The notes under the pieces are model-generated. The model was given only the letters and a program-made list of their open reading frames with translations, had not been told where the DNA came from and did not search any database. From an uncultured Gammaproteobacteria bacterium (lineage in GTDB: Bacteria; Pseudomonadota; Gammaproteobacteria; HK1), in the NCBI GenBank assembly GCA_947258715.1, contig CAMYJH010000011.1, positions 37,762 through 101,761 of the forward strand: a DNA stretch of 64,000 nucleotides, in the 5' to 3' direction. This document shows positions 1 through 64,000 of this stretch, piece by piece. Numbering within the stretch: the stretch's first letter is position 1; each line of letters begins with the position of its first letter. A program made the position numbers and the translations under genes.

Positions 1-646
1 TGCCGAGCTCGGCCCCATCGAAAGACTTCGCGGACCGCGTCGGGTGATGGCGCGAAACATGACCATGGCCTGCGCCGAGGTTGCCCCCGCCACGCTCAAC
101 GACGACGCCGATATCGGCGACTGGGACGATGATCAGGCGGTGACGCTGAGACTCGTTCGCGCCATCGTCGCCGGTTGCCGCGCCGAACCCTGCCTCAACG
201 CTTGGTACGACAGCCATTCCGTGGGCCGCCGGGTGCTGAAGAAAATTCACTTGGGCCTTGCCGTAGATACCCCCGAGGGACTTTTCGTTCCGGTGCTCCA
301 CGATGTGGGTGAGCGTACGCCGGACGATCTGGAAAAAGGCCTCGACCGTCTCAAGGCCGATGTGCGCGCTCGCACCATTCCGCCGGAAGAGCTGCGTGGC
401 TACACCATCATCCTGTCGAATTTCGGCACCATCGCCGGGCGTTACGCCAGCCCCATCGTGCAGCCACCGACGGTGGCCATCCTCGGCGCCGGCGTGATTC
501 GCGACCAAGTGTTGGCTAAAGCCGGCGCGCCGGCAGTGCGCAAGGTGCTGCCGCTTTCGCTCACATTCGACCATCGCGTGGTCACCGGAGGCGAGGCCGC
601 TCGGTTTCTTCGCGCGGTAATGGAAGATCTGGCTCTAAGCAGCTAA
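1..646 (+). CDS. 2-oxoacid dehydrogenase E2 (dihydrolipoamide acyltransferase), C-terminal part
   Basis: The reading frame is open from base 2 of the window, so the start and the lipoyl and E3-binding domains lie to the left. What is visible is the catalytic acyltransferase (CAT) domain, which moves an acyl group from lipoamide to CoA in pyruvate or branched-chain 2-oxoacid dehydrogenase complexes. It opens with a typical RGPRRVMARNMTMA stretch and contains the LGLAVDTPEGLFVPVL core. The family active-site motif near the C terminus is usually DHRxxDG; here it reads DHRVVTGG. The catalytic His is kept but the Asp position is Thr, a variant also known in some proteobacterial homologues. Substrate specificity (pyruvate versus branched-chain) cannot be decided from this fragment. 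Confidence 0.85.
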   Translation, partial: AELGPIERLRGPRRVMARNMTMACAEVAPATLNDDADIGDWDDDQAVTLRLVRAIVAGCRAEPCLNAWYDSHSVGRRVLKKIHLGLAVDTPEGLFVPVLHDVGERTPDDLEKGLDRLKADVRARTIPPEELRGYTIILSNFGTIAGRYASPIVQPPTVAILGAGVIRDQVLAKAGAPAVRKVLPLSLTFDHRVVTGGEAARFLRAVMEDLALSS

Positions 647-714
647 AGGAAATGATTTTTTGTATTTCGCCGCCCCAACCATGAGGCCAGTCTAGGCCGC
701 TCGCCGCCGGCTCC

Positions 715-1485
715 ATGCGCGCACCGTCCGACCCTGACGCGGCAGCGGAATTGCCCGCAGCGCTGATTGAGGTACTTAAAGATTCGACAGAGGTGGTCGC
801 CCTCACTGGCGCCGGCGTCTCTGCGGAAAGCGGCGTGCCCACGTTCCGCGATGCCCAATCGGGGTTGTGGTCCCGCTACCGGGCGGAAGACCTCGCCACT
901 CCGGAGGCGTTCCGTCGCGACCCTGCGCTGGTCTGGAACTGGTACGCCTGGCGCCGCTCGCTGGTGCAAGCGGTGAAGCCGAACCCTGCCCACCTCGCCC
1001 TGGCGGCTCTGGAGCGGCGGATATCCGGGTTCCAGCTGCTGACCCAGAACGTGGACGGCCTCCACCGGCGGGCCGGCAGCAGCCGCCTGCTGGAGCTTCA
1101 CGGAGATTTGTTTCTGACCTTGTGCTCCGCCGAGAGGACTCCAGTGGAAACGTGGCCGGAACACGGCGATGCGCCGCCGCGCTGCCCACGCTGCGAGGCG
1201 CCGCTTCGCCCCGGCGTGGTCTGGTTTGGCGAAACCCTGCCAGAACCGATTCTCAGCAGCGCCTTTGCCCTCAGCGCCGGCTGTCAGGTTTTTCTCTCCA
1301 TCGGCACCTCGTCCCTGGTTCAGCCTGCGGCCGCACTGCCGCTTTGCGCTCTGGAGTCCGGCGCCACCGTGGTGGAGATCAATACGGAGCCCACGCCGCT
1401 GTCCGAAATTGCCGATTTCGTGCTCAATGGACCCGCAGGCGAGATCGTCCCCGCGCTGCTCCAGAGCGCCTGGCCGACGGGATGA
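715..1485 (+). CDS. cobB: NAD-dependent protein deacylase, sirtuin (CobB-like)
   Basis: A 256-residue sirtuin that removes acyl groups from lysines using NAD. Residues about 33-46 give the NAD-binding GAGVSAESGVPTFR motif, about 107-113 the QNVDGLH motif, and HGDL carries the general-base His. A YAWR sequence near residue 82 matches the Y-x-x-R pair that defines class III sirtuins, which prefer succinyl and malonyl groups (established for SIRT5 and CobB). The zinc site looks incomplete: the second pair CPRC is present, but the first pair has only one Cys (CSAE). The gene stands alone, followed by a candidate terminator. Confidence 0.9.
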   Translation: MRAPSDPDAAAELPAALIEVLKDSTEVVALTGAGVSAESGVPTFRDAQSGLWSRYRAEDLATPEAFRRDPALVWNWYAWRRSLVQAVKPNPAHLALAALERRISGFQLLTQNVDGLHRRAGSSRLLELHGDLFLTLCSAERTPVETWPEHGDAPPRCPRCEAPLRPGVVWFGETLPEPILSSAFALSAGCQVFLSIGTSSLVQPAAALPLCALESGATVVEINTEPTPLSEIADFVLNGPAGEIVPALLQSAWPTG

Positions 1486-1829
1486 TTTCCCGTCGCGCCC
1501 CGGGTGTGACCCCGGTCACCAATGTCGCTCAGCCCCGCCGCTAGACTCGCCGATACTTGGTTGCTGATTCATCAGGTCATTCCTGATATTCCGGCGCCCG
1601 GCGGCGTTCCTTCCTCCCCCCTACTGCGCCCCGGGCGTCTTTTTTTTCTGCGGCCTGCGTGTATCCCGAATGGGCAAGCACGCCTCCAGCGGGCAGATGC
1701 CTGCCGCTAATTCAGGCTACGAGAATAAGAACGCGCAGGCGCGCTTGACAATTAGTCGAGCGCGGTTTGCCGAACGCAACGCCGTCAATGCGGGCTGATC
1801 GGCGGCCGCGGACGGTTGACGCCTGCGAC
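1486..1829. other. Convergent intergenic region
   Basis: This gap lies between two genes that end towards each other. Apart from a candidate rho-independent terminator and a small perfect hairpin (ATCAGG at 1571-1576 with CCTGAT at 1582-1587) I see no gene in it. Confidence 0.5.
1594..1647 (+). terminator. Candidate rho-independent terminator after the sirtuin gene
   Basis: GCGCCCGG at 1594-1601 can pair with CCGGGCG at 1631-1637, and a run of T follows directly (1640-1647). The loop is long at about 29 bases. The position, downstream of a plus-strand gene in a convergent gap, fits a terminator. Confidence 0.5.
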
Positions 1830-2312
1830 TTACCGTCGGCGGATAGCGATGACTCGACCCGCCTGGGGCGGCCGCCCCAACCTGCGATGAGTCGCCATCA
1901 CTGCCTCTACCCGCGCCAGCACTTCGTCCGGCATCGGCGCCGCCATGGGGCCCCTGGTGTCAATGTGCATGAGCATGATTTCCGTGGTGGCGGCCAGAAA
2001 ACCTTCGTCGCCGTGGAACATCTGCGAGAAGTAGTGCAGCCGCTTGGCGTCGAAATCCAGCAGCTGTGTCTCCACCCGAACAGGGTCGTTCTGCTTCAGT
2101 TCACGATCGTAGGTGACGTGGGTCTCGAGAACGTAGGTGGTGAATCCCGTTTGCTCACGGTAGTCCTCATCCATACCCAAAAAGTCCAGCAGTGCGTCGG
2201 TGGCGTGATCGAACACGAGCACGTAGTAAGCCACGTTCATGTGACCGTTGTAATCGATCCAGTCGCTTTGGATCTTTCCCCGGTGCAGGACCAACGGCGC
2301 TTCAATTTCCAT
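1830..2312 (-). CDS. Hot-dog fold acyl-CoA thioesterase
   Basis: A 160-residue protein of the 4-hydroxybenzoyl-CoA thioesterase/YbgC-like group, which hydrolyses acyl-CoA thioesters in the cytoplasm. Near residue 17 it shows SDWIDYNGHMNVAYYV; the Asp and the GHMN stretch are the usual active-site region at the start of the hot-dog helix. The length is typical of the family. It is transcribed divergently from ccmA, with about 250 bases between the two starts. The natural substrate is not evident. Related thioesterases are often found near carnitine or betaine metabolism genes, and betaine aldehyde dehydrogenase lies 26 kb away, but that link is weak. Confidence 0.8.
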   Translation of the reverse strand: MEIEAPLVLHRGKIQSDWIDYNGHMNVAYYVLVFDHATDALLDFLGMDEDYREQTGFTTYVLETHVTYDRELKQNDPVRVETQLLDFDAKRLHYFSQMFHGDEGFLAATTEIMLMHIDTRGPMAAPMPDEVLARVEAVMATHRRLGRPPQAGRVIAIRRR

Positions 2313-2562
2313 CTTTGTTGCTCCCTCCGGCAGACCGACTCAATTGAAGCCGGTCGCGCTTTAAGCTTGGTTTCTTGCGCAGGCTCGGGCGATAAGATAG
2401 CTTCATGCCCCCGCGGCTCCTAGCATCCATATATATTCGCGTTGTCACGCCCCGAATGTCATTCCCAGCCCGGCCGTCGCGGCCGTTCAAACCCCAACGC
2501 GTTTGCCTTGCGAATTGTTGCCGAAACGGCGACGCCGGCGAGCACCGTTCAATCAAGCGGTC
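2313..2562. other. Divergent promoter region, thioesterase / ccm operon
   Basis: Two divergent start sites face each other across 250 bases. Promoters for both genes must lie here; no clear operator seen. Confidence 0.5.
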
Positions 2563-3198
2563 ATGAGCAAGCCATCAACGTCCCTGTTTGAGGCCACAAA
2601 GCTGGAATGCTGGCGCGGCGACCGCTGTCTGTTCAGCGAACTCGATCTCGCTTTAGCGGCCGGCGAGGCGCTTCAGGTCGTAGGCCCCAACGGCTGCGGT
2701 AAGACCACATTGCTGCGCGCCGTGTGCGGGTTGACCCGGGCCGAGCGCGGGACATTCATTTTTCGCGGTGCGCCGCTGGACGGCAGCCCGGAGACCTTTC
2801 GTTCAGAGCTGGTTTACATCGGCCACGAGAACGGGCTCAAGTCCGAGCTGACGGCGCTCGAAAACCTGCGTGCGTTGCGCGACATCGCCGCGCAGCGGCG
2901 GGAGCTGTCGCTGCAAGCCGCATTGAAGCGCGTGGGTCTTGAAGGCTTCGAAGATCGCCCGGTACGCACGCTGTCTTCCGGCCAGCGCCGTCGGGTCGCT
3001 CTGGCGCGACTGCTGATCGCGCAGGCGACGCTTTGGCTGCTGGACGAGCCGTTCACGGCACTGGACCAGGCCGGCGCCAGACTGGTGAACGTGCTTGTCG
3101 AGCAGCACCTGAATGCGGGTGGGGGGATCATTTTCACCAGCCACATACCGCTCGCCCTGACGAAGGGCTCGCCGCGCCAGATCATGCTCAGCACGTGA
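2563..3198 (+). CDS. ccmA: Heme exporter ATP-binding protein CcmA
   Basis: A 211-residue ABC ATPase that powers release of the CcmE-heme complex in cytochrome c maturation System I. It has Walker A GPNGCGKTTLL, signature LSSGQRRRVALARL and Walker B LWLLDEPFTALD. I chose the ATG at 2563 because the CcmA family starts just before the first beta strand; an in-frame start 60 bases upstream would add a basic, unconserved tail. The gene opens the ccmABCDEFGH operon and is followed within a few bases by ccmB. Confidence 0.95.
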   Translation: MSKPSTSLFEATKLECWRGDRCLFSELDLALAAGEALQVVGPNGCGKTTLLRAVCGLTRAERGTFIFRGAPLDGSPETFRSELVYIGHENGLKSELTALENLRALRDIAAQRRELSLQAALKRVGLEGFEDRPVRTLSSGQRRRVALARLLIAQATLWLLDEPFTALDQAGARLVNVLVEQHLNAGGGIIFTSHIPLALTKGSPRQIMLST

Positions 3199-3212
3199 AA
3201 CCGCACTCGACC

Positions 3213-3878
3213 ATGCGCGCCTTTGTCGCCGTTACCCGTCGGGACCTGCTGCTCGCCGTGCGGCGGCGTTCAGAGATTGCCAATCCACTCCTGTTCATGC
3301 TGATTGTGATCAGCCTTTTTCCGCTGGGCATCAGCCCCGCGCCGGAAACGCTCCGCCTTATCGCTCCCGGCATCATCTGGGTGGTGGCGCTGCTCAGCGT
3401 TCTTCTGACCCTGGAGTCGATGTTTCGCGCCGATTTCGACGACGGGTCGCTGGAGCAGATGCTGGTGAGTCCGCACCCCCTCGCCCTGCTGGTGACTGCC
3501 AAGATCGCGGCGCATTGGCTGGTTACGGGGTTGCCGCTGCTTCTGGTTTCGCCCCTGCTCGGCGCACTCACCCACCTGAATGCCGCTACCACGGTGGTGC
3601 TGGCGGCGAGCCTCGCGCTGGGTACACCGGTGCTGAGTTTCGTCGGCGCCATCGGCGTGGCGCTGACCGTGGGGCTGCGGCGGGGCGGGGCGCTGTTGTC
3701 TCTTCTGGTCCTGCCCCTATATATTCCCACCCTCATTTTTGGGGCCAACGCGGTCAGCGCCGTGATGGACGGATTGCCCTACCACGGGCAGCTTATGATG
3801 CTCGGCGCGTTCCTGCTATTCTCACTGGCACTGGCGCCTTTAGCCGCCGCGGCGGCGCTTCGAATCAGCATGAACTGA
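3213..3878 (+). CDS. ccmB: Heme exporter membrane protein CcmB
   Basis: A 221-residue inner-membrane subunit that partners CcmA and CcmC. The N terminus MRAFVAVTRRDLLLAVRRRS followed by EIANPLLFMLIVISLFPLGI closely follows the family, and LIAPGIIWVVALLS and FDDGSLEQML are family hallmarks. About six hydrophobic segments are visible. I chose ATG 3213 on family length (about 220 residues); a GTG at 3195 overlapping the ccmA stop is also possible. Confidence 0.94.
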   Translation: MRAFVAVTRRDLLLAVRRRSEIANPLLFMLIVISLFPLGISPAPETLRLIAPGIIWVVALLSVLLTLESMFRADFDDGSLEQMLVSPHPLALLVTAKIAAHWLVTGLPLLLVSPLLGALTHLNAATTVVLAASLALGTPVLSFVGAIGVALTVGLRRGGALLSLLVLPLYIPTLIFGANAVSAVMDGLPYHGQLMMLGAFLLFSLALAPLAAAAALRISMN

Positions 3879-3907
3879 AAGCGGTATTCGCTATCGAAGT
3901 CAACGAT

Positions 3908-4645
3908 ATGTGGACCTTTTTTCATAAACTTGGGTCGCCCCCTTACTTCTACCGCATCGCCGGCAGGCTGATACCGTGGCTGGGATGGGTTTGCGCTGGT
4001 CTACTGGTGGCCGGTCTCTACGGTGGGCTGGTGTTGGCGCCGCCGGACTACCAGCAGGGAGACAGCTACCGGATCATATTCATCCACGTGCCCAGCGCCT
4101 GGATGTCGCTGTTCATCTACGTGCTGATGGCCGTGTCCGGCGCGGTGGGGCTCATCTGGCGGATCAAGGTCGCCGAAGCCATCGCCGCTGCCAGTGCCCC
4201 CGTGGGCGCGTGGTTCACCTTTCTCGCCCTCATCACCGGATCGCTTTGGGGCAAGCCCATGTGGGGCACCTACTGGGTATGGGATGCGCGGCTGACGTCG
4301 GAGCTGATTCTGCTGTTTCTTTATCTCGGCGTGATCGGGCTGCATTCCGCCATAGAGGACCGACGCACCGCGAGCCGCGCCACCGCCGTGCTCTCCCTTG
4401 TCGGCCTGGTCAATATCCCGATCATCCACTTCTCGGTAGAATGGTGGAACACGCTCCACCAGGGGGCGACAGTCACCAAAATCGGCGCACCGTCGATTGA
4501 TCTCAGCATGCTTTTGCCGCTGCTGATTATGGCGCTGGGCTTCAAGCTCTACTATTTCATGGTGCTGCTGATGCGATCGCGGGTAGAGGTGCTGGAACGT
4601 GAACGCGGCAGCGTATGGGTGCGCGAAGTTGTGCAAACGGGATAA
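3908..4645 (+). CDS. ccmC: Heme transporter/chaperone CcmC
   Basis: A 245-residue, six-segment membrane protein that loads heme onto CcmE. It carries the tryptophan-rich periplasmic heme-handling segment WGTYWVWDARLTSELIL and flanking histidines (FIHVPSAWMS and IIHFSVEWWNTLHQ), both diagnostic. The ATG at 3908 gives the family length; the longer open frame upstream overlaps ccmB and is not real. It is followed 3 bases later by ccmD. Confidence 0.95.
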   Translation: MWTFFHKLGSPPYFYRIAGRLIPWLGWVCAGLLVAGLYGGLVLAPPDYQQGDSYRIIFIHVPSAWMSLFIYVLMAVSGAVGLIWRIKVAEAIAAASAPVGAWFTFLALITGSLWGKPMWGTYWVWDARLTSELILLFLYLGVIGLHSAIEDRRTASRATAVLSLVGLVNIPIIHFSVEWWNTLHQGATVTKIGAPSIDLSMLLPLLIMALGFKLYYFMVLLMRSRVEVLERERGSVWVREVVQTG

Positions 4646-4647
4646 GG

Positions 4648-4812
4648 GTGGCCGAGTTTTTTCACATGGGCGGGTACGGCGTTTACGTCTGGAGCGCCTA
4701 TGCCATCTGGCTGGCGGTCATGATCATCAACGTCGTCCAGCCGGCGATAAAGTCTCGCGGCACGCTCAAGCGCCTCGCGCGTTCCATTAACCAGAGGGCC
4801 AAACAAACGTGA
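4648..4812 (+). CDS. ccmD: Heme exporter small subunit CcmD
   Basis: A 54-residue protein with one membrane segment and a basic C-terminal tail. CcmD helps release holo-CcmE from the CcmABC complex. The start is a GTG giving VAEFFHMGGYGVYVWSAYAI, which matches the conserved EFFxMGGY beginning of the family. A longer frame from 4615 would overlap ccmC and lacks family support. The stop overlaps the start of ccmE (GTGA), so translation is probably coupled. Confidence 0.88.
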   Translation: MAEFFHMGGYGVYVWSAYAIWLAVMIINVVQPAIKSRGTLKRLARSINQRAKQT

Positions 4813-5261
4813 CTCCTAGAAGACAACGCATGATTTTTGTCGGTGTTATTGTGACCGGGGTGGCGCTCGCCGCGACCCTGGCCTTTATCGCGATTGGGGA
4901 GAATATGCTCTATTTCTTCAGCCCCACCCAGGTCAAAAACGGCGAAGCGCCAAGGGAACGGACTCTACGAGTCGGCGGCCTGGTGGTGCCCGGCAGCGTG
5001 GCTCGCGAACAGGGCAGTCTGACCGTGCAGTTCGATCTCAGCGACAACCGTGAGTCGCTGACGGTGAAGTATACGGGCATTCTTCCGGATCTGTTTCGCG
5101 AAGGTCAGGGCATCGTTGCTACCGGAGCCCTAGAGCCCGGCGGAACCTTCGTCGCCGAGGAGGTGCTGGCAAAACACGACGAGAAATACATGCCGCCGGA
5201 AGTGGCGGAAGCCCTCGAGCTCGCCGAGCAGGGCGGGCGCATGTCCAACCCCCAGGAGTAA
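4809..5261 (+). CDS. ccmE: Periplasmic heme chaperone CcmE
   Basis: A 150-residue membrane-anchored chaperone that binds heme covalently and passes it to CcmF/CcmH. It has an N-terminal anchor (about residues 8-28), the OB-fold body with LRVGGLVVPGSV, and the heme-binding His in LAKHDEKYMPPEV near residue 125. The Tyr after that His, an axial ligand in the family, is kept. GTG start overlapping the ccmD stop. Confidence 0.95.
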   Translation: MTPRRQRMIFVGVIVTGVALAATLAFIAIGENMLYFFSPTQVKNGEAPRERTLRVGGLVVPGSVAREQGSLTVQFDLSDNRESLTVKYTGILPDLFREGQGIVATGALEPGGTFVAEEVLAKHDEKYMPPEVAEALELAEQGGRMSNPQE

Positions 5262-5268
5262 CGTCACG

Positions 5269-7257
5269 ATGATCCCTGAACTCGGACACTTCGCTCTTAT
5301 CCTCGCCTTGCTCACCGCGGCGACGCAGTCGCTCATTCCCCTGTTCGGCGGGCTCAAACGGACGGCCAACGTGTCCGCGGCAGCGGTGCCGGCGGCACGG
5401 GCACAGTTTGTATTCTGCCTGCTCGCCTTTGCCTGCCTCACCGCGGCTTTTGTGCTCCAGGACTTTTCCGTGACTTATGTGGCCACCAACTCCAACTCAG
5501 CGCTGCCGCTTCACTACCGCGTCTCCGCCGTCTGGGGCGCCCACGAGGGATCACTTTTGCTTTGGGCTTTGATCTTGAGCGGCTGGACCGTGGCGGTGAC
5601 TTTTTTCAGCCGAAACCTCCCCGATGTTTTCCGCGTCCGGGTGATTGCGGTGATGGGCGCCATCAGCGTCGGCTTCTATCTCTTCATGCTGCTGACCTCG
5701 AATCCGTTCAGCAGGCTCCTGCCCTCGGCGGTCGAAGGCAACGACCTCAATCCGCTGCTGCAGGATTTCGGCCTCATCCTGCATCCGCCCATGCTCTACA
5801 TGGGCTACGTCGGCCTTGTGGTGCCTTTCAGCTTTGCCGTCGCCGCGCTCATCGGCGGGCGCCTGGATCCCGCCTGGACCCGCTGGACGCGGCCGTGGAC
5901 GGTGGTCGCCTGGGTATTCCTCACCTTGGGCATCACCCTGGGGAGCTGGTGGGCCTACTACGAGCTCGGCTGGGGTGGCTGGTGGTTCTGGGACCCGGTG
6001 GAGAACGCCTCCTTCATGCCCTGGTTGATGGCGACAGCGCTGATTCACTCCCTCGCCGTGAGCGAGCAGCGCGGCGCGTTCAAGGCCTGGACCGTGCTGC
6101 TGGCCATATTCGCATTCTCCTTGAGTCTGTTAGGAACATTCCTGGTGCGCTCCGGGGTTCTGGTATCGGTGCACGCGTTTGCCACCGATCCCGCCCGCGG
6201 CCTTTTCATTCTCATGTTTCTAGCCCTGGTTGTCGGCTCCGCGCTCGTGCTGTTCGCGCTTCGCGCGCAGGCGGTGAGCGGCGGCGGCCGCTTCGATCTT
6301 TTCTCCCGGGAGACACTGCTGCTGATCAATAACGTGCTGCTGGTGGTGGCGGCCGCGTCGGTGCTGCTGGGCACGCTTTATCCGCTCATCCTCGACGCCA
6401 TGGGGCTTGGAAAGATTTCCGTCGGTCCACCCTACTTCAACAGCGTGTTCGTGCCTTTGGTCCTGGTTCTGCTGGCGGTGCTGGGGATCGGCCCGCTGAC
6501 GCGCTGGAAGAAGGATCGTTCGCGGCGGCTGGCAACGCTGCTGCGCTGGCCCTTGATCGCCAGCATCGTCGCCGGCGTGGTTTTGACCGTGGCGAGCGAC
6601 GCAGAAGGCCTGGCAGCGGTGCTCGCCGGCCTCGTCTTCGCCGCGTGGGTCGCGGCCACCACCGCCCTTGCTCTCGTCGAGCGCGTGAAGCTGCGCACGT
6701 CGCCGTTGGCGGGACTGCTGCGTCTGCCCCGCGGCTTCACCGGGATGACCGTCGCCCACTTGGGCGCCGCGGTGATGGTGGTAGGTATCACCCTGACGAC
6801 CGCACTGAGTACGGAAAAGGATCTGCGCCTTTCGCCCGGCGACACCTACGCGATAGCGGGGTATGAATTCCGCTTTTCGGGCGTGCGCCAGTCACCAGGC
6901 CCCAACTATCGCGCCCAGCGCGGTCACATCGAGGTGACCCGGAGCGGGAAAACCATCGCCCAGCTTTTTCCGGAAAAGCGCCTCTATCTGAACAGCTCGT
7001 CTCCCATGACCGAGGCCGCCATCGATCCAGGATTCACCCGCGACCTCTATGCCGCCCTTGGCGACGAGCTCGGAGACGGCGCCTGGGCCGTTCGTATCTA
7101 CCACAAGCCCTTTGTGCGCTGGATTTGGCTCGGCGGGCTGCTCATGGCCCTCGGAGGTATTCTCGCGGTAACCGACCGCCGCTACCGCATCATGGTCAGG
7201 AACGAGCGCGGCCGCAGCGACCGGGCGCTCGCATCCGGCGCGTTCGCGGAAGGCTAG
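5269..7257 (+). CDS. ccmF: Cytochrome c heme lyase subunit CcmF
   Basis: A 662-residue polytopic membrane protein that, with CcmH, attaches heme to CxxCH motifs of apocytochromes. The WWD heme-handling domain WGGWWFWDPVENASFMPWL lies near residues 237-255, and histidines that bind heme in the family sit in the hydrophobic regions (for example ILHPPMLYMGYVG). The length is normal. It lies 7 bases after ccmE and 6 before ccmG. Confidence 0.96.
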   Translation: MIPELGHFALILALLTAATQSLIPLFGGLKRTANVSAAAVPAARAQFVFCLLAFACLTAAFVLQDFSVTYVATNSNSALPLHYRVSAVWGAHEGSLLLWALILSGWTVAVTFFSRNLPDVFRVRVIAVMGAISVGFYLFMLLTSNPFSRLLPSAVEGNDLNPLLQDFGLILHPPMLYMGYVGLVVPFSFAVAALIGGRLDPAWTRWTRPWTVVAWVFLTLGITLGSWWAYYELGWGGWWFWDPVENASFMPWLMATALIHSLAVSEQRGAFKAWTVLLAIFAFSLSLLGTFLVRSGVLVSVHAFATDPARGLFILMFLALVVGSALVLFALRAQAVSGGGRFDLFSRETLLLINNVLLVVAAASVLLGTLYPLILDAMGLGKISVGPPYFNSVFVPLVLVLLAVLGIGPLTRWKKDRSRRLATLLRWPLIASIVAGVVLTVASDAEGLAAVLAGLVFAAWVAATTALALVERVKLRTSPLAGLLRLPRGFTGMTVAHLGAAVMVVGITLTTALSTEKDLRLSPGDTYAIAGYEFRFSGVRQSPGPNYRAQRGHIEVTRSGKTIAQLFPEKRLYLNSSSPMTEAAIDPGFTRDLYAALGDELGDGAWAVRIYHKPFVRWIWLGGLLMALGGILAVTDRRYRIMVRNERGRSDRALASGAFAEG

Positions 7258-7263
7258 GTCCCG

Positions 7264-7797
7264 TTGCCTCGTTTCACCGTCCCGCTGGGCATTTTTCTTC
7301 TTCTCGTCGTGCTCCTCGGCGTCGGACTGACACTGAATCCCCGGCTCGTGCCTTCGCCGCTGGTGGACAAACCTTTGCCGGCATTCGAGCTCCCCACGGT
7401 TCTGGATCCGGAACAGCGTCTTAGCCATGACGAATTGCGCGGCCGGGTGAGCCTGCTCAACGTCTGGGCCACTTGGTGCGTGCCCTGTCGCGAGGAGCAC
7501 CCGGTGCTGGTTGGCATCGCGCGCCGGGGTGAGGCAATAATCTACGGCCTCAACTACAAGGACGACCGTGAGGAAGCCGTAAACTGGCTCGAAACCCTGG
7601 GCGACCCTTACGTTAAAAGCGGCTTCGACCCGACGGGCCGCGCCGGTATCGATCTCGGCGTCTACGGCGTTCCCGAGACTTTCATCATCGATGCCAACGG
7701 AACCATCGTCTACAAGCACATCGGGCCATTCGACGACAAAATCTGGCGCGAAACGCTGCTACCGCTGGTGAAAAAGGCGCAGGAGAACAGCAGTTGA
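7264..7797 (+). CDS. ccmG: Thiol:disulfide interchange protein CcmG (DsbE)
   Basis: A 177-residue membrane-anchored thioredoxin-fold protein that reduces apocytochrome cysteines. Residues about 5-25 form the anchor, and the active site is WATWCVPCREEHPVL, with the acidic and GVYGVPETFIID signatures of CcmG. The start is TTG, chosen because it places the anchor at the N terminus right after ccmF. The stop overlaps the next start by 4 bases. Confidence 0.94.
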   Translation: MPRFTVPLGIFLLLVVLLGVGLTLNPRLVPSPLVDKPLPAFELPTVLDPEQRLSHDELRGRVSLLNVWATWCVPCREEHPVLVGIARRGEAIIYGLNYKDDREEAVNWLETLGDPYVKSGFDPTGRAGIDLGVYGVPETFIIDANGTIVYKHIGPFDDKIWRETLLPLVKKAQENSS

Positions 7798-8300
7798 TCT
7801 CACGCCGCTTAATCGCGCTGTCATTGGCGGCACTTTTGCTCGCTCTGATCGGGGGCGCCGCGGCGCAGGTGTTCGAGGCCAGGGAATTCGAGAATCCGGA
7901 GAACGCCCGTCGCTACCAGGTGCTCATCAGTGAGTTGCGCTGTCTCGTTTGCCAGAATCAAAACCTTGCCGACTCCAACGCTCCTCTGGCAGCAGATTTG
8001 CGCCAGCTGACTTACGACATGATTCGCGAAGGTAAGAACGACGCCGAAATCGTCGACTTCATGGTGGCGCGCTACGGCGAATTCGTGCTCTACCGGCCAC
8101 CGCTTAAACCCACGACCGCCATTCTATGGAGCGGTCCCTTTCTACTTCTCGCCATCGGTATCTGGCTACTGCTGCGCCACCTTCGCCGCCGCGCTTCGGC
8201 CACGGCTCAAGCTTCAGCGCTGTCGGCGGAAGAACGGGCCCGCCTGGCGCGCATGCTCGAGGCCGAGACTTCCGAAACGGATCCAGGAAAACGCGACTGA
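7794..8300 (+). CDS. ccmH: Cytochrome c maturation protein CcmH
   Basis: A 168-residue protein with a signal-like N terminus, the redox motif ELRCLVCQNQNLADSNA (LRCxxCQ), and a C-terminal membrane segment about residues 102-122. CcmH holds apocytochrome thiols for heme ligation with CcmF. It is the short type, without the C-terminal TPR half found in E. coli CcmH. The separate TPR subunit CcmI that usually follows is not here. Start is TTG, overlapping ccmG. Confidence 0.93.
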   Translation: MISRRLIALSLAALLLALIGGAAAQVFEAREFENPENARRYQVLISELRCLVCQNQNLADSNAPLAADLRQLTYDMIREGKNDAEIVDFMVARYGEFVLYRPPLKPTTAILWSGPFLLLAIGIWLLLRHLRRRASATAQASALSAEERARLARMLEAETSETDPGKRD

Positions 8301-8418
8301 TCCATGCCGGTATTCCGGGCGGCGTGACGTTCCGCCGCAAACGCTTTCTCCTGCGCAGCGACGACTCCGTGAAGCGTTGTCGGGTTAAACTGACCTCGAT
8401 TGATGAAGGGCTTACGCC

Positions 8419-9771
8419 ATGAACCTTTATCGCATGCTGTTGGAACGCGAAGCCGAAGGTCGTCCCGTTCAGGTGGGCCTCATCGGCGCCGGCAAGTTTG
8501 CCTCCATGTATCTCGCCCAGGCGCTGAGGACCTCGGGCGTACATATCAGCGCCATCTGCGATCTGGATCCAAACCGCGCCTACGCCGCACTGGCCGCCAC
8601 CGGCTGGCCCGGGGATAGAACCCGCGCGGCGAGCTTCGAGCAGGCGGCACGAGATCGCACCGTACACGTCACCGAAGATGCGAGAGGGCTTATCGAAGCA
8701 CCCGGAATCGAGGTAGTCATCGACGCCACCGGTGATCCCGCCGCCGGCATTGGCCACGCGCTGGCCTGCATCGATGCGCGCAAGCACGTCATCATGGTGA
8801 ACGTGGAGGCCGACGTCCTTGCAGGGCCTCTGCTCGCCGAACGGGCCCGCGCCGCCGGCGTGGTCTATTCCCTGGCCTACGGCGACCAGCCGGCGCTCAT
8901 TGCCGAGCTGGTGGACTGGGCCCGAGCGACCGGGTTCGAGGTCACCTGCGCCGGCAAGGGCACCAAGTACCTGCCCGAATACCACGCCTCTACTCCAGAG
9001 ACCGTGTGGGGCTACTACGGCCTGACAGCGGAGCAAGCGCAAGCCGGCGGCATGAACCCGAAGATGTTCAACTCCTTTCTCGACGGCACCAAGTCCGGTA
9101 TCGAGATGGCCGCGGTGGCCAACGCCACCGGCCTCACCGCGCCGGAGGAGGGACTGGCCTTCCCGCCCTGCAGCGTGGAGGCGCTGCCGGAAGTGCTGAA
9201 GCCGGTGTCCTTGGGGGGCGTGCTTGAGCGCAGCAGAACCGTCGAGGTGGTGTCCTCTCTGGAACGCGACGGGAAAGAGATCGCCCACGACCTTCGCTGG
9301 GGTGTGTACGTCACTTTCGAAGCCCCTTCCGATTACGCCGCCCGCTGCTTCAAAGAATACGGACTGGTGACGGACCGCAGCGGCCGTTACTCGTGCCTTT
9401 ACCGGCGCTACCATCTCATCGGGCTCGAGCTCGGGATCTCGGTGGCCTCGGCGGTGCTGCGCCGCGAGCCCACCGGTCAGCCGCGATACTTCAATGCCGA
9501 TGTAGTGGCCACCGCGAAGCGCGACCTCGAGTCCGGCGAACATCTCGACGGCGAGGGCGGGCATACGGTTTGGGGCCGGCTGATGCCGGCCAAGGCGTCT
9601 CTCGAGCTCGGCGGTCTGCCCATCGGTCTCGCCAGCGGCGTGCGTTTGAAGCAGCGCATACTTCGAGGCGCCCCTGTGCGGTGGCGGGATGTTGAGTTCG
9701 AAGAGTCCGCTCAAGCGGTCCGCGTGCGCCGTGAGCTGGAGGCCAGCCACGGTTCACGGCAGGCGGCGTGA
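8419..9771 (+). CDS. NAD(P)-dependent oxidoreductase, DXR-like (DRL) / homoserine dehydrogenase-like fold with SAF-like C terminus
   Basis: A 450-residue cytoplasmic enzyme. Residues about 18-30 (VGLIGAGKFASMY) are a Rossmann dinucleotide-binding turn, followed by EVVIDATGDPAAGIGHAL and KHVIMVNVEADVLAG, typical of the homoserine-dehydrogenase-like fold. The middle has CAGKGTKYLPEYHASTPETV, and the last 110 residues look like a SAF-type small domain. The architecture resembles the DXR-like (DRL) family described in Brucella, which can replace DXR in the MEP isoprenoid pathway; many relatives have unknown substrates. I infer membership from layout, not from a search. Its stop overlaps the start of the cyclase gene. 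Confidence 0.7.
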   Translation: MNLYRMLLEREAEGRPVQVGLIGAGKFASMYLAQALRTSGVHISAICDLDPNRAYAALAATGWPGDRTRAASFEQAARDRTVHVTEDARGLIEAPGIEVVIDATGDPAAGIGHALACIDARKHVIMVNVEADVLAGPLLAERARAAGVVYSLAYGDQPALIAELVDWARATGFEVTCAGKGTKYLPEYHASTPETVWGYYGLTAEQAQAGGMNPKMFNSFLDGTKSGIEMAAVANATGLTAPEEGLAFPPCSVEALPEVLKPVSLGGVLERSRTVEVVSSLERDGKEIAHDLRWGVYVTFEAPSDYAARCFKEYGLVTDRSGRYSCLYRRYHLIGLELGISVASAVLRREPTGQPRYFNADVVATAKRDLESGEHLDGEGGHTVWGRLMPAKASLELGGLPIGLASGVRLKQRILRGAPVRWRDVEFEESAQAVRVRRELEASHGSRQAA

Positions 9772-10991
9772 GTACGAGCGACGCATCGGCCTCCACGAAA
9801 GCGAAAAACAACACGGGCTCGCGCCTCTCTCCCGTCGTTGAGTGGCTGGCGCGGGAGGGTCGTTTTCTTCCCACCATCTCAGACCTTAGCGACGAAATCT
9901 GCGCCAGAATCAACTTGGCGGGCCTTGCCCTGTGGCGATTCCGCATCGGATTCCGCACCATCCATCCACAATTGTTGGCGATGGGCGTGCTCTGGGTCGA
10001 AGGAGAAGGGGCAAAGGTCATACACGCCCGCCACGGGATCGAGCAGAGCGACGACTACCTGGGCAGCCCTATCGAGTTCGTATTCAAGAACGCGAAGCCG
10101 CTTCGCAGCCGCTTGACCGATCTCGATAAGGAACGGGACCACAGCGTGTTACACAGCATTGCGCGCGCGGGGGGCACCGATTACCTGGCTTCTCCGCTCA
10201 GGTTCAGCGATGGCGGCGTCAACGTCCTAATATACGCCACCCGCGCCGCAGACGGTTTTAAGGAAGAGGACATTCGAGAGCTCGAATGCTTTGCCGATTA
10301 CCTGGCTCCTGTGATTGAAGTGTTTGCCACACGTCAGCTCGCGGTTTCTCTGCTGGACACGTATGTCGGTCGCCGCACCAGCCAGCGGGTGATGCAGGGG
10401 AAGATCAGGCGCGGTGACGGAGACAAGATATTCGCTGTCATGTGGTTCAGTGACTTAAGAGATTTCACCGCGCTTACCGAGTCGCTCTCGACCAGCCTGA
10501 TGTTGAGCGCCCTTAACGAGTACTTCGAGCTGGTGGCCGCGGCGGTTACGGCCCGCGGCGGGGAAATACTCCGCTTCGTTGGCGACGCCATGCTCATCGT
10601 GTTTCCGGTTTCGGAACAAAATGAACTGTCCGCTGCCTGTGAAGCTGCCCTGGAGTCGGCCGACGACGCGTTTTCCGCTCTTGGCGCGCTCAACCATCGC
10701 CGGCTGCGGACGGGTTTACCGCAGCTGCGCTTCGGCGTCGGGCTGCACGTGGGCGAGGTCATCTACGGTAACGTCGGCGCGCCGGATCGCCTGGACTTCA
10801 CCGTCATGGGACCGGCAGTAAACCGTACCGCGCGTTTGGAATCGCTGACCAAGACGGTGAACGTGCCGCTGCTGCTCTCAGCGGAGTTCGTGCGCCACGT
10901 GGATCGTCCCGTGCGCTCCGTTGGCCTTCATGCCATGAAGGGCGTGGGCCAGCCGCAGGAGATCTTCGCTCTCGACGAACTCCACCATTGA
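9768..10991 (+). CDS. Class III adenylate/guanylate cyclase with N-terminal GAF-like domain
   Basis: A 407-residue soluble cyclase. Residues about 40-200 look like a GAF-type sensor, and about 220-400 are the class III catalytic domain. The first metal Asp is in WFSDLRDFTALTE and the second in GGEILRFVGDAMLIVF. VGLHVGEVIYGNVG and DFTVMGPAVNRTARLE complete the site, with the transition-state Asn and Arg. The position that is Lys in many adenylate cyclases (before FxGD) is Arg here. It starts with GTG overlapping the previous stop. A CRP-like regulator with an intact cAMP pocket lies 11 kb downstream, so cAMP is the likely product. Confidence 0.85.
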   Translation: MSTSDASASTKAKNNTGSRLSPVVEWLAREGRFLPTISDLSDEICARINLAGLALWRFRIGFRTIHPQLLAMGVLWVEGEGAKVIHARHGIEQSDDYLGSPIEFVFKNAKPLRSRLTDLDKERDHSVLHSIARAGGTDYLASPLRFSDGGVNVLIYATRAADGFKEEDIRELECFADYLAPVIEVFATRQLAVSLLDTYVGRRTSQRVMQGKIRRGDGDKIFAVMWFSDLRDFTALTESLSTSLMLSALNEYFELVAAAVTARGGEILRFVGDAMLIVFPVSEQNELSAACEAALESADDAFSALGALNHRRLRTGLPQLRFGVGLHVGEVIYGNVGAPDRLDFTVMGPAVNRTARLESLTKTVNVPLLLSAEFVRHVDRPVRSVGLHAMKGVGQPQEIFALDELHH

Positions 10992-10998
10992 CGCGCGC

Positions 10999-11925
10999 GT
11001 GGCGGAGCCCAGCACCCAGACTACGGACTCATCGCCTCGGGCACTGCTGACAACCGCGGCGCCGGTACTGTTCGTACTGCTCTGGAGCACGGGATTCATC
11101 GGCGCCAAGCTTGGCCTTCCCTACGCGGAGCCGTTTACCTTTCTGGCGCTGCGCTACGCGCTCGTCAGTGGCGCGTTGTTGCTCGTGCTCCTCGTCGTCG
11201 GATCCCCATGGCCTCGATCGCGGGCAGATGTGTTTCACGCCGTTATCGCCGGCCTTTTGCTCCACGGCATCTATCTGGGCGGCGTATTTTCATCCATCCA
11301 CCTCGGCCTGGAGGCGGGCGTATCCGCTCTAATCGTCGGCGTGCAGCCGCTGCTAACCGCTGCCCTGGCGGCACCGCTTTTAAGCGAGCGCGTGAATCGA
11401 ATTCAGGTCGCAGGTCTGCTTCTCGGTCTCGCCGGGGTCACGCTGGTGGTGTGGCAAAAACTCCTCTTCGGCAGCGGCACGCTGTGGAGCGTCGGGCTTT
11501 CCGTACTTGCGCTGCTCGGGATTACCCTCGGAACGATTTACCAGAAACGGTATTGCGGTGGAGTGAGCCTGGTATCCGGGAATCTGATTCAGTTTGCCGC
11601 CACCGGCATCGCCATGGGATTGCTCGCGCTCGCCTTCGAAACCGGTAACGTAGCCTGGTCGGCTGAGTTTGTTTTCGCGCTCGCGTGGCTCGTACTCGTG
11701 CTCTCGCTCGGCGCCATATCCTTGCTCTACATACTCATTCGTAACGGCGCGGCCGCCCGGGTCGCGAGCCTGTTTTACCTCGTGCCTCCGGTCACCGCGC
11801 TGATCGCCTGGAAACTGTTCGATGAGCGCTTGAGTACACTCGCAATCACGGGCATGGTGACCGCGGTAGCAGGTGTCGCCTTGGTGAATTTCAGTGACCG
11901 CGCGAATACCCTCTTCCGCCGCTGA
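10999..11925 (+). CDS. DMT superfamily (EamA) transporter 1
   Basis: A 308-residue inner-membrane protein with about ten hydrophobic segments and two EamA repeats. The first opens at LFVLLWSTGFIGAKLGLPYA and the second around VGLSVLALLGITLGTIYQKR, typical of drug/metabolite exporters. Start is GTG (MAEPSTQTTD). Its 3' end overlaps the next transporter by about 30 bases, in a different frame, so the two form an operon. Substrate unknown. Confidence 0.87.
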   Translation: MAEPSTQTTDSSPRALLTTAAPVLFVLLWSTGFIGAKLGLPYAEPFTFLALRYALVSGALLLVLLVVGSPWPRSRADVFHAVIAGLLLHGIYLGGVFSSIHLGLEAGVSALIVGVQPLLTAALAAPLLSERVNRIQVAGLLLGLAGVTLVVWQKLLFGSGTLWSVGLSVLALLGITLGTIYQKRYCGGVSLVSGNLIQFAATGIAMGLLALAFETGNVAWSAEFVFALAWLVLVLSLGAISLLYILIRNGAAARVASLFYLVPPVTALIAWKLFDERLSTLAITGMVTAVAGVALVNFSDRANTLFRR

Positions 11926-12808
11926 CAGCGACGGCACGACCCACCGTACCGCGGGCGTCGTCATGGTGCTGCTCGGCGGCACCTGCCTGAGCACCGCAGG
12001 CATTCTGCTCCGCCACATTGAGTCCGCCAACGGCTGGCAGATTCTTTTTTATCGCGGGCTGTTCTTTTTTCTGACCATGGCGCTTTTCCTGATCGTGCGC
12101 TATCGAGGACACTTCTTCGCCGCCCTTTACACCACCGGCAAGCCGGGGATCTTCCTGGGCACCACCCTGGGTCTCGCCTCCGTGCTGTACATCTTCGGCA
12201 TACTCTCCACCACGGTTGCCAACGTCGTCTTTATTATCAGCGCCGCGCCGCTGATCACGGCGCTCGCGGCGCGGCTGATACTGGGCGAGCGCCCCTCAGC
12301 AGGAACGTGGGTGGCGATGGCGGCAGCGCTGTCCGGGGTCGGCCTGATGGTCGGCGACGGACTCGCGGGCGGCGGCCTGTTCGGGGTGCTGTGCGCGCTA
12401 GGAGTGGCGATATCGTTTGCCGCCCTGCTCATCACCCTGAGACTTACAAAGGGAATCGACATGCTTCCGGCGCTGTGCATCGGCGGCTTCGTCTCCGCCG
12501 CGATCGCAGTCGGGATGACCAGCGATCTCAGCATCCCGCTGCGGGACTTGGCCATTTGCTTCACCCTGGGCACGGTGCAGTTCGGAGGCGGTTTTATCCT
12601 CATAACCCTTGGCGCCCGCTATCTGCTGGCCGCCGAAACCGCGCTGCTGTCGCTAACCGAGACCGTTCTCGCGCCGCTTTGGGTCTGGCTCGCCATCAAC
12701 GAAAAACCCAGCATGCTCACGCTTGCCGGTGGTGCCGTGGTCATCACCGCGGTGGCCACCCGCGCCGCCTACCTCGCGAAAAAAAGAAACCCGCTTTCAT
12801 CAGCGTGA
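11894..12808 (+). CDS. DMT superfamily (EamA) transporter 2
   Basis: A 304-residue paralogous EamA-type permease with ten hydrophobic segments. It has VMVLLGGTCLSTAGILLRHI in the first repeat and LGVAISFAALLITLRLTKGI in the second. The start at GTG 11894 overlaps the upstream transporter; a start nearer the first membrane segment is possible. It is followed 80 bases later by gshA, and paired exporters next to glutathione synthesis may handle a thiol or amino acid, but nothing in the sequence proves it. Confidence 0.86.
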   Translation: MTARIPSSAADSDGTTHRTAGVVMVLLGGTCLSTAGILLRHIESANGWQILFYRGLFFFLTMALFLIVRYRGHFFAALYTTGKPGIFLGTTLGLASVLYIFGILSTTVANVVFIISAAPLITALAARLILGERPSAGTWVAMAAALSGVGLMVGDGLAGGGLFGVLCALGVAISFAALLITLRLTKGIDMLPALCIGGFVSAAIAVGMTSDLSIPLRDLAICFTLGTVQFGGGFILITLGARYLLAAETALLSLTETVLAPLWVWLAINEKPSMLTLAGGAVVITAVATRAAYLAKKRNPLSSA

Positions 12809-12888
12809 ATTCCGCCGGGAAATGCTGGAGAATCGCGCCCTCCGATTCGCCGCGGGCCTGGCCGCGCCGAGCCCGAAGACGCAAATAA

Positions 12889-14484
12889 TTGAACAAGCAA
12901 CTCGACGCCAGACTCAAGCGCCTCAGCGAAAGCGAGGCTGGGAAGCGTATCAAGCGCGGCAGGATCGGTGTCGAGAAGGAAAGCCTGCGCGTTGGTCCTA
13001 ACGGGTACCTGGCGACCACGCCACATCCAGCCGCCCTGGGCTCGGCCCTGACCAACGCCTATATCACCACCGACTACTCCGAGGCCCTTCTTGAACTAAT
13101 AACCCCGCCGTTCCCCTCTGTTCGAGAGACATTGGGCTTTCTCGAAAATATCCACCAGTTTGTTTACAGCAACATCGGTCGCGAGCTTTTGTGGGCGACG
13201 AGCATGCCGTGCATGTTAGGTGAAGAAAGCTCGATCCCCATCGCCAGGTACGGTACTTCCAACGTCGGCCGCATGAAGCACGTCTACCGGCGGGGCCTGA
13301 GCTACCGATATGGCAGCCTCATGCAAATCATCTCCGGCGTCCACTTCAATTACTCGCTCCCAGAGCGGTTCTGGGCTTACTACCAGGAAATTGAGGCTGA
13401 CGCTCGACCGCGGCGCGAATTCATCTCCGACGCCTATTTTGGCTTGATACGAAATTTCCAGCGCTTTGGCTGGGTTATCCCATACCTATTCGGGAGCTCA
13501 CCCGCGATTTGCAAATCCTTTATCAAGGGGCGCGGCGAGGATTTTTCCGAGTTCGACTACGGCACCCTGTATCGGCCTTACGCGACCTCTCTTCGGATGA
13601 GTGACATTGGATACAAGAACAAGAATCAAGCGGATCTTGACATCAGTTATGACGACATCAACAGCTATGTAACGAGCCTCACCCGGGCTATCGAGACGCA
13701 GCATCCGGAATACGAAGCCATTGGAGTCAAGGTGGGTAACGAGTATCGTCAGCTCAACGCCTACATGCTGCAGATCGAAAACGAGTTTTACAGCTTCATA
13801 CGGCCGAAACAGATCGCCCGATCCGGCGAAAAGCCGACGCTTGCGCTCAAGCGCCGCGGGGTTCGCTATGTAGAAGTACGCGCGCTGGACGTAAGTCCTT
13901 TTGATCCGGCCGGAGTAAACGAGGACCAGCTACGCTTCCTGGAGGCCTTTCTCATCTTTTGCCTGATCCATGACAGCCCGCTTCTATCCATGGCCGAGCA
14001 GGACGACATCAATCACAATCAACAGCTCGTGGCCTGCTGCGGTCGCGATCCCGACATCAGGCTCAAGATTAACGGTAACATGCTTAAACTCAACGAGTGG
14101 ATCGATTCCATATGCGCGTCGGTGGAAGAAATATGCGCGCTTTTGGACGCGGATGAAAAACGACCCGCTTATCGTGACGCTGTCTCGGGTCAAAGAGAGA
14201 TCGCAAGCAATCCGGAACGGCTCCCGTCCGCGCGGGTACTAGAAGAAATGAAAGATAACAAAGAGCCGTTCTTCGAGTTCGCGATGCGGGTTTCCAAGGC
14301 TCATCGGGATCACTTCGAGTCGCGTGCCATAAGCCGCAAGAAGTTGGCGATATTTGAACAGGAGGCGAAGCGGTCGCTTCGGCTGCAAAAGGAAATTGAA
14401 GCTGCGGACAACATCAGCTTCGACGAATACTTGCGGCGATATTTTGCCCAGTCCGCGGTGGAACGCGAACAGCTACTCGGATGA
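12889..14484 (+). CDS. gshA: Glutamate-cysteine ligase GshA
   Basis: A 531-residue enzyme making gamma-glutamylcysteine, the first step of glutathione synthesis. It belongs to the gammaproteobacterial type: GRIGVEKESLRV near residue 25, then TDYSEALLELITPP, a Met/Cys-rich LWATSMPCML and SGVHFNYSLP, all diagnostic. The start is TTG (MNKQLDARL), which gives the family N terminus; I see no better ATG. Its last bases overlap the next gene (ATGA), suggesting coupling. gshB is not in the window. Confidence 0.94.
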   Translation: MNKQLDARLKRLSESEAGKRIKRGRIGVEKESLRVGPNGYLATTPHPAALGSALTNAYITTDYSEALLELITPPFPSVRETLGFLENIHQFVYSNIGRELLWATSMPCMLGEESSIPIARYGTSNVGRMKHVYRRGLSYRYGSLMQIISGVHFNYSLPERFWAYYQEIEADARPRREFISDAYFGLIRNFQRFGWVIPYLFGSSPAICKSFIKGRGEDFSEFDYGTLYRPYATSLRMSDIGYKNKNQADLDISYDDINSYVTSLTRAIETQHPEYEAIGVKVGNEYRQLNAYMLQIENEFYSFIRPKQIARSGEKPTLALKRRGVRYVEVRALDVSPFDPAGVNEDQLRFLEAFLIFCLIHDSPLLSMAEQDDINHNQQLVACCGRDPDIRLKINGNMLKLNEWIDSICASVEEICALLDADEKRPAYRDAVSGQREIASNPERLPSARVLEEMKDNKEPFFEFAMRVSKAHRDHFESRAISRKKLAIFEQEAKRSLRLQKEIEAADNISFDEYLRRYFAQSAVEREQLLG

Positions 14485-15080
14485 GCCGCGAGGATGAAGA
14501 TCGCGCTTGGTCGCGGGCGCAAACCTTCTATCGCGCCTGCAAGCGGCAGAAACACGGGTCGAAGGAGCTGTTTGAACGGGGCCGCGCTGCGCGCGTGCTC
14601 GCTGCGTCCAAGCCGAGCGGTTTACTGCTGAACGTCGATGCCCCTGGGCTGAGTTTCTTCATCGTCGACGGCATGGACATCGGCAGTCAGCTGATCAGCG
14701 TGGTCAATGAACCAGACAGTCACGCGGCGCTGAAAGAACTCTTGGGGGACGACATACGCGTCAGCGTTCATGCGCAGCATCCAGTGGAGTTTCTCGGCGA
14801 CGTCCGGGACCACCGTTTTGACCTCGTGACTTTCGGTCAACTGGATCCGTCCGCGGCCAGACTCGCCGCCGCCGCCCTGGCTCCCGGGGGGCTGCTGGCG
14901 GTTTTTCATAATGCCGCGCCCAGCGACGCAGACAATGACGAACTGGAGCAGACGCTCACGGATTGCGGCTTGCTGATCGGGTCCGGGATCGGCCGCTCGC
15001 TAGTCGCCGCTCGAGCCCCGGACCATCTCAAGCAGAAACGCCGGGTCGGACGAAGAAGACGTCCCTCCGTTCGCGGCTAA
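14481..15080 (+). CDS. Hypothetical protein co-transcribed with gshA
   Basis: A 199-residue protein with a charged N terminus and a basic C-terminal tail (KQKRRVGRRRR). The middle, about residues 110-145, reads DHRFDLVTFGQLDPSAARLA followed by ALAPGGLLAVFHNA. This resembles the late strands of a Rossmann-type methyltransferase, but no SAM-binding glycine loop is clear. Its ATG overlaps the gshA stop, so the two are probably translated together. I do not recognise a family. Confidence 0.6.
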   Translation: MSREDEDRAWSRAQTFYRACKRQKHGSKELFERGRAARVLAASKPSGLLLNVDAPGLSFFIVDGMDIGSQLISVVNEPDSHAALKELLGDDIRVSVHAQHPVEFLGDVRDHRFDLVTFGQLDPSAARLAAAALAPGGLLAVFHNAAPSDADNDELEQTLTDCGLLIGSGIGRSLVAARAPDHLKQKRRVGRRRRPSVRG

Positions 15081-15186
15081 TTCAAACGGCGCTGCCGTCG
15101 TTGCCATGCGGCCCCGCGCGTCGTAGGCTTTGAGTTTTGAAATCGGGCCTCGACCATCGCGCAAGTTCATTGGAGGAAATCGCCAC

Positions 15187-16143
15187 ATGAGCCCCCAGGA
15201 AGCCGCCGCCGAAATCACGGCGAAAAAGGACATCGAGGCGCTGCCCGCCTCCGGAGTGTGGACACCGATTCTGATGCCGGTGGACGAAAACTACGCCATC
15301 GACATAGGGCGGTTTCTTGAACACGCCAACGCGATTCTGGAACGCGGCTGCCACGGCCTCGCCATTTTTGGCACCACCAGCGAGGCCAACTCCTTCTCAG
15401 TGAATGAACGAAAAGCGCTGGTGGAGGCGGCCTTCGAGGGCGGTATTTCCCCCCAGCAGGTGATGATAGGCACCGGCTGCTGTGCGCTGACAGACTCGGT
15501 GGACCTCACCCGCCACGCCGTGTCCCTTGGCTGCCGCAAGGTTCTGGTGCTGCCTCCCTTCTATTACAAAAACATGAGTGACGCCGGCTTGTTCCGAAGC
15601 TACGCCGAGCTGATCGAGCGCGTCGGCGATCCCGGGCTTCGGATCTTTCTATACCACTTTCCGCAGCTGTCCGGCGTTCCGATAAGCTACCGGCTGATCG
15701 AGCTATTGCTCAAGGATTTCCCGAGCGTGGTCGCCGGCATCAAGGACAGTTCGGGTGACTGGAACAACACCGCCGGACTGTTGCAGCGCTTTCCCGACTT
15801 CGCCGTTTTCCCAGGCTCCGAAACTTATATGCTGCAGGGACTCCGTTCCGGTGGCGCCGGCTGCATCACCGCCACCGCAAACGCCAATGCGGGCGCTATT
15901 CGCAGGGTTTATGACGCCTGGCGCCAAAGCGACGACACGACCGACACGCTGAACGAGCGCATCGTCGCGGTGCGAACGGCAATCGCCAATTACCCGCTGG
16001 TGCCGGCGCTCAAGTTTCTCGCCTCCAAGTTCTACCACGACCCGACGTGGCGAAGCGTTCTTCCACCCATGATGCCTCTCTCCGACGCCGATGGCGCCGA
16101 TCTTTTGAAGCGGCTGGAGAGCGTGGGATTCAATCGAGCCTGA
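15187..16143 (+). CDS. Dihydrodipicolinate synthase family (DapA-like) aldolase
   Basis: A 318-residue TIM-barrel lyase of the DapA/NanA/KDG aldolase family. The Schiff-base Lys is in VVAGIKDSSGDW, the catalytic Tyr in FLYHFPQLSG, and the substrate-carboxylate motif is GTTSEANSFSVNER. I chose ATG 15187 because GGAGGAAAT lies just upstream at the right distance. The GTTSE motif differs from the GTTGE usual in true DapA, so another 2-oxo acid substrate is likely. It stands alone. Confidence 0.85.
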   Translation: MSPQEAAAEITAKKDIEALPASGVWTPILMPVDENYAIDIGRFLEHANAILERGCHGLAIFGTTSEANSFSVNERKALVEAAFEGGISPQQVMIGTGCCALTDSVDLTRHAVSLGCRKVLVLPPFYYKNMSDAGLFRSYAELIERVGDPGLRIFLYHFPQLSGVPISYRLIELLLKDFPSVVAGIKDSSGDWNNTAGLLQRFPDFAVFPGSETYMLQGLRSGGAGCITATANANAGAIRRVYDAWRQSDDTTDTLNERIVAVRTAIANYPLVPALKFLASKFYHDPTWRSVLPPMMPLSDADGADLLKRLESVGFNRA

Positions 16144-16284
16144 AATCCATCCCGCGTATCCTTCCTTGATATGACGAGGGCAGTTACGGTTCCGCTCTGA
16201 ACCATCGCAGCGACGGAGCGCACTGGGTACGCTTTTGTCATCTCAAAAAGGCGGGCGCCTCATCCCGCAGGCCGTGGGAAGCGC

Positions 16285-17265
16285 TCAGCTCAGGCCTTCC
16301 CTGTTATGAGGTGCATTGAGATCGAGCTCCGGCCCTAGCGGAACGATGCGCGTGGGGTTGACGCTTGCATGACTGTAATAATAGTGCCGTTTGATATGGT
16401 CGAAGTGAACCGTATCCGCGATACCGGGCTGCTGATAGAGATCGCGCAGATAATTCGAAAGATTTGGGAAATCTGAAATCCGTCGAAGATTGGCCTTGAA
16501 GTGGCCGTAATAGACCACGTCGAATCGGACCAAGGTGGTAAATAAACGCCAGTCTGCTTCGGTAATCCGATCGCCGATGAGATAGCGCCGTCTTTCGAGC
16601 CGTGCCTCGAGTTTATCCAGAGTCGCAAACAAGGCTTTGAAAGCCTCTTCGTATGCTTTCTGAGAAGTGGCGAACCCACAGCGGTAGACGCCGTTATTGA
16701 CGTTCTCGTACACCTCCGCGTTGATCCGATCGATCTCGTCACTAAGTTCTGCCGGATAATAATCCGTGCGCACATCCGTGTACGCCGAAAAGCTCGAGTT
16801 GAAGATACGTATAATTTCCGCAGATTCATTGTTTATAATGGTTCGATTCACCTTGTCCCACAGCACCGGAACGGTCACGCGGCCGGTGTAATCAGGATCG
16901 GCCGTGGTGTAGAGCTGATAGTGATAGCGAAATCCGTTCACCTCTTCGCCCGTTGCGCTACTCTTGGGCGGGTATTCCCAGCCATTCTCGAGCATCTCGG
17001 GCTTCGTGACCGAAACGCCGATGATGTTCTCGAGCTTTTTCAGCTTGCGAAATATCAGCGTTCGATGAGCCCAGGGACAGGCGTAGGAAACGTAAAGATG
17101 ATAACGATCGGGTGCTGCCGGAAATGCTGGACGCTCACCAGGCCCTGGTTCCCCGTTGGGGGTAATCCAGCGATGGAATTTCGAATCCTCCCGCACGAAG
17201 GCGCCCCGGGATTTCTTGGTCTCGTACCACTGATCCTTCCATTTGCCATTTACAAGTAGGCCCAT
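16285..17265 (-). CDS. Glutathionyl-hydroquinone reductase (Xi-class glutathione transferase, YqjG-like)
   Basis: A 326-residue enzyme that reduces glutathionyl-hydroquinones. The catalytic Cys is in SYACPWAHRTLIFRKLK, the signature of this class, followed by IIGVSV and the N-terminal phrase SKFHRWITPNGEPGPG. The C-terminal half has the helical GST domain (RRRYLIGDRITEADWRLFTTL). The start is the ATG giving MGLLVNGKWKDQW; upstream in-frame sequence translates a GSN repeat and is not protein-like. It fits functionally with gshA nearby. Divergent from the M20 hydrolase. Confidence 0.92.
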   Translation of the reverse strand: MGLLVNGKWKDQWYETKKSRGAFVREDSKFHRWITPNGEPGPGERPAFPAAPDRYHLYVSYACPWAHRTLIFRKLKKLENIIGVSVTKPEMLENGWEYPPKSSATGEEVNGFRYHYQLYTTADPDYTGRVTVPVLWDKVNRTIINNESAEIIRIFNSSFSAYTDVRTDYYPAELSDEIDRINAEVYENVNNGVYRCGFATSQKAYEEAFKALFATLDKLEARLERRRYLIGDRITEADWRLFTTLVRFDVVYYGHFKANLRRISDFPNLSNYLRDLYQQPGIADTVHFDHIKRHYYYSHASVNPTRIVPLGPELDLNAPHNREGLS

Positions 17266-17272
17266 CGTGTCA

Positions 17273-17308
17273 TTGCTCCCGTTGCTCCCGTTGCTCCCGT
17301 CGTTCCCG
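17273..17308. repeat. Short 9-base direct repeat upstream of the glutathionyl-hydroquinone reductase
   Basis: TTGCTCCCG occurs three times in a row followed by a decayed copy. On the minus strand this gives repeated GGGAGCAAC, so several Shine-Dalgarno-like GGGAG cores lie 10-35 bases before the ATG at 17265. Confidence 0.7.
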
Positions 17309-17430
17309 CCGGCTCTTTCGTGCCACCGTAAGCAGCGACCCGCAACTCGAGGCCGCAGTACGGTTATCTGGGTTCGACTGCGTCCACGTTCAAGCTCGCA
17401 CACGGCAAAAGAACCGGGATCCAGTCGAAG

Positions 17431-18663
17431 ATGCTGAATAATCTCAGGATTGACGGCGGGCGACTGTGGCAAAGTCTAACCGCGCTTGCAAGAATCGGCG
17501 CCACGCCCAGAGGCGGCTGCTGCCGGCTCGCGCTCAGCGACGAGGATAAGGCGGCTCGGGACTTATTCGTTTCCTGGTGTCGCAGAGCGTGTTGCGACAT
17601 CAGCGTCGATCGTCTGGGTAACATCTTTGCCCGCCGCGCCGGGCGCAACCCGGACCTGCCCCCGGTCGCCACCGGGAGCCACCTGGATACCCAGCCCCAC
17701 GGCGGAAAGTTCGACGGCGCTTACGGTGTGCTGGCCGGTCTCGAGGTCATTCGTACCCTGAACGATCACGATATCGAGACCGAAGCGCCGCTAGAAGTCG
17801 TGGTCTGGACCAACGAGGAAGGCGCGCGTTTTGCCCCCTCGATGATTGCCTCTGGCGTGTTCGCGGGCAGCTACGAGGAAGATTTCGCCCTTGCTTGCGC
17901 CGACGTCGATGGACACACCATGGGTGAAGAACTAGAGCGCATCGGCTACGCCGGTAGCGAGCCTTGCGGCGGACGGATCTTTGACGCTTTTTTCGAAGCC
18001 CACATCGAGCAGGGACCGATTCTGGAAAGGGAACAAAAAGTCATTGGCGCGGTGACCGGGGTTCAGGGGCTACGCTGGTACGACGTCAGCGTGCGAGGGC
18101 AAGACGCCCACTCCGGCTCCACCCCGATGCCGGGCCGCCGCAACGCCCTGGTCGGTGCCGCTGAAATGGTGAGCGCCATCGATGCTCTGGCGTTCGAGTC
18201 CGCTCCCGACGCGGTGGCCACGGTCGGCCAGCTCGATGTGTCTCCTAACTCGCGCAACACCATACCCGGCGGGGTTTTCTTCACCGTGGACCTTCGGCAT
18301 CCCAGATCGGAAGCGATAACGGAAATGGAGGATCGCTTTCGAGTACTTTTTAGTCTAATTGCCGAACGCCGCGGGCTGGAATCGAGCGTCGAACAGATCG
18401 CCCACACGCCACCCGTGATGTTCGACCCCGGCTGCGTCGACGCGGTGCGACAGGCCAGCAAAGCGCTGGGTTACCCCAGCCGGGACATTCTCTCAGGCGC
18501 GGGTCACGACGCGTGTCACCTTTCCAAAGTAACGCCTACCGGTATGATCTTCGTGCCCTGCGCCGGGGGCTTGAGTCATAACGAAGAAGAAAGCGCCGAA
18601 GCTTCCGACCTCGCCGCGGGATGTAACGTGCTTCTGCACGCCGTGCTCGCCAGGGCCGGCTGA
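17431..18663 (+). CDS. M20 family amidohydrolase (N-carbamoyl-amino acid hydrolase / allantoate amidohydrolase type)
   Basis: A 410-residue binuclear metal hydrolase. Metal ligands are visible: GSHLDTQPHGGKFDGAYG (His, Asp and bridging Asp), NEEGARF, FEAHIEQGP and the C-terminal GGLSHNEEE. GVQGLRWYDVSVRGQDAHSG is the dimerisation-domain substrate motif of the carbamoylase/hydantoinase subfamily. It likely frees an amino acid from an N-carbamoyl group in pyrimidine or hydantoin breakdown. No partner hydantoinase is nearby, so the substrate is open. Confidence 0.88.
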   Translation: MLNNLRIDGGRLWQSLTALARIGATPRGGCCRLALSDEDKAARDLFVSWCRRACCDISVDRLGNIFARRAGRNPDLPPVATGSHLDTQPHGGKFDGAYGVLAGLEVIRTLNDHDIETEAPLEVVVWTNEEGARFAPSMIASGVFAGSYEEDFALACADVDGHTMGEELERIGYAGSEPCGGRIFDAFFEAHIEQGPILEREQKVIGAVTGVQGLRWYDVSVRGQDAHSGSTPMPGRRNALVGAAEMVSAIDALAFESAPDAVATVGQLDVSPNSRNTIPGGVFFTVDLRHPRSEAITEMEDRFRVLFSLIAERRGLESSVEQIAHTPPVMFDPGCVDAVRQASKALGYPSRDILSGAGHDACHLSKVTPTGMIFVPCAGGLSHNEEESAEASDLAAGCNVLLHAVLARAG

Positions 18664-18779
18664 CGGAACAGTCGGAACGACGCCTACTTCGGAGCAGGCC
18701 TGCCCGCTACTCCTTCAATCAGACAAATTGGCGAACGCCGACGCCCGGATGGTCGGGGGTCACCCATGGTGCCGGCAAA

Positions 18780-19724
18780 TCAACGCTTCTCCACCCGGTA
18801 ACCGCGGGACTTTAGCCTCTGGGCGAGACCACCCTCCCCCACCATATGCGCCGCGCCGATGACGACGAAGCTGGCCCCTCCGGATTTCAGTAGCGCATCA
18901 ATTTTGTTCGCCATCTCGGCGTTGCGATTCTCTATCAGGCGCGCATACAGGTCGCCGGCGTCGGGCTCGCTGCGCCAGCTGGCGTTGATCTCCGCGTCCA
19001 GCGCGGCGGCATCTCCACGCTGCCAGGCGGCAACAATGTTTTCGAAGGTGTTCGATTCTGCGTCAAGATCTCGTAGCGTAGCGTGCAGAAAACGCTCCTG
19101 CTCATCGGGCGACAAATTAGCCAACAGCCCCATCTGGTAATCGAACCCCTCCAGCTCGACCACCGGGATTCGCCCGCTGGCTCGCGAAAGAAAATGCCGG
19201 TCGACGCCCAGGTCTTCCTGAAACCCCTTGCGACCCAGGGCCATTGCGGTGAGAGTAAATGCGGCCAGCCACGGTCGCTGAACGGCCAGCAACTCCAAAG
19301 GCACGCCGTACTGCTGCGCGCGCTGGCGCAGCGCCGTCCAGACCTGTGGTGAGACATGGTCGGCAAGAGTGGTGCCGTCCATATATGCGCCCTCGGTGCT
19401 GATCCACTGGAGTATCGCGACGGGATCCATAGCGCCGAGGTCGATTTCGACCACTAGCCGGTCGGCGCTCTCGAACGCGGCGTTGACCGGAGCGCTCAGT
19501 GGATACATCTCAGCGGTGCCGAAATGCAGCGAGCCAAGCAGGTAGGCCGTGCCGCCGGCCCCGGTCACTTTCCAGAAGGGCCCCTCGCTGGCGGTCGCCG
19601 GCGACGCTCCGAGCAATAACACCAGCGACAGGGCGAGGACCGCGGCGCTGCGCGACCAGCGGCGGATATTGATGAAGCACATGCTTTTGCGGCTAAGTAA
19701 ACTCACGCTATTCAGTCCTGGCAA
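18780..19724 (-). CDS. TraB/GumN family protein
   Basis: A 314-residue protein with an N-terminal signal peptide (RRWSRSAAVLALSLVLLLGA then ATA|SEG). The body shows GTAYLLGSLHFGTAEMYPL near residue 58 and FVVIGAAHMVGEGGLAQRLK near the end. These two His-containing motifs define the TraB/GumN (Tiki-like) family, putative metal-dependent proteases. A second ATG at 19682 would give a shorter, more typical signal peptide and is equally possible. It is exported and has no operon partner. Confidence 0.85.
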   Translation of the reverse strand: MPGLNSVSLLSRKSMCFINIRRWSRSAAVLALSLVLLLGASPATASEGPFWKVTGAGGTAYLLGSLHFGTAEMYPLSAPVNAAFESADRLVVEIDLGAMDPVAILQWISTEGAYMDGTTLADHVSPQVWTALRQRAQQYGVPLELLAVQRPWLAAFTLTAMALGRKGFQEDLGVDRHFLSRASGRIPVVELEGFDYQMGLLANLSPDEQERFLHATLRDLDAESNTFENIVAAWQRGDAAALDAEINASWRSEPDAGDLYARLIENRNAEMANKIDALLKSGGASFVVIGAAHMVGEGGLAQRLKSRGYRVEKR

Positions 19725-19828
19725 GGTTCCAAAGATAGCGCCCGCGGGCGGATTGCGCGGTCCTATGGCCCTCGAAGGGTATTCGAACGACTAAAGTAAC
19801 AGTAGCCTGTTTTTGCCGGAGTCCCAGA

Positions 19829-21817
19829 TTGCGCGCCGTCTCAATCCGTCAAAGCCTGCTCAGGAACCTTGTCCTGATCATCGTGCTGATGGTCGCCGGC
19901 ATCTCTGGCGTCACGCTCTACGGCACCCGTGAATTCATTTCGACGCTGTCGCGCTCCATCATCGAAAGCTCGTTGCATTTGACCGAGGCGCGCATCCGCG
20001 GTTTTATCGATCCCCTGCCCGCGGCCTTGCTTTCTGCCAAAGGATGGGCCGAGCTCGGACTACTGGACGATCTCGACCGGTCGAAGCTCGATCGAGTGTT
20101 CAAACCCCTGCTGGCACAATATCGGCAGATTACTACCGTCCGCGTGGCCGACGAACGCGGGCGCGAATATTTGCTCACGCGGCGTGGCGAAGGTTTTGCC
20201 GTGCGCGAAACACGCGCCGAAACGTGGAAATCGCGGCTTCGCTGGATCGAATTCGACGAAAATGGAAAAGCGCACTCCCGCTGGCAGGACTCGGGCTACG
20301 ATCCGCGACTGCGTTCCTGGTACATGGCCGCCGCCGAGGCCATCAATGGCAACAACGAGAGCACCTATTGGTCGCCACCCTACCGGCTGCCTGGGGACGT
20401 CCCCGGGATCACCTCCTCCATTGCGGCCGACATCGGCAGCGGGGTGCGCGTGATCGCCTTCGATCTTCAGCTAAAGAGCATTTCTGAATTCATCCAGACG
20501 CTGAGGGTCAGTGATGGCGGCGGCGTCATACTTCTGACCAGTGACGGCCGTATCATCGGCGCTCCCGGAAACTTTCTTCGCAGCCAGGACGGGAGACCCG
20601 AAAGTGTGCTGCTCCGCCGCCCCGACGAGTTGGGCTGGGCTTTGGCCGAGAACGCAGTCGCGGCCCTGATCGGAATCGGTCCGCTAAGGTCTCCGCTGCG
20701 ATTCAAAAGCGAGGGCCGGCCCTACTGGGGTCAGGCGCGCGTGTTTCCGCTTTCCCCGGATATCGCGCTATCCGTCGCCGTGGTGGTGCCGGAGGCGGAT
20801 CTGTTTGGTCCGCTTTCCGTTCTGGCCGCGTACGTGGTGATGATCGTGGTTCTGGTTCTGCTGGTGGCAATCCTGCAGGCTGTCGCCCTGTCCCGTCGAT
20901 ACAGCCGGCCGATCGAGGCGCTGGTTGAGGAAAGCGACCGCATCAGCCGCGGCAATCTGGAGGGTCAGCGCCAGATTGAAACCAGCGTCGCGGAGGTGCA
21001 AAAGCTGGCCGATGCGCACGATCGCATGCGCAGCGGTCTACAATCGCTGATGCGACTGGAACGGGATCTCGCTATCGCGCGCAAGATCCAGCAGCACACC
21101 TTTCCGGACCGGCTACCGATACTGCCCGGATTCGACATCGACGCCTTCAGCGAACCTGCGCAGCAGACGGGCGGCGATACCTACGACGTGATTGCCCGCT
21201 CTCCGGCAGGACTTCCCGCCCGGGAAGATGAGGACATAATGGGCGCCGTGCTGTTGCTCGCCGACGTCACCGGACACGGTATCGGGCCCGCGCTCACGGC
21301 GGTACAGGTGCGCGCAATGCTCCGCATGGCAGTTCGTATCGACGCCGATCTGACGATGATTGCCCGCCACGTCAACGCTCAGCTCGCTGCCGATCTTTTC
21401 GGAGGCCGCTTTATCACCGCCTGGCTAGGAGAACTCGACGCACGCAAACATACATTGACCTACTTCAGCGCCGGCCAGGCGCCGCTGATTCATTTTCACG
21501 CAAAGGAGGATCGATTCGAGTTTCTCGACGCCGACGCGCCGCCTTTCGGCATTGACGAAGACCTGAAGATACATACGGGTCCGCCGCTGATTCTCGAGCC
21601 GGGCGATATATTCGCCGTCTTCTCCGACGGCGTTTTCGAGTCCCAAGGTGCCGGACGTGACCGCTTCGGCGAGGACCGTATGCTGAGCATCATGAGACAC
21701 CACCGCGACGAATCGTGCGGACGAATTCTGCTAGAAGTAAGAAAGGCGCTTGCTGATTTCGGTGCCGGAGCGCAGGCCGCCGACGACCGCACAGCGGTCA
21801 TTATCAAGCGAAGCTGA
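19829..21817 (+). CDS. SpoIIE-type PP2C phosphatase with extracellular Cache sensor and HAMP
   Basis: A 662-residue membrane signalling protein starting with TTG. It has a first membrane segment at about 10-32, a periplasmic dCache-like domain at about 35-310 (with YDPRLRSWYMAA and TYWSPPYRLP), a second segment at about 330-352, HAMP at about 352-405, and a SpoIIE/RsbU phosphatase domain to the end. Its metal Asps are in LLADVTGHGIGPALTA and FAVFSDGVFE. Such proteins dephosphorylate anti-sigma antagonists in partner-switching circuits. No STAS or anti-sigma partner is adjacent. The stop overlaps ycgL by one base (TGATG). Confidence 0.9.
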   Translation: MRAVSIRQSLLRNLVLIIVLMVAGISGVTLYGTREFISTLSRSIIESSLHLTEARIRGFIDPLPAALLSAKGWAELGLLDDLDRSKLDRVFKPLLAQYRQITTVRVADERGREYLLTRRGEGFAVRETRAETWKSRLRWIEFDENGKAHSRWQDSGYDPRLRSWYMAAAEAINGNNESTYWSPPYRLPGDVPGITSSIAADIGSGVRVIAFDLQLKSISEFIQTLRVSDGGGVILLTSDGRIIGAPGNFLRSQDGRPESVLLRRPDELGWALAENAVAALIGIGPLRSPLRFKSEGRPYWGQARVFPLSPDIALSVAVVVPEADLFGPLSVLAAYVVMIVVLVLLVAILQAVALSRRYSRPIEALVEESDRISRGNLEGQRQIETSVAEVQKLADAHDRMRSGLQSLMRLERDLAIARKIQQHTFPDRLPILPGFDIDAFSEPAQQTGGDTYDVIARSPAGLPAREDEDIMGAVLLLADVTGHGIGPALTAVQVRAMLRMAVRIDADLTMIARHVNAQLAADLFGGRFITAWLGELDARKHTLTYFSAGQAPLIHFHAKEDRFEFLDADAPPFGIDEDLKIHTGPPLILEPGDIFAVFSDGVFESQGAGRDRFGEDRMLSIMRHHRDESCGRILLEVRKALADFGAGAQAADDRTAVIIKRS

Positions 21818-22125
21818 TGGCTAAAGAAACCAAAAGTGAAAAGGTTAAGGGCGCTCACTCTTCCCCCCGCCGCTGCTGGATTTACAAGAGTGCGCGCCGG
21901 GAAGAAATGTATCTCTATCTGGCAGACGAGAACGGCTTCGACGCCGTACCCAAGGCGCTGATCGGAAAAATGGGTCGGCTAGACTTGGTAATGGAGCTGG
22001 AACTCCACTCCGGAAGAAAACTCGCCCGCGCAAACGTCGCCGAGGTCATAAAGTCATTGCAGAAAAAGGGCTATTACCTTCAGCTTCCTCCACTCGACAT
22101 GCCCCGCCGACATCGCTTGCAGTAA
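21817..22125 (+). CDS. YcgL domain protein
   Basis: A 102-residue protein. From residue 20 it follows the YcgL family: CWIYKSARREEMYLYLADE, then VPKALIGKMG, and at the end KSLQKKGYYLQLPPLD, which is diagnostic. The function is not firmly known. The family is nearly confined to Gammaproteobacteria, so it is useful as a taxonomic marker. The first 18 residues (basic, low complexity) may be untranslated, with a later start. Coupled to the upstream phosphatase by TGATG overlap. Confidence 0.88.
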   Translation: MAKETKSEKVKGAHSSPRRCWIYKSARREEMYLYLADENGFDAVPKALIGKMGRLDLVMELELHSGRKLARANVAEVIKSLQKKGYYLQLPPLDMPRRHRLQ

Positions 22126-22183
22126 AGTAATCGACCCAGCGTGAAATGCGTTCACGACCCGTAGCCGCCGATCCCTCGCCGAT

Positions 22184-22837
22184 ATGCCCCCGACAAAGAC
22201 AATTTCCCTGGCGCAGTGCTTCGACCGCTGCCAACGCCGCGTATTTTCGATCAACGAGCACATCATCGCCGCGGGTGACGAATCCGACTCCGTCTACTAC
22301 ATACTCAAAGGCTCAGTGGCGGTGGTGCTGGAGGATGACGACGGTCACGAAATCGTGCTTGCGTATCTGAACCAAGACGAATGTTTCGGCGAAATCGGCA
22401 TGTTCGACGAGCGGGGTCAGCGAAGCGCATGGGTACGAGCGAGGACGGAATCCGAGATCGTCGAGCTCAGCTACGACAGACTGCGACAGCTCTTTGTTAC
22501 CTCCCCAGAAGCCGTGTTCGCCATGCTGTGCCAGCTGTCTTTACGCCTCCGGGACACCAGCCGCAAGCTGGGTGACCTGGCGTTCAAGAATGTGTCGGGC
22601 CGCATTGCCGGCGCCTTGCTGGACCTCTGTGAGCAACCCGATGGGGTGCGAACCAAAGAAGGATTCGAAATCGAGATCACCCGCCAGGAGCTGGGTCGCA
22701 TCGTGGGCTGCTCGCGGGAAATGGCGAGTCGGGTACTGAAAAGCTTGGAGGAACGGCACCTGGTGGCGGTACTCGGAAAAAAGATACTGGTCCGCGGACG
22801 CCGTCGCCTGAACGCTTCCACCCACGCCCGCGATTGA
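22184..22837 (+). CDS. CRP/Vfr-like cAMP-binding transcription regulator
   Basis: A 217-residue regulator with an N-terminal cyclic-nucleotide domain and C-terminal helix-turn-helix. The phosphate-binding cassette FGEIGMFDERGQRSAWVRA keeps the Arg-Ser pair that contacts cAMP in CRP. The recognition helix GCSREMASRVLKSLEERH keeps the Arg, Glu and Arg that read TGTGA half-sites. There is no N-terminal four-Cys cluster, so it is not FNR. With the class III cyclase at 9768 it forms a plausible cAMP circuit. Confidence 0.9.
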   Translation: MPPTKTISLAQCFDRCQRRVFSINEHIIAAGDESDSVYYILKGSVAVVLEDDDGHEIVLAYLNQDECFGEIGMFDERGQRSAWVRARTESEIVELSYDRLRQLFVTSPEAVFAMLCQLSLRLRDTSRKLGDLAFKNVSGRIAGALLDLCEQPDGVRTKEGFEIEITRQELGRIVGCSREMASRVLKSLEERHLVAVLGKKILVRGRRRLNASTHARD

Positions 22838-22983
22838 ATTGACGCCGCCGCTCAGGAAACCCGGGGACTGCAAACACGACCCGGCTTCCTTCGACCCGGA
22901 CCGCCTTCGCCAATGCAACCTTTCTCCAACGCGCAGGTCTGTTATTTTGGGCTCGGCGGACAGCAAGCACGTATTCTCCTTCG

Positions 22984-23835
22984 ATGACATTGCAATACTC
23001 TGTTCAACGACTTCCGATTGCCTTGCTGCTGTTGACTTTCGTTACCGGCCCGGCCAGCGCGCTGTTTTCCGCGCCCAAAGCCGAGCTCTGGGAACGCTGG
23101 ACCGCTCACGACGAGGCCTCCACGACCACCATTGATCACTCCGCGTGGACGAAATTATTGAGCCGTTACCTGGAAAAATCTGACGATGGCGTCAACCGGA
23201 TGCGCTATGCGGACGTTCAGCAAGCGGACCGGCGTCTCCTCAGTGAATACATCGCGATGCTGACGTCGACCACAATCAGCAAACTCAGCCGCGCCGAACA
23301 GAGAGCCTACTGGATCAACCTCTACAACGCGCTGACGGTGAAAGTCGTTCTGGAACATTATCCGGTTTCAAGCATTCGGGATATCGACATCTCCCCTGGA
23401 CTGTTCTCATTCGGTCCCTGGGACAAAAAGCTCGTCGCCATTGAAGGTGAGAATCTGAGCCTCAACGACATTGAGCACCGTATCCTGCGTCCCATATGGA
23501 AGGACGCCCGTATTCACTACGCGGTGAACTGTGCCTCCATCGGTTGTCCCAATCTAATGCCGATCGCGTTTTCGGCTCAAAACTCCGAGATGCTGCTGGA
23601 GCAAGGCGCGCGGGAGTACGTGAATCATTCCCGCGGCGTGGCGATTATCGATGGCAAGGCGGTGGCGTCAAAGATCTACGACTGGTTCAAGTCGGACTTT
23701 GGAGACTCGGACCAAGAGGTTCTGGAGCATCTTCGCCGCTACGCCGAGCCGGCATTAAGGCAGAAGCTTGACGGCTTTAGCCGTCTCGGCGGATACCGCT
23801 ACGACTGGGCTCTGAATGAAGTGGCGACAGAGTGA
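22984..23835 (+). CDS. DUF547 family exported protein
   Basis: A 283-residue protein with a signal peptide (LPIALLLLTFVTGPASALF) and a DUF547 domain. Family marks are EQRAYWINLYNALTVKVVLEHYP, DIEHRILRPIW, and HYAVNCASIGCPNLMPIAFS with two Cys in CASIGC. The domain is papain-like in fold in some analyses, but no function is established. Its TGA stop is the first TGA of the (GTGATGC) repeat array that follows. Confidence 0.87.
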   Translation: MTLQYSVQRLPIALLLLTFVTGPASALFSAPKAELWERWTAHDEASTTTIDHSAWTKLLSRYLEKSDDGVNRMRYADVQQADRRLLSEYIAMLTSTTISKLSRAEQRAYWINLYNALTVKVVLEHYPVSSIRDIDISPGLFSFGPWDKKLVAIEGENLSLNDIEHRILRPIWKDARIHYAVNCASIGCPNLMPIAFSAQNSEMLLEQGAREYVNHSRGVAIIDGKAVASKIYDWFKSDFGDSDQEVLEHLRRYAEPALRQKLDGFSRLGGYRYDWALNEVATE

Positions 23836-23908
23836 TGCGTGATGCGTGATGCGTGATGCGTGATGCGTGATGCGTGATGCGTGATGCGTGATGCGTGATG
23901 CGTGATGC
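23832..23908 (+). repeat. (GTGATGC)11 tandem array, element 1
   Basis: Eleven perfect copies of the 7-base unit GTGATGC. The first copy contains the stop codon of the DUF547 gene. The array is followed by AAGGAGCGTAACCGG, which resembles the sequence after the other two arrays (24901 and 28229). Confidence 0.97.
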
Positions 23909-24226
23909 AAGGAGCGTAACCGGCTAAACAAGCTTTTCAAGCTCAGACGAGCTTTACGACCTCCTTAATCTCACCCAACGCTGTGCCGTGCGCAGCAAAA
24001 TAAACCGAGCAATAATGGTGAACAGAGCATGGGTATTTTCTTTTGTCATTCCCGCGAAGCTAGTCCCCGCGAAAGCGGGGAGCGAAATCCAGTAGACGGG
24101 TTTCTCATTCAATTCGTTGCTGCGCCCGGCGCACCCGCCGTTGGGCTTCGCTCACGCAAAACTCACCCTTAAGGCGTTATCCATTGCCCGCCGGGTGTTG
24201 GAGTCCGCGGTAGTTCTCTCGATGCG
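23909..24226. other. Intergenic region with REP-like palindrome
   Basis: No convincing gene. After the array tail it contains a REP-like palindrome at 24046-24092 and then reaches the 3' end of the HD-domain gene. The short reading frame on the plus strand at 24117 has no family features. Confidence 0.5.
24046..24092. repeat. REP-like palindromic repeat, copy 1
   Basis: The core hairpin CCCCGC-GAAA-GCGGGG (24065-24080) is flanked by TCATTCCCGCGAAGC and AGCGAAATCCAG. A near-identical copy lies at 48706-48753. This type is widespread between genes in proteobacteria. The outer arms pair less well in this copy than in copy 2. Confidence 0.8.
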
Positions 24227-24799
24227 TTATTCCCGCTCAGTTCCGGGACGCGTCCAGGGCTCGCGATCGAATAGACGCCGCACCATAGGTTCGAAGAATT
24301 CCAAGCCTACGGTGTCGTAATCGGGGTCGAAGGATTCCTGGTCCCAGCGCTCGCAAAATCGTGCGCATGCGTCATAGAAGGGATGACCGGCATAGCGATC
24401 GCGCGCGTTGCGATCCTTGTCCAGATGGTGCCAGAAGTAATAGCCCTGGAATACAGGATGATGGGCCACCACCCAGTAGTTTTCCGCGCTGACGTAAGGC
24501 TTGAGGATCTCCGCCGTCAGCGCGCCGTGGTTTTCCGGCGCCAAAGTGTCGCCGATGTCGTGCAGCAGCGCGCAGACCACGGTTTCCTCGTCGGCCCCGT
24601 CGCGCAGGGCGCGGGTCGCTGTCTGCAGAGAATGCTGGTAGCGATCGATCGGGTAGCCGAAGGTAGGACCTTCGAGCCGCACCAGCAGGCCCAGCACGTT
24701 GTCGGCCAGCTGGCCGCGCGACGGCGACCACTGCCGCTCGAGAAACTGGTATTCCTCGCGGGTGCCGTCCGCCATGCGGGTGAAAGAGACGCTTTTCAT
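24227..24799 (-). CDS. HD-domain protein (predicted phosphohydrolase or PhnZ-like oxygenase)
   Basis: A 190-residue HD-superfamily protein. Metal-ligand motifs are visible: the first His in DRYQHSLQTATRA, the HD pair in VCALLHDIGDTLAPENHG, and a later His pair in WVVAHHPVFQGYYF. The EN-H pattern after the HD is seen in the mixed-valence di-iron oxygenases related to PhnZ and in simple hydrolases, so the reaction is open. The start codon lies only 3 bases from the (GTGATGC)14 array and no Shine-Dalgarno is visible. It lies downstream of thiC on the same strand. Confidence 0.78.
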   Translation of the reverse strand: MKSVSFTRMADGTREEYQFLERQWSPSRGQLADNVLGLLVRLEGPTFGYPIDRYQHSLQTATRALRDGADEETVVCALLHDIGDTLAPENHGALTAEILKPYVSAENYWVVAHHPVFQGYYFWHHLDKDRNARDRYAGHPFYDACARFCERWDQESFDPDYDTVGLEFFEPMVRRLFDREPWTRPGTERE

Positions 24800-24802
24800 T
24801 GT

Positions 24803-24900
24803 GTGATGCGTGATGCGTGATGCGTGATGCGTGATGCGTGATGCGTGATGCGTGATGCGTGATGCGTGATGCGTGATGCGTGATGCGTGATGCGTGATGC
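24803..24900 (+). repeat. (GTGATGC)14 tandem array, element 2
   Basis: Fourteen perfect copies of GTGATGC, beginning 3 bases upstream of the minus-strand HD gene start. They are followed by GATGAGCGTAATAGGCC and then, at 24950-25015, by decayed inverted copies (GCGTTAC, GCGTCAC, GCATCAC). The composite fills the whole gap to the 3' end of thiC. Confidence 0.97.
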
Positions 24901-24949
24901 GATGAGCGTAATAGGCCTCAGCGGTTTGTCAATACGCTATGCCTCTGTT

Positions 24950-25015
24950 CGCGTTACGCGTCACCCATCACGCGTTACTCGATACGCATCACCTCTTGTC
25001 ACGCTACGCGTCACC
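24950..25015 (-). repeat. Degenerate inverted half of element 2
   Basis: Contains GCGTTACGCGTCAC, CATCACGCGTTAC, GATACGCATCACC and GTCACGCTACGCGTCACC. Read on the minus strand these are GTGACGCG- and GTGATGCG-type units, the inverse of the array to the left. They begin 4 bases after the thiC stop. Confidence 0.75.
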
Positions 25016-25016
25016 G

Positions 25017-27002
<1,986 letters not shown>

Positions 27003-27038
27003 CTATCCAATGCGTGTTCGCATTGCAAGCGCGATAGC

Positions 27039-27578
27039 TCACTTTCGCTTTAGCCCGAACGGCACGTCCGGCAGCCACATGAGATCGGTCACCCCTGGAT
27101 CGATCCCGACCTGAGACAAAAGCGTCGTCACCTGGCCGCGATGGTGGGTCTGGTGGTTGAAAAAGTGCATCAGCGCGAACCAGAAGGGGGAAACGCGGGG
27201 GGCGGGATTTATCACCGTGGTGTAGCGCAGATCGCCGGCGATATCGGACTCGTCGAGAGCGTCAATGAACTCGAGGATTTCGGCGTCCACGCGCGTTCGG
27301 GCCTTTCGCAAGGCGTCGAAGTCCGGGTAGAGCTCGTCATCCAAGCCGGAGAAAGCGGTAAACGGTTCGCCTGTGAAGCGTCCCAACCAGATTAAGTCGC
27401 CGAGGATAATGTGATTCAGCGTGCCGTGAATGGATCTGAAGAACGCAGCGCGGTCTTTCTTGAGCTCCTCGTGGGAGAGATCGGCGCAGCAGGCGTAAAC
27501 GCGCTGGTTCATCCACCGGTTGTAGCGCGCCATGGGGCCGTTCTTACAGCGGGCTTCGATTGCGGACGTGTCACGCAC
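27039..27578 (-). CDS. DinB family protein
   Basis: A 179-residue four-helix-bundle protein. The putative metal His residues are visible in GTLNHIILGD and MHFFNHQTHHRGQV. DinB relatives include thiol-dependent S-transferases. An internal start at MARYNRWMNQRVY (27533) is a likely true start because families begin close to ARYNRWMN. Otherwise the gene overlaps the upstream MBL gene by 8 bases. Both run on the minus strand, so they form an operon. Confidence 0.83.
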   Translation of the reverse strand: MRDTSAIEARCKNGPMARYNRWMNQRVYACCADLSHEELKKDRAAFFRSIHGTLNHIILGDLIWLGRFTGEPFTAFSGLDDELYPDFDALRKARTRVDAEILEFIDALDESDIAGDLRYTTVINPAPRVSPFWFALMHFFNHQTHHRGQVTTLLSQVGIDPGVTDLMWLPDVPFGLKRK

Positions 27579-28176
27579 GGAGGCTCGCCACCAATTCGTC
27601 CAATACCTTTTGCGCGTCCCTGAACACGGGCCAGCCGTCGCCGGGCAGCACCGCTGAGAACGGCCCCATGGCGGCGATGCGTCTGACGGATTCGATAGCG
27701 AGCGACATGTTCTTGAGTTTCGCCTCCGGAATCAGCCGCAGCCGGCCGCCTTCGTGGGCGCGGATTAGATCGCCGGTGATAAGGGTGTTGCCTTCGAGCA
27801 CAAGCGCAAGTTCCCCCGGCGTCTTGGAACCTTGCAGCGCATAGGCGTTCATGCCTTTGACGATCATGTCGCCGTCTTCGACCCAGCGCGCGCACTCGAG
27901 CGGAAAATCGTCCTGTTCTTGCGCTGGCCCCAGCAGCTCGGCGCCAGTGTCTTCAGCCAGCCGGGCCGCGTCACGGATATGGTCGGAGTTGGTAACGACG
28001 ATAAATGCGGCCCCGCCGACACTGTCCAGATGCGCACGGTCATGTTCGCTCAAAGGCAGCGGGTCGATGGCCACGTTACCCTCGTCGCGCACCCAAACGA
28101 CACTGTGAAAATCGATGTTGCGGTCCGGATTGAATACAGACCAGCCGAAGAGATCTGGGCGGTGGAGTTGTTTCAT
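27571..28176 (-). CDS. MBL-fold-like protein with degenerate metal site
   Basis: A 201-residue protein with metallo-beta-lactamase-like order: a DEGNVAIDPLPL strand, TNSDHIRDAARLAEDTGAEL where the HxHxDH motif would be, then ELALVLEGNTLITGDLIRAH and VLPGDGWPVF. The first His residues of the canonical motif are replaced (NSDH), so metal binding is doubtful or altered. The start is the ATG giving MKQLHRPDLFGW. The frame continues upstream only through the repeat array. No Shine-Dalgarno is visible. Confidence 0.75.
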   Translation of the reverse strand: MKQLHRPDLFGWSVFNPDRNIDFHSVVWVRDEGNVAIDPLPLSEHDRAHLDSVGGAAFIVVTNSDHIRDAARLAEDTGAELLGPAQEQDDFPLECARWVEDGDMIVKGMNAYALQGSKTPGELALVLEGNTLITGDLIRAHEGGRLRLIPEAKLKNMSLAIESVRRIAAMGPFSAVLPGDGWPVFRDAQKVLDELVASLRA

Positions 28177-28179
28177 CGC

Positions 28180-28228
28180 GTGATGCGTGATGCGTGATGC
28201 GTGATGCGTGATGCGTGATGCGTGATGC
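28180..28228 (+). repeat. (GTGATGC)7 tandem array, element 3
   Basis: Seven perfect units starting 3 bases upstream of the MBL-like gene start. They are followed by GAAGAGCGTAATCGGCC and a spacer, then GCGTTACGCATTACGCGTCAC at 28279-28299, inside which lies the stop codon of betaine aldehyde dehydrogenase. Confidence 0.97.
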
Positions 28229-28295
28229 GAAGAGCGTAATCGGCCCGGGTGGCTCGTCAATACGTCGTGCCTCTTTTCGCGTTACGCATTACGCG

Positions 28296-29762
28296 TCACG
28301 AATACGGACAGTCCACGTCCCCCGTCTCCACATACACACTTTTGAGCTGGGTGTAGTGTTCGATGGCGGCATGGCTGTTCTCGCGTCCGATCCCCGACTG
28401 TTTGTAACCGCCAAAGGGGATCTCGATGGGGGTAATGTTGTAGTTGTTGATCCAGCAGATCCCGGCCTGCAGTTTCGCGACCACGCGATGAGCACGCGGA
28501 AGGTCGCGGGTAAACACGCCGGCGGCAAGCCCAAAGTCAGTGTCGTTGGCCCGGGCGACGACTTCGTCCTCGTTGTCAAAGGTGAGCACCGCCATCACCG
28601 GTCCGAAAATCTCTTCCTTGACGAACTTCATCTCATCGCGGCAGGCATCGAATACGGCGGGCTCGACGAAATTACCGCGCGCCAGCGCGGGATCGTCGGG
28701 CCGGCCACCGCCGCAAAGCAGCTGCGCCCCCGCGGCCTTGCCCGCTTCGATGTATTCCAGCACCTTTCGCATGTGCTGCTTCGAAATCAAGGCGCCCACG
28801 TGGGTCTCGGGATCCATGGGATCGCCAATGCGCAATTTTCGCGTGCGCGCGAGCAGCGCGTCGATAAATTGGTTGTGGATACGCTTTTCGATGAACACCC
28901 GGGTGCCGTTGGAGCAGATCTCGCCCTGGGTGTAAAAGTTCGCCATCATTGCCGCCGAAACCGCGTTGTCGATGTCGGAGTCGGCGAAAATAATCAGTGG
29001 AGACTTTCCGCCGAGTTCCAAGGTGACCTGCTTGAGGGTCTGGGCGGCATCCGCCATGACCCGCTTGCCGGTGCCCACCTCGCCGGTGAGCGACACCTTG
29101 GCGATCCCGGGATGCCGGCTCAAGAGCTGTCCCGCGCGCCCGTCTCCCTGAACCACGTTGAAGACGCCATTCGGGACCCCGGCCTCGGTGTAGATCTCGG
29201 CCAGCTTGGCAGCGCTCAGCGGGGTGAGTTCCGCCGGCTTGAAGATCATGGCGTTGCCGCAGGCGAGGGCCGGACCTGATTTCCAGCAGGCGATTTGAAG
29301 CGGATAGTTCCAGGCGCCAATTCCCGCGCACACCCCAAGCGGCTCGCGGCGTGTGTAGGCGAAGGCGCCGCCGAGATCGAAGTGCTGACCATGGATCCCG
29401 GCGGCGAGACCGGCGAAATACTCGATGCAGTCCGCGCCCGAAAGCACGTCCACCGCAACCGCTTCCTGGATCGGCTTGCCGCTGTCCAGAACTTCCAGCC
29501 GGGCCAGCTCGTCGTTGCGCTCGCGCAACAGCGCGGCGGCACGGTTGAGAACCCGGCCGCGCTCTGCCCCGCTCATGGCCGACCAGACCCGGAGGCCGCG
29601 GCGCGCGCTCTCAACCGCCAGTTCCACGTCCTCGAGCCCCGCCTGCTGGACCGTGCAGATAACGCCGCCGGTGGCCGGGTTGAGCGTTTCAAAGCTTTCC
29701 CCGCTTCGCGCTTCGACGTAGCCTCCGTCGATGTAAAGTTTCTGCTCGGGGAGCTCGCTCAT
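28296..29762 (-). CDS. betB: Betaine aldehyde dehydrogenase BetB
   Basis: A 488-residue NAD(P)-dependent aldehyde dehydrogenase, close to E. coli BetB throughout: [32 protein letters not shown], catalytic Glu in [10 protein letters not shown], catalytic Cys in [11 protein letters not shown], and [12 protein letters not shown] at the end. It oxidises betaine aldehyde to glycine betaine, an osmoprotectant or a step in choline use. No betA, betI or transporter is adjacent. It is divergent from the M24 protein with a 75-base shared promoter region. Confidence 0.92.
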
Positions 29763-29837
29763 ACGTCCTGGGCCTCCGAAGCCGACAATCCAAAACCGCT
29801 GCCAGGCATCATTTAATCACTAAAAGAGATCGAGTAC

Positions 29838-30989
29838 ATGAGCAACCTATTCCGGAAGCGCACGGCAAGACTTCATCAGCAACTCGAGGACCAAAACCTC
29901 GACCTGGCGCTGCTGGCCCACCCGGACACCGTCTATTACTTCACCGCCTACTGGGGCGATCTGGGCGTTGAGTTCGGCAGGCCCACCATCGCCGCGGTCA
30001 CCCGATCCGGCGAAGCCACCATCATCACCGCTGAGATGGAAACCGAGATGGCGCGGGCGCTCACCTGGGTCGACGACGTGCGCGGCTATTCCGACGGCGT
30101 CGGCGGCGAATGGCGAGATCTGCTGCTCGAAATCCTGAATAAGTCAAAGGGGCAAGTTGGCTTCGAGCGCTTTCGCTGTCCGCCGATGGTGACGGAATTC
30201 CTGCGCCAGCATCTGCACGCCCGCCGGCTCGTTGACCTCGGTCCGGCGCTGTCGTTGCTACGCATGGTCAAGTCGGCGCCAGAGCTTGGGCAGGTTCGCC
30301 AGGCAGGACAGGTCGCGGTCGCCATGGGAGACGCGGGCAAAAATGCCATTGCCGAGGGCGTGCCCGAGTACGAGGTGTGCCTCGCTTGCATGAATGCCGG
30401 CACCCGCAAGGCCGCCGAAATCATCAGCGCCGAGGACCCCGACTCTTTCATGACACCGGTAATTCATAACCTGCAGGTTCTGAATTCCGCTCATTTCACC
30501 AGCATGACCCACCGGCATCCCACGGTGCGACGGCTCAAACGGGGCGATCCCGTTTACATGTGCTTTTGCTGCATCGCCCACTTCAAGCAGCTGAAGCTCG
30601 GCTACGACCGGGAATACTTCGTAGGCGACGTCAGCGAGCGGCAGGCGCGCACGTACGAGGCCGCGGTGGAGGCGCAGCGCGCCGCCGTCAGCGCAATACG
30701 CCCGGGTGTCACCGCCGAAGAGGTTCACTTCGAGGCGCTCGAGGTGTATCGCAAACACGGATTCGACAACGCGTACCGCACCGGGCGCGCCATTGGCTAT
30801 TCCTCGCTGGAAAAGCCGGAACTCAAGGCGGGGGACAAAACCGTGCTCGAGCCGGGCATGGTGTTCGCCGTGGACGGCGGCATTACCTTGCCGGGGGAAT
30901 TCGGCGCCCGGGTTGGCGACACCATCATCGTCACCGAAGGGGGCGGCGAGTGCGTTACCGAATACCCGAGGGACTTGACCGTGGTATGA
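29838..30989 (+). CDS. M24 family creatinase-like protein (metal ligands lost)
   Basis: A 383-residue pita-bread fold protein: an N-terminal creatinase domain (about 1-135) and a C-terminal catalytic domain. In aminopeptidase P the metal ligands are Asp, Asp, His, Glu, Glu. Here the equivalent regions read CCIAHFKQLKLGYDREYFVG, GRAIGYSS, VDGGITLPG and ARVGDTIIV, so most ligands are replaced, as in creatinase. That points to a non-peptidase C-N hydrolase or an inactive relative. Its divergent partner BetB suggests methylated amine or betaine metabolism, which is inference. Confidence 0.78.
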   Translation: MSNLFRKRTARLHQQLEDQNLDLALLAHPDTVYYFTAYWGDLGVEFGRPTIAAVTRSGEATIITAEMETEMARALTWVDDVRGYSDGVGGEWRDLLLEILNKSKGQVGFERFRCPPMVTEFLRQHLHARRLVDLGPALSLLRMVKSAPELGQVRQAGQVAVAMGDAGKNAIAEGVPEYEVCLACMNAGTRKAAEIISAEDPDSFMTPVIHNLQVLNSAHFTSMTHRHPTVRRLKRGDPVYMCFCCIAHFKQLKLGYDREYFVGDVSERQARTYEAAVEAQRAAVSAIRPGVTAEEVHFEALEVYRKHGFDNAYRTGRAIGYSSLEKPELKAGDKTVLEPGMVFAVDGGITLPGEFGARVGDTIIVTEGGGECVTEYPRDLTVV

Positions 30990-31048
30990 ATTCGTCGAAC
31001 AGTCCGGGATCGAAATCACCCAACTCTGAATAAAATGCCGTAACACCC

Positions 31049-31255
31049 ATGAACATCAAACTTATCGTCGCTTACGCCATAGGCATTGTTGCCCTCATTT
31101 TCGTGGTTCAGAACCTGGAAACGGTGCAGGTGAATTTCTTGCTCTGGACGCTACAGATGCCGCGCGCTCTCATGTTGTTCTTCGTATTTCTCGCCGGTGC
31201 CGTTACCGCATGGCTCGTCGCGACCCTGAAGCGTAGCGAGCGGCGTCCGCACTGA
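31049..31255 (+). CDS. LapA-domain (DUF1049) small membrane protein
   Basis: A 68-residue inner-membrane protein with two hydrophobic segments and the family pattern VVQNLETVQVNFLLWTLQMP, followed by a basic tail (LKRSERRPH). LapA-type proteins in E. coli act with LapB in control of lipopolysaccharide synthesis. LapB is not adjacent, so the role here is by family only. Confidence 0.82.
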   Translation: MNIKLIVAYAIGIVALIFVVQNLETVQVNFLLWTLQMPRALMLFFVFLAGAVTAWLVATLKRSERRPH

Positions 31256-31688
31256 CGCCACCTCGCGCCGCAGCGCGACGACCTGCAGTTCCGCAGAAAC
31301 AACCAAGGTCGAATCCCGTGTTTCAGTTCACGGCAGCTGGACGGTTGATTCTCGGCCCATCCCTGTGATCGCCGGCTGCCGGCTGCTACGTCTCTGGCCG
31401 CAACACGCGTAGAGCGCCCGGCTAGCGCTGCCGGGACCCCCCACCTGGCGGTCTACGTCCGCCTGCTCCGTTTGCAACCGACGGCCGCGGCCCTGGCGCG
31501 AGCAACTTAATCAGCCTTCTACCTGGACGTCACCATCGCCGCGCTGCGAGCGTCTATGCAGTGCGACCTCGGTGACGGCGGGTGACAGATTCCCTGGTAA
31601 CCCTGGCGGGCATGTCTATTATTATTTTGGGCGTACGTTATTGGTGGAAATACGTGTCGGACAATTTCGCAGAACTAGGATTGAAATT
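31256..31688. other. Intergenic region, nothing recognised
   Basis: About 430 bases with no convincing gene, RNA or repeat. The plus-strand frame that begins at 31572 runs into the next gene, but its first 39 codons do not look like protein. Confidence 0.4.
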
Positions 31689-32258
31689 TTGAGTACCGGT
31701 GGGTCGACTGCCTTGTTAACGGTCTGCGTGCGTCCGGTGGTGGCGATCGCGGTACTGGTCGTCGGGGCCGGACTGCTGCTCATCGCGCTGGACGGCCTGT
31801 TCTTCAAGCTCGTACTTCCCGAGGACCTTCTTATCGTTTTCGAGGTCGCGCTCTGGGTTCTGCTTGTCGTTTCCGTCGTCACCTCCATCGTTGGTGTCAA
31901 GCAGCTCATTCGTCCCGCGCGTATATTCGAAGTGACCGGCGACGGGATCGTACAGTACATGCGTGCCGGCATTGCCCTTGAACGAGGTCAGCTCATTCCG
32001 TGGGAGCGCATGGAATCCATGGTGCTTACGGACGCCATCGGCTACCACGGAAAACGATCGCGGATCATTGTGATCGCGATAAAAGTTATTAGCGACGAGG
32101 ATTGGCCCAGAGAGCGGCTTTACAACTTTGATCAGGCCAGCGGACGCGTGTTTTTGGACGCCTTCTCCGGCAAGCCCGCGGGCAAACCGCTGCTGGAGCA
32201 GCTCGTCAAACTGAGAGCTTCAAACCAATCGCCCGTACAGGAAGCCGCAGCGGGCTAA
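31689..32258 (+). CDS. Membrane protein with PH-like C-terminal half, unknown function
   Basis: About 190 residues. Two hydrophobic segments (VAIAVLVVGAGLLLIALDGL and LIVFEVALWVLLVVSVVTSI) are followed by a soluble part with FEVTGDGIVQYMRAGIALER and LIPWERMESMVL. This order resembles bacterial PH-domain membrane proteins such as the STM3941 group. I prefer the TTG start at 31689, with AGGA about 9 bases upstream. A start at 31572 is the alternative. Confidence 0.6.
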   Translation: MSTGGSTALLTVCVRPVVAIAVLVVGAGLLLIALDGLFFKLVLPEDLLIVFEVALWVLLVVSVVTSIVGVKQLIRPARIFEVTGDGIVQYMRAGIALERGQLIPWERMESMVLTDAIGYHGKRSRIIVIAIKVISDEDWPRERLYNFDQASGRVFLDAFSGKPAGKPLLEQLVKLRASNQSPVQEAAAG

Positions 32259-32322
32259 TTAAGAGCCTTCCTGGCGAACCGCGGTTCATCCGATTGCCTG
32301 CCTTCGGTTTACGCGCCGAGAT

Positions 32323-32817
32323 TCAAACGAAAGCCATTACACGACGCGCTCGGGAGCATGGATTCCGTCCGGTCTTGAATTTCAGATCCGGCCGGCAAAG
32401 GACGTTGGCGAAGGCCCCCACGACCATGGCCGTGACGCCGGGGTAGATCGAATTCCAGGGCAGAAAATACAACGGCGGGAAGACCACGAAGGGCGACAGG
32501 AGTGCTACGTAATGGTGGCAGTTCAGCGGCTTGCATCTTTCCGAATCCCCGACTGCCGCCAGCCGGGCTCCTGGCAGCACGTTGTAAAACACCGCCCCAA
32601 CGACGCCGAAGCAGAAGCAGAAGATCAGGCTCTTGCTATCGAAATCCGTTTTCATCGCCAAATCGAATAGAGTCGGCGGCGTCCGGTACTCAGGTACTAA
32701 CAGCGGCTCGGTCAATCCAAAAGGCGCGGAAATACACTCGCCCATAGCATGGGACGCCGCTGAGACAGGAAACCGGATTACAGCGCCCACCAGGGGATCA
32801 AGAAGGCCAAAGCCCAC
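32323..32817 (-). CDS. Small membrane protein, unknown function
   Basis: Up to 164 residues with at least three hydrophobic stretches (SLIFCFCFGVVGAVFYNVLP, HYVALLSPFVVFPPLYFLPW, IYPGVTAMVVGAFANVL). Several Cys occur (FCFCF, CKPLNCHH, LCRPDL). The true start may be the internal Met at 32655 (MKTDFDSKSL). No family recognised and no adjacent operon partner. Confidence 0.5.
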   Translation of the reverse strand: MGFGLLDPLVGAVIRFPVSAASHAMGECISAPFGLTEPLLVPEYRTPPTLFDLAMKTDFDSKSLIFCFCFGVVGAVFYNVLPGARLAAVGDSERCKPLNCHHYVALLSPFVVFPPLYFLPWNSIYPGVTAMVVGAFANVLCRPDLKFKTGRNPCSRARRVMAFV

Positions 32818-32996
32818 ACGAACCAGACGTACTGCTCCTTCAAGCCAGCATTCCTCTGCGCTACCTGCTCATCTTACTGCCGCTCCTTTCTATGGCATGC
32901 CTCGCAACGATTTCTGCTCAGTCTTTCTTCACTCGCATTTCGATTGTAGACATGCAGCCGATCCAGATCGAATTCCTAGATGGCGCAAGATTATCG

Positions 32997-33815
32997 TCAG
33001 ATTTCGGGGCCTGTGCGCGGGCGCGCTTTCCGCCGCCTGATGGCGACGAGAATTAACGGCGCGCCGGTAAAGACGCCAAGTGCCAAGACCGCAACTAAGA
33101 CGCGCGTGGGATTAGAAGAGGTGATTTCGGTGCCGAAATGTGCGAGAGCAAAGCTCGCGGGAACAATTCCGAGCATCGTCGCCAGGGCGAACCGCCAGGC
33201 AGTGAGCGGCGTAAGGCCGGCCGCATAGCTTACGATGTCGAACGAGATGAACGGCACGAGCCGTGTGGCGAAAACAGTCCACATGAGCCCGGTTTGTGAG
33301 CCAAGCAGGTGTACCGAAGCGATACGGGTACCGAAACGTGCCATTAATGCTTCATAGCCGACAAAACGGGCGATTCCAAATGCCGTCAGTGCACCTATCT
33401 CAGCGCCCAGTGCGACGTAGAGGGTGCCCCATAGGTGACCGTAGGCCGCGCCGGCCGCCAGTGCGACCGGCGCGCTCGGAACCGGAGTCATCACGATAGC
33501 CATCGCTATGAGTGTAATGATGAGGAGAGGCCCGGCGGCCCCGACCGCCTCCACGCTTCGCCGAATGGCCATCGAGTCGGTGACCCGGATCCCTGAATAG
33601 ACGTGGAACACGAGAAACACACCCGTAACGACCAGGACTACTACCGCCGCTCGCAGCAATAGCTTTGTAATGGACGCTTGCGATCTCAAATTTTGGGAAA
33701 TGTTCAATTCACCAGAATTCACCCCTGGCCCGACCGCCCGATAGTCCAAACCATCACATTTGAAGCTCTGCCGCCCTCTAAGTTTTAGGCCCGCGGCTAA
33801 TTCACCGAGTTTCAA
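32997..33815 (-). CDS. TVP38/TMEM64 (DedA-like, VTT domain) membrane protein
   Basis: Up to 272 residues. A VTT domain is clear: TLIAMAIVMTPVPSAPVALA, AAGAAYGHLWGTLYVALGAE with an acidic residue in the re-entrant loop, FATRLVPFISFDIVSYAAGL and TMLGIVPASFALAHFG. Family members act in lipid scrambling or flipping. The first 45 residues are unlike the family, so the true start is probably nearer the first membrane segment (ITKLLLRAAVVVL). Confidence 0.84.
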   Translation of the reverse strand: MKLGELAAGLKLRGRQSFKCDGLDYRAVGPGVNSGELNISQNLRSQASITKLLLRAAVVVLVVTGVFLVFHVYSGIRVTDSMAIRRSVEAVGAAGPLLIITLIAMAIVMTPVPSAPVALAAGAAYGHLWGTLYVALGAEIGALTAFGIARFVGYEALMARFGTRIASVHLLGSQTGLMWTVFATRLVPFISFDIVSYAAGLTPLTAWRFALATMLGIVPASFALAHFGTEITSSNPTRVLVAVLALGVFTGAPLILVAIRRRKARPRTGPEI

Positions 33816-33839
33816 GTCGATGGATGGCGGAGAAGCTTT

Positions 33840-34901
33840 CTATCGTGCGGCCACCGCCATCTGATGTCCGATCCCGCCGATCTCCACCTCACCTTTTACC
33901 AGCAAAGTATTCTGGTCGACGACCCAGATCCGGTTTTCGGCGCGGCTGGAGACATAGATCTTGCCGCTGCCCCTCACCGTGGTTACATGATACGGCGCCG
34001 GAGCGAGTGCGAGCGTCCGGACGTTGCTGGTCGTGAGATCGATCGCGACAAGCTTGCCGTCGCCTTTGCTGCTCGCGAACAGCGTGCGGCCGTCATCCGA
34101 GATATCGATTCCATGGGGCACGCTGCCCACCTCAAAGGCGCGTGTCACTCGCCCTTCTCCCACGGGAATGACCGAAACGGTGCCGTCGGCGACGTTGTTG
34201 ACGTAGAGCGTGCCGCTGTCCTTGGAAAGCACCACATGCTCCGGCGAGCCGCCGGTGGCGATGTTTCGTATTACCTTCCAGGATCCCACCGCGACCTCGC
34301 TAACCGTATTGTCGCCCGCGTTGGAGACAAACAGGCTCCGTCCATCGGCGGAAAATACGGCGTAGTTCGGTGCAAGGCCGGTTGAAATAGTGCGGATGAC
34401 CGCAAACGCGTCAATCCCGATAACGCTGATGCCGCCCGCGCCCGGGTGGGTAGTGACCGCAAATCGCCCGTCGGGCGACACGGCCACGTGGTGCACCGCA
34501 CCGCGGACGGCGATGCGGCGGAAGACCTTTCTAGTGCCCGTATCGGCGACGGACACGTAGCTCGTTCCCACCAGAACCGGAACGGATGGCTGCGGCCTGG
34601 CGTGATGCTTCTCGTGCTCCGCCTCTGACACGCCCTCAGGACGAGGCAATGCGTCCTCCATTCCCGAAGGCAGTTCGCTGTAGGAGCCCGCCACCAGGTA
34701 ACGCCCATCCGGCGTGATGGCAAGACCGTGAGCGTTGCCAACGTCTTCCACCACGCCGGTGACGCGATCGATGGCCGCATCGATTACCTGCACCCGGTTC
34801 GCGTCTCCGAGCGGTATGTACACACTCGGCGCCGCGGATACCGGCGTCGCTACTCCCAGCGTTAATAGGGGGATCATTATTTCTACCAAGAATTTGTTCA
34901 T
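33840..34901 (-). CDS. YncE-like beta-propeller exported protein
   Basis: A 353-residue protein with a signal peptide (FLVEIMIPLLTLGVATPVSA) and repeated seven-bladed YVTN-type propeller motifs: GRYLVAGSYS, GRFAVTTHPGAGGISVIG, GRSLFVSNAGDNTVSEVA, SGTLYVNNVADGTVSVIP and GRTLFASSKGDGKLVAID. Such propellers occur next to c-type cytochromes and metal proteins. A His-rich insert (EAEHEKHHARPQ) is present near residue 95. I chose ATG 34901 since GAGG lies upstream. The cytochrome gene is just upstream on the same strand. Confidence 0.84.
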   Translation of the reverse strand: MNKFLVEIMIPLLTLGVATPVSAAPSVYIPLGDANRVQVIDAAIDRVTGVVEDVGNAHGLAITPDGRYLVAGSYSELPSGMEDALPRPEGVSEAEHEKHHARPQPSVPVLVGTSYVSVADTGTRKVFRRIAVRGAVHHVAVSPDGRFAVTTHPGAGGISVIGIDAFAVIRTISTGLAPNYAVFSADGRSLFVSNAGDNTVSEVAVGSWKVIRNIATGGSPEHVVLSKDSGTLYVNNVADGTVSVIPVGEGRVTRAFEVGSVPHGIDISDDGRTLFASSKGDGKLVAIDLTTSNVRTLALAPAPYHVTTVRGSGKIYVSSRAENRIWVVDQNTLLVKGEVEIGGIGHQMAVAAR

Positions 34902-34935
34902 CTTCGTCGACCTCAATTTCAATCGTAAAACGCTA

Positions 34936-35415
34936 TTAACTTCGCAGATACTCGAGCAGGTCCTGCCAGTCGGATTCGCTCATTGACCAGCGAGGCATAT
35001 TGTCGTCAAGGGGCATTCCCGCCGGGTCAATACCCCAGAAAACTGCTTGCCGCAGGCTTTCATCGGCGTACCGCTGATGCCCGCCGTGACCGTCCCCGTC
35101 GTCGTGGGTCTCAAACAGCGAGTCACGTGTAAGCGGCGGTGCTATCTTCCAGAATTGGGGCATCAACCGGCGACCTTGGCGATCCGACCCATGGCAAGCG
35201 GCACAGCCACCACCCATCATGCGCTGGTGAATGCCCCTTCCAGTGGAGGTGATCGTGCTGCCAGATTCGCTGGCTCCGGTGAGATAAATGCGTTCACCAT
35301 TGCTCGTGTAGCTCGCCGACCCCCCTTCCCCTCTCATGATCATGCCGGGGCCCATATCGCAACCCGCGACAAAAGCGGTTCCGAGCAAAACTGGCACGAG
35401 CCACTGATTTACCAT
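34936..35415 (-). CDS. Monoheme cytochrome c lipoprotein
   Basis: A 159-residue protein. The signal VPVLLGTAFVAGC ends in a lipobox, so it is probably lipid-anchored. One heme site, GGGCAACHGSD (CxxCH), and a candidate axial Met in GMPLDDNMPRWSMSESDW. Between them is an acidic, His-containing stretch (HDDGDGHGGHQR). The longer frame upstream in the same phase is antisense-like and was trimmed to the ATG at 35415. It lies between the propeller gene and DUF302, all on the minus strand. Confidence 0.85.
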   Translation of the reverse strand: MVNQWLVPVLLGTAFVAGCDMGPGMIMRGEGGSASYTSNGERIYLTGASESGSTITSTGRGIHQRMMGGGCAACHGSDRQGRRLMPQFWKIAPPLTRDSLFETHDDGDGHGGHQRYADESLRQAVFWGIDPAGMPLDDNMPRWSMSESDWQDLLEYLRS

Positions 35416-35429
35416 GACGGTCGGGCGCC

Positions 35430-35831
35430 TTATGCCGCGCTTCGGGCGGTGAGCACCGTGTACACGCGCTGCAAACGCTCGCGCACCTCGCGGGAGAGTT
35501 CGGCGACCGCCTCGTCGTCGGTGAGCGCGAGAACGGCTTCCGGATCCATGAAGGCAACCGTGATTGTTCCCTCCGCCTCCTCGCGCACGACGACGTTGCA
35601 GGGTAGCAGCAGGCCGATGTCGGGGTCGGCCTCGAGGGCCCGATGGGCAAGGGATGGATTGCACGCCCCCAATATTTTGTAAGGGCGCATTTCCACTCCA
35701 ATCTTTGATCGCAACGTCTGGTCCACGTCGATCTCGGTGAGAATGCCGAAGCCCTCGGCGGCTAGAGCCTCGGTCGATGCTGCAATGGCCTGGTCGAGGG
35801 TTCCGGGATAGGTCAGAGAAAAACCGTACAT
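35430..35831 (-). CDS. DUF302 domain protein
   Basis: A 133-residue protein. YGFSLTYPGTLDQAIAASTE, GFGILTEIDVDQTLRSKIG, YKILGACNPSLAHRALEADP and GLLLPCNVVVREE follow the DUF302 pattern. The domain is common beside copper or sulfur redox genes but has no settled function. I chose the ATG giving MYGFSL (35831), with GGAG upstream. Confidence 0.87.
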   Translation of the reverse strand: MYGFSLTYPGTLDQAIAASTEALAAEGFGILTEIDVDQTLRSKIGVEMRPYKILGACNPSLAHRALEADPDIGLLLPCNVVVREEAEGTITVAFMDPEAVLALTDDEAVAELSREVRERLQRVYTVLTARSAA

Positions 35832-35889
35832 TTTCGTTGCTCCGTTCAAAATAAGTTGCTGTCCGCTCCAATTCCCAAGTGGTACGCAT

Positions 35890-36573
35890 TCAGTTGTGCT
35901 TGTGCGCAGGCATACCGGTGTCGTCGTGAGGTTTCTCGTCCTTGTGCGGTGCCTTGCCGCTGTCGTCGTGACCGCCCTTCTCCATAGACCCGGTCTCCTC
36001 CATCATGCCGCCCATGCTGGCCGCTGCGCCATGACCATGAGTATGGCCGCTAGGCATCTCCCGGCGCATGAAGCGATGAGGGTGCCTCATGCTGAGAGAT
36101 TCCCTCGCATTCAGGGTCACCTCAACGAACTCGCTGCCGGTCGCGACGTGGCAAGAATTACAGGTGCTGATGGTCTGTTCGAGCGCTTTCTCAAACTTCT
36201 CATGATTCCCGTGCTCTATCGCCTCCTCCAGCGCGGCGTAGCTCGTCCCCATCATGGCCTGCATAAGCTGGCCCTTCTCCTTGTCGATTGTTGGAGATAG
36301 CGCAGTAATTCGTTTCATCTCCTCCAACTCGTGAGAGGCTACCGCCCAGTCGCTCGCTTCGCCGGCACGGTGCATGACATGAAATCTTTCCGCCAAATTC
36401 GGCATAAAGCTGGTGAAAGTCTGCTGCGCTTCCAGTGCCTTGACCCGTGCCTGAAGGGCCTCGATCTGAACCTTGAGCGCCTGAATCTCGGCCGCATCGC
36501 TGTCCGCAATCACCGCTCCCGGAACGACGGCGAGCACGACTGCAAACGGCATCGCTTTCAAATTTCCAGTCAT
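35890..36573 (-). CDS. Exported monoheme cytochrome with coiled coil and His-rich tail
   Basis: A 227-residue protein: signal peptide (about 1-23), a short coiled coil (about 27-50, EIQALKVQIEALQARVKALE), a helical body, one heme site STCNSCHVATGSEF near residue 140, and a C-terminal tail very rich in His, Gly, Met, Asp and Lys (residues about 170-227). The body plan is like a four-helix cytochrome c-prime. The His/Met tail suggests metal, perhaps copper, binding, in keeping with the CopA-type ATPase upstream. Confidence 0.75.
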   Translation of the reverse strand: MTGNLKAMPFAVVLAVVPGAVIADSDAAEIQALKVQIEALQARVKALEAQQTFTSFMPNLAERFHVMHRAGEASDWAVASHELEEMKRITALSPTIDKEKGQLMQAMMGTSYAALEEAIEHGNHEKFEKALEQTISTCNSCHVATGSEFVEVTLNARESLSMRHPHRFMRREMPSGHTHGHGAAASMGGMMEETGSMEKGGHDDSGKAPHKDEKPHDDTGMPAHKHN

Positions 36574-36809
36574 GAGATTCTCCTGTTAGAAATCAAATCG
36601 TAAATCAATAACCCGCTTGAACCGAATCGCGCCGATGGATCCCTACCGCCGTGCGGCAGCCAACCGTGAGCCGATCACCGCGGTTGCTTCTACGGATCCT
36701 TCTCAAACTCCGACTGGCACACGGGACAGCAGAGCGGGTAGTCCTAGCCTCTGTACGCGATCGCCATGTGCACGTTATTGTGGTTAATCCGTTTTCCACA
36801 CATCCGGTC

Positions 36810-37037
36810 CTAGTTCAACTCCTTTGTCGTCCGCCTTCTGCTTTTTGAGTTGTCGTGACCGTGACCGCTGTGCATGAACAGATGCATGAAAACGCAGCCG
36901 AGAATGAGCACCCACGGTAGCCATTGAATCACGTGAGCACGATGCTCAGTGATCAGGAAGTAGCCGGCGGCGAGAAGGAACACGGCGAGTGCCAAGTTCG
37001 TCTTTTTTTGCCACCATGGAATTGCATTCTTGCTCAT
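36810..37037 (-). CDS. DUF2933 small membrane protein
   Basis: A 75-residue protein with two membrane segments and the family ending MHLFMHSGHGHDNSKSRRR. DUF2933 proteins are regularly found with copper or heavy-metal resistance genes. It is 31 bases downstream of the P-type ATPase on the same strand, consistent with one operon. Start at MSKNAIPWW chosen over a GTG/ATG three codons upstream. Confidence 0.83.
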   Translation of the reverse strand: MSKNAIPWWQKKTNLALAVFLLAAGYFLITEHRAHVIQWLPWVLILGCVFMHLFMHSGHGHDNSKSRRRTTKELN

Positions 37038-37068
37038 GACTCTCACTCCTGGGACATCGCGGCCCGGT

Positions 37069-39531
37069 TCATAGCTTGACGCGATTGAGTCGTAGCGCGT
37101 TCATTACGACCGAGACCGAGCTGAAGCTCATCGCCGCCGCGGCGATGATCGGGCTCAGTAAAATCCCGAACGCGGGATACAGCACCCCGGCCGCCACGGG
37201 TACGCCGACGGCGTTGTAGACAAAGGCAAAAAACAGGTTTTGACGGATGTTGCGCATGGCCGCGCGGCTCAGTCGCCGAGCCCGCACGAGCCCGCGCAGG
37301 TCGCCCTTTACGAGCGTCACACCGGCGCTCTCCATGGCCACGTCGGTGCCTGTACCCATGGCGATTCCGACCTGGGCCTGCGCTAGCGCGGGTGCGTCGT
37401 TAACGCCATCGCCAGCCATGCCCACGATGCGGCCCTCGCTTTGTAGCCGCTTGACCATCTCCGCCTTCTGATCGGGCAGCACGCCGGCAACGACCTCGTC
37501 CAGGCCAAGCTTGCGCGCCACCGCCTTAGCGGTGGTCGCGCTGTCCCCGGTGAGCATCACGATTTGCACCCCATCTTCATGCAACGCATTGATGGCAACT
37601 TGCGTCGTTTCCTTGATGGGATCGGCTACGCTCACCAGACCTGCCGCCTTGCGGTCAACGGCGACTAACATCACCGTCTGGCCTTCTTGGCGTAGCGCCT
37701 CGGCCCGTGCCGCGAGCGCGCCGGGAGATACTTTCAGAGTTTCGAGCAGTCGCGCATTGCCAAGCGCAACACGTGAGCCGTCCACCTCACCGGTCACGCC
37801 CTTGCCGGTTACGGACTCGAACGACTCCGCTTTGCCGAGCTCAACGCCCCGCTCGCTTGCGCCCTCGACAATCGCCGCCGCGAGCGGATGCTCGCTGCCA
37901 CGCTCGAGGGTCGCCGCAAGCCTCAGCAACATTGTCTCGTCGACTCCATTCAACGCCTCCACTTTGACGAGTTTCGGCTTTCCTTCCGTCAGCGTTCCCG
38001 TTTTGTCCATCACCAGGGTGTCGACTTTGCGCATTACCTCGATTGCTTCGGCGTTCTTGAAAAGGACGCCAAACTTCGCGCCCATACCCGTGGCGGTCAT
38101 GATGGACATCGGGGTCGCAAGCCCCAGCGCACAGGGACAAGCGATGATCAACACCGCCACCGCGTTGATAATGGCGTAGGCCATCGCCGGCGCGGGCCCT
38201 GCCAGTCCCCAGACAATGAAGGTGATGATGGCAATAACCACCACCACCGGCACAAAGTAACCGGCGACGATATCAGCGAGCTTTTGGATGGGCGCGCGGC
38301 TTCGCTGTGCCGCCGCCACCATTTGCACGATCTGCGAAAGCAGCGTATCGGCACCGACCCGTTTTGCCTCGATGGTCAAACCGCCGGTGCCGTTCACGGT
38401 GGCGCCGATTACCTTGTCGCCCGCCTCCTTCGCCACCGGGATCGGCTCGCCCGTCAGCATGGACTCGTCCACTGTGCTCATGCCCTCGACCACCACGCCG
38501 TCCACCGGCACCTTCTCGCCCGGCCTCACCCGCAGCCGGTCGCCGACCTGCACCAGTTCCAGCGGCACGTCAGCTTCGGAGCCATCGGCCTCGATGCGCC
38601 GGGCAGTCTTCGGGGTAAGGCCGAGCAGCGCCTTGATGGCGGCACCCGTGCGCTGGCGGGCCCGAAGCTCCATCACCTGTCCGAGCAGCACCAGGGTCAC
38701 GATCACCGCCGCCGCCTCGAAATACACCGCCACCTCGCCATGCGCGTCGCGAAAAGACGCGGGGAAGATTCCGGGCACCACCGTCGCCACTACGCTGTAG
38801 GCGTAGGCCACACCCGTGCCCAGTCCAATGAGGGTAAACATGTTGAGGCTGCGGTTGACCACCGACTGCCAGCCGCGGACGAAAAATGGCCATCCGCCCC
38901 AAAGCACTACGGGTGTTGCCAGCGCAAGCTCGATCCAGCCAAGCGTACGAGGCGTCGCTAGCCAGTCGAACGTTAGTCCCACCACATCGCCCATAGCGAT
39001 GATCACCAGGGGCACGGACAGAATCACACTCACCCAGAAACGGCGGGTAAAGTCCGCAAGTTCGGGATTCTCTTCCTCTTCCAGCGTTACCGTCACCGGC
39101 TCGAGCGCCATGCCGCACTTGGGGCACTCACCCGGCTCGTCGCGGACGATTTCCGGGTGCATCGGGCAAGTGTATTGCACCTTGGTAGGCAAAGCCGTTG
39201 GCATTTCAGGCTCCAGTGCCATACCGCAACTCGGACATGCCCCCGGGACGTCCTCGCGCACCTCCGTACACATCGGGCAGATGTAGGCGGCCGCTTCACC
39301 GGCCGATTGTGCCTTCGGCATGGGCTTGACCCCGCCTCCGACATAATGCTCGGGCGCGGCGCGGAATTTTTCCATGCAGCCGGTGCAGCAGAAGTAGTAG
39401 GCCTCGCCTTCATGGAGATGAGCGTGCTTCGACTCAGCAGTTACGGACATGCCGCAGACCGGATCGCGAAGCTCTAAGGTCGACCCCTTGCCAACATGCC
39501 CGTGGTCATGATGTGCGTGCGCTTGGTCCAT
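37069..39531 (-). CDS. copA: Copper-transporting P-type ATPase with YHS and two heavy-metal binding domains
   Basis: An 820-residue P1B ATPase. In order: His-rich N terminus (HAHHDHGH), YHS domain (RDPVCGMSV ... [12 protein letters not shown], about 25-65), two zinc-ribbon-like metal domains ([20 protein letters not shown] and [20 protein letters not shown]), then eight membrane segments. The ion motif is CPC in [13 protein letters not shown], phosphorylation [11 protein letters not shown], and hinge [16 protein letters not shown] with MSxxS-like helices fits Cu(I). No classical GMTCxxC HMA domain. ATG 39531 has AGGAA upstream. Confidence 0.93.
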
Positions 39532-39595
39532 TACCTGGGTTCCTTTCGAAGTTTTCAAAATGGCATCACCTGTTTCCGGCCGAATTCGTTTCTCT

Positions 39596-40225
39596 TCATC
39601 CCTGAGTCGCATCCACGCCGATCTGGATCAACTGATCCGAAACATACCGGTGCGGTGGAACCAGAAGATTGGTCGGTGCCGGCACCCCCTTGAATACGCG
39701 GCCTGCAAAGTCGAAGCGGGATCCGTGGCAAGGGCAAAAATAACCCCCGCGCCAGTCCGCGCCGAGATCCGCCGGGGCGATATCCGGACGAAAGGACGGC
39801 ACACAGCCAAGATGAGTGCAAAGCGCAACCACGACTAAATATTCCGGTCGAATTGAACGATAGTCGTTGCGCGCATACGTGGGCTGCTGGCTTTCCGCCC
39901 TTGACTCGGGATCGCGCAGCTCGTCGGTTAGCGTCTCCAACGTGGCGAGAATTTCGGGCGTGCGTCTGAGCAGCCAGACTGGCTTCCGGCGCCATTCAAC
40001 GGTGATTTGTTGCCCAGGCTCGAGCTTGCTTACATCCACGACGATCGGTGCGGCCGCCGCAAGAGCACGTTCGCTGGGCTTTAAAGAAAACAGAAACGGC
40101 ACAGCGACCAGCCCCGCGCCAATTCCGCCAACGATGGTGGTGCTTGTTACCAGGAAGCGTCTTCGATGAGAGTCCACGGATCCATCCGCGCTGCGAGCAC
40201 CCCCTTGAACCTGAAAAATTTCCAT
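39596..40225 (-). CDS. Rieske iron-sulfur protein (ubiquinol-cytochrome c reductase type), orphan
   Basis: A 209-residue protein with a twin-arginine type signal ([20 protein letters not shown]) and both Rieske boxes, CTHLGC and CPCHGS, near residues 139 and 170. The spacing and [12 protein letters not shown] tail match PetA. A longer start at 40258 is possible. No petB or petC follows; instead the copper ATPase lies just downstream. It may be a second Rieske serving another complex. Confidence 0.88.
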
Positions 40226-40412
40226 CTCAAAAATCTTGCTAACTGAGCCGCGTATCACGAGCGGTCCACCATAAGGTATCGTCTTCTGAACTAAGCGCTT
40301 TTACGGAGAACGTCGGTGCATCATGCGCACCAGGAGATAGTCTGTTCAGAAACCACGATCGCCGACGCGGATTGCTTCTGCATACGAAGCAACCCACGCT
40401 GAAAGGCCGGAA

Positions 40413-40856
40413 TTAATTTCGAAGGCGTCTGGTGGAGAGGTAGATGGGTACGCGCGCCATCGCGGACGCCGATAGCGCGTTAGGTTCGAAGAGCTTGTCT
40501 ACGTTCGACGTTATTGTAGCGAAGGCAACGACTGCCCGCGACACTGTGGGCCTGTAGTCGGGGTCGGTAGAAACGGTTACTGGAAGAATTTGTCCGCGGT
40601 CGGCGTGTTGAGCGGCAAGCACACAGCACTCTAAATCGTCTCGGCTCCCGTTGAGCACGTGCGAAACGAAATTTTCATTGACGGTCGAGTGGGCGAAGTC
40701 TCCGGGCAGAGGCCCATGGGATGCCGACACGAATGCAGGGGCGCAGATTTGTAAACTAACGCTCAGGCCGAGCAATACGAGCAGGCCACGGAAGAATGAC
40801 GATCGGAGCCTTGCGAGATGTCGAACATACTCAAACATTGGGGTGCGTGGACTCAT
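40413..40856 (-). CDS. Exported hypothetical protein
   Basis: Up to 147 residues with a signal peptide (FFRGLLVLLGLSVSLQICAP then AFVSASHG). The mature part has a Cys pair (LECCVLAAQHADRG) and no recognised family. A second start (MFEYVRHL, 40838) is possible. A near-consensus FNR-type palindrome lies about 130 bases upstream. Moderately supported as a gene. Confidence 0.5.
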   Translation of the reverse strand: MSPRTPMFEYVRHLARLRSSFFRGLLVLLGLSVSLQICAPAFVSASHGPLPGDFAHSTVNENFVSHVLNGSRDDLECCVLAAQHADRGQILPVTVSTDPDYRPTVSRAVVAFATITSNVDKLFEPNALSASAMARVPIYLSTRRLRN

Positions 40857-41204
40857 CTGCGAGAAGGCTCTCTACCTTCTGTCTATATACCATAACGTTT
40901 TCAACAAGTCTGGGACCAAACATGGATCGCTTGAGGAATGATTACTTAACCCAGCAAAAAACTAGTCGTATTGATCCGTGTCAATTTTTAGCCGCTAAAT
41001 GACTGGATACGTCAGGCGATTTCGTGCCTCGACGCTATCAACCTAGCATTCCAGCGCAATAACGAGCCGCGCCGGGGTGGCCTGGTTGCGAGCCGCCAGA
41101 CTTTCAAGGCGCCATAAGATCGCTCTCGCGCCCAGCGAGTCACCGATAACACGGCGGCAAGGCGACCGGAGGGGCCGACCGTCGCGAGGTTGGAAAACGA
41201 CAGA
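40857..41204. other. Intergenic region with FNR-like box
   Basis: About 350 bases without a convincing gene, AT-rich around 40880-41000. It holds the FNR-type palindrome at 40971-40984. Confidence 0.5.
40971..40984. promoter_or_regulatory. FNR/ANR-like palindrome TTGAT-CCGT-GTCAA
   Basis: Matches TTGAT-N4-ATCAA with one mismatch. It is placed about 133 bases upstream of the minus-strand exported hypothetical gene. Confidence 0.45.
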
Positions 41205-41936
41205 TCAGCCAATCTGCGAGAACACCGGAAAAGTGCGCAGCAGCCAGTAGGAAAAAATCGTCAGGTAGCCGGTGATCATGGCGATCCCCATGAGAATCAG
41301 GATGATCCCCGCACCGACCTGAAGCGGCACGCCGACTTTTCTCATCGCGCCCATGCGCGAGACGAAGGTCCCGGTAAAAAGAGCCGCGGCGATGAAGGGC
41401 ACCCCCAGTCCCAGGGAGTAAATCGCCAACAGCGCCACACCGCTGCCGAATTCGGGCGAAACGGTGGACACGGTCAAAATTGCCCCCAGCACGGGCCCGA
41501 TACAAGGCGTCCAGCCGAAGGCGAAGGCAAGACCCAGACCGAACGCCGCATAAGGAGAACCGCGATTAATTACGCCCTGGAACCTCAGGTCACGGCCCAG
41601 CCATGAAAGCTTAAATACTCCTGCCATGAAAAGGCCGAATACCAGGACGATAATTCCACCGATTATGGTCGCCTCGTTCTTGTACTTGAGCAGCATTTGA
41701 CCCAGCGCCGAAGCGCCCGCGCCGAGGGTCACGAAGACCAGGGAAAAACCGGCCACAAACATCAGGCTGGTACCGAGTAAGGGGGCCAGCGGCTGCGCTT
41801 TCTGCTCTGCGCCGATGGACTTACCGGTGACGTAAGAGATGTACGCCGGAACCAGCGGCAGCACGCAGGGCGACAAGAACGAGATCATCCCCGCGACAAA
41901 TGCCGTAAGTACACCGATGCCGGAAATCTCGAGCAT
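41205..41936 (-). CDS. ccdA: Cytochrome c biogenesis / thiol transport protein CcdA
   Basis: A 243-residue, six-segment membrane protein that passes electrons from thioredoxin across the membrane. The two redox Cys lie in ISFLSPCVLPLVPAYISYVT (segment 1) and FAFGWTPCIGPVLGAIL (segment 4), both diagnostic. It is the last gene of a minus-strand run DsbA-like, TlpA-like, SCO, CcdA, so it probably keeps those periplasmic thiols reduced. Not part of the ccm cluster at 2.5-8.3 kb. Confidence 0.94.
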   Translation of the reverse strand: MLEISGIGVLTAFVAGMISFLSPCVLPLVPAYISYVTGKSIGAEQKAQPLAPLLGTSLMFVAGFSLVFVTLGAGASALGQMLLKYKNEATIIGGIIVLVFGLFMAGVFKLSWLGRDLRFQGVINRGSPYAAFGLGLAFAFGWTPCIGPVLGAILTVSTVSPEFGSGVALLAIYSLGLGVPFIAAALFTGTFVSRMGAMRKVGVPLQVGAGIILILMGIAMITGYLTIFSYWLLRTFPVFSQIG

Positions 41937-41986
41937 GAGTTAAACCTGGTGGCGACGGCGCCGCGAAGCTGAATCGATTCGCGGAC

Positions 41987-42802
41987 TCATAAATTTGTTG
42001 AAGAGGTTTTTTCGCGCCGCGCTCCCCTCGAGCCGAGGAAAGTCCAGCCAGCCCACAGCAGCACAAGGATACAGACTACGCCCACCGCCGAGAGCACCCA
42101 GTCCACGGGTCTCAATGCGTTTTGCGCGGATCCGCTTGGCGCGACCGTTGCTGCGCCGTGGTCGCCGTGAAGCAACGCGGCAGCATAGCTGACGAGGCTC
42201 ACGGTATCGAAGTTGAGACCATGATACCGCGCCCGCATCTGCCCTTCTGGGTCGATGAGATGGGTGACGGCGCCGTGGACCTGCGCGCCCTCGCCGGTGG
42301 GCGTGAATTCGAGCCCATAAGCGCGAGCAAGCTCGATGCCGGCGGTCTCCCGGCCGGAACCCCCGAAAAGGAAGGTCCAATTGGCGGAATCGATGCCGTA
42401 CTGCTTTGGATACTCCCGCATCAAGTCGGCAGTGGCTGCGGCGTCTTCGATGTCGGTGGCGACGGCCACAAATTGGATTTGATCTTGTAATTCTGCGGAC
42501 GCTATCTGCTCCTGAACCTTCTTGATCTTGAGACTGTGCAGCGGACACTCGTCCCGGCAGCGCGCGTAGAGAAAATACAGCACCACCGGCTTGCCGCCAA
42601 AATCTCCCAGCGACAGGGCCTGTCCGTCCGGGCTCTGTAGACTGAATCCCGGGGCGGGTTTGTTGACGATCTGAGTGTAAGGCTCCGCCTCGCCCATCTG
42701 TTTTTCCATTTTTTCCAGGTCGTGGGCAAAAGCGGCCTGCGGCACAGGAATCAGGGCGACACTGAGCAGCAGACAGAACCCAATGGGCGGAAGTAACCCC
42801 AT
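41987..42802 (-). CDS. SCO1/SenC/PrrC family protein
   Basis: A 271-residue protein with a signal peptide, a thioredoxin-like domain with the copper-binding CxxxC (RCRDECPLH) near residue 82 and the His ligand in GAVTHLIDPEG. A C-terminal membrane anchor follows (SAVGVVCILVLLWAGWTFLG). SCO proteins deliver copper to cytochrome oxidase CuA or act as thiol reductases. No oxidase genes are in the window. It starts one base inside the end of the TlpA-like gene, in operon with ccdA. Confidence 0.9.
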   Translation of the reverse strand: MGLLPPIGFCLLLSVALIPVPQAAFAHDLEKMEKQMGEAEPYTQIVNKPAPGFSLQSPDGQALSLGDFGGKPVVLYFLYARCRDECPLHSLKIKKVQEQIASAELQDQIQFVAVATDIEDAAATADLMREYPKQYGIDSANWTFLFGGSGRETAGIELARAYGLEFTPTGEGAQVHGAVTHLIDPEGQMRARYHGLNFDTVSLVSYAAALLHGDHGAATVAPSGSAQNALRPVDWVLSAVGVVCILVLLWAGWTFLGSRGARREKTSSTNL

Positions 42803-43416
42803 CAGTCACCGGAACTGCCCATATAGCTGCGGATCTGGGCAACGACCTCCGGGCTGTCCCACTCCGCGGGACCGAGCTTGCGACCGATCTCTAGGCCGCC
42901 GCCATCGATGAGCAGCGTCGCGGGCACACCGATGACGCCGAGCAGGGCCGGCGCACTCAAACGGTCGTCGACGTAGATATCGAGATGTTTCAGACCCAAC
43001 TCGTCATAGAAGTCTTTGACTACCGCGGCTCCCTCCTGATCCAACGACAGCGCCACCACCGCGAAATCTTCGCCGCCGAGCACTGCCTGCAGCCGATCCA
43101 GCGTCGGCATCTCCTCACGGCAGGGCACGCACCAAGTTGCCCAAAGATTGAGCAGCACCGTCTTGCCCCTGAAATCGGACAGCGACATGGTCTCGCCGCT
43201 TCCGTTGGTAAACGACACTTCTGGAAGCTTGCGCGGCGTCTCGTAGGCGTTGAAGCTGAACCCAGCTTCGGAGGTCGCCGGTTTGACGGAACTCAAGGCA
43301 GCGGACTCCATCTGGGTTTGTGCCAGGCGGTGGTAGGCGTAGATCCCGGTCATGGTGGCGGCCGCCGCCACAAGCGGCAACACCACGCTCCACGAACGCG
43401 CGCTCACCGACAGCAC
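42802..43416 (-). CDS. TlpA/ResA-like membrane-anchored thioredoxin
   Basis: A 204-residue protein with an N-terminal anchor (about 10-30) and a thioredoxin fold. The active site is NLWATWCVPCREEMPTLDRL, with cis-Pro in GVIGVPATLLID. TlpA-type reductases keep SCO or apocytochrome cysteines reduced. It overlaps the SCO gene by one base, so coupling is likely. Distinct from CcmG at 7264. Confidence 0.91.
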   Translation of the reverse strand: MLSVSARSWSVVLPLVAAAATMTGIYAYHRLAQTQMESAALSSVKPATSEAGFSFNAYETPRKLPEVSFTNGSGETMSLSDFRGKTVLLNLWATWCVPCREEMPTLDRLQAVLGGEDFAVVALSLDQEGAAVVKDFYDELGLKHLDIYVDDRLSAPALLGVIGVPATLLIDGGGLEIGRKLGPAEWDSPEVVAQIRSYMGSSGD

Positions 43417-43456
43417 CTCGGTATCGTCGCAACTTGAACGCTCGACGCTGCCGGCC

Positions 43457-44308
43457 TCACGACGCCCCTTCTTCCTCGAGCAGTTGGTCGATAAGCTGCT
43501 TCAGGGTGCCGAACGGCACCGCCCCCGGCCGCGGGACCGCGGAACCGGAGTCGTTGTTCAACAAGATGTTGCCCGGCGTACCACGGATTCCGATGCGAAC
43601 GCCCTCCTCGTAGTCCTCTTGCACCCGCTTCGTGTAACGCCGCTCTTTTAGACAATCGTCGAAGGCATCACCGTCGAGACCAATCTCGCGGGCGAGCGGA
43701 ACGAGCCCGTTGATTGGAAAACCCTGGCCGTTGGAGGTGGTGCGCTCGTAAATCGTATCGGTGTACTTCCAAAAGGAGTCGTTGCCGCCCAGCGCGGCGG
43801 CACATTCGGAAGCCTCCGCCTGCATTTGCGCACCCGGATTGTGAAACGCCAGAGGAAAATGCCGATAGACCCAGTTCACCTTGCCGTCATAGGCGTCGAC
43901 GAGCTCTTTGGCCGTGACGTGGAAACGCTTGCAGAAAGGGCATTCGAAGTCCGAATACTCGATCAGAGACACCACCGCGTCCGGGTTGCCGTAGATGTGG
44001 TCGCGCGTGGCGTTGACTTCACGAACGTTCTTCGCCAGGGCAGCCAAGTCCTGCTGCTCGCGGGCCTCGGCTTGGGAACGGGCCCGGCGCTGCCGCTCGA
44101 TGTAGCGGCCGATCCCGGCGTCTATGGCGGCGTCCAGCTGACCCTCTTCCATGAGTTCGCGCACTATCTCCTGCTTGAGTTTCTCCTTCAGCGCTTCATA
44201 CTCGCCAGAACTTATTTCCGCCTCCGGGTCCGCCGCGTGGCCTGCCGGAATCGCCAGGCCAAAGGCGATAAACGCGGCCAGCGGCCATGATTTAAGCCAT
44301 TTATGCAT
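43457..44308 (-). CDS. DsbA-family disulfide oxidoreductase (BdbD/Com1-like)
   Basis: A 283-residue exported protein: signal peptide (WPLAAFIAFGLAIPAGHA), a long charged helical linker (about 25-105, rich in Glu, Arg and Ala), then a thioredoxin fold with FSDFECPFCKRFH-type active site (EYSDFECPFC) and cis-Pro in GIRGTPGNILL. The frame is open far upstream, but the family start is the ATG at 44308. It opens the DsbA-TlpA-SCO-CcdA operon. Confidence 0.88.
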   Translation of the reverse strand: MHKWLKSWPLAAFIAFGLAIPAGHAADPEAEISSGEYEALKEKLKQEIVRELMEEGQLDAAIDAGIGRYIERQRRARSQAEAREQQDLAALAKNVREVNATRDHIYGNPDAVVSLIEYSDFECPFCKRFHVTAKELVDAYDGKVNWVYRHFPLAFHNPGAQMQAEASECAAALGGNDSFWKYTDTIYERTTSNGQGFPINGLVPLAREIGLDGDAFDDCLKERRYTKRVQEDYEEGVRIGIRGTPGNILLNNDSGSAVPRPGAVPFGTLKQLIDQLLEEEGAS

Positions 44309-44549
44309 TAGTTTCGCTCCACATCGCTTTCCCGCCGTTGCGGTTTTGTCCACGAAAAACGCCACAGGTTCCCCAGCGCGGGAGTGCTGCGCGGAGGCCA
44401 CTTTGCGCCTGAGCCCGCAAAGATAGCGTAAGCGGCCGCGCTCATCATCCTTGCGGGCGGCATTCAGTTCCTTATCTCGGCTTTCAACCGCTTCGGACTC
44501 GGCGTATGCTCGACTCAGGCAATAGCGCACGTTTAAAAGAGGTTCGCCC

Positions 44550-44837
44550 ATGACCGGCGGGGGCAAAACCCTCTACCCGATGCTCGGCGTAGGCGCTTTC
44601 TTCGTCATGTTCTGGGTCGGTTTCGTGGTTGGTTTCGAGCTGGGTTTGAGCTGCGGGCTGTTTCTCCTAAACGCCCTCTTCTTCGCCTGCGCCGGCGCCT
44701 GGTGTGTGGTGCGGCTCGAGCTTGCCGACGCCCACCCGTCCGCACTGCGCACAAGCTCCGCTGACGGCAATAGCGGCATGCGCCGCCGTGAGTCGAGACC
44801 CGCCGTCTTGCTCCCCAATCCGTTTGTGTCTCGCTGA
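44550..44837 (+). CDS. Small membrane protein, hypothetical
   Basis: A 95-residue frame with two hydrophobic segments (YPMLGVGAFFVMFWVGFVVG and LSCGLFLLNALFFACAGAW) and a Ser/Arg-rich tail. AAGAGG lies 9-14 bases before the ATG, which supports translation. No family recognised. Confidence 0.45.
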   Translation: MTGGGKTLYPMLGVGAFFVMFWVGFVVGFELGLSCGLFLLNALFFACAGAWCVVRLELADAHPSALRTSSADGNSGMRRRESRPAVLLPNPFVSR

Positions 44838-45248
44838 GTCCCGCGGACGCGACGACCGTCGCGGCTGTTCCCGAACAGCTGAAAACCCAGCTCATCGAAA
44901 AGCTCAGGCCCACCGGCGCGAGAAGCGGGAAAAACGCATTCAGCGGCCTAGGGATCTGGATTGAACACCTTTTTCGCGCACTCATTTCTCGGCAGTCCTG
45001 CGCTCCTTCATTCAGGTAAATTATACGAACCGCCCGTACTATCGGCCCCCTGGTGTCGAGTCCTCCATGCACTGCAAAAAAACTATCGCTGTCATGTAGC
45101 CCCCCCTATGTGAGGAAGTCATCGAAGATTCAAAAAAGCTTTTTTTTGCGCTGGGCGAAAAAAATTTCGCAAGCACTGGCTACGGCGCTAGAACCTTGCA
45201 AAGCTACGCAGCGAACCGTCTGATTCTCAAAAAGAAAATAGTTTCGGT
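44838..45248. other. Intergenic region with AT-rich palindromes
   Basis: No gene seen. It holds a perfect AT palindrome AAAAAAGCTTTTTT at 45132-45145 and a hairpin GCGAAA/TTTCGC at 45155-45170. On the minus strand they could end transcription of the methyltransferase gene, but the stems are weak. Confidence 0.4.
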
Positions 45249-46268
45249 TCAGCGAGTGACGAACACGAACAGCGCCTGGTCGCCATCGGCATCCTCGTTG
45301 AGGTGCCGCGTGGCATCCGCGAACCGGCGCAGAGATTTGGCGCTGAAGATATTCTTCATCTTGGGCGATGCGTTCAGAGGAATATTGCGCTGATAGAGCT
45401 CGCTTCCGATGAACTGGAGCGTGGTCGAATCGTGGCGGGCGCGCACCAGAGAAAACCCGTTTTCGCCGGCGAGCCGGTGCATCCCCTCGACCGTAGGCAG
45501 CCACAGGTGGCGGGGCGGATCCAGCTGCACCCAGTTTTCCCCGTAGCGGCGCCAGGCATAGCTTCCGGCGATCGGAATACGGATCAGAAGCTTGCCGCCC
45601 GGAGCGAGCAGCTGGCGCGCCGCTTCGAGGCTGTCATGGGGATCGGACACATGCTCGAGGGAGTGATGAAACATAATGAAGTCGAATTCGCCCGGGCGCT
45701 GCGCCGCCAGCTCGACGATCTTTTTCTTGTAAACGCGCACGCCCAGAGGGTATTCGATATCCGTTTCTATATGGGGATCGACGCCGGCGCACTCTTTGAA
45801 ACCGCCGAGCTTCATCCTTAGCACAAGCTTTCCCGCGCCGCAGCCGACGTCGAGCACCCGCGCATCGGTCCCGACCTGGGCGAAACGGCACCAGTCTACG
45901 TAGTCCAGAGGCTTTAAGAATCGGTTGGCACTCTTTCCGAGCCAGTCTTCAGCACCAAAGGCATGCTGCACCCGATGTCGGTCAATGATTCTCCTGATGA
46001 AATTTCTGACCGGCCGACGATAGGGCTTGAAAGAAAAGTAATTTCGGGGGTAATAGTGATCCAGATTATCCGGCACCTCCAGAATTTGGACGCAGCCGCA
46101 CTCACCGCACTCCCAGTACTCGAAGGGGTCCCGGGTACCGATCATCATTTCCCGGGCGACGAATGGGTTGCCGTTGAACGCCGCGCCGCAAACGCGACAC
46201 GGGTGACCGGACGTTATCGGCATTTTCTTCCCGGCGGCCGTTGCGCCGGGTTTATCGAAACTCGTCAT
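45249..46268 (-). CDS. SAM-dependent methyltransferase with N-terminal zinc ribbon
   Basis: A 339-residue enzyme. The N terminus carries Cys pairs, HPCRVCG and WECGECGCVQ, like the zinc-binding domain of sugar C-methyltransferases. The central fold has ARVLDVGCGAGKLVLRMKLG (SAM loop), FDFIMFHHSLEHVSDPHDSL and LAPGGKLLIRIP. Such proteins often act on sugar nucleotides or other surface polymers, but no polysaccharide genes are nearby. It stands alone before the molybdoprotein gene on the same strand. Confidence 0.84.
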   Translation of the reverse strand: MTSFDKPGATAAGKKMPITSGHPCRVCGAAFNGNPFVAREMMIGTRDPFEYWECGECGCVQILEVPDNLDHYYPRNYFSFKPYRRPVRNFIRRIIDRHRVQHAFGAEDWLGKSANRFLKPLDYVDWCRFAQVGTDARVLDVGCGAGKLVLRMKLGGFKECAGVDPHIETDIEYPLGVRVYKKKIVELAAQRPGEFDFIMFHHSLEHVSDPHDSLEAARQLLAPGGKLLIRIPIAGSYAWRRYGENWVQLDPPRHLWLPTVEGMHRLAGENGFSLVRARHDSTTLQFIGSELYQRNIPLNASPKMKNIFSAKSLRRFADATRHLNEDADGDQALFVFVTR

Positions 46269-46288
46269 GGATGATTAAAGCCGCAGGC

Positions 46289-48532
46289 TCAACCGCGCTG
46301 CTGTAGCGCACGCCAGACGCTTTCCGGTGTCGCCGGCATTTCGATTTCGTCGTGACCCAGTGCGTTGGCGATTGCGTTGATCACCGGTGCGCAGCCGCCG
46401 ATGGTTCCGGCTTCGCCGGCGCCCTTCATTCCCAAAGGATTGTTCTTCGACGCTTGACCCACGCGCTCTCCCTCGAAAGCGGGAACGTCGTAGGCGCGCG
46501 GCAGGCAGTAGTCCATGAACGAGCCGGATAAAAGTTGACCGCTTGCAGAATCGTAAACCGCGCTTTCCAGCAAGGCCTGACCCAGCGCCTGGGCGAGTCC
46601 GCCATGGATCTGACCCTCGGCGATCTGTGGATGCAGCACCACGCCCAGATCGTCGACCGCCGTGTAGCGCACTACCCGGACCGCCCCGGTTTCCGGATCA
46701 ATTTCCACTTCACAGACGTAAACGCCGTTGGGGCAGGTGAGATTTTCTCCGTCGAATTTGGCTTCACCGAGACAGCCGCCGCCAATCTCGGGGTCGAGCC
46801 GCGCGGCCAGGTCGAACAGCCCGATGGAAACATCGGTACCCGGAACCCGAAACGCGCCGCCGCCGTATTCCAAATCCGCGGCGGCGGCCTCTAAAGCTTC
46901 GGCCGCAAGGATCCTGGCCTTGTCCAGCATGAAACCGGCGGCGCGTCGAATAGTGACGGCGCCGATGGGCAGCGATGAAGATCCACCGGTGCCGCTGCCG
47001 ACGGCGATCAGATCGCTATCGCCCTGCACCACGCGCACGTAATCCATGGGGATGTCCAGCCGCTCGGATACGATTTGCGCAAAGGCCGTTTCGTGTCCCT
47101 GGCCAGACGACTGTGTGCCCGTGCGCACGACGACGGTTTTATCCGGCATCAGTTCCACCTGACTGACTTCGGTGGGACTGCCGCCGGTGGCGTGAAGATA
47201 AAGCCCAAGGCCGATACCCCGCTTCTTACCCCTGGCTTTCGACGTGCGCCTGCGGGCTTCGAAATCCTTCCAGCCTGAGAGCATGAGCCCGCGATCGAGA
47301 ACCCGCTCGAATTCGCCCACGTCCCAGGTGAAGCCCAGCGCGTTTTTGTACGGCATCGCGCGCGGGGAAATGAGGTTGCGTCTGCGTATCTCGACGCGGT
47401 CTATGCCCGTTTCCCGCGCCGCCTTTTCGATCAACCTCTCAAGCAGATAGTTGATTTCCGGCTTGCCGGCGCCGCGGTATGCGTCCAGCGGCGTGGTGTG
47501 GGTCAGGATCCCCTCAACACGAACATACAGTGCCGGAACGTCATAGACGTAGCCGAACACCTTGGCCAGAGCGTCGGTGGGAATCAACGGCCCGAGGGTG
47601 GACAGATATGCGCCAAGGTTGGCACGAATGCGCGCCCGCATAGCGAGGAACTTTCCGTGTTCGTCAATCGCCACTTCCGCTTCACCTACATGGTCGCGCC
47701 CGTGGGCGTCGGTGAGGAAGGCGTCGCTGCGATCGCCAATCCATTTCACCGGCCGGTCGAGCTTGGCCGCAGCGAACAGCACCAGCGCCTGTTCCGGATA
47801 CGCCACCAGCTTCATACCGAAGCTCCCACCCACGTCGTTGGTCACCACGCGGATCTGCCTCTTGTCGAGCTTCAGCACGCCCTCCCCGATTAGCGCCCTA
47901 ATCAGGTGCGCGCCCTGTGTTTGGGTGTAGAGGGTGTAATGATCGGATCCCTTGTCATAGACCCCGATAGCGCCTCGGGTTTCGATGGGACAGACGACGA
48001 CGCGGTTGTTGACGGCGCGGATTGCGATGCGTTTATGCGCGCGGGCAAAAGCCGCCTCCACCGCCTTGGCGTCGCCTTTTTCCCAGTCGAAGCAAAGCTC
48101 GCCTTGGGTGGCGAGATCGATGTGGGGCTCGAGCTCGTCGTATTCCACCTCGATTCGCTCCGCCGCAGCGCGCGCGTCCTCGACACTATCCGCGACCACC
48201 ACGGCGACGCCGTCGCCGACATAGCGCACCGTGTCCTTTGCCAGCACCGGCCGTTCCGGCGCCCGCATGGGCGAGCCGTCGCGGGACTTGACCGGCGTTC
48301 GACAGGGCATCGAGCTGAGTCCCGCATCGTAAACGTCACTGCCGGTGATGATGCTGACGACGCCGGGATGCCTTGAAGCTTCTTCAGCGTTGATAGAGAG
48401 GATCCGCGCATGGGCGTGCGGTGACCGCAACATGTAGGCGAACGCCTGCCGCTCGAAATTGAGGTCTTCGACGAAGCGCCCCTTACCGCGCAGCAGTCGA
48501 TGGTCTTCGATGCGGGGAACAATTGCAGCCAA
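46289..48532 (-). CDS. Xanthine dehydrogenase/CoxL family molybdopterin-binding subunit, form II-like, orphan
   Basis: A 747-residue large subunit of the molybdenum hydroxylase family. The active-site loop reads AYRGAGKPE, the form II type, not the AYRCSFR of true CO dehydrogenase. Molybdopterin contacts are seen in QSSGQGHETAFAQI and GSGTGGSSSLP, and the catalytic Glu in MKGAGEAGTIGG. Partners (FeS small subunit, FAD medium subunit) are not adjacent, which is unusual. Substrate unknown; purine, aldehyde or aromatic hydroxylation are options. Confidence 0.85.
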   Translation of the reverse strand: MAAIVPRIEDHRLLRGKGRFVEDLNFERQAFAYMLRSPHAHARILSINAEEASRHPGVVSIITGSDVYDAGLSSMPCRTPVKSRDGSPMRAPERPVLAKDTVRYVGDGVAVVVADSVEDARAAAERIEVEYDELEPHIDLATQGELCFDWEKGDAKAVEAAFARAHKRIAIRAVNNRVVVCPIETRGAIGVYDKGSDHYTLYTQTQGAHLIRALIGEGVLKLDKRQIRVVTNDVGGSFGMKLVAYPEQALVLFAAAKLDRPVKWIGDRSDAFLTDAHGRDHVGEAEVAIDEHGKFLAMRARIRANLGAYLSTLGPLIPTDALAKVFGYVYDVPALYVRVEGILTHTTPLDAYRGAGKPEINYLLERLIEKAARETGIDRVEIRRRNLISPRAMPYKNALGFTWDVGEFERVLDRGLMLSGWKDFEARRRTSKARGKKRGIGLGLYLHATGGSPTEVSQVELMPDKTVVVRTGTQSSGQGHETAFAQIVSERLDIPMDYVRVVQGDSDLIAVGSGTGGSSSLPIGAVTIRRAAGFMLDKARILAAEALEAAAADLEYGGGAFRVPGTDVSIGLFDLAARLDPEIGGGCLGEAKFDGENLTCPNGVYVCEVEIDPETGAVRVVRYTAVDDLGVVLHPQIAEGQIHGGLAQALGQALLESAVYDSASGQLLSGSFMDYCLPRAYDVPAFEGERVGQASKNNPLGMKGAGEAGTIGGCAPVINAIANALGHDEIEMPATPESVWRALQQRG

Positions 48533-48705
48533 TGCTTATCCTTGTTCGTCTGGAGCCGGCGCCATGTTGATGGTTGAGACTTACCCGACCAAGCGGTTCG
48601 CATCAAGGGCTAAGGATAACGGGCACAGAGACGAAAATCGTAGTAAAAATTCATCCGTTACTCGTTACCAGTCGCGAGGGGGCCACTCGATGCGATCCTA
48701 TCTCG

Positions 48706-48753
48706 TCATTCCTGCGAAGCTTGTCCCCGCGGAAGCGGGGAGCAGGAATCCAG
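48706..48753. repeat. REP-like palindromic repeat, copy 2
   Basis: Near-identical to 24046-24092. Core CCCCGC-GGAA-GCGGGG (48725-48740), outer arms ATTCCTGC (48708-48715) and GCAGGAAT (48742-48749) pair perfectly, giving a two-tier hairpin. Confidence 0.85.
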
Positions 48754-48918
48754 TGAGCGATTAATCATTCACGGCTTTCGCTATCGGGGACGCAACCTTC
48801 GAGGGAATAACGACGTGGAGCATACTTACTCGTGCCCTAATCCGGATGGCGGAACGAGATCAACAACGGGATACAGAACGTACCCACTACGGCTATCGAA
48901 TTCTTTGGGGAGATGACC

Positions 48919-48952
48919 CCGGCCGCCGAAGGGTTCGGCCTTCGGCGGCCGG
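48919..48952. other. Perfect 13-base stem-loop
   Basis: CCGGCCGCCGAAG (48919-48931) pairs with CTTCGGCGGCCGG (48940-48952) around an 8-base loop. No T run follows on either side, so it is not a plain terminator. It lies about 240 bases before the ThDP enzyme gene. Confidence 0.8.
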
Positions 48953-49191
48953 TGCCGGGGGCTGCGGAATACACCACTAGAAACCACCTCGTTCCGCGTT
49001 TTTTGCCGGGCGCGGGCCGTGACGGGCGCCGAAGAAATCTGTCCCGGAATCGCGGTGGTTGCGGGCCGCCGGCCCGCTTATCAGCTCCGCCTCAGGTCCA
49101 ATCATAGACCAAGTTTCCGCAGCCGGCATCGGCGAATTTAACCGCCGTGTGCGAGAATCCGCCCAGCTAAAAATTGAGGAACTCGAGCGCG

Positions 49192-50871
49192 ATGAGCGGC
49201 GGAAATATGCGCACCGGCGGCCAGGTTCTGGTGGACGCCCTGAAAATTCATGGGGTTGACACGGCTTTCTGCGTCCCGGGGGAAAGCTATCTGGCGGCGC
49301 TGGACGCCCTTCACGACGCCAAAGACCAGATCCGAACCTTGAGCTGCCGTCAGGAGGGTGGCGCTGCCAACATGGCAGAGGCCTACGGCAAGCTCACCGG
49401 GCGCCCCGGGGTGCTGTTCGTGACCCGGGGGCCGGGAGCCTGCAATGCCGCCATCGGCGTACACACGGCGCATCAGGACTCGACCCCCATGGTGGTCTTC
49501 ATCGGTCAGGTGGCCTCCGACCAGGAAGAGCGCGAGGCCTTCCAGGAGCTGGATTACCGCCGATTCTACGCCCCGCTTTGCAAGTGGGTGTCGCAAATCG
49601 CGGACCCTGAGCGCATTCCGGAGCTGGTGAGCCAGGCCTTCCACCGGGCCACCTCTGGCCGGCCCGGACCCGTGGCCCTGGCGCTTCCCGAGGACATGCT
49701 TAAGAAGAGGGTCCAGGTGGAGGACGCCGGTCCCTACCGCCCGGCCATGCCCGGGGTCTCAAAAGCCGCCCCGGCGGAAATGCGGGCCCTGCTGGCCAAG
49801 GCCAAACGGCCGCTGATGATCGTGGGCGGCGGGGGCTGGACCGCCGAGGCCTGCCGGGACATCGTCGCCTTCGCCGAAGGCAACGACCTGCCCACCGGAG
49901 CCTCGTTCCGCTGCCAGGATCGCTTCGACAACACCCATGACAACTACGTCGGCGACGTGGGGATCGGCTTAAATCCGAATCTTGCCAAGCGCGTGCGGGA
50001 AGCCGATCTGATTCTCGCCGTCGGCCCGAGGCTCGGCGAAATCACCACACAGGGCTATACCCTGCTCACCCCCCCGCGGCCGAAACAGAAACTCATCCAC
50101 GTCTACCCGGATCCGGACGAGCTCGGCCGTGTCTATCAGACCGATCTATCCATCTGCGCCGGTATCCCTGGATTCGTCCGCGAGGCCAAGGCGCTAAAAC
50201 CTGTCAATTCAAAAGTCTGGGAGCGATGGTCGGAGGAAGCCCGGCTCGATTATCTCAACAACCTCGAGCCGAGCAGCGGGCTTCCCAACACCCTGGACAT
50301 GGCCGCGGTCATTGCCCACCTGCGCAAGGCGCTGCCTCCTGAGGCCATCCTCACCACCGACGCGGGGAATTTTTCCGGCTGGATGCAGCGCTTTTACCAG
50401 TACCGCCGCTACCCCACCCAGCTCGGCCCCACCAGCGGCGCCATGGGTTACGGCATTCCGGCGGCCATCGCCGCCCGGCTGGTGCACCCCGATTGCCCGG
50501 TGGTGGGATTTTGCGGCGACGGCGGCTGCCTGATGACGGGGCAGGAGATCGCCACCGCGGTGCACTACGGCATCGACCCGGTGATCCTCGTGGTCAACAA
50601 TGACATGTACGGCACCATCCGCATGCACCAGGAGCGGGACTATCCCGGGCGAGTGATAGGCACCGCGCTGACCAACCCCGAGTTCGCCGTGTGGGCGAAA
50701 AGCTTCGGCGCCTTCGGCGAGCTGGTGACTCGGACCGAAGAATTTCCCGCTGCCTTTGAGCGGGCACGCAATGCCGGACGCATCGCGGTGTTGGAACTCC
50801 GCATCGACCCGGAGCTGATTACGACGCGGACGACGTTGAGCGCGATCAGGGAGGCGGCGAGAATAAGGTGA
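49192..50871 (+). CDS. Thiamine diphosphate-dependent enzyme, acetolactate synthase-like
   Basis: A 559-residue three-domain ThDP enzyme. The N-terminal Pyr domain has FCVPGESYLAALDALHD and the Glu of CRQEGGAANMAEAYGKLTGR, the central domain binds nucleotide or is vestigial, and the C-terminal PP domain has VGFCGDGGCLMTGQEI ... NNDMYGTI for Mg-diphosphate. True acetolactate synthase is probably elsewhere (no ilvN here), so it may be a decarboxylase or sulfo/oxalyl-type paralogue. ATG 49192 has GAGGAA upstream. Its TGA stop lies within a GTGACGCG element. Confidence 0.87.
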   Translation: MSGGNMRTGGQVLVDALKIHGVDTAFCVPGESYLAALDALHDAKDQIRTLSCRQEGGAANMAEAYGKLTGRPGVLFVTRGPGACNAAIGVHTAHQDSTPMVVFIGQVASDQEEREAFQELDYRRFYAPLCKWVSQIADPERIPELVSQAFHRATSGRPGPVALALPEDMLKKRVQVEDAGPYRPAMPGVSKAAPAEMRALLAKAKRPLMIVGGGGWTAEACRDIVAFAEGNDLPTGASFRCQDRFDNTHDNYVGDVGIGLNPNLAKRVREADLILAVGPRLGEITTQGYTLLTPPRPKQKLIHVYPDPDELGRVYQTDLSICAGIPGFVREAKALKPVNSKVWERWSEEARLDYLNNLEPSSGLPNTLDMAAVIAHLRKALPPEAILTTDAGNFSGWMQRFYQYRRYPTQLGPTSGAMGYGIPAAIAARLVHPDCPVVGFCGDGGCLMTGQEIATAVHYGIDPVILVVNNDMYGTIRMHQERDYPGRVIGTALTNPEFAVWAKSFGAFGELVTRTEEFPAAFERARNAGRIAVLELRIDPELITTRTTLSAIREAARIR

Positions 50872-50897
50872 CGCGTTACGGGAAGAGCGTAACCTTA
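50868..50897 (+). repeat. Half-element GTGACGCGTTACG...GAAGAGCGTAACC, element 4
   Basis: Contains the TGA stop of the ThDP enzyme gene and the GAAGAGCGTAA tail also found next to the (GTGATGC)n arrays at 24901 and 28229, but without the tandem array. Confidence 0.6.
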
Positions 50898-50978
50898 GGG
50901 GAACACTGAATAATTCCATCCCTGGAATTTTCAGAGTCGGCAAGTGAAAACGCGGTTTCCACTTGCCTCACGAATCCA

Positions 50979-51296
50979 ATGACTTACAGTCATCAGATTC
51001 GGCGGCGCATCCTTAGCTTAGCTAAGGAAGGGCGTCGTCAGCCGTGCATCGCCCCGCTCGGCAGGATACAGCCGCAGAAGCGCACAGGCACTCGCAATGG
51101 TTCAAGCGTGTACCGGGATGGATACGGTAGATTCATTCGTCGCGTCAGACTTCAAATCAAGGTTCAGGAAAACGTCGCGGGGTCATCTCGCACAGATTCC
51201 AGCCCAGAGCTTCAACGTTATCCATTCACGTTTCTAATAGCTGGCCAAAAGGTGCGCGCCCAAGCTGGTTTACGCCTCACGGATACTGCCGGTTGA
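50979..51296 (+). pseudogene. Possible IS630-family transposase N-terminal remnant
   Basis: The frame starts MTYSHQIRRRILSLAKEG, like the first helix of IS630-type transposases, and then loses similarity, consistent with a frameshift and decay. A short hairpin AATTCC-ATCCCT-GGAATT lies upstream at 50912-50929. No intact helix-turn-helix or DDE residues are seen. Low confidence. Confidence 0.4.
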
Positions 51297-51306
51297 TCCA
51301 GATCAA
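51293..51306. promoter_or_regulatory. Perfect FNR/ANR box TTGAT-CCAG-ATCAA
   Basis: Exact match to the FNR consensus TTGAT-N4-ATCAA. An AT-rich -10-like stretch (around 51328-51335) sits at the distance expected for activation centred at -41.5. It points into the nrfD remnant and the cytochrome operon that follows. Confidence 0.7.
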
Positions 51307-51884
51307 TATTAAGCGTCTTGCGCGCTGCAATTATTCGCCCTTCATATTCGAGAGACCTCCTTTAGATAGCGCGGCAAGGGGGAAATGGGGCGGGGGCGGC
51401 CAATCTGGGGAGTAAACAGACACCAAGAATATTGCTGTGATGTTTGATTATTGGCGGCCTTGCGGAGCTGAATTTTTCCGACGCCTTCCTGAGCTTGGTT
51501 CGGCACAGCAATACCCGCGATTTCTGCACTTTTCTGCGGCGAGGTGCGCGGCACTGTCCTAGAGGAATATGCCAAGACAACACACGACGAGAATAAGTCA
51601 GGGGCGCGCGCACTCTGTTCATATTGCCATGTTGTTCAGAACAACTGGACATAGATCGTGTCTTTCGAGGTGAAGACCACCAGGGAGCTTGTCCATCGCT
51701 TCTTGGGTGTCGTGGATACAAAGTAGAGATTCGAGGCCGAACGGCTGGAGATGGCATAGCGAGTCTGAAAACCAATCGAAATGACGGGCTCGGGAGGATG
51801 TTGCCAGTGCGGCAATCAGTCGGCGATGGCTCTGCAAGACCGGACCAACCGGGGAAGAGTGCGACAGGAGAAGGTGGGACGTTC

Positions 51885-52218
51885 ATGATCCCCTGCTTGG
51901 CGCTGCAATTTACCATCGGCGCGATCGTCGCGCTGCCTTTGCTTTAGTATATAATTTGGCGCGGCGCTAGGGGGAAAGCACCGCTCGAGGGCGTCACGTT
52001 GAGCGCCTGCCGGGGTTGGTGTTGGTATACATGATGCGCTGGAACAGGGTCATCGGCGACAGGAAATCTCCAAGACCGGCATGGGGCTACTGAGCTATCA
52101 GATGCAGTGCTTCGGCAGGCAAGGCCTGCTCATCGCGGCACTCGTGCGCCTTGCGCCCCTCGGCGCCTGGTTCGGGCTGACCCGATTTTTCCCGCCCTGG
52201 GAGGCCGGGGCGGCATGA
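51885..52218 (+). pseudogene. nrfD-like membrane subunit, decayed C-terminal remnant
   Basis: Pieces in shifting frames match the end of the intact NrfD at 61104-62318. MIPCLALQFTIGAI compares with LVPFFILQFSIGAV there. A TAG at 51945 interrupts before YIIWRGARGKAPLEGVTLSA (compare YMIWRGTTGRALIVGVTVSA). MMRWNRVIGD is in the next frame, and QEISKTGMGLLSYQM ... RFFPPWEAGAA in the third. That is one stop and two frameshifts. The final TGA overlaps the ATG of the next gene, so the ancestral operon was nrfD-cytochrome. Confidence 0.82.
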
Positions 52219-53447
52219 AGATCCTGTTCGCAGGCATGCTTGTCGCTGCCGTCGCGATCGGGTGGGGCTCGCGCGGCGCGGCAGCACAATCCGCAAACGT
52301 CACGCCCGAGCGCGATGACGCGCTGAGTGCGGTATACGCTACGCCGGTCGAAATCGCGGAAGGCGGGCGCATTGCGGAAGCGTCCTGCGCGCGCTGCCAT
52401 GGCGCCAACGGGATCAGCACCACCGATGGCGTGCCTCATCTCGCCGCCCAGCGCGCGGCGTATCTCAATCTCCAGCTGCGCGCCTATCGGCAACGTTCGC
52501 GCGTTCAAAGCGCCATGACCGGGATCGTGAGGTACTTGAGCGATGACGCACTGACCAGAGTCGCCGCCTACTACGCGAGCCTCGATCCGCCGCCGCCGGC
52601 GTCAGCCTCCGCCGAAGCAACGCCGTCCGGTTCCGACCCGGTGCAGGCCGGCAAGGCGGCGGCAGCCGCCTGCGGGGGCTGTCATGGCGAAACCGGCATC
52701 AGCAAGATACCCGGCATGCCGAGCTTGGTTTCGCTCGACCCGAAATACTTCGTCGCGACCGTGAGCGCGTACAAGAGCGGTCAACGCAAGCACGACGTGA
52801 TGAAATCCCTGGTTGCGGGCCTAGATGACGAGACCGTGAACAACCTGGCGCTCTTCTATGCGCTGCAAGAGCCCGCCAAGGCGCAGACCCCGGCCCCCGG
52901 CGACCCGGCGGCAGGCGAGAAAGCGGCTGCTTCCTGCGCCGCGTGCCATGGGGATGACGGAGTCAGCGGCAACCCCGCCACGCCGAGCGTCGCCGGTCAG
53001 GACGCCGCGTACCTCGCCTCCACGCTACGCGCCTACAAGGACGGGTCCCGCAAGAACGATTCGATGAACGGGCCGGCGGCGGCGCTCGACGAGCGCGCTA
53101 TGCAGGACATCGCGGCGTATTATGCGGCCCAGCAGCCGCAGCCGCTCAACGTACGCAGGCCGCTCACCACCGCGGAGTGGGCCGAGCGCTGCGACCGCTG
53201 TCACGGCCCCAACGGCAACAGCACCGATCCGCTGATACCGCGCCTCGCGGCGCAGCGCTCAGACTGGCTCGAGCAGGCCATTGACGCCTATCGCACAGGC
53301 GCGCGCCAGAGCACGGCGATGGCCGCCATGTCGTCGTTGATGAGCGAAGGGGACGTCGAGGCGCTTTCGGCCCACTATGCGCGGCAGAAGGCGCGCGCCG
53401 TCACGTACATAGTGCTGCCGCCCGTGGGCGAGAAACGCGACAAGTGA
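52215..53447 (+). CDS. Tetraheme cytochrome c, four c4-like modules
   Basis: A 410-residue periplasmic protein with a signal peptide (about 1-25) and four c-type modules with CARCH (58), CGGCH (153), CAACH (241) and CDRCH (326). Each is followed by a PxLAxQ/PSxAGQ segment and an AYYA-type helix, the c4/c5 pattern. The true start is the ATG at 52215 that overlaps the nrfD remnant; the frame upstream is not coding. It probably carries electrons between a quinol-oxidising complex and soluble partners. Confidence 0.9.
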   Translation: MKILFAGMLVAAVAIGWGSRGAAAQSANVTPERDDALSAVYATPVEIAEGGRIAEASCARCHGANGISTTDGVPHLAAQRAAYLNLQLRAYRQRSRVQSAMTGIVRYLSDDALTRVAAYYASLDPPPPASASAEATPSGSDPVQAGKAAAAACGGCHGETGISKIPGMPSLVSLDPKYFVATVSAYKSGQRKHDVMKSLVAGLDDETVNNLALFYALQEPAKAQTPAPGDPAAGEKAAASCAACHGDDGVSGNPATPSVAGQDAAYLASTLRAYKDGSRKNDSMNGPAAALDERAMQDIAAYYAAQQPQPLNVRRPLTTAEWAERCDRCHGPNGNSTDPLIPRLAAQRSDWLEQAIDAYRTGARQSTAMAAMSSLMSEGDVEALSAHYARQKARAVTYIVLPPVGEKRDK

Positions 53448-54250
53448 AACAAAAGGAATCCAGCGTGGATGACACACCGCTGCACCGGCAGTACCGCCAT
53501 TACTCCGAGCTGCCCTACAGCGTACGCGTACTGTACACGGCGACCTTGCTGATCCTCGGCACCGCCTACCTGTTCGCCGGGATTTACCTGTTTCATAGCT
53601 ACTCCGGAAAAGACGGAAATCCGATCACGCTCTCCTACGACGACATCGTCATCGCCTACAGCGGCAGCGGTGAGGGTTCGCGTCTCGAGGCGGCGCTGCG
53701 CGGATCGATGTCCGCCATGCTGCCGCGGGACGAGCTCAATTCGCTCGTCTCCTGGGTTCAGGATGGCGGCGAACGCGCCAGGTATGAACAGGAGGTCAGG
53801 TCGGTGTTCGACCAGCGCTGCATGGCCTGCCACGACGGCAGCAACCCGCACCTGCCGAACCTGAACGGCTACGACAACGTGCAGAAAGTCACCGAGCGCG
53901 ACACCGGCACCGGGTTGTTCACCCTTGTCCGCGTCTCGCATATCCACTTCTTCGGGCTCGCCTTCGTTTTCTTCATCCTGGGGAGCATTTTCAGCCACGC
54001 TTACGTGCGGCCGGTGTGGTTAAAGTGCACCGCGGTGGCATTTCCGTTCGTCGCGCTGACGTTGGATATCGGATCCTGGTACTTCACCAAGCTGTACCAC
54101 CCGTTCGCGTGGGTGGTGATGATCGGCGGCGCCCTCATGGGCCTGTCGTTCGTTTACATGTGGGTGGTGTCCATGTACCAGATGTGGTTCTCCCGCCCGC
54201 CCTCGGTAGTCACGGGCAGGGAGGGAGGCGAGGCGACCCATGTTGGCTGA
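53444..54250 (+). CDS. Membrane-anchored monoheme cytochrome c
   Basis: A 268-residue protein with a first membrane segment (about 28-50), a periplasmic part with one heme site RCMACHDGSN (126-130), and three further segments (about 163-185, 190-210, 215-245). His residues at the membrane faces (VSHIHFFGLA) could bind another cofactor. The overall plan recalls membrane cytochromes near multiheme reductases, but I do not recognise a named family. GTG start overlapping the upstream stop; middle gene of a three-gene operon. Confidence 0.8.
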   Translation: MKQKESSVDDTPLHRQYRHYSELPYSVRVLYTATLLILGTAYLFAGIYLFHSYSGKDGNPITLSYDDIVIAYSGSGEGSRLEAALRGSMSAMLPRDELNSLVSWVQDGGERARYEQEVRSVFDQRCMACHDGSNPHLPNLNGYDNVQKVTERDTGTGLFTLVRVSHIHFFGLAFVFFILGSIFSHAYVRPVWLKCTAVAFPFVALTLDIGSWYFTKLYHPFAWVVMIGGALMGLSFVYMWVVSMYQMWFSRPPSVVTGREGGEATHVG

Positions 54251-54271
54251 CCAATCGTATTCGAGGCTGTT

Positions 54272-55411
54272 ATGAAACGACTTACGCTGGGAATCGTGTT
54301 ATCGGCGGCGCTGCTCGGATGCTCGGACGACGAGCAGGGAATGCCGGCAAAGGACGCACCCGAGAAGCACACGGCCGACGTGGTCGCCGGCAAGGCGTTC
54401 GCCGCGCAGGAGTGCAAGGCATGCCATGGGCTGGACGGCAAAGGGGCTGTGCCTGCGATTCCGCACCTCGCGGCGCAGCGCGAGCGCTATCTGATCGCCG
54501 CGCTGAACGCCTACAAGGAAGGCAAGCGCACGCACGCTGCGCTGAGGGAGATTGCCGCACATATGACCGACGCTGACGCACGCAACGTGGCCGCGTACTA
54601 CGCCTCTCAGCCGCCGGTGAAGACTAAGCCCGCCGCGGACGACGGGTTCGCCTCGCCCTACGCGCATGGCAAGAAACTCGCAGCGGCCTGTGCACGGTGC
54701 CACGGCGAAGACGGCAACAGCAGCACGCCGGGCACGCCCAGCCTCGCCGGCCAGCAGCCGCGCTACCTGGTCGTGGCAATGCAGGAATACCTGAAGAAGG
54801 AGCGCAAGGCCTCACCGATGCACGCGCTCCTTCCCGGGCTGACGCAACTGGACAAGGAGAGCCTGGCGCTGTATTTCGCGTCCCAGGCGCCAGTGCAACG
54901 CGCCGCTCCGCCTTTCGGCGACGCCGCGGCCGGTGAACCGCTGAGCGCCGTTTGCGGTGGATGCCACGGCTCGCACGGCGTGAGCACCGACAGCGCGACG
55001 CCGAGTCTCGCCGGCCAGGACGCGCACTATCTGGTCGATGCCATCAAGGCCTATCGCACGACCCGGCAGCGGGAAAACATGCGGCTCTACGTCACCGGGC
55101 TAAGCGATACGGAGGTGCAGAATATCGCCGCCTTCTACGCCGTGCAGAAATCGACGGCGGCGGAAAAAGGAGAGACGCTGGTCAAGGACCTCACCGCCAA
55201 GTGCGAACGCTGCCACGCGGCCGATGTGGACATTCCGGGGATGGTGGTTCCCAAGATCAGGGGCCAAGACCGAGACTATCTGGTGATGGCGCTCAGGGCC
55301 TACCGCGACGACCGGCGCGAGAGCTCGATGATGCACAAGATGAGCCTGCCGTACAGCGATTCGATCATAGAAAGCATATCCTCGTTCTACGCCAGCCAGC
55401 CGGCGAGATAG
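54272..55411 (+). CDS. Tetraheme cytochrome c lipoprotein
   Basis: A 379-residue protein with a lipobox (SAALLGC, Cys 17) and four c4-like modules: CKACH (48), CARCH (140), CGGCH (228) and CERCH (311). Each is followed by the family pattern (PxLAGQxxxYL ... AYYASQ). It is a paralogue of the protein at 52215 but lipid-anchored. Last intact gene of the operon. The fourth module is similar to the decayed copy at 58399. Confidence 0.9.
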   Translation: MKRLTLGIVLSAALLGCSDDEQGMPAKDAPEKHTADVVAGKAFAAQECKACHGLDGKGAVPAIPHLAAQRERYLIAALNAYKEGKRTHAALREIAAHMTDADARNVAAYYASQPPVKTKPAADDGFASPYAHGKKLAAACARCHGEDGNSSTPGTPSLAGQQPRYLVVAMQEYLKKERKASPMHALLPGLTQLDKESLALYFASQAPVQRAAPPFGDAAAGEPLSAVCGGCHGSHGVSTDSATPSLAGQDAHYLVDAIKAYRTTRQRENMRLYVTGLSDTEVQNIAAFYAVQKSTAAEKGETLVKDLTAKCERCHAADVDIPGMVVPKIRGQDRDYLVMALRAYRDDRRESSMMHKMSLPYSDSIIESISSFYASQPAR

Positions 55412-55439
55412 ATGGTGGCGAGCGAACGCGGCGGAATCG

Positions 55440-55735
55440 GTCAGTGTGGAGTTCGAATTTCGCGTCGTCCGGCCGCGACGCGGCCGGCTTGGCGATCCGC
55501 ACGCTGATCAGCGGGGCGTTCTTGCCGCGCATCCTGAAGTAGCGCCCGACCCTCGGCGCCCTTCTGGCCCAGAAACGCCGCCGCCACGTCCATGAAGGTC
55601 GGGCCCATTTTTCGGTAGTCCATTGCGTGCCCGTTAAGGCATCCCATGGCCTTCACGACATCCGCCTCCGATTGGGCAAAGGCCGAGCCCGCCCCGAGCG
55701 CCCGCCGGCGCCATAATGAAGACCGTTGCGTTTAT
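55440..55735 (-). pseudogene. Decayed monoheme cytochrome c gene with CLNGH in place of CxxCH
   Basis: A minus-strand frame reads GSAFAQSEADVVKAMGC then LNGHAMDYRKMGPTFMDVAA, like a c551/c5 cytochrome after its signal cut site and like SKGCLGCHAMDSRKVGPALK in the decaheme fusion. The second heme Cys is Gly, the signal peptide has no in-frame ATG (the only ATG is in another frame), and after GAEGR similarity continues in a different frame (YFRMRGKNAPLISVRIAKPA). It lies between the convergent cytochrome operons. Confidence 0.75.
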
Positions 55736-55762
55736 TAAGCCCCCTTAGGGATGAACGGTCAG

Positions 55763-57979
55763 TTACCCCGTACGCGCTACGAAGCCGGTCACCACCAGGA
55801 CGAGCAGGATCAGGCCGATCGCGATCAGGGTGAATCCCAGGACCTTGGAGCCCAAAGTCATCGCCCGCGACGGTGCGTCCACCAGGTACTTCTTGAGCTG
55901 CCCCGTTTCCACCAGACGCTGGTACTCGAGCGCGTGCTCGCGCCTGAATTCCTCCAGCGGCACGGCGCCGGTGAACATCACGATGTCGAGCGGGAACTTG
56001 TCCGGTCGGAAGTGGTTGTTGAAGAAGTGCACCGTGAACAGGAACACGGCGGCGAGCACGGCTTCCTCGCCGTGAACGATCGTTGCAACGTTGAACATCC
56101 ACCCCGGAAGCACCGAGGCGGTCTCGGTCGGAAACGCCAACATCAAGCCGCTACCGCCAATGATCGCCATGCCCCAGAACACCGCCCAGTAGTCGAACTT
56201 TTCCCAGTAGGTCCAGCGGTCGAATACCGGTCGCGGCCTGAGCCCCAAGAACCACGCGAACATGGCGACGATGTCCTTCAAGTCCTGCCAAGTGGGTACC
56301 AGCGACACCGGTCCGAACCACTGGAACGTTTTCCAGTTCCTCCCGATGCGGATCGCGAGATAGACCAGGTGGACGAAGAAGATGCCGAGCATGATCGCCG
56401 CGGCCGCGCGGTGCACGATGGCCGCAATCTTCGGGCCGCCGAACAACGCGGCGACGGCTTTCGCCCAGGCGCTGTCGGCGAAAAATACCGCCATACCGGT
56501 CAAGACCAGCGTCATGACGCTCAAGGCGAACACCAGATGAGCGAGGCGCCAGACCGGCCCGAACCGCTGGTATTGCTTGCCCTGCAGTTGCAATGAATCG
56601 TCTGCGACGACGTGCGGCCGCATCTTGCCTTGCTGACGGTCCCGGTACTCGCGGTAGAACCACAGCACGGTATGCGTCCAGAAGGACACGAACACCCCCA
56701 CCAGCAGCGCGATCATGAACTTCGCCGCGATCCACACCTGGGGATAACGACTGAAATCGTGGGTCGTGGCATGCGGCTCGAAGCTGACGTATCCAGCACT
56801 CGCGTAGGCGTGGCACTGGCGGCAGGTCTCCAGGCGCCTGGCCGGGTGAACCATGGACTCCGGTTCGCTCACAGGCTGGATGGTGTGACTGCCGTGACAG
56901 TCGAAGCACTTCGCCGTATAGGCGTAGCCCAGGGTGGCGACCTGGCCGTGATAGGTTTCGGTATAGGTGCGCAGACTGTCGGCATGGCAAGTACCGCAGT
57001 TCTTGGTGATGACGAGCCTGCTCGAATCCGCTTCCGGCGTTTCGATTTCGTGCGTGGTATGGCAATCCGAGCACACGGCCGCAGAGGGGTCACGCTCCTC
57101 CAATACCTCCTTGCCGTGCACCGAGGTCGCGTAGGCTTCGCGCTGCTTCGCGTGGCACTTGCCGCAGGCATCCGGAATGCTCAGCCGCCACTCGGTGCGC
57201 GCGGCGCTGCCTTTCGGATACACGTAGTGGGCATCGTGGCAGTCGTAGCAGGTGGCATTGGTGCGCGACTGGTCGTCCCGGTTGGGCCGTGCATGAATCG
57301 AATGCATGTACTTCTCGATCTGACTAACCACCACGCCCAGCCTCGCGTTCTCCGCGGTCTTGTTCTCTTTCTGGGCGGTTGCCCATAATGCTTCGTGGCA
57401 TTGCACGCAGCTGACCTTGCGCTGCGCGACTTTCTGGTGCGGAATCTGCGTGATGTCCTTGTGGCACTCGATGCACTGCCGCCTGCCGTGCACGCTGCTT
57501 TCGAAATTCTCCCGGCTCACGTGCAGCGACCGCATTTTCCCATCCGCGCCCGGCATCGCGAATCCCTCGTTGCCGTGGCAGCCCAGGCAGGTCGCGTTGT
57601 CGGGTTTCACCGCGGCCGTTTCGGCAGCAACCGGCTCGGCGCTCTTGGCGCTCGATACCTGCGCGGTGAGAATATGCTGCACGATGGCTCTTAGTTCGCC
57701 ATCGGAAGCGTCGGCCTTGACCGGATGACCCTTGCCTTCCTTGAGCGCCGCGATCAACTTGCTTTCGGCCTGCGGGTCGTCCTTGTATTTCGCGGCGGAG
57801 TCCTTCAGTGCCGGGCCGACTTTCCTCGAGTCCATCGCATGGCAACCGAGGCAGCCCTTGGAATCCAACAGTTCCTCGCCGGTCTGAGCGCGGGCCGCGC
57901 CCGCCTGCAGCATACCCGCCGCCGTCAGCAGCAGCAGCGTCGCTTTAACGACGCGATTCAACTTGCCGGTAGTCGTCAT
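55763..57979 (-). CDS. Decaheme cytochrome c - cytochrome b fusion (CbcL-like quinone oxidoreductase)
   Basis: A 738-residue protein: signal peptide (1-31), a c5-like domain with CLGCHAMDSRKVGP (43-47), then nine more sites (CLGCH, CIECH, CVQCH, CYDCH, CGKCH, CSDCH, CGTCH, CFDCH, CRQCH) to about residue 400. A C-terminal b-type domain with about five membrane segments has His pairs (FWTHTVLWFY, WRLAHLVFAL, IVHRAAAAIM, FFVHLVYLAI). This resembles Geobacter CbcL, which links menaquinone to periplasmic cytochromes. ATG 57979 is chosen for the signal peptide; it overlaps the stop of the small gene upstream. Confidence 0.88.
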   Translation of the reverse strand: MTTTGKLNRVVKATLLLLTAAGMLQAGAARAQTGEELLDSKGCLGCHAMDSRKVGPALKDSAAKYKDDPQAESKLIAALKEGKGHPVKADASDGELRAIVQHILTAQVSSAKSAEPVAAETAAVKPDNATCLGCHGNEGFAMPGADGKMRSLHVSRENFESSVHGRRQCIECHKDITQIPHQKVAQRKVSCVQCHEALWATAQKENKTAENARLGVVVSQIEKYMHSIHARPNRDDQSRTNATCYDCHDAHYVYPKGSAARTEWRLSIPDACGKCHAKQREAYATSVHGKEVLEERDPSAAVCSDCHTTHEIETPEADSSRLVITKNCGTCHADSLRTYTETYHGQVATLGYAYTAKCFDCHGSHTIQPVSEPESMVHPARRLETCRQCHAYASAGYVSFEPHATTHDFSRYPQVWIAAKFMIALLVGVFVSFWTHTVLWFYREYRDRQQGKMRPHVVADDSLQLQGKQYQRFGPVWRLAHLVFALSVMTLVLTGMAVFFADSAWAKAVAALFGGPKIAAIVHRAAAAIMLGIFFVHLVYLAIRIGRNWKTFQWFGPVSLVPTWQDLKDIVAMFAWFLGLRPRPVFDRWTYWEKFDYWAVFWGMAIIGGSGLMLAFPTETASVLPGWMFNVATIVHGEEAVLAAVFLFTVHFFNNHFRPDKFPLDIVMFTGAVPLEEFRREHALEYQRLVETGQLKKYLVDAPSRAMTLGSKVLGFTLIAIGLILLVLVVTGFVARTG

Positions 57980-58188
57980 TAGAGCTTCTTCCCCTGGACG
58001 TGAATTCTGGTGCCAATCCCGACGCTGGCCGGGAACGACACCTGATTGCCGCGGGTCGTGATGTTGGCGGCGCGGACCGCGACGCGGAAGGTGGAGGCCT
58101 CGCCTTCCTTCAACGCCCTGTCTACCGATGCCGCGTAGGCAACCGTCGACACCATCGTTATCAGGCCGATGCACACGCGAGCAAGCAT
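57979..58188 (-). CDS. Small exported protein coupled to the decaheme fusion gene
   Basis: A 69-residue frame with a signal peptide (LARVCIGLITMVSTVAYAAS) and a short polar mature part (VDRALKEGEASTFRVAVRAA). Its TAA overlaps the ATG of the fusion gene (TAATG), so translation is likely coupled. No Cys in the mature part, no known family. A second ATG at 58155 is possible. It may be a subunit, or a truncated remnant kept for coupling. Confidence 0.55.
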   Translation of the reverse strand: MLARVCIGLITMVSTVAYAASVDRALKEGEASTFRVAVRAANITTRGNQVSFPASVGIGTRIHVQGKKL

Positions 58189-58211
58189 AGGCTTGCAACA
58201 TCTGGAAACGG

Positions 58212-58225
58212 TTGATCTGCGTCAA
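58212..58225. promoter_or_regulatory. FNR/ANR-like box TTGAT-CTGC-GTCAA
   Basis: One mismatch to the consensus. The centre lies only about 30 bases before the ATG at 58188, so a class II start would fall inside the assumed coding region. Either the real start is later (58155 or 57979) or the site works differently. Confidence 0.55.
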
Positions 58226-58702
58226 TCCCCGCACGCAGCGTTGTGACCCGATGCCGCCTTGCGGCCATAAGGCCGATGCAACCCGACTGCTGCTGGCAGT
58301 CTACCGTGGCGCATGCGCGCCGCACGACGCGCCCGAGAGCCTCGCGGCGGGCGACAAGGCGGGCGTCGAGTTGCGCGGCAAAGCGCGCCTAAGGGAAAAG
58401 CAGAGATTCGCCGTGTGTTGGAAGCAGCCTACCGAGAGTACGCGCGTTGCCATGGCGCGGCCGCCGAGCGCAACGCCATAATCGAGCCGCGGCTCAGCGG
58501 CGGGACTGGGATGATCTCTTCCTGATGCCGAGGGACGTATCGCGACAATCGGCGCGAGAGCACCGAGATGCAAAAGATGCGCTTGCCCTAGGAGTCTGTA
58601 CCCCATTGGGCGAGCTGCTGCGCGTTGCAGCGCAATCTGACTAGAACCTTTCTCAAAATTGCTGTGCTTGCCGATACGGCGTTAAAAACAGGCTCAAAAT
58701 GC
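58226..58702. other. Region with decayed cytochrome sequence
   Basis: No intact gene. It contains the remnant described at 58399-58640 and the 3' flank of the methyltransferase gene. Confidence 0.5.
58399..58640 (+). pseudogene. Decayed cytochrome c C-terminal module with YARCH heme motif
   Basis: One frame reads REYARCHGAAAERNAIIEPR, where the first heme Cys has become Tyr. After a frameshift TYRDNRRESTEMQKMRLP follows, closely like AYRDDRRESSMMHKMSLP at the end of the tetraheme lipoprotein, and then a TAG. It is therefore a rotting copy of the fourth module of that protein. Confidence 0.72.
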
Positions 58703-59476
58703 TCATTTACTGGCGTGTAAACTCCGCTTTTTCGCCTGTTTTTGCCTTGCCAACACGGTCCGACTTGAAACCTCATCAAACCCCACCTGACGAAACATGT
58801 CTGATAACTCGTCAGCGGAATAAAACATGCGTAGCGCATCGATAAAGTATTCCTTGCAGCCATGGGCCGAGGTCGAGCTTCGAAAAAGCAGTCCGGTAAA
58901 GTTCAGACAAAAACGCAGGTAAGCGTAATAGCAGGTCTCCACTGTTTTGTTGGCCGGCCGCAGCATGTCACAGTGATAGAAGTGTCCACCCGGTTTCAGT
59001 ACCCGCCTAATTTCCCGGCAGACATCCATGATGCGTAAATGCCGCGAGGCGTACTGCAGGGTGACCACCTCGAAATGGTTGTCGGGAAAGGGCAGGGTAT
59101 GGACATCACCGATGGTGCTTTCGATGTGCATACCTAGCTTGCGTGCCGATTCCTGCCCTACCCTCTGCATGGCCTTGCTGCGGTCCATGGCGTGGACATG
59201 CAAATCCGGCTGTTTACTCAAGAGAGCGATGCCAATGGCGTTGGTGCCGGCGCATACATCCAACACTTTCTGCCCACTTTGCACGTCTATGCTGGAAATA
59301 AAGCGGTTGCGCAACCAGTTCCAGAGACCGAGGCTAGCGACATGATTGGCGCGGTCGTAATAACGGGCGACATCAGAAAAAACATCGTCCAGTTCTTCTC
59401 CCCAAATCTGTTTGAATTGCTGCTCCCGATTTTCCTCTCTCAAAGAAAACGGGATCACGTGTTCGTTACTGGTCAT
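58703..59476 (-). CDS. UbiE/MenG-type SAM-dependent methyltransferase
   Basis: A 257-residue class I methyltransferase. The opening FSDVARYYDRANHVASLGLW is characteristic of the UbiE/COQ5/MenG quinone methyltransferases, followed by the SAM loop KVLDVCAGTNAIGIALLS, MDRSKAM, DVHTLPFPDNHFEVVTLQYA and VLKPGGHFYHCDMLRP. ATG 59476 has GGAAG upstream; a longer start at 59521 is possible. It has visibly lower GC than its neighbours, suggesting transfer. Beside quinone-linked cytochrome genes it may modify a menaquinone, which is inference. Confidence 0.8.
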   Translation of the reverse strand: MTSNEHVIPFSLREENREQQFKQIWGEELDDVFSDVARYYDRANHVASLGLWNWLRNRFISSIDVQSGQKVLDVCAGTNAIGIALLSKQPDLHVHAMDRSKAMQRVGQESARKLGMHIESTIGDVHTLPFPDNHFEVVTLQYASRHLRIMDVCREIRRVLKPGGHFYHCDMLRPANKTVETCYYAYLRFCLNFTGLLFRSSTSAHGCKEYFIDALRMFYSADELSDMFRQVGFDEVSSRTVLARQKQAKKRSLHASK

Positions 59477-59630
59477 ATGTCTTGTGCTTCCGTCATTAAC
59501 TGTTGTAGAAGTAAGCCGCAAGGACTGGACACGGCGTTAAGTAAAATCTCCTGCCTGGCTATCAGGCCGCCTGGGCGAGGTCGCCCGGGTCAAAGTACAC
59601 CACATTCGGCGTGTGCCGCTCAACTGAGCT

Positions 59631-60171
59631 CTAACGTCGAGACGTATTGTAAAACGGAAAGTATCGGTTGAGCACAACCCTGAGCGTGGCCGGCGTTTCA
59701 CAGTCGCGTAGGTAGATGTCCTCGTACATGACGCTGCGCCACAGGCGCTCCACGAACACGTTATCGACCCAGCGCCCATGCCGTCCTGCTGATGTCGATA
59801 CCATGGTCCTTGAGCACGTCGGTGAACGCCTCTGAGGTGAACTGGGACCCCCCTTTTGGCCGGTGTTGAATGTTTCCGGCGCGCCATGGTGTTCTAGGGC
59901 GTCCTGATGCGCTTCGACACAGAAGCCGCTGTCCATGGAATTCGACAGCCGCCAGCACTGCGCCCGACGCGAGTGCCAGTCCATGGTCGAGACCGGGTAG
60001 ATGAAGCCCTTGGCCATCGGAACGTAGCTCGATGCCACTCGCCCAGACCTGGGCCGGATGGACATCGTGCTACCCAGCAATCTACGCCACCGTTTGCTCG
60101 CCAATGTGGGCCTCCAGCGCTGTCTTGGCTTTGAATGCGAATCTCTGGTTGCGTCTTTTTCTACGCCTCAT
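59631..60171 (-). pseudogene. IS3-family transposase remnant (orfA start joined to orfB end)
   Basis: It begins MRRRKRRNQRFAFKAKTALE, the typical OrfA start, then stops after EAHIGEQTVA. Shortly after, and in shifting frames, come OrfB integrase-core pieces: SYVPMAKGFIYPVSTMDWHS, GGSQFTSEAFTDVLKDHGID, RWVDNVFVERLWRSVMYEDI and LRDCETPATLRVVLNRYFPF. The middle of the element is deleted and several frameshifts and stops are present. Confidence 0.85.
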
Positions 60172-60350
60172 TTTCTGCTTCTGGTTGTGAGGAATATGTC
60201 AGAAGATTCCACTTAACAAAACCGATCGGCTGTCCAGTTGATGGAGACGCCCTCGTGCACTTCTCGGGGATCTTGAAAGACCCAAAATATCAACCAGTTA
60301 TCTTCCATATTTACGGCCATGAGCTGTGAACAGAGCGAACAAATTACGCC

Positions 60351-60936
60351 ATGCGCCGGGTTGCATGCCCGGACCGTGGGGTGAAGATTGAGGGGGTGCC
60401 CTGGGAGAGCGGCAAGCACCAGCTCACCGACACCCGGGCGTGGTTTCCGGCCCGCTGGGCAAGACGGTTGTCGTGGCAGGAGGACGCCGAGATTTGCCAC
60501 ACCCGCCGGGAGAAACCCTTCCGCCCGGTCGAAACGGCGGTCGAGTGGGGTCATGCGCATCAGGAGCTTTCCGGCGTCAGCGCGATTGGTATCGATGAGT
60601 TCGCATGGCAACGCGGCTCTCGATTTCCGACGCCTGTATACCAGATCGACGAAGCTTCTCGGCGTCTACCGTGTGCCGGTGAGCAACGGCGAGTGAAGAC
60701 ACTGCTGGGCTTCTTTCACTGGTTCGGCGCTGAGGTTCGCTATCTGCCCGGACATGCGGCGCCCTGACCTAACGGTGATCGCCAACAAGGCCGTGGGTGC
60801 CATTGACGTACTCGACCGCCTCCACATCATGGCCAAGATGAGCAAGGCGTTCGACGAGGTTCGGGCTCAGGCGTCGAGAGCGCTTGCAGCCAAGGGCTAC
60901 CAGCCGCTGGTTCCGAGCCAAAGACGCGGAGCCTGA
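60351..60936 (+). pseudogene. ISL3-family transposase remnant
   Basis: GVKIEGVPWESGKHQLTDTR, RAWFPARWARRLSWQEDAEI, IGIDEFAWQRGSRFPTPVYQ and VKTLLGFFHWFGAEV are ISL3 transposase segments including an IDE/DEF catalytic region. Near 60755 the frame shifts, continuing as RRPDLTVIANKAVGAIDVLD and RLHIMAKMSKAFDEVRAQAS before it ends. Both ends of the protein are missing. Confidence 0.85.
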
Positions 60937-61103
60937 TGTCACCGTCGCGGGATTCAACAACAAGACCAAACCGACCTGCGATGATCCTATGGATTCAGGA
61001 TCGACAGAGCCATGGAAATCGGCTTGTATCATGCACTTGGCGCTCTACCCACGTCCAGGTTCAGCCACAGATTCTGATGGCGAGGCAAGAATCTTTTCCC
61101 AAA

Positions 61104-62318
61104 TCACGGCGCCCCGCTTTCAGCGAGCGGCGCCGATTTGTGTCCCCAGGGCGGAAGCAGCCGGACCATCCCCCATAACAGAAACAGCGGCCCAACCACC
61201 AAACTGACGGCGGTCACCAGACCCTCCCTGTGGAATATGACCATCTGATAGGTAAGCAGGCCCTTGCCGGTTTTGGCGATTTCCTGCCCGCCGATGACGA
61301 CGTTCCAGCGCATCATCCACACCGAAAACAGCACCAGCAACGCGCTCACCGTAACGCCAACGATCAGCGCCCTTCCGGTGGTTCCCCGCCAAATCATGTA
61401 CGTGAGCACCAGAAGCGGTATCACGGCGCCGATGCTGAACTGCAGGATAAAGAAAGGCACCAGTAGCGGACCCGTCACGTACTCCACGATCATCTCGATT
61501 CCCTCGCGGCCCTTGTAGATGACATTGGCGAACTCGAGTCCCTCGAGCACCAGGGTAAACATCGCGAACCCCCAAAGCACGTAAGCCAGGCCCTTCAGGC
61601 ACTTCAGGTCAACCGCGATCCTGCGCAGACCGCAGGACAGGACATAGAGCACAATCAGCAGCGCGACCCCGGAGATGACGGCGGAAAACAAAAATACCAC
61701 CGGCATGAGATCAGAGGACCACCATTCCCGGGACTTAAGGGAGCCGAATACGAACCCCACGTATCCGTGCAGCCCGTGCGCGGCGGGTATGCCGATGACG
61801 GCCAGATAGAAAATACATTTCTCGTCGTAACGCATCGCTTTCGGCGAAACGTCGTCAGACCCGAGGCTGGCCAAATGCCACAATCTTCCGGCAAGCCCAC
61901 TGCTGTGCTGCGCCTGTTGCACGAAATAGGGCCGGAACATGAACCAGATTTCCAGCACCAGCAGAATGACGTAGAAACTGGCAAAAAACCCGAAGACGGC
62001 GATGGCCGAGGTCACGTGCGGCGTGATCATGGTGTTGAACGCCCGCTGCGGACTGCCGAGGTGCAACAGCAGGGGCAGGGGCACGAAGATCATGAAGGCG
62101 AGCGCCGTGAGCAAGGCGAACTGCCCCACGGGCTTGAACCGCTCCATGCCGAAGACATGATAAAGACTCGAAACGGTAAAGGCCCCGGCCACCAATCCGG
62201 TGAGATATGGATAAACGACGATCAGCACCGTCCACGGAATGATCGTCTCGTTGGGGTAGACGTAGCCCGTGTACGGGGCGACTTCAACGAGGTGTCCCAG
62301 GAAGCTTTCGGATTCCAT
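61104..62318 (-). CDS. nrfD: NrfD/PsrC-type membrane quinone-interacting subunit
   Basis: A 404-residue membrane protein with about ten hydrophobic segments. NrfD/PsrC proteins exchange electrons between quinones and an FeS partner. Family features include VVYPYLTGLVAGAFTVSSLY, LLLHLGSPQRAFNTMITPHV and RWNVVIGGQEIAKTGKGLL near the end. It starts one base inside the end of the FeS gene (TGATG) and follows it on the minus strand. It shares clear similarity with the decayed copy at 51885. Confidence 0.9.
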   Translation of the reverse strand: MESESFLGHLVEVAPYTGYVYPNETIIPWTVLIVVYPYLTGLVAGAFTVSSLYHVFGMERFKPVGQFALLTALAFMIFVPLPLLLHLGSPQRAFNTMITPHVTSAIAVFGFFASFYVILLVLEIWFMFRPYFVQQAQHSSGLAGRLWHLASLGSDDVSPKAMRYDEKCIFYLAVIGIPAAHGLHGYVGFVFGSLKSREWWSSDLMPVVFLFSAVISGVALLIVLYVLSCGLRRIAVDLKCLKGLAYVLWGFAMFTLVLEGLEFANVIYKGREGIEMIVEYVTGPLLVPFFILQFSIGAVIPLLVLTYMIWRGTTGRALIVGVTVSALLVLFSVWMMRWNVVIGGQEIAKTGKGLLTYQMVIFHREGLVTAVSLVVGPLFLLWGMVRLLPPWGHKSAPLAESGAP

Positions 62319-63169
62319 CAGCTCACCTCCTTGTCGATGCCCACGTAATAGACGTTCGGAGCGTTACCGCTTTCAGGTCGGAGAACCTGCACGCGGTTGT
62401 TGCGGATGAAGAGGCTGATAGGACTCTGCTTGTCGAGGAGGTTGCCGAAGACGCGCGCGCCGACCGGACATGCCTCGACGCAGGCCGGCTGCAGTCCCTT
62501 GGTAATGCGGTGATAACACCAGTAGCACTTCTTCGTAACACCCTTTTTCGCATCTAAGTAACGTGCGCCGTAGGGGCAGGCCTGCACGCAGTACTGACAG
62601 CCGATGCAGTATGTTTCGTCGATGAGAACCACGCCGTCCTTGGTCTGAAATGTGGCGCCGGTAGGACACACCTGCACGCAGGCCGGGTGCGTGCACTGGT
62701 TGCACAGCTTGGGGACGAAGAAAGCCTTTTCCACCTTCGCGTCCTTGTAGCGGTTCGCAAAACGATATTTGCTTTGCGTTCCGGAGGCCGCGATGTTTAC
62801 CGGATCGTGTTGGCTGTCGATACGCGGCTTGGTTTCACCCTCTAAGTAGACGTAGCGTTCGACCCAGGTGTTGAAGTGATGGGCGTCATTGGGAACGTTG
62901 TTCTCGATCTTGCACGCCTCCACGCAACGCAGGCAGCCGATGCATTTCGTGGCATCGACGCCGAAGCCCCAGCGGTGCTTGGTCCAGTCGTAATCGGCGG
63001 TTGGGAACGACTCCGTGGCGGCGGTAGATTCGTTGCTCTTAGCTGCCGCGTTCCGCACGGCGTCCAACCTACCGCCGTACATAAGCGCGCCGGTATAGGT
63101 TGCGGCACGACCGAGACCACGTAGGAAGCTACGGCGTGCAACCGACGAGAGTTTGGTCTTCTTTGTCAC
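62318..63169 (-). CDS. nrfC: NrfC/PsrB-type ferredoxin subunit with four [4Fe-4S] clusters
   Basis: A 283-residue electron-transfer subunit with a twin-arginine signal (ARRSFLRGLGRAATYTG), so it is exported folded. Four cluster motifs are visible: CIGCLRCVEAC, CNQCTHPACVQVCP, CIGCQYCVQACP and CYWCY ... CVEACP. It bridges the multiheme cytochrome upstream (ATGA overlap) and NrfD downstream, the standard order for a membrane quinone-linked reductase or oxidase module. Confidence 0.92.
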   Translation of the reverse strand: MTKKTKLSSVARRSFLRGLGRAATYTGALMYGGRLDAVRNAAAKSNESTAATESFPTADYDWTKHRWGFGVDATKCIGCLRCVEACKIENNVPNDAHHFNTWVERYVYLEGETKPRIDSQHDPVNIAASGTQSKYRFANRYKDAKVEKAFFVPKLCNQCTHPACVQVCPTGATFQTKDGVVLIDETYCIGCQYCVQACPYGARYLDAKKGVTKKCYWCYHRITKGLQPACVEACPVGARVFGNLLDKQSPISLFIRNNRVQVLRPESGNAPNVYYVGIDKEVS

Positions 63170-64000
63170 TTTGCTATTTCTCCTTCAGCTCCGGACCGGC
63201 AGCTCTGGGCGGCGAAGTAGGCGGCGAGATGATTGATGTCTGGGTCGCTCAGCCCCCTCGAGACGCCCGCCATCATCGGGTCCTTGCGCAGGCCTGCCCT
63301 GAAAGCCTTGAGCACGTTCACGAGGTAGCCCGGCTTCTGGCCTGCAATGCGCGGCCAAGCGGGGTTGCTCGGGATGCCGGTCTTACCGTGACAGCTCACG
63401 CAATTACTATCCGCCAGGGCCTGGCCCGCGGCAACGTCACCGACCTGCGCCGTGCTTGGCGTCCCGTTACAGCTCAAGCCCGCGTAATAGGCCGCCAAAT
63501 TCTGGATATCGGAATCGCTCAGCGCTTGGGCCAACGGCGTCATCGCCACGTCTATCTGGTCACCGGACTTGTACGCTGCGAGTATGCGCGCGAGATATGC
63601 GGCGTTCTGGCCGGCCAGACTCGGCCACGTATCGTTGGGACTGATCCCTTTCGCCCCGTGACAGCTGGCGCAACTGGCTGCGTGTGTCCTGCTTCCTGCT
63701 TCAGCATCGCCGGCCACTATTACCGGAACGCCCGCAATCTTAGGCGCATGCGGGTTGTGGCAAACGACGCACTGCTGGTTTTTCGCGTGCTGAGCGACCA
63801 CGACTTGCGGCTGCAGCCGGGGCCGCTCCGGCATGGCTTCATGGCACAGGCTGCAAAGCTTTACCGTCTCGGTCGGGATCGGCAGCTTTTCGCTCTCCGG
63901 ATGACCCTTGGCCGGGCCGTGACAGGTTTCGCACATCACCGTCTTGTGGTTATTGGCCGACCACTGTGCGCTCCGTTCGACATGGCACGGCTGGCAATAG
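63166..64000 (-). CDS. Multiheme cytochrome c, C-terminal part (5' end outside window)
   Basis: The frame is open to the right edge; the start and signal lie beyond. The visible part has six heme sites: CQPCH, CETCH, CSLCH and CVVCH in a compact multiheme region, then two c4-like modules with CASCH and CVSCH, each with WPSLAGQ/WPRIAGQ and LAAYYA-type helices. So it joins a NrfH/NapC-like or octaheme-type front to c4-type modules. It is the first gene seen in the cytochrome-nrfC-nrfD operon. Confidence 0.87.
   Translation of the reverse strand, partial: YCQPCHVERSAQWSANNHKTVMCETCHGPAKGHPESEKLPIPTETVKLCSLCHEAMPERPRLQPQVVVAQHAKNQQCVVCHNPHAPKIAGVPVIVAGDAEAGSRTHAASCASCHGAKGISPNDTWPSLAGQNAAYLARILAAYKSGDQIDVAMTPLAQALSDSDIQNLAAYYAGLSCNGTPSTAQVGDVAAGQALADSNCVSCHGKTGIPSNPAWPRIAGQKPGYLVNVLKAFRAGLRKDPMMAGVSRGLSDPDINHLAAYFAAQSCRSGAEGEIAK

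Follow-up and report, generated by a model that had tools for sequence, protein, structure and literature searches.

The locus analyzed here raises the question of whether a decaheme cytochrome c joined to a membrane cytochrome b in a single chain, in a host outside the Desulfuromonadota, is a new electron device or a variant of a known one. The window (the whole 64,000-nucleotide stretch of DNA that was analyzed) lies in a 4.89-Mb genome of 110 contigs, and its end is also the end of the contig. The cytochrome gene occupies positions 55763..57979 on the minus strand, where a frame of 738 codons runs uninterrupted from the ATG at 57979 to the stop at 55763. This ATG shares the sequence TAATG with the stop codon of a 69-aa ORF. 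CxxCH motifs start at residues 43, 131, 169, 191, 244, 272, 303, 328, 358, and 386. The count of ten and a C-terminal match to Ni_hydr_CYTB (PF01292; 40 bits against a cut-off of 30.1) agree with the sequence-only reading, which had described ten such motifs and a b-type domain in one 738-residue chain. Pfam placed Cytochrom_C at residues 33 to 106, several multiheme c models in the middle of the chain, and PF01292 at 473 to 653; the first and last of these ranges read one above the protein numbering because the query had one extra leading residue. The chain comprises an N-terminal monoheme class I c domain (residues 33 to 108; 57656..57883, minus strand), a nonaheme core (residues 128 to 411; 56747..57598, minus strand), and a six-helix cytochrome b domain (residues 413 to 738; 55766..56743, minus strand).

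The open frame, Pfam matches, homologues, and a tree assigned the protein to the CbcL/MtrH/MtoC family of quinone cytochromes. At an E value of ≤0.001, 4,353 homologues were obtained from 7,996 scored candidates, the top one being 91% identical. This match bears the name Gammaproteobacteria, but 8 of the 13 organism-named matches among those listed were Betaproteobacteria or Burkholderiales, so that the gammaproteobacterial host of the sequence-only reading is tentative. The window protein was aligned with 103 of 120 listed homologues (17 were left out), giving 104 rows in which all nine core CxxCH motifs were invariant. Given this invariance, the number of homologues, and the identity of the best match, the ten-heme chain is not a chance frame. 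Nine other periplasmic histidines (164, 181, 229, 251, 288, 310, 344, 365, and 403), matching the core hemes in number, were invariant in the same alignment. The same was true of the 80 relatives fetched from named records, where each row that has a residue at the site in question (79 or 80 rows) kept the His. Eight CxxCH motifs were seen in 29 of the fetched relatives; the ninth motif takes the form CxxxCH in 27 of them, and of the other two, one is without the first core motif (L025) and one is cut by the contig start (L039). A relative with six motifs (L047) is likewise cut.

Four heme-binding histidines were what the sequence-only reading had required of the membrane domain. H481, H523, H636, and H651 were all invariant in the 104 aligned rows and align with H18, H57, H155, and H169 of FdnI from Escherichia coli formate dehydrogenase N (1KQF), residues which we take to be its heme ligands. 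The profile search and structure prediction that had been proposed as checks also pointed to this fold, with PF01292 above its cut-off and fold matches to FdnI and a related hydrogenase cytochrome b. The direct comparisons gave low scores: hhalign, with FdnI entered as a single sequence, returned a probability of only 28.6% (E value of 6e-4), and the Foldseek match to 1KQF had an E value of only 3.9e-3. When the PDB was searched with just the b-domain sequence, no usable match came up (best E value of 1.3). The structure model of the cytochrome is of moderate quality (pLDDT of 75.8 and pTM of 0.60), holds no hemes, and contains six long helices at residues 413 to 449, 475 to 499, 516 to 547, 591 to 615, 627 to 656, and 705 to 737. 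Of the Foldseek rows, we considered class I cytochromes c, FdnI, and the related hydrogenase cytochrome b; the rest, which included channels and ferritins, were dismissed as chance. The b domain is thus predicted, from alignment and model, to be FdnI-like and to carry two hemes. FdnI is part of the formate dehydrogenase complex, whereas the b domain in the window is covalently joined to a multiheme c domain.

The sequence-only reading had compared the chain with CbcL of Geobacter, and the nonaheme core followed by a quinone-type cytochrome b with four invariant histidines bears out that plan. Geobacter CbcL combines nine c hemes with a diheme b membrane domain, as described in the available part of PMC9129911; the overall plan is alike, but the window protein has ten c hemes. 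Novelty on the grounds of lying outside the Desulfuromonadota did not hold. The accessible portion of the survey by Zhong and Shi (2018; PMC6295460) counts 138 CbcL/MtrH/MtoC homologues spread over 15 phyla. Proteobacteria account for 103 of these proteins, the number of heme motifs ranges from 3 to 23, and Fe(III) reducers as well as Fe(II) oxidizers are represented. The closest named kin of the window protein, moreover, are MtoC/MtrH of iron-cycling proteobacteria. Core identities of 57.3, 56.4, 56.0, and 55.7% were obtained with relatives at four loci (L036, L041, L049, and L053, respectively), where the cytochrome gene is followed by monoheme, MtrA-like, and MtrB-like genes; the latter two labels stand for heme counts, length, and similarity to the pair in the window's own genome. 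As that portion of the survey gives 35 to 36% identity between Geobacter sulfurreducens CbcL and MtrH/MtoC, the 56 to 57% core identity to the proteins of three Gallionellaceae loci suggests that the window protein is nearer to MtoC/MtrH than to CbcL, the latter being set apart by the published figures.

MtoC/MtrH of Gallionella, Dechloromonas, and Rhodoferax, as presented in the same text, have in common with the window protein a nonaheme periplasmic part, a six-helix diheme-b-type membrane part, and invariant ligand histidines. The window protein differs in its added N-terminal monoheme domain and in its neighbors: in place of mtoABD, the vicinity holds genes for c4-like tetraheme proteins, a PF27139 protein, and an NrfD/FeS module. 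The cytochrome gene has no adjacent mtrAB or mtoAB; in the survey, such adjacency is recorded for seven species and is frequent, not required. A NapC-type fusion, which the sequence-only reading had named as one of two outcomes that would undo it, was rejected: ten hemes with a C-terminal six-helix domain differ in architecture from NapC/CymA, which are tetraheme proteins with one N-terminal anchor helix. The NrfH model reached 28.1 bits against 134.2. PF03264, absent from the Pfam listing for the window, passed its cut-off in a whole-genome search (28.8 bits against 24.1; residues 35 to 177, neighboring pieces joined), and a precomputed PF03264 label stood on 4 of the 120 listed homologues. 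The window protein is a variant of a known family and not a new device. The proposal of a distinct electron exit or entry point stood in part, as regards the fused tenth heme and the c4-linked lineage; in other respects the protein belongs to a published family.

What appears to be new is, in the first place, the fusion of a monoheme domain before a nonaheme-plus-cytochrome-b chain. This domain had been described as a separate, c5-like module, in line with its Cytochrom_C match and with its PDB matches, which were c551 chains including 4XXL (MtoD). H47 lies in its heme motif, H85 was present in 94 of 99 alignment rows, and a conserved Met was absent. According to the part of PMC4412085 available, the crystal structure of MtoD has His47/His95 ligation. 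Since H85 is conserved and there is no conserved Met, bis-His ligation (H47/H85) is predicted for the N-terminal heme, as in MtoD, with which the domain shares the class I c fold and, by prediction, a distal His. MtoD and PmcA of Sideroxydans lithotrophicus ES-1 are free proteins, whereas this domain is fused to a quinone cytochrome.

Among the 80 loci, the fused heme was found in two (L005 and L050), with L039 and L047 too truncated to tell. These two relatives, a third (L006), and the window protein formed a four-row group with a support of 100. The N-terminal motif was present in 93 of the 104 rows of the alignment of metagenome proteins, a set picked by score against the window protein. 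In a sample of 274 genomes of the same class, 24 had a match at 1e-30 (the own genome included), some via the b domain alone; in the 23 others, no alignment began before residue 98. The fused domain of the window protein was 72 and 62% identical to those of L050 and L005, respectively. Next closest by bit score were standalone 96-aa monoheme genes directly downstream of the cytochrome at the same two loci (57 and 49%, respectively), and such a gene was the immediate neighbor of the cytochrome in 27 of the 80 loci. A decayed copy of it, with the heme motif lost, lies in the window at 55450..55701 on the minus strand; the intact gene stands just after the cytochrome in L005 and L050. The simplest reading of the tenth heme is that the adjacent shuttle gene may have been duplicated and then fused. 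Neither fusion nor cluster was named in the titles and abstract openings retrieved on a monoheme-MtoC fusion, MtoC/MtrH, c4/NrfD/MtrA wiring, and CbcL in gammaproteobacterial groundwater genomes.

The surroundings of the gene also agree with the earlier description of c4-type tetraheme partners. Two tetraheme c4-like ORFs adjoin the cytochrome on the opposite strand, one a PdsA-like tandem protein (54272..55411, plus strand) and the other at 52215..53447 (plus strand). The PdsA model matched them with 138.8 and 117.5 bits, both below its cut-off and in three stretches each; PdsA, a periplasmic shuttle of Mtr pathways, is a diheme protein, whereas these neighbors are tetraheme. Between them lies a gene for a membrane protein with one CxxCH (53444..54250, plus strand), which carries PF27139 as a precomputed label, was not reported under it by our local Pfam copy, and had 3,351 homologues at an E value of ≤0.001 (4,232 candidates). 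On the other side of the cytochrome, the 69-aa ORF (57979..58188, minus strand) resembles in its second half the C terminus of an EB_dh (PF09459) heme protein and is likely a remnant; its reading as a conserved small secreted gene was rejected, as it has no Pfam family and resembles an EB_dh leftover. A cluster of mostly one-heme proteins recurs near the cytochrome in L011, L012, L020, L022, L031, L043, L050, and L069; its member at L011:5803-7107 is EB_dh, of which the window apparently keeps the remnant at 57979-58188 only.

Further along the minus strand follow genes for an NrfD-family membrane subunit (61104..62318), the cluster of which is also found in relatives, an FeS subunit (62318..63169; best NCBIfam models DsrO and TtrB, each below its cut-off), and a multiheme c3-plus-c4 protein cut by the contig end (63166..64000). 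NrfD/FeS genes were found near the cytochrome in L005, L010, L028, L050, and L082, and the NrfD module could react with quinone too. In L005, the monoheme, c3-c4, FeS/NrfD, c4, PF27139, and c4 genes all lie on one strand; the window holds like kinds of genes, rearranged and with two transposase remnants in between. These remnants, rve-like (59634-60104, minus strand) and ISL3-like (60351-60767, plus strand), score below Pfam cut-offs and separate the cytochrome from the NrfD/FeS genes.

A tree of 81 rows, built by a quick method and midpoint rooted, split into two halves. The first (39 loci) takes in the Rhodoferax rows and all but one of the four Gallionella-type rows; a monoheme neighbor was found in 23 of its loci, c4-like genes in 4, and the PF27139 protein in 1. 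The corresponding counts in the second half (41 loci and the window) were 4, 30, and 20, the absences in both halves being soft because many loci are cut by contig ends. The c4-like cluster holds 75 genes, with four heme motifs in 46, six in 12, and one to three in 17. The second apparently new feature is a half of the family that is tied to c4-like, mostly tetraheme proteins and to the PF27139 membrane protein.

The search for outer-membrane porin-cytochrome genes elsewhere in the genome, which had been suggested as a check, was successful. Contig C53 carries the one strong MtrB of the genome (455 bits) beside a ten-heme MtrA (281.9 bits), which shares 60.7% identity with the Gallionella protein at L036 across 280 residues. 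No MtrC-type protein exceeded the cut-off in the profile search of the genome (17.5 bits). Because MtrA and MtrB lie on another contig, no operon ties them to the cytochrome. MtrB was above the cut-off in 63 of the 80 genomes with a relative (34 of 47 and 29 of 33; 17 were without it). By comparison, 4 of the 37 other genomes around the window's own had it; as the two sets are not matched for taxonomy or completeness, this contrast is support and not proof. In the three closest tree rows, MtrB was found in the L005 genome but in neither that of L050 (the nearest; 3.5 Mb) nor that of L006 (2.0 Mb). MtrA- or MtrB-like genes occur within the c4-linked loci L013, L020, L024, L029, L033, L037, and L051. 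As for the quinone step, our search covered NapC/CymA and CbcL/MtoC, with ImcH, NetBCD, bc1, and alternative complex III outside it. The sole separate NapC/NirT stretch in the genome (51535-51876, plus strand; PF03264, 77.4 bits) is broken by four internal stops, which leaves the window cytochrome as the only intact member found of these two groups.

These results are probably best explained by an intact CbcL/MtrH/MtoC-family protein with a predicted bis-His monoheme domain fused in front, which would move electrons between the quinone pool and c4-type cytochromes of the periplasm; these cytochromes would in turn be linked to the MtrA/MtrB conduit. Quinone would be reduced or oxidized at the two b hemes, and electrons would pass along a nine-heme wire of bis-His hemes. 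The N-terminal heme may act as a tethered version of an MtoD/PmcA-type shuttle, the tetraheme c4-like proteins would relay to MtrA in a PdsA-like manner, and MtrA/MtrB would serve as the electron exit or entry. The most likely role is that of a quinone oxidoreductase for extracellular electron transfer, be it reduction outside the cell or electron uptake; the consulted part of PMC6295460 gives no feature that separates oxidizing from reducing family members.

It should be noted that the c4 neighbors alone do not indicate MtrA, because in acidophilic iron oxidizers proteins of this type serve oxidases and bc1 as well (PMC10654088, as far as its available text goes). A periplasmic respiratory branch, in which the quinone pool, the cytochrome, and the c4 proteins feed a soluble enzyme or oxidase together with the NrfD/FeS/multiheme complex, would suit the nearest genes, which are c4-like proteins and the NrfD/FeS module and not mtrAB, as well as the recurrence of that module at the loci named above and the lack of MtrB in the close-kin genomes of L050 and L006. 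The MtrA/MtrB pair in the own genome, the frequency of MtrB among relatives' genomes, and the MtrA-/MtrB-like genes within c4-linked loci speak against such a branch, which we regard as rather unlikely. A nonworking relic of a decaying, horizontally gained island is very improbable. Decayed monoheme, NapC-like, and EB_dh-like remnants and the two transposase remnants do surround the cytochrome, and the full-length protein was found in none of 37 other related genomes; the frame, however, is intact with all heme motifs and ligands kept, its branch length (0.17) compares with 0.16 for the nearest relative, and G+C content shows no sharp break. We give hardly any credence to a strict Geobacter-type CbcL for low-potential Fe(III) reduction, since the shared nine-heme-plus-b plan is countered by the identity figures given above and by the MtrA/MtrB-like genes beside the Gallionellaceae proteins.

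In Mto and Mtr pathways, the periplasmic partner of the inner-membrane quinone cytochrome is an open question. The portion available of a 2026 study (PMC13390432) gives PmcA, not MtoD, as the partner of ImoA in Sideroxydans. A natural fusion of a monoheme carrier with a quinone cytochrome indicates a likely partner, and the distal His predicts a measurable ligation. The c4-linked half of the tree, drawn here almost only from metagenome-assembled genomes, offers a candidate second wiring plan. More tentatively, a branch of MtoC/MtrH may have captured its own monoheme shuttle as a tethered arm, with tetraheme c4 proteins and the PF27139 membrane protein taking the place of free MtoD in its wiring and the NrfD/FeS/multiheme complex forming a second quinone module in the gene cluster. 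If this is true, periplasmic wiring for extracellular electron transfer evolved separately in uncultured Betaproteobacteria and relatives.

Several further genes were noted. A UbiE/COQ5-type methyltransferase paralogue (58703-59521, minus strand; 115 bits, against 295 for the best copy, on contig C3) has cluster members in L040, L045, L055, L061, L067, and L080, in L055 directly after the cytochrome; quinone tailoring for the cytochrome pathway is a possible function. Cytochrome c maturation genes (ABC-type subunit, CcmE, and CcmF) lie at 2503-8300 on the plus strand, and their clusters are also present near the cytochrome in L005, L011, L014, L042, and L050. A P-type metal ATPase with HMBD and YHS domains (37072-39612, minus strand) has homologues in L006, L028, L031, L043, and L046. 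Elsewhere in the own genome, on contig C19, a 1,498-aa protein with 20 CxxCH motifs and Ig-like repeats is encoded (L096:1164-5660). Finally, a split plan, with a cytochrome b gene and a separate nonaheme gene of about 450 aa, was seen in L011, L026, L030, L051, L057, L067, L075, and L080, where the genes adjoin those of a sigma-54-type regulator and a sensor-kinase-like protein, the latter with a CxxCH in most cases; all of these genes were named by eye.
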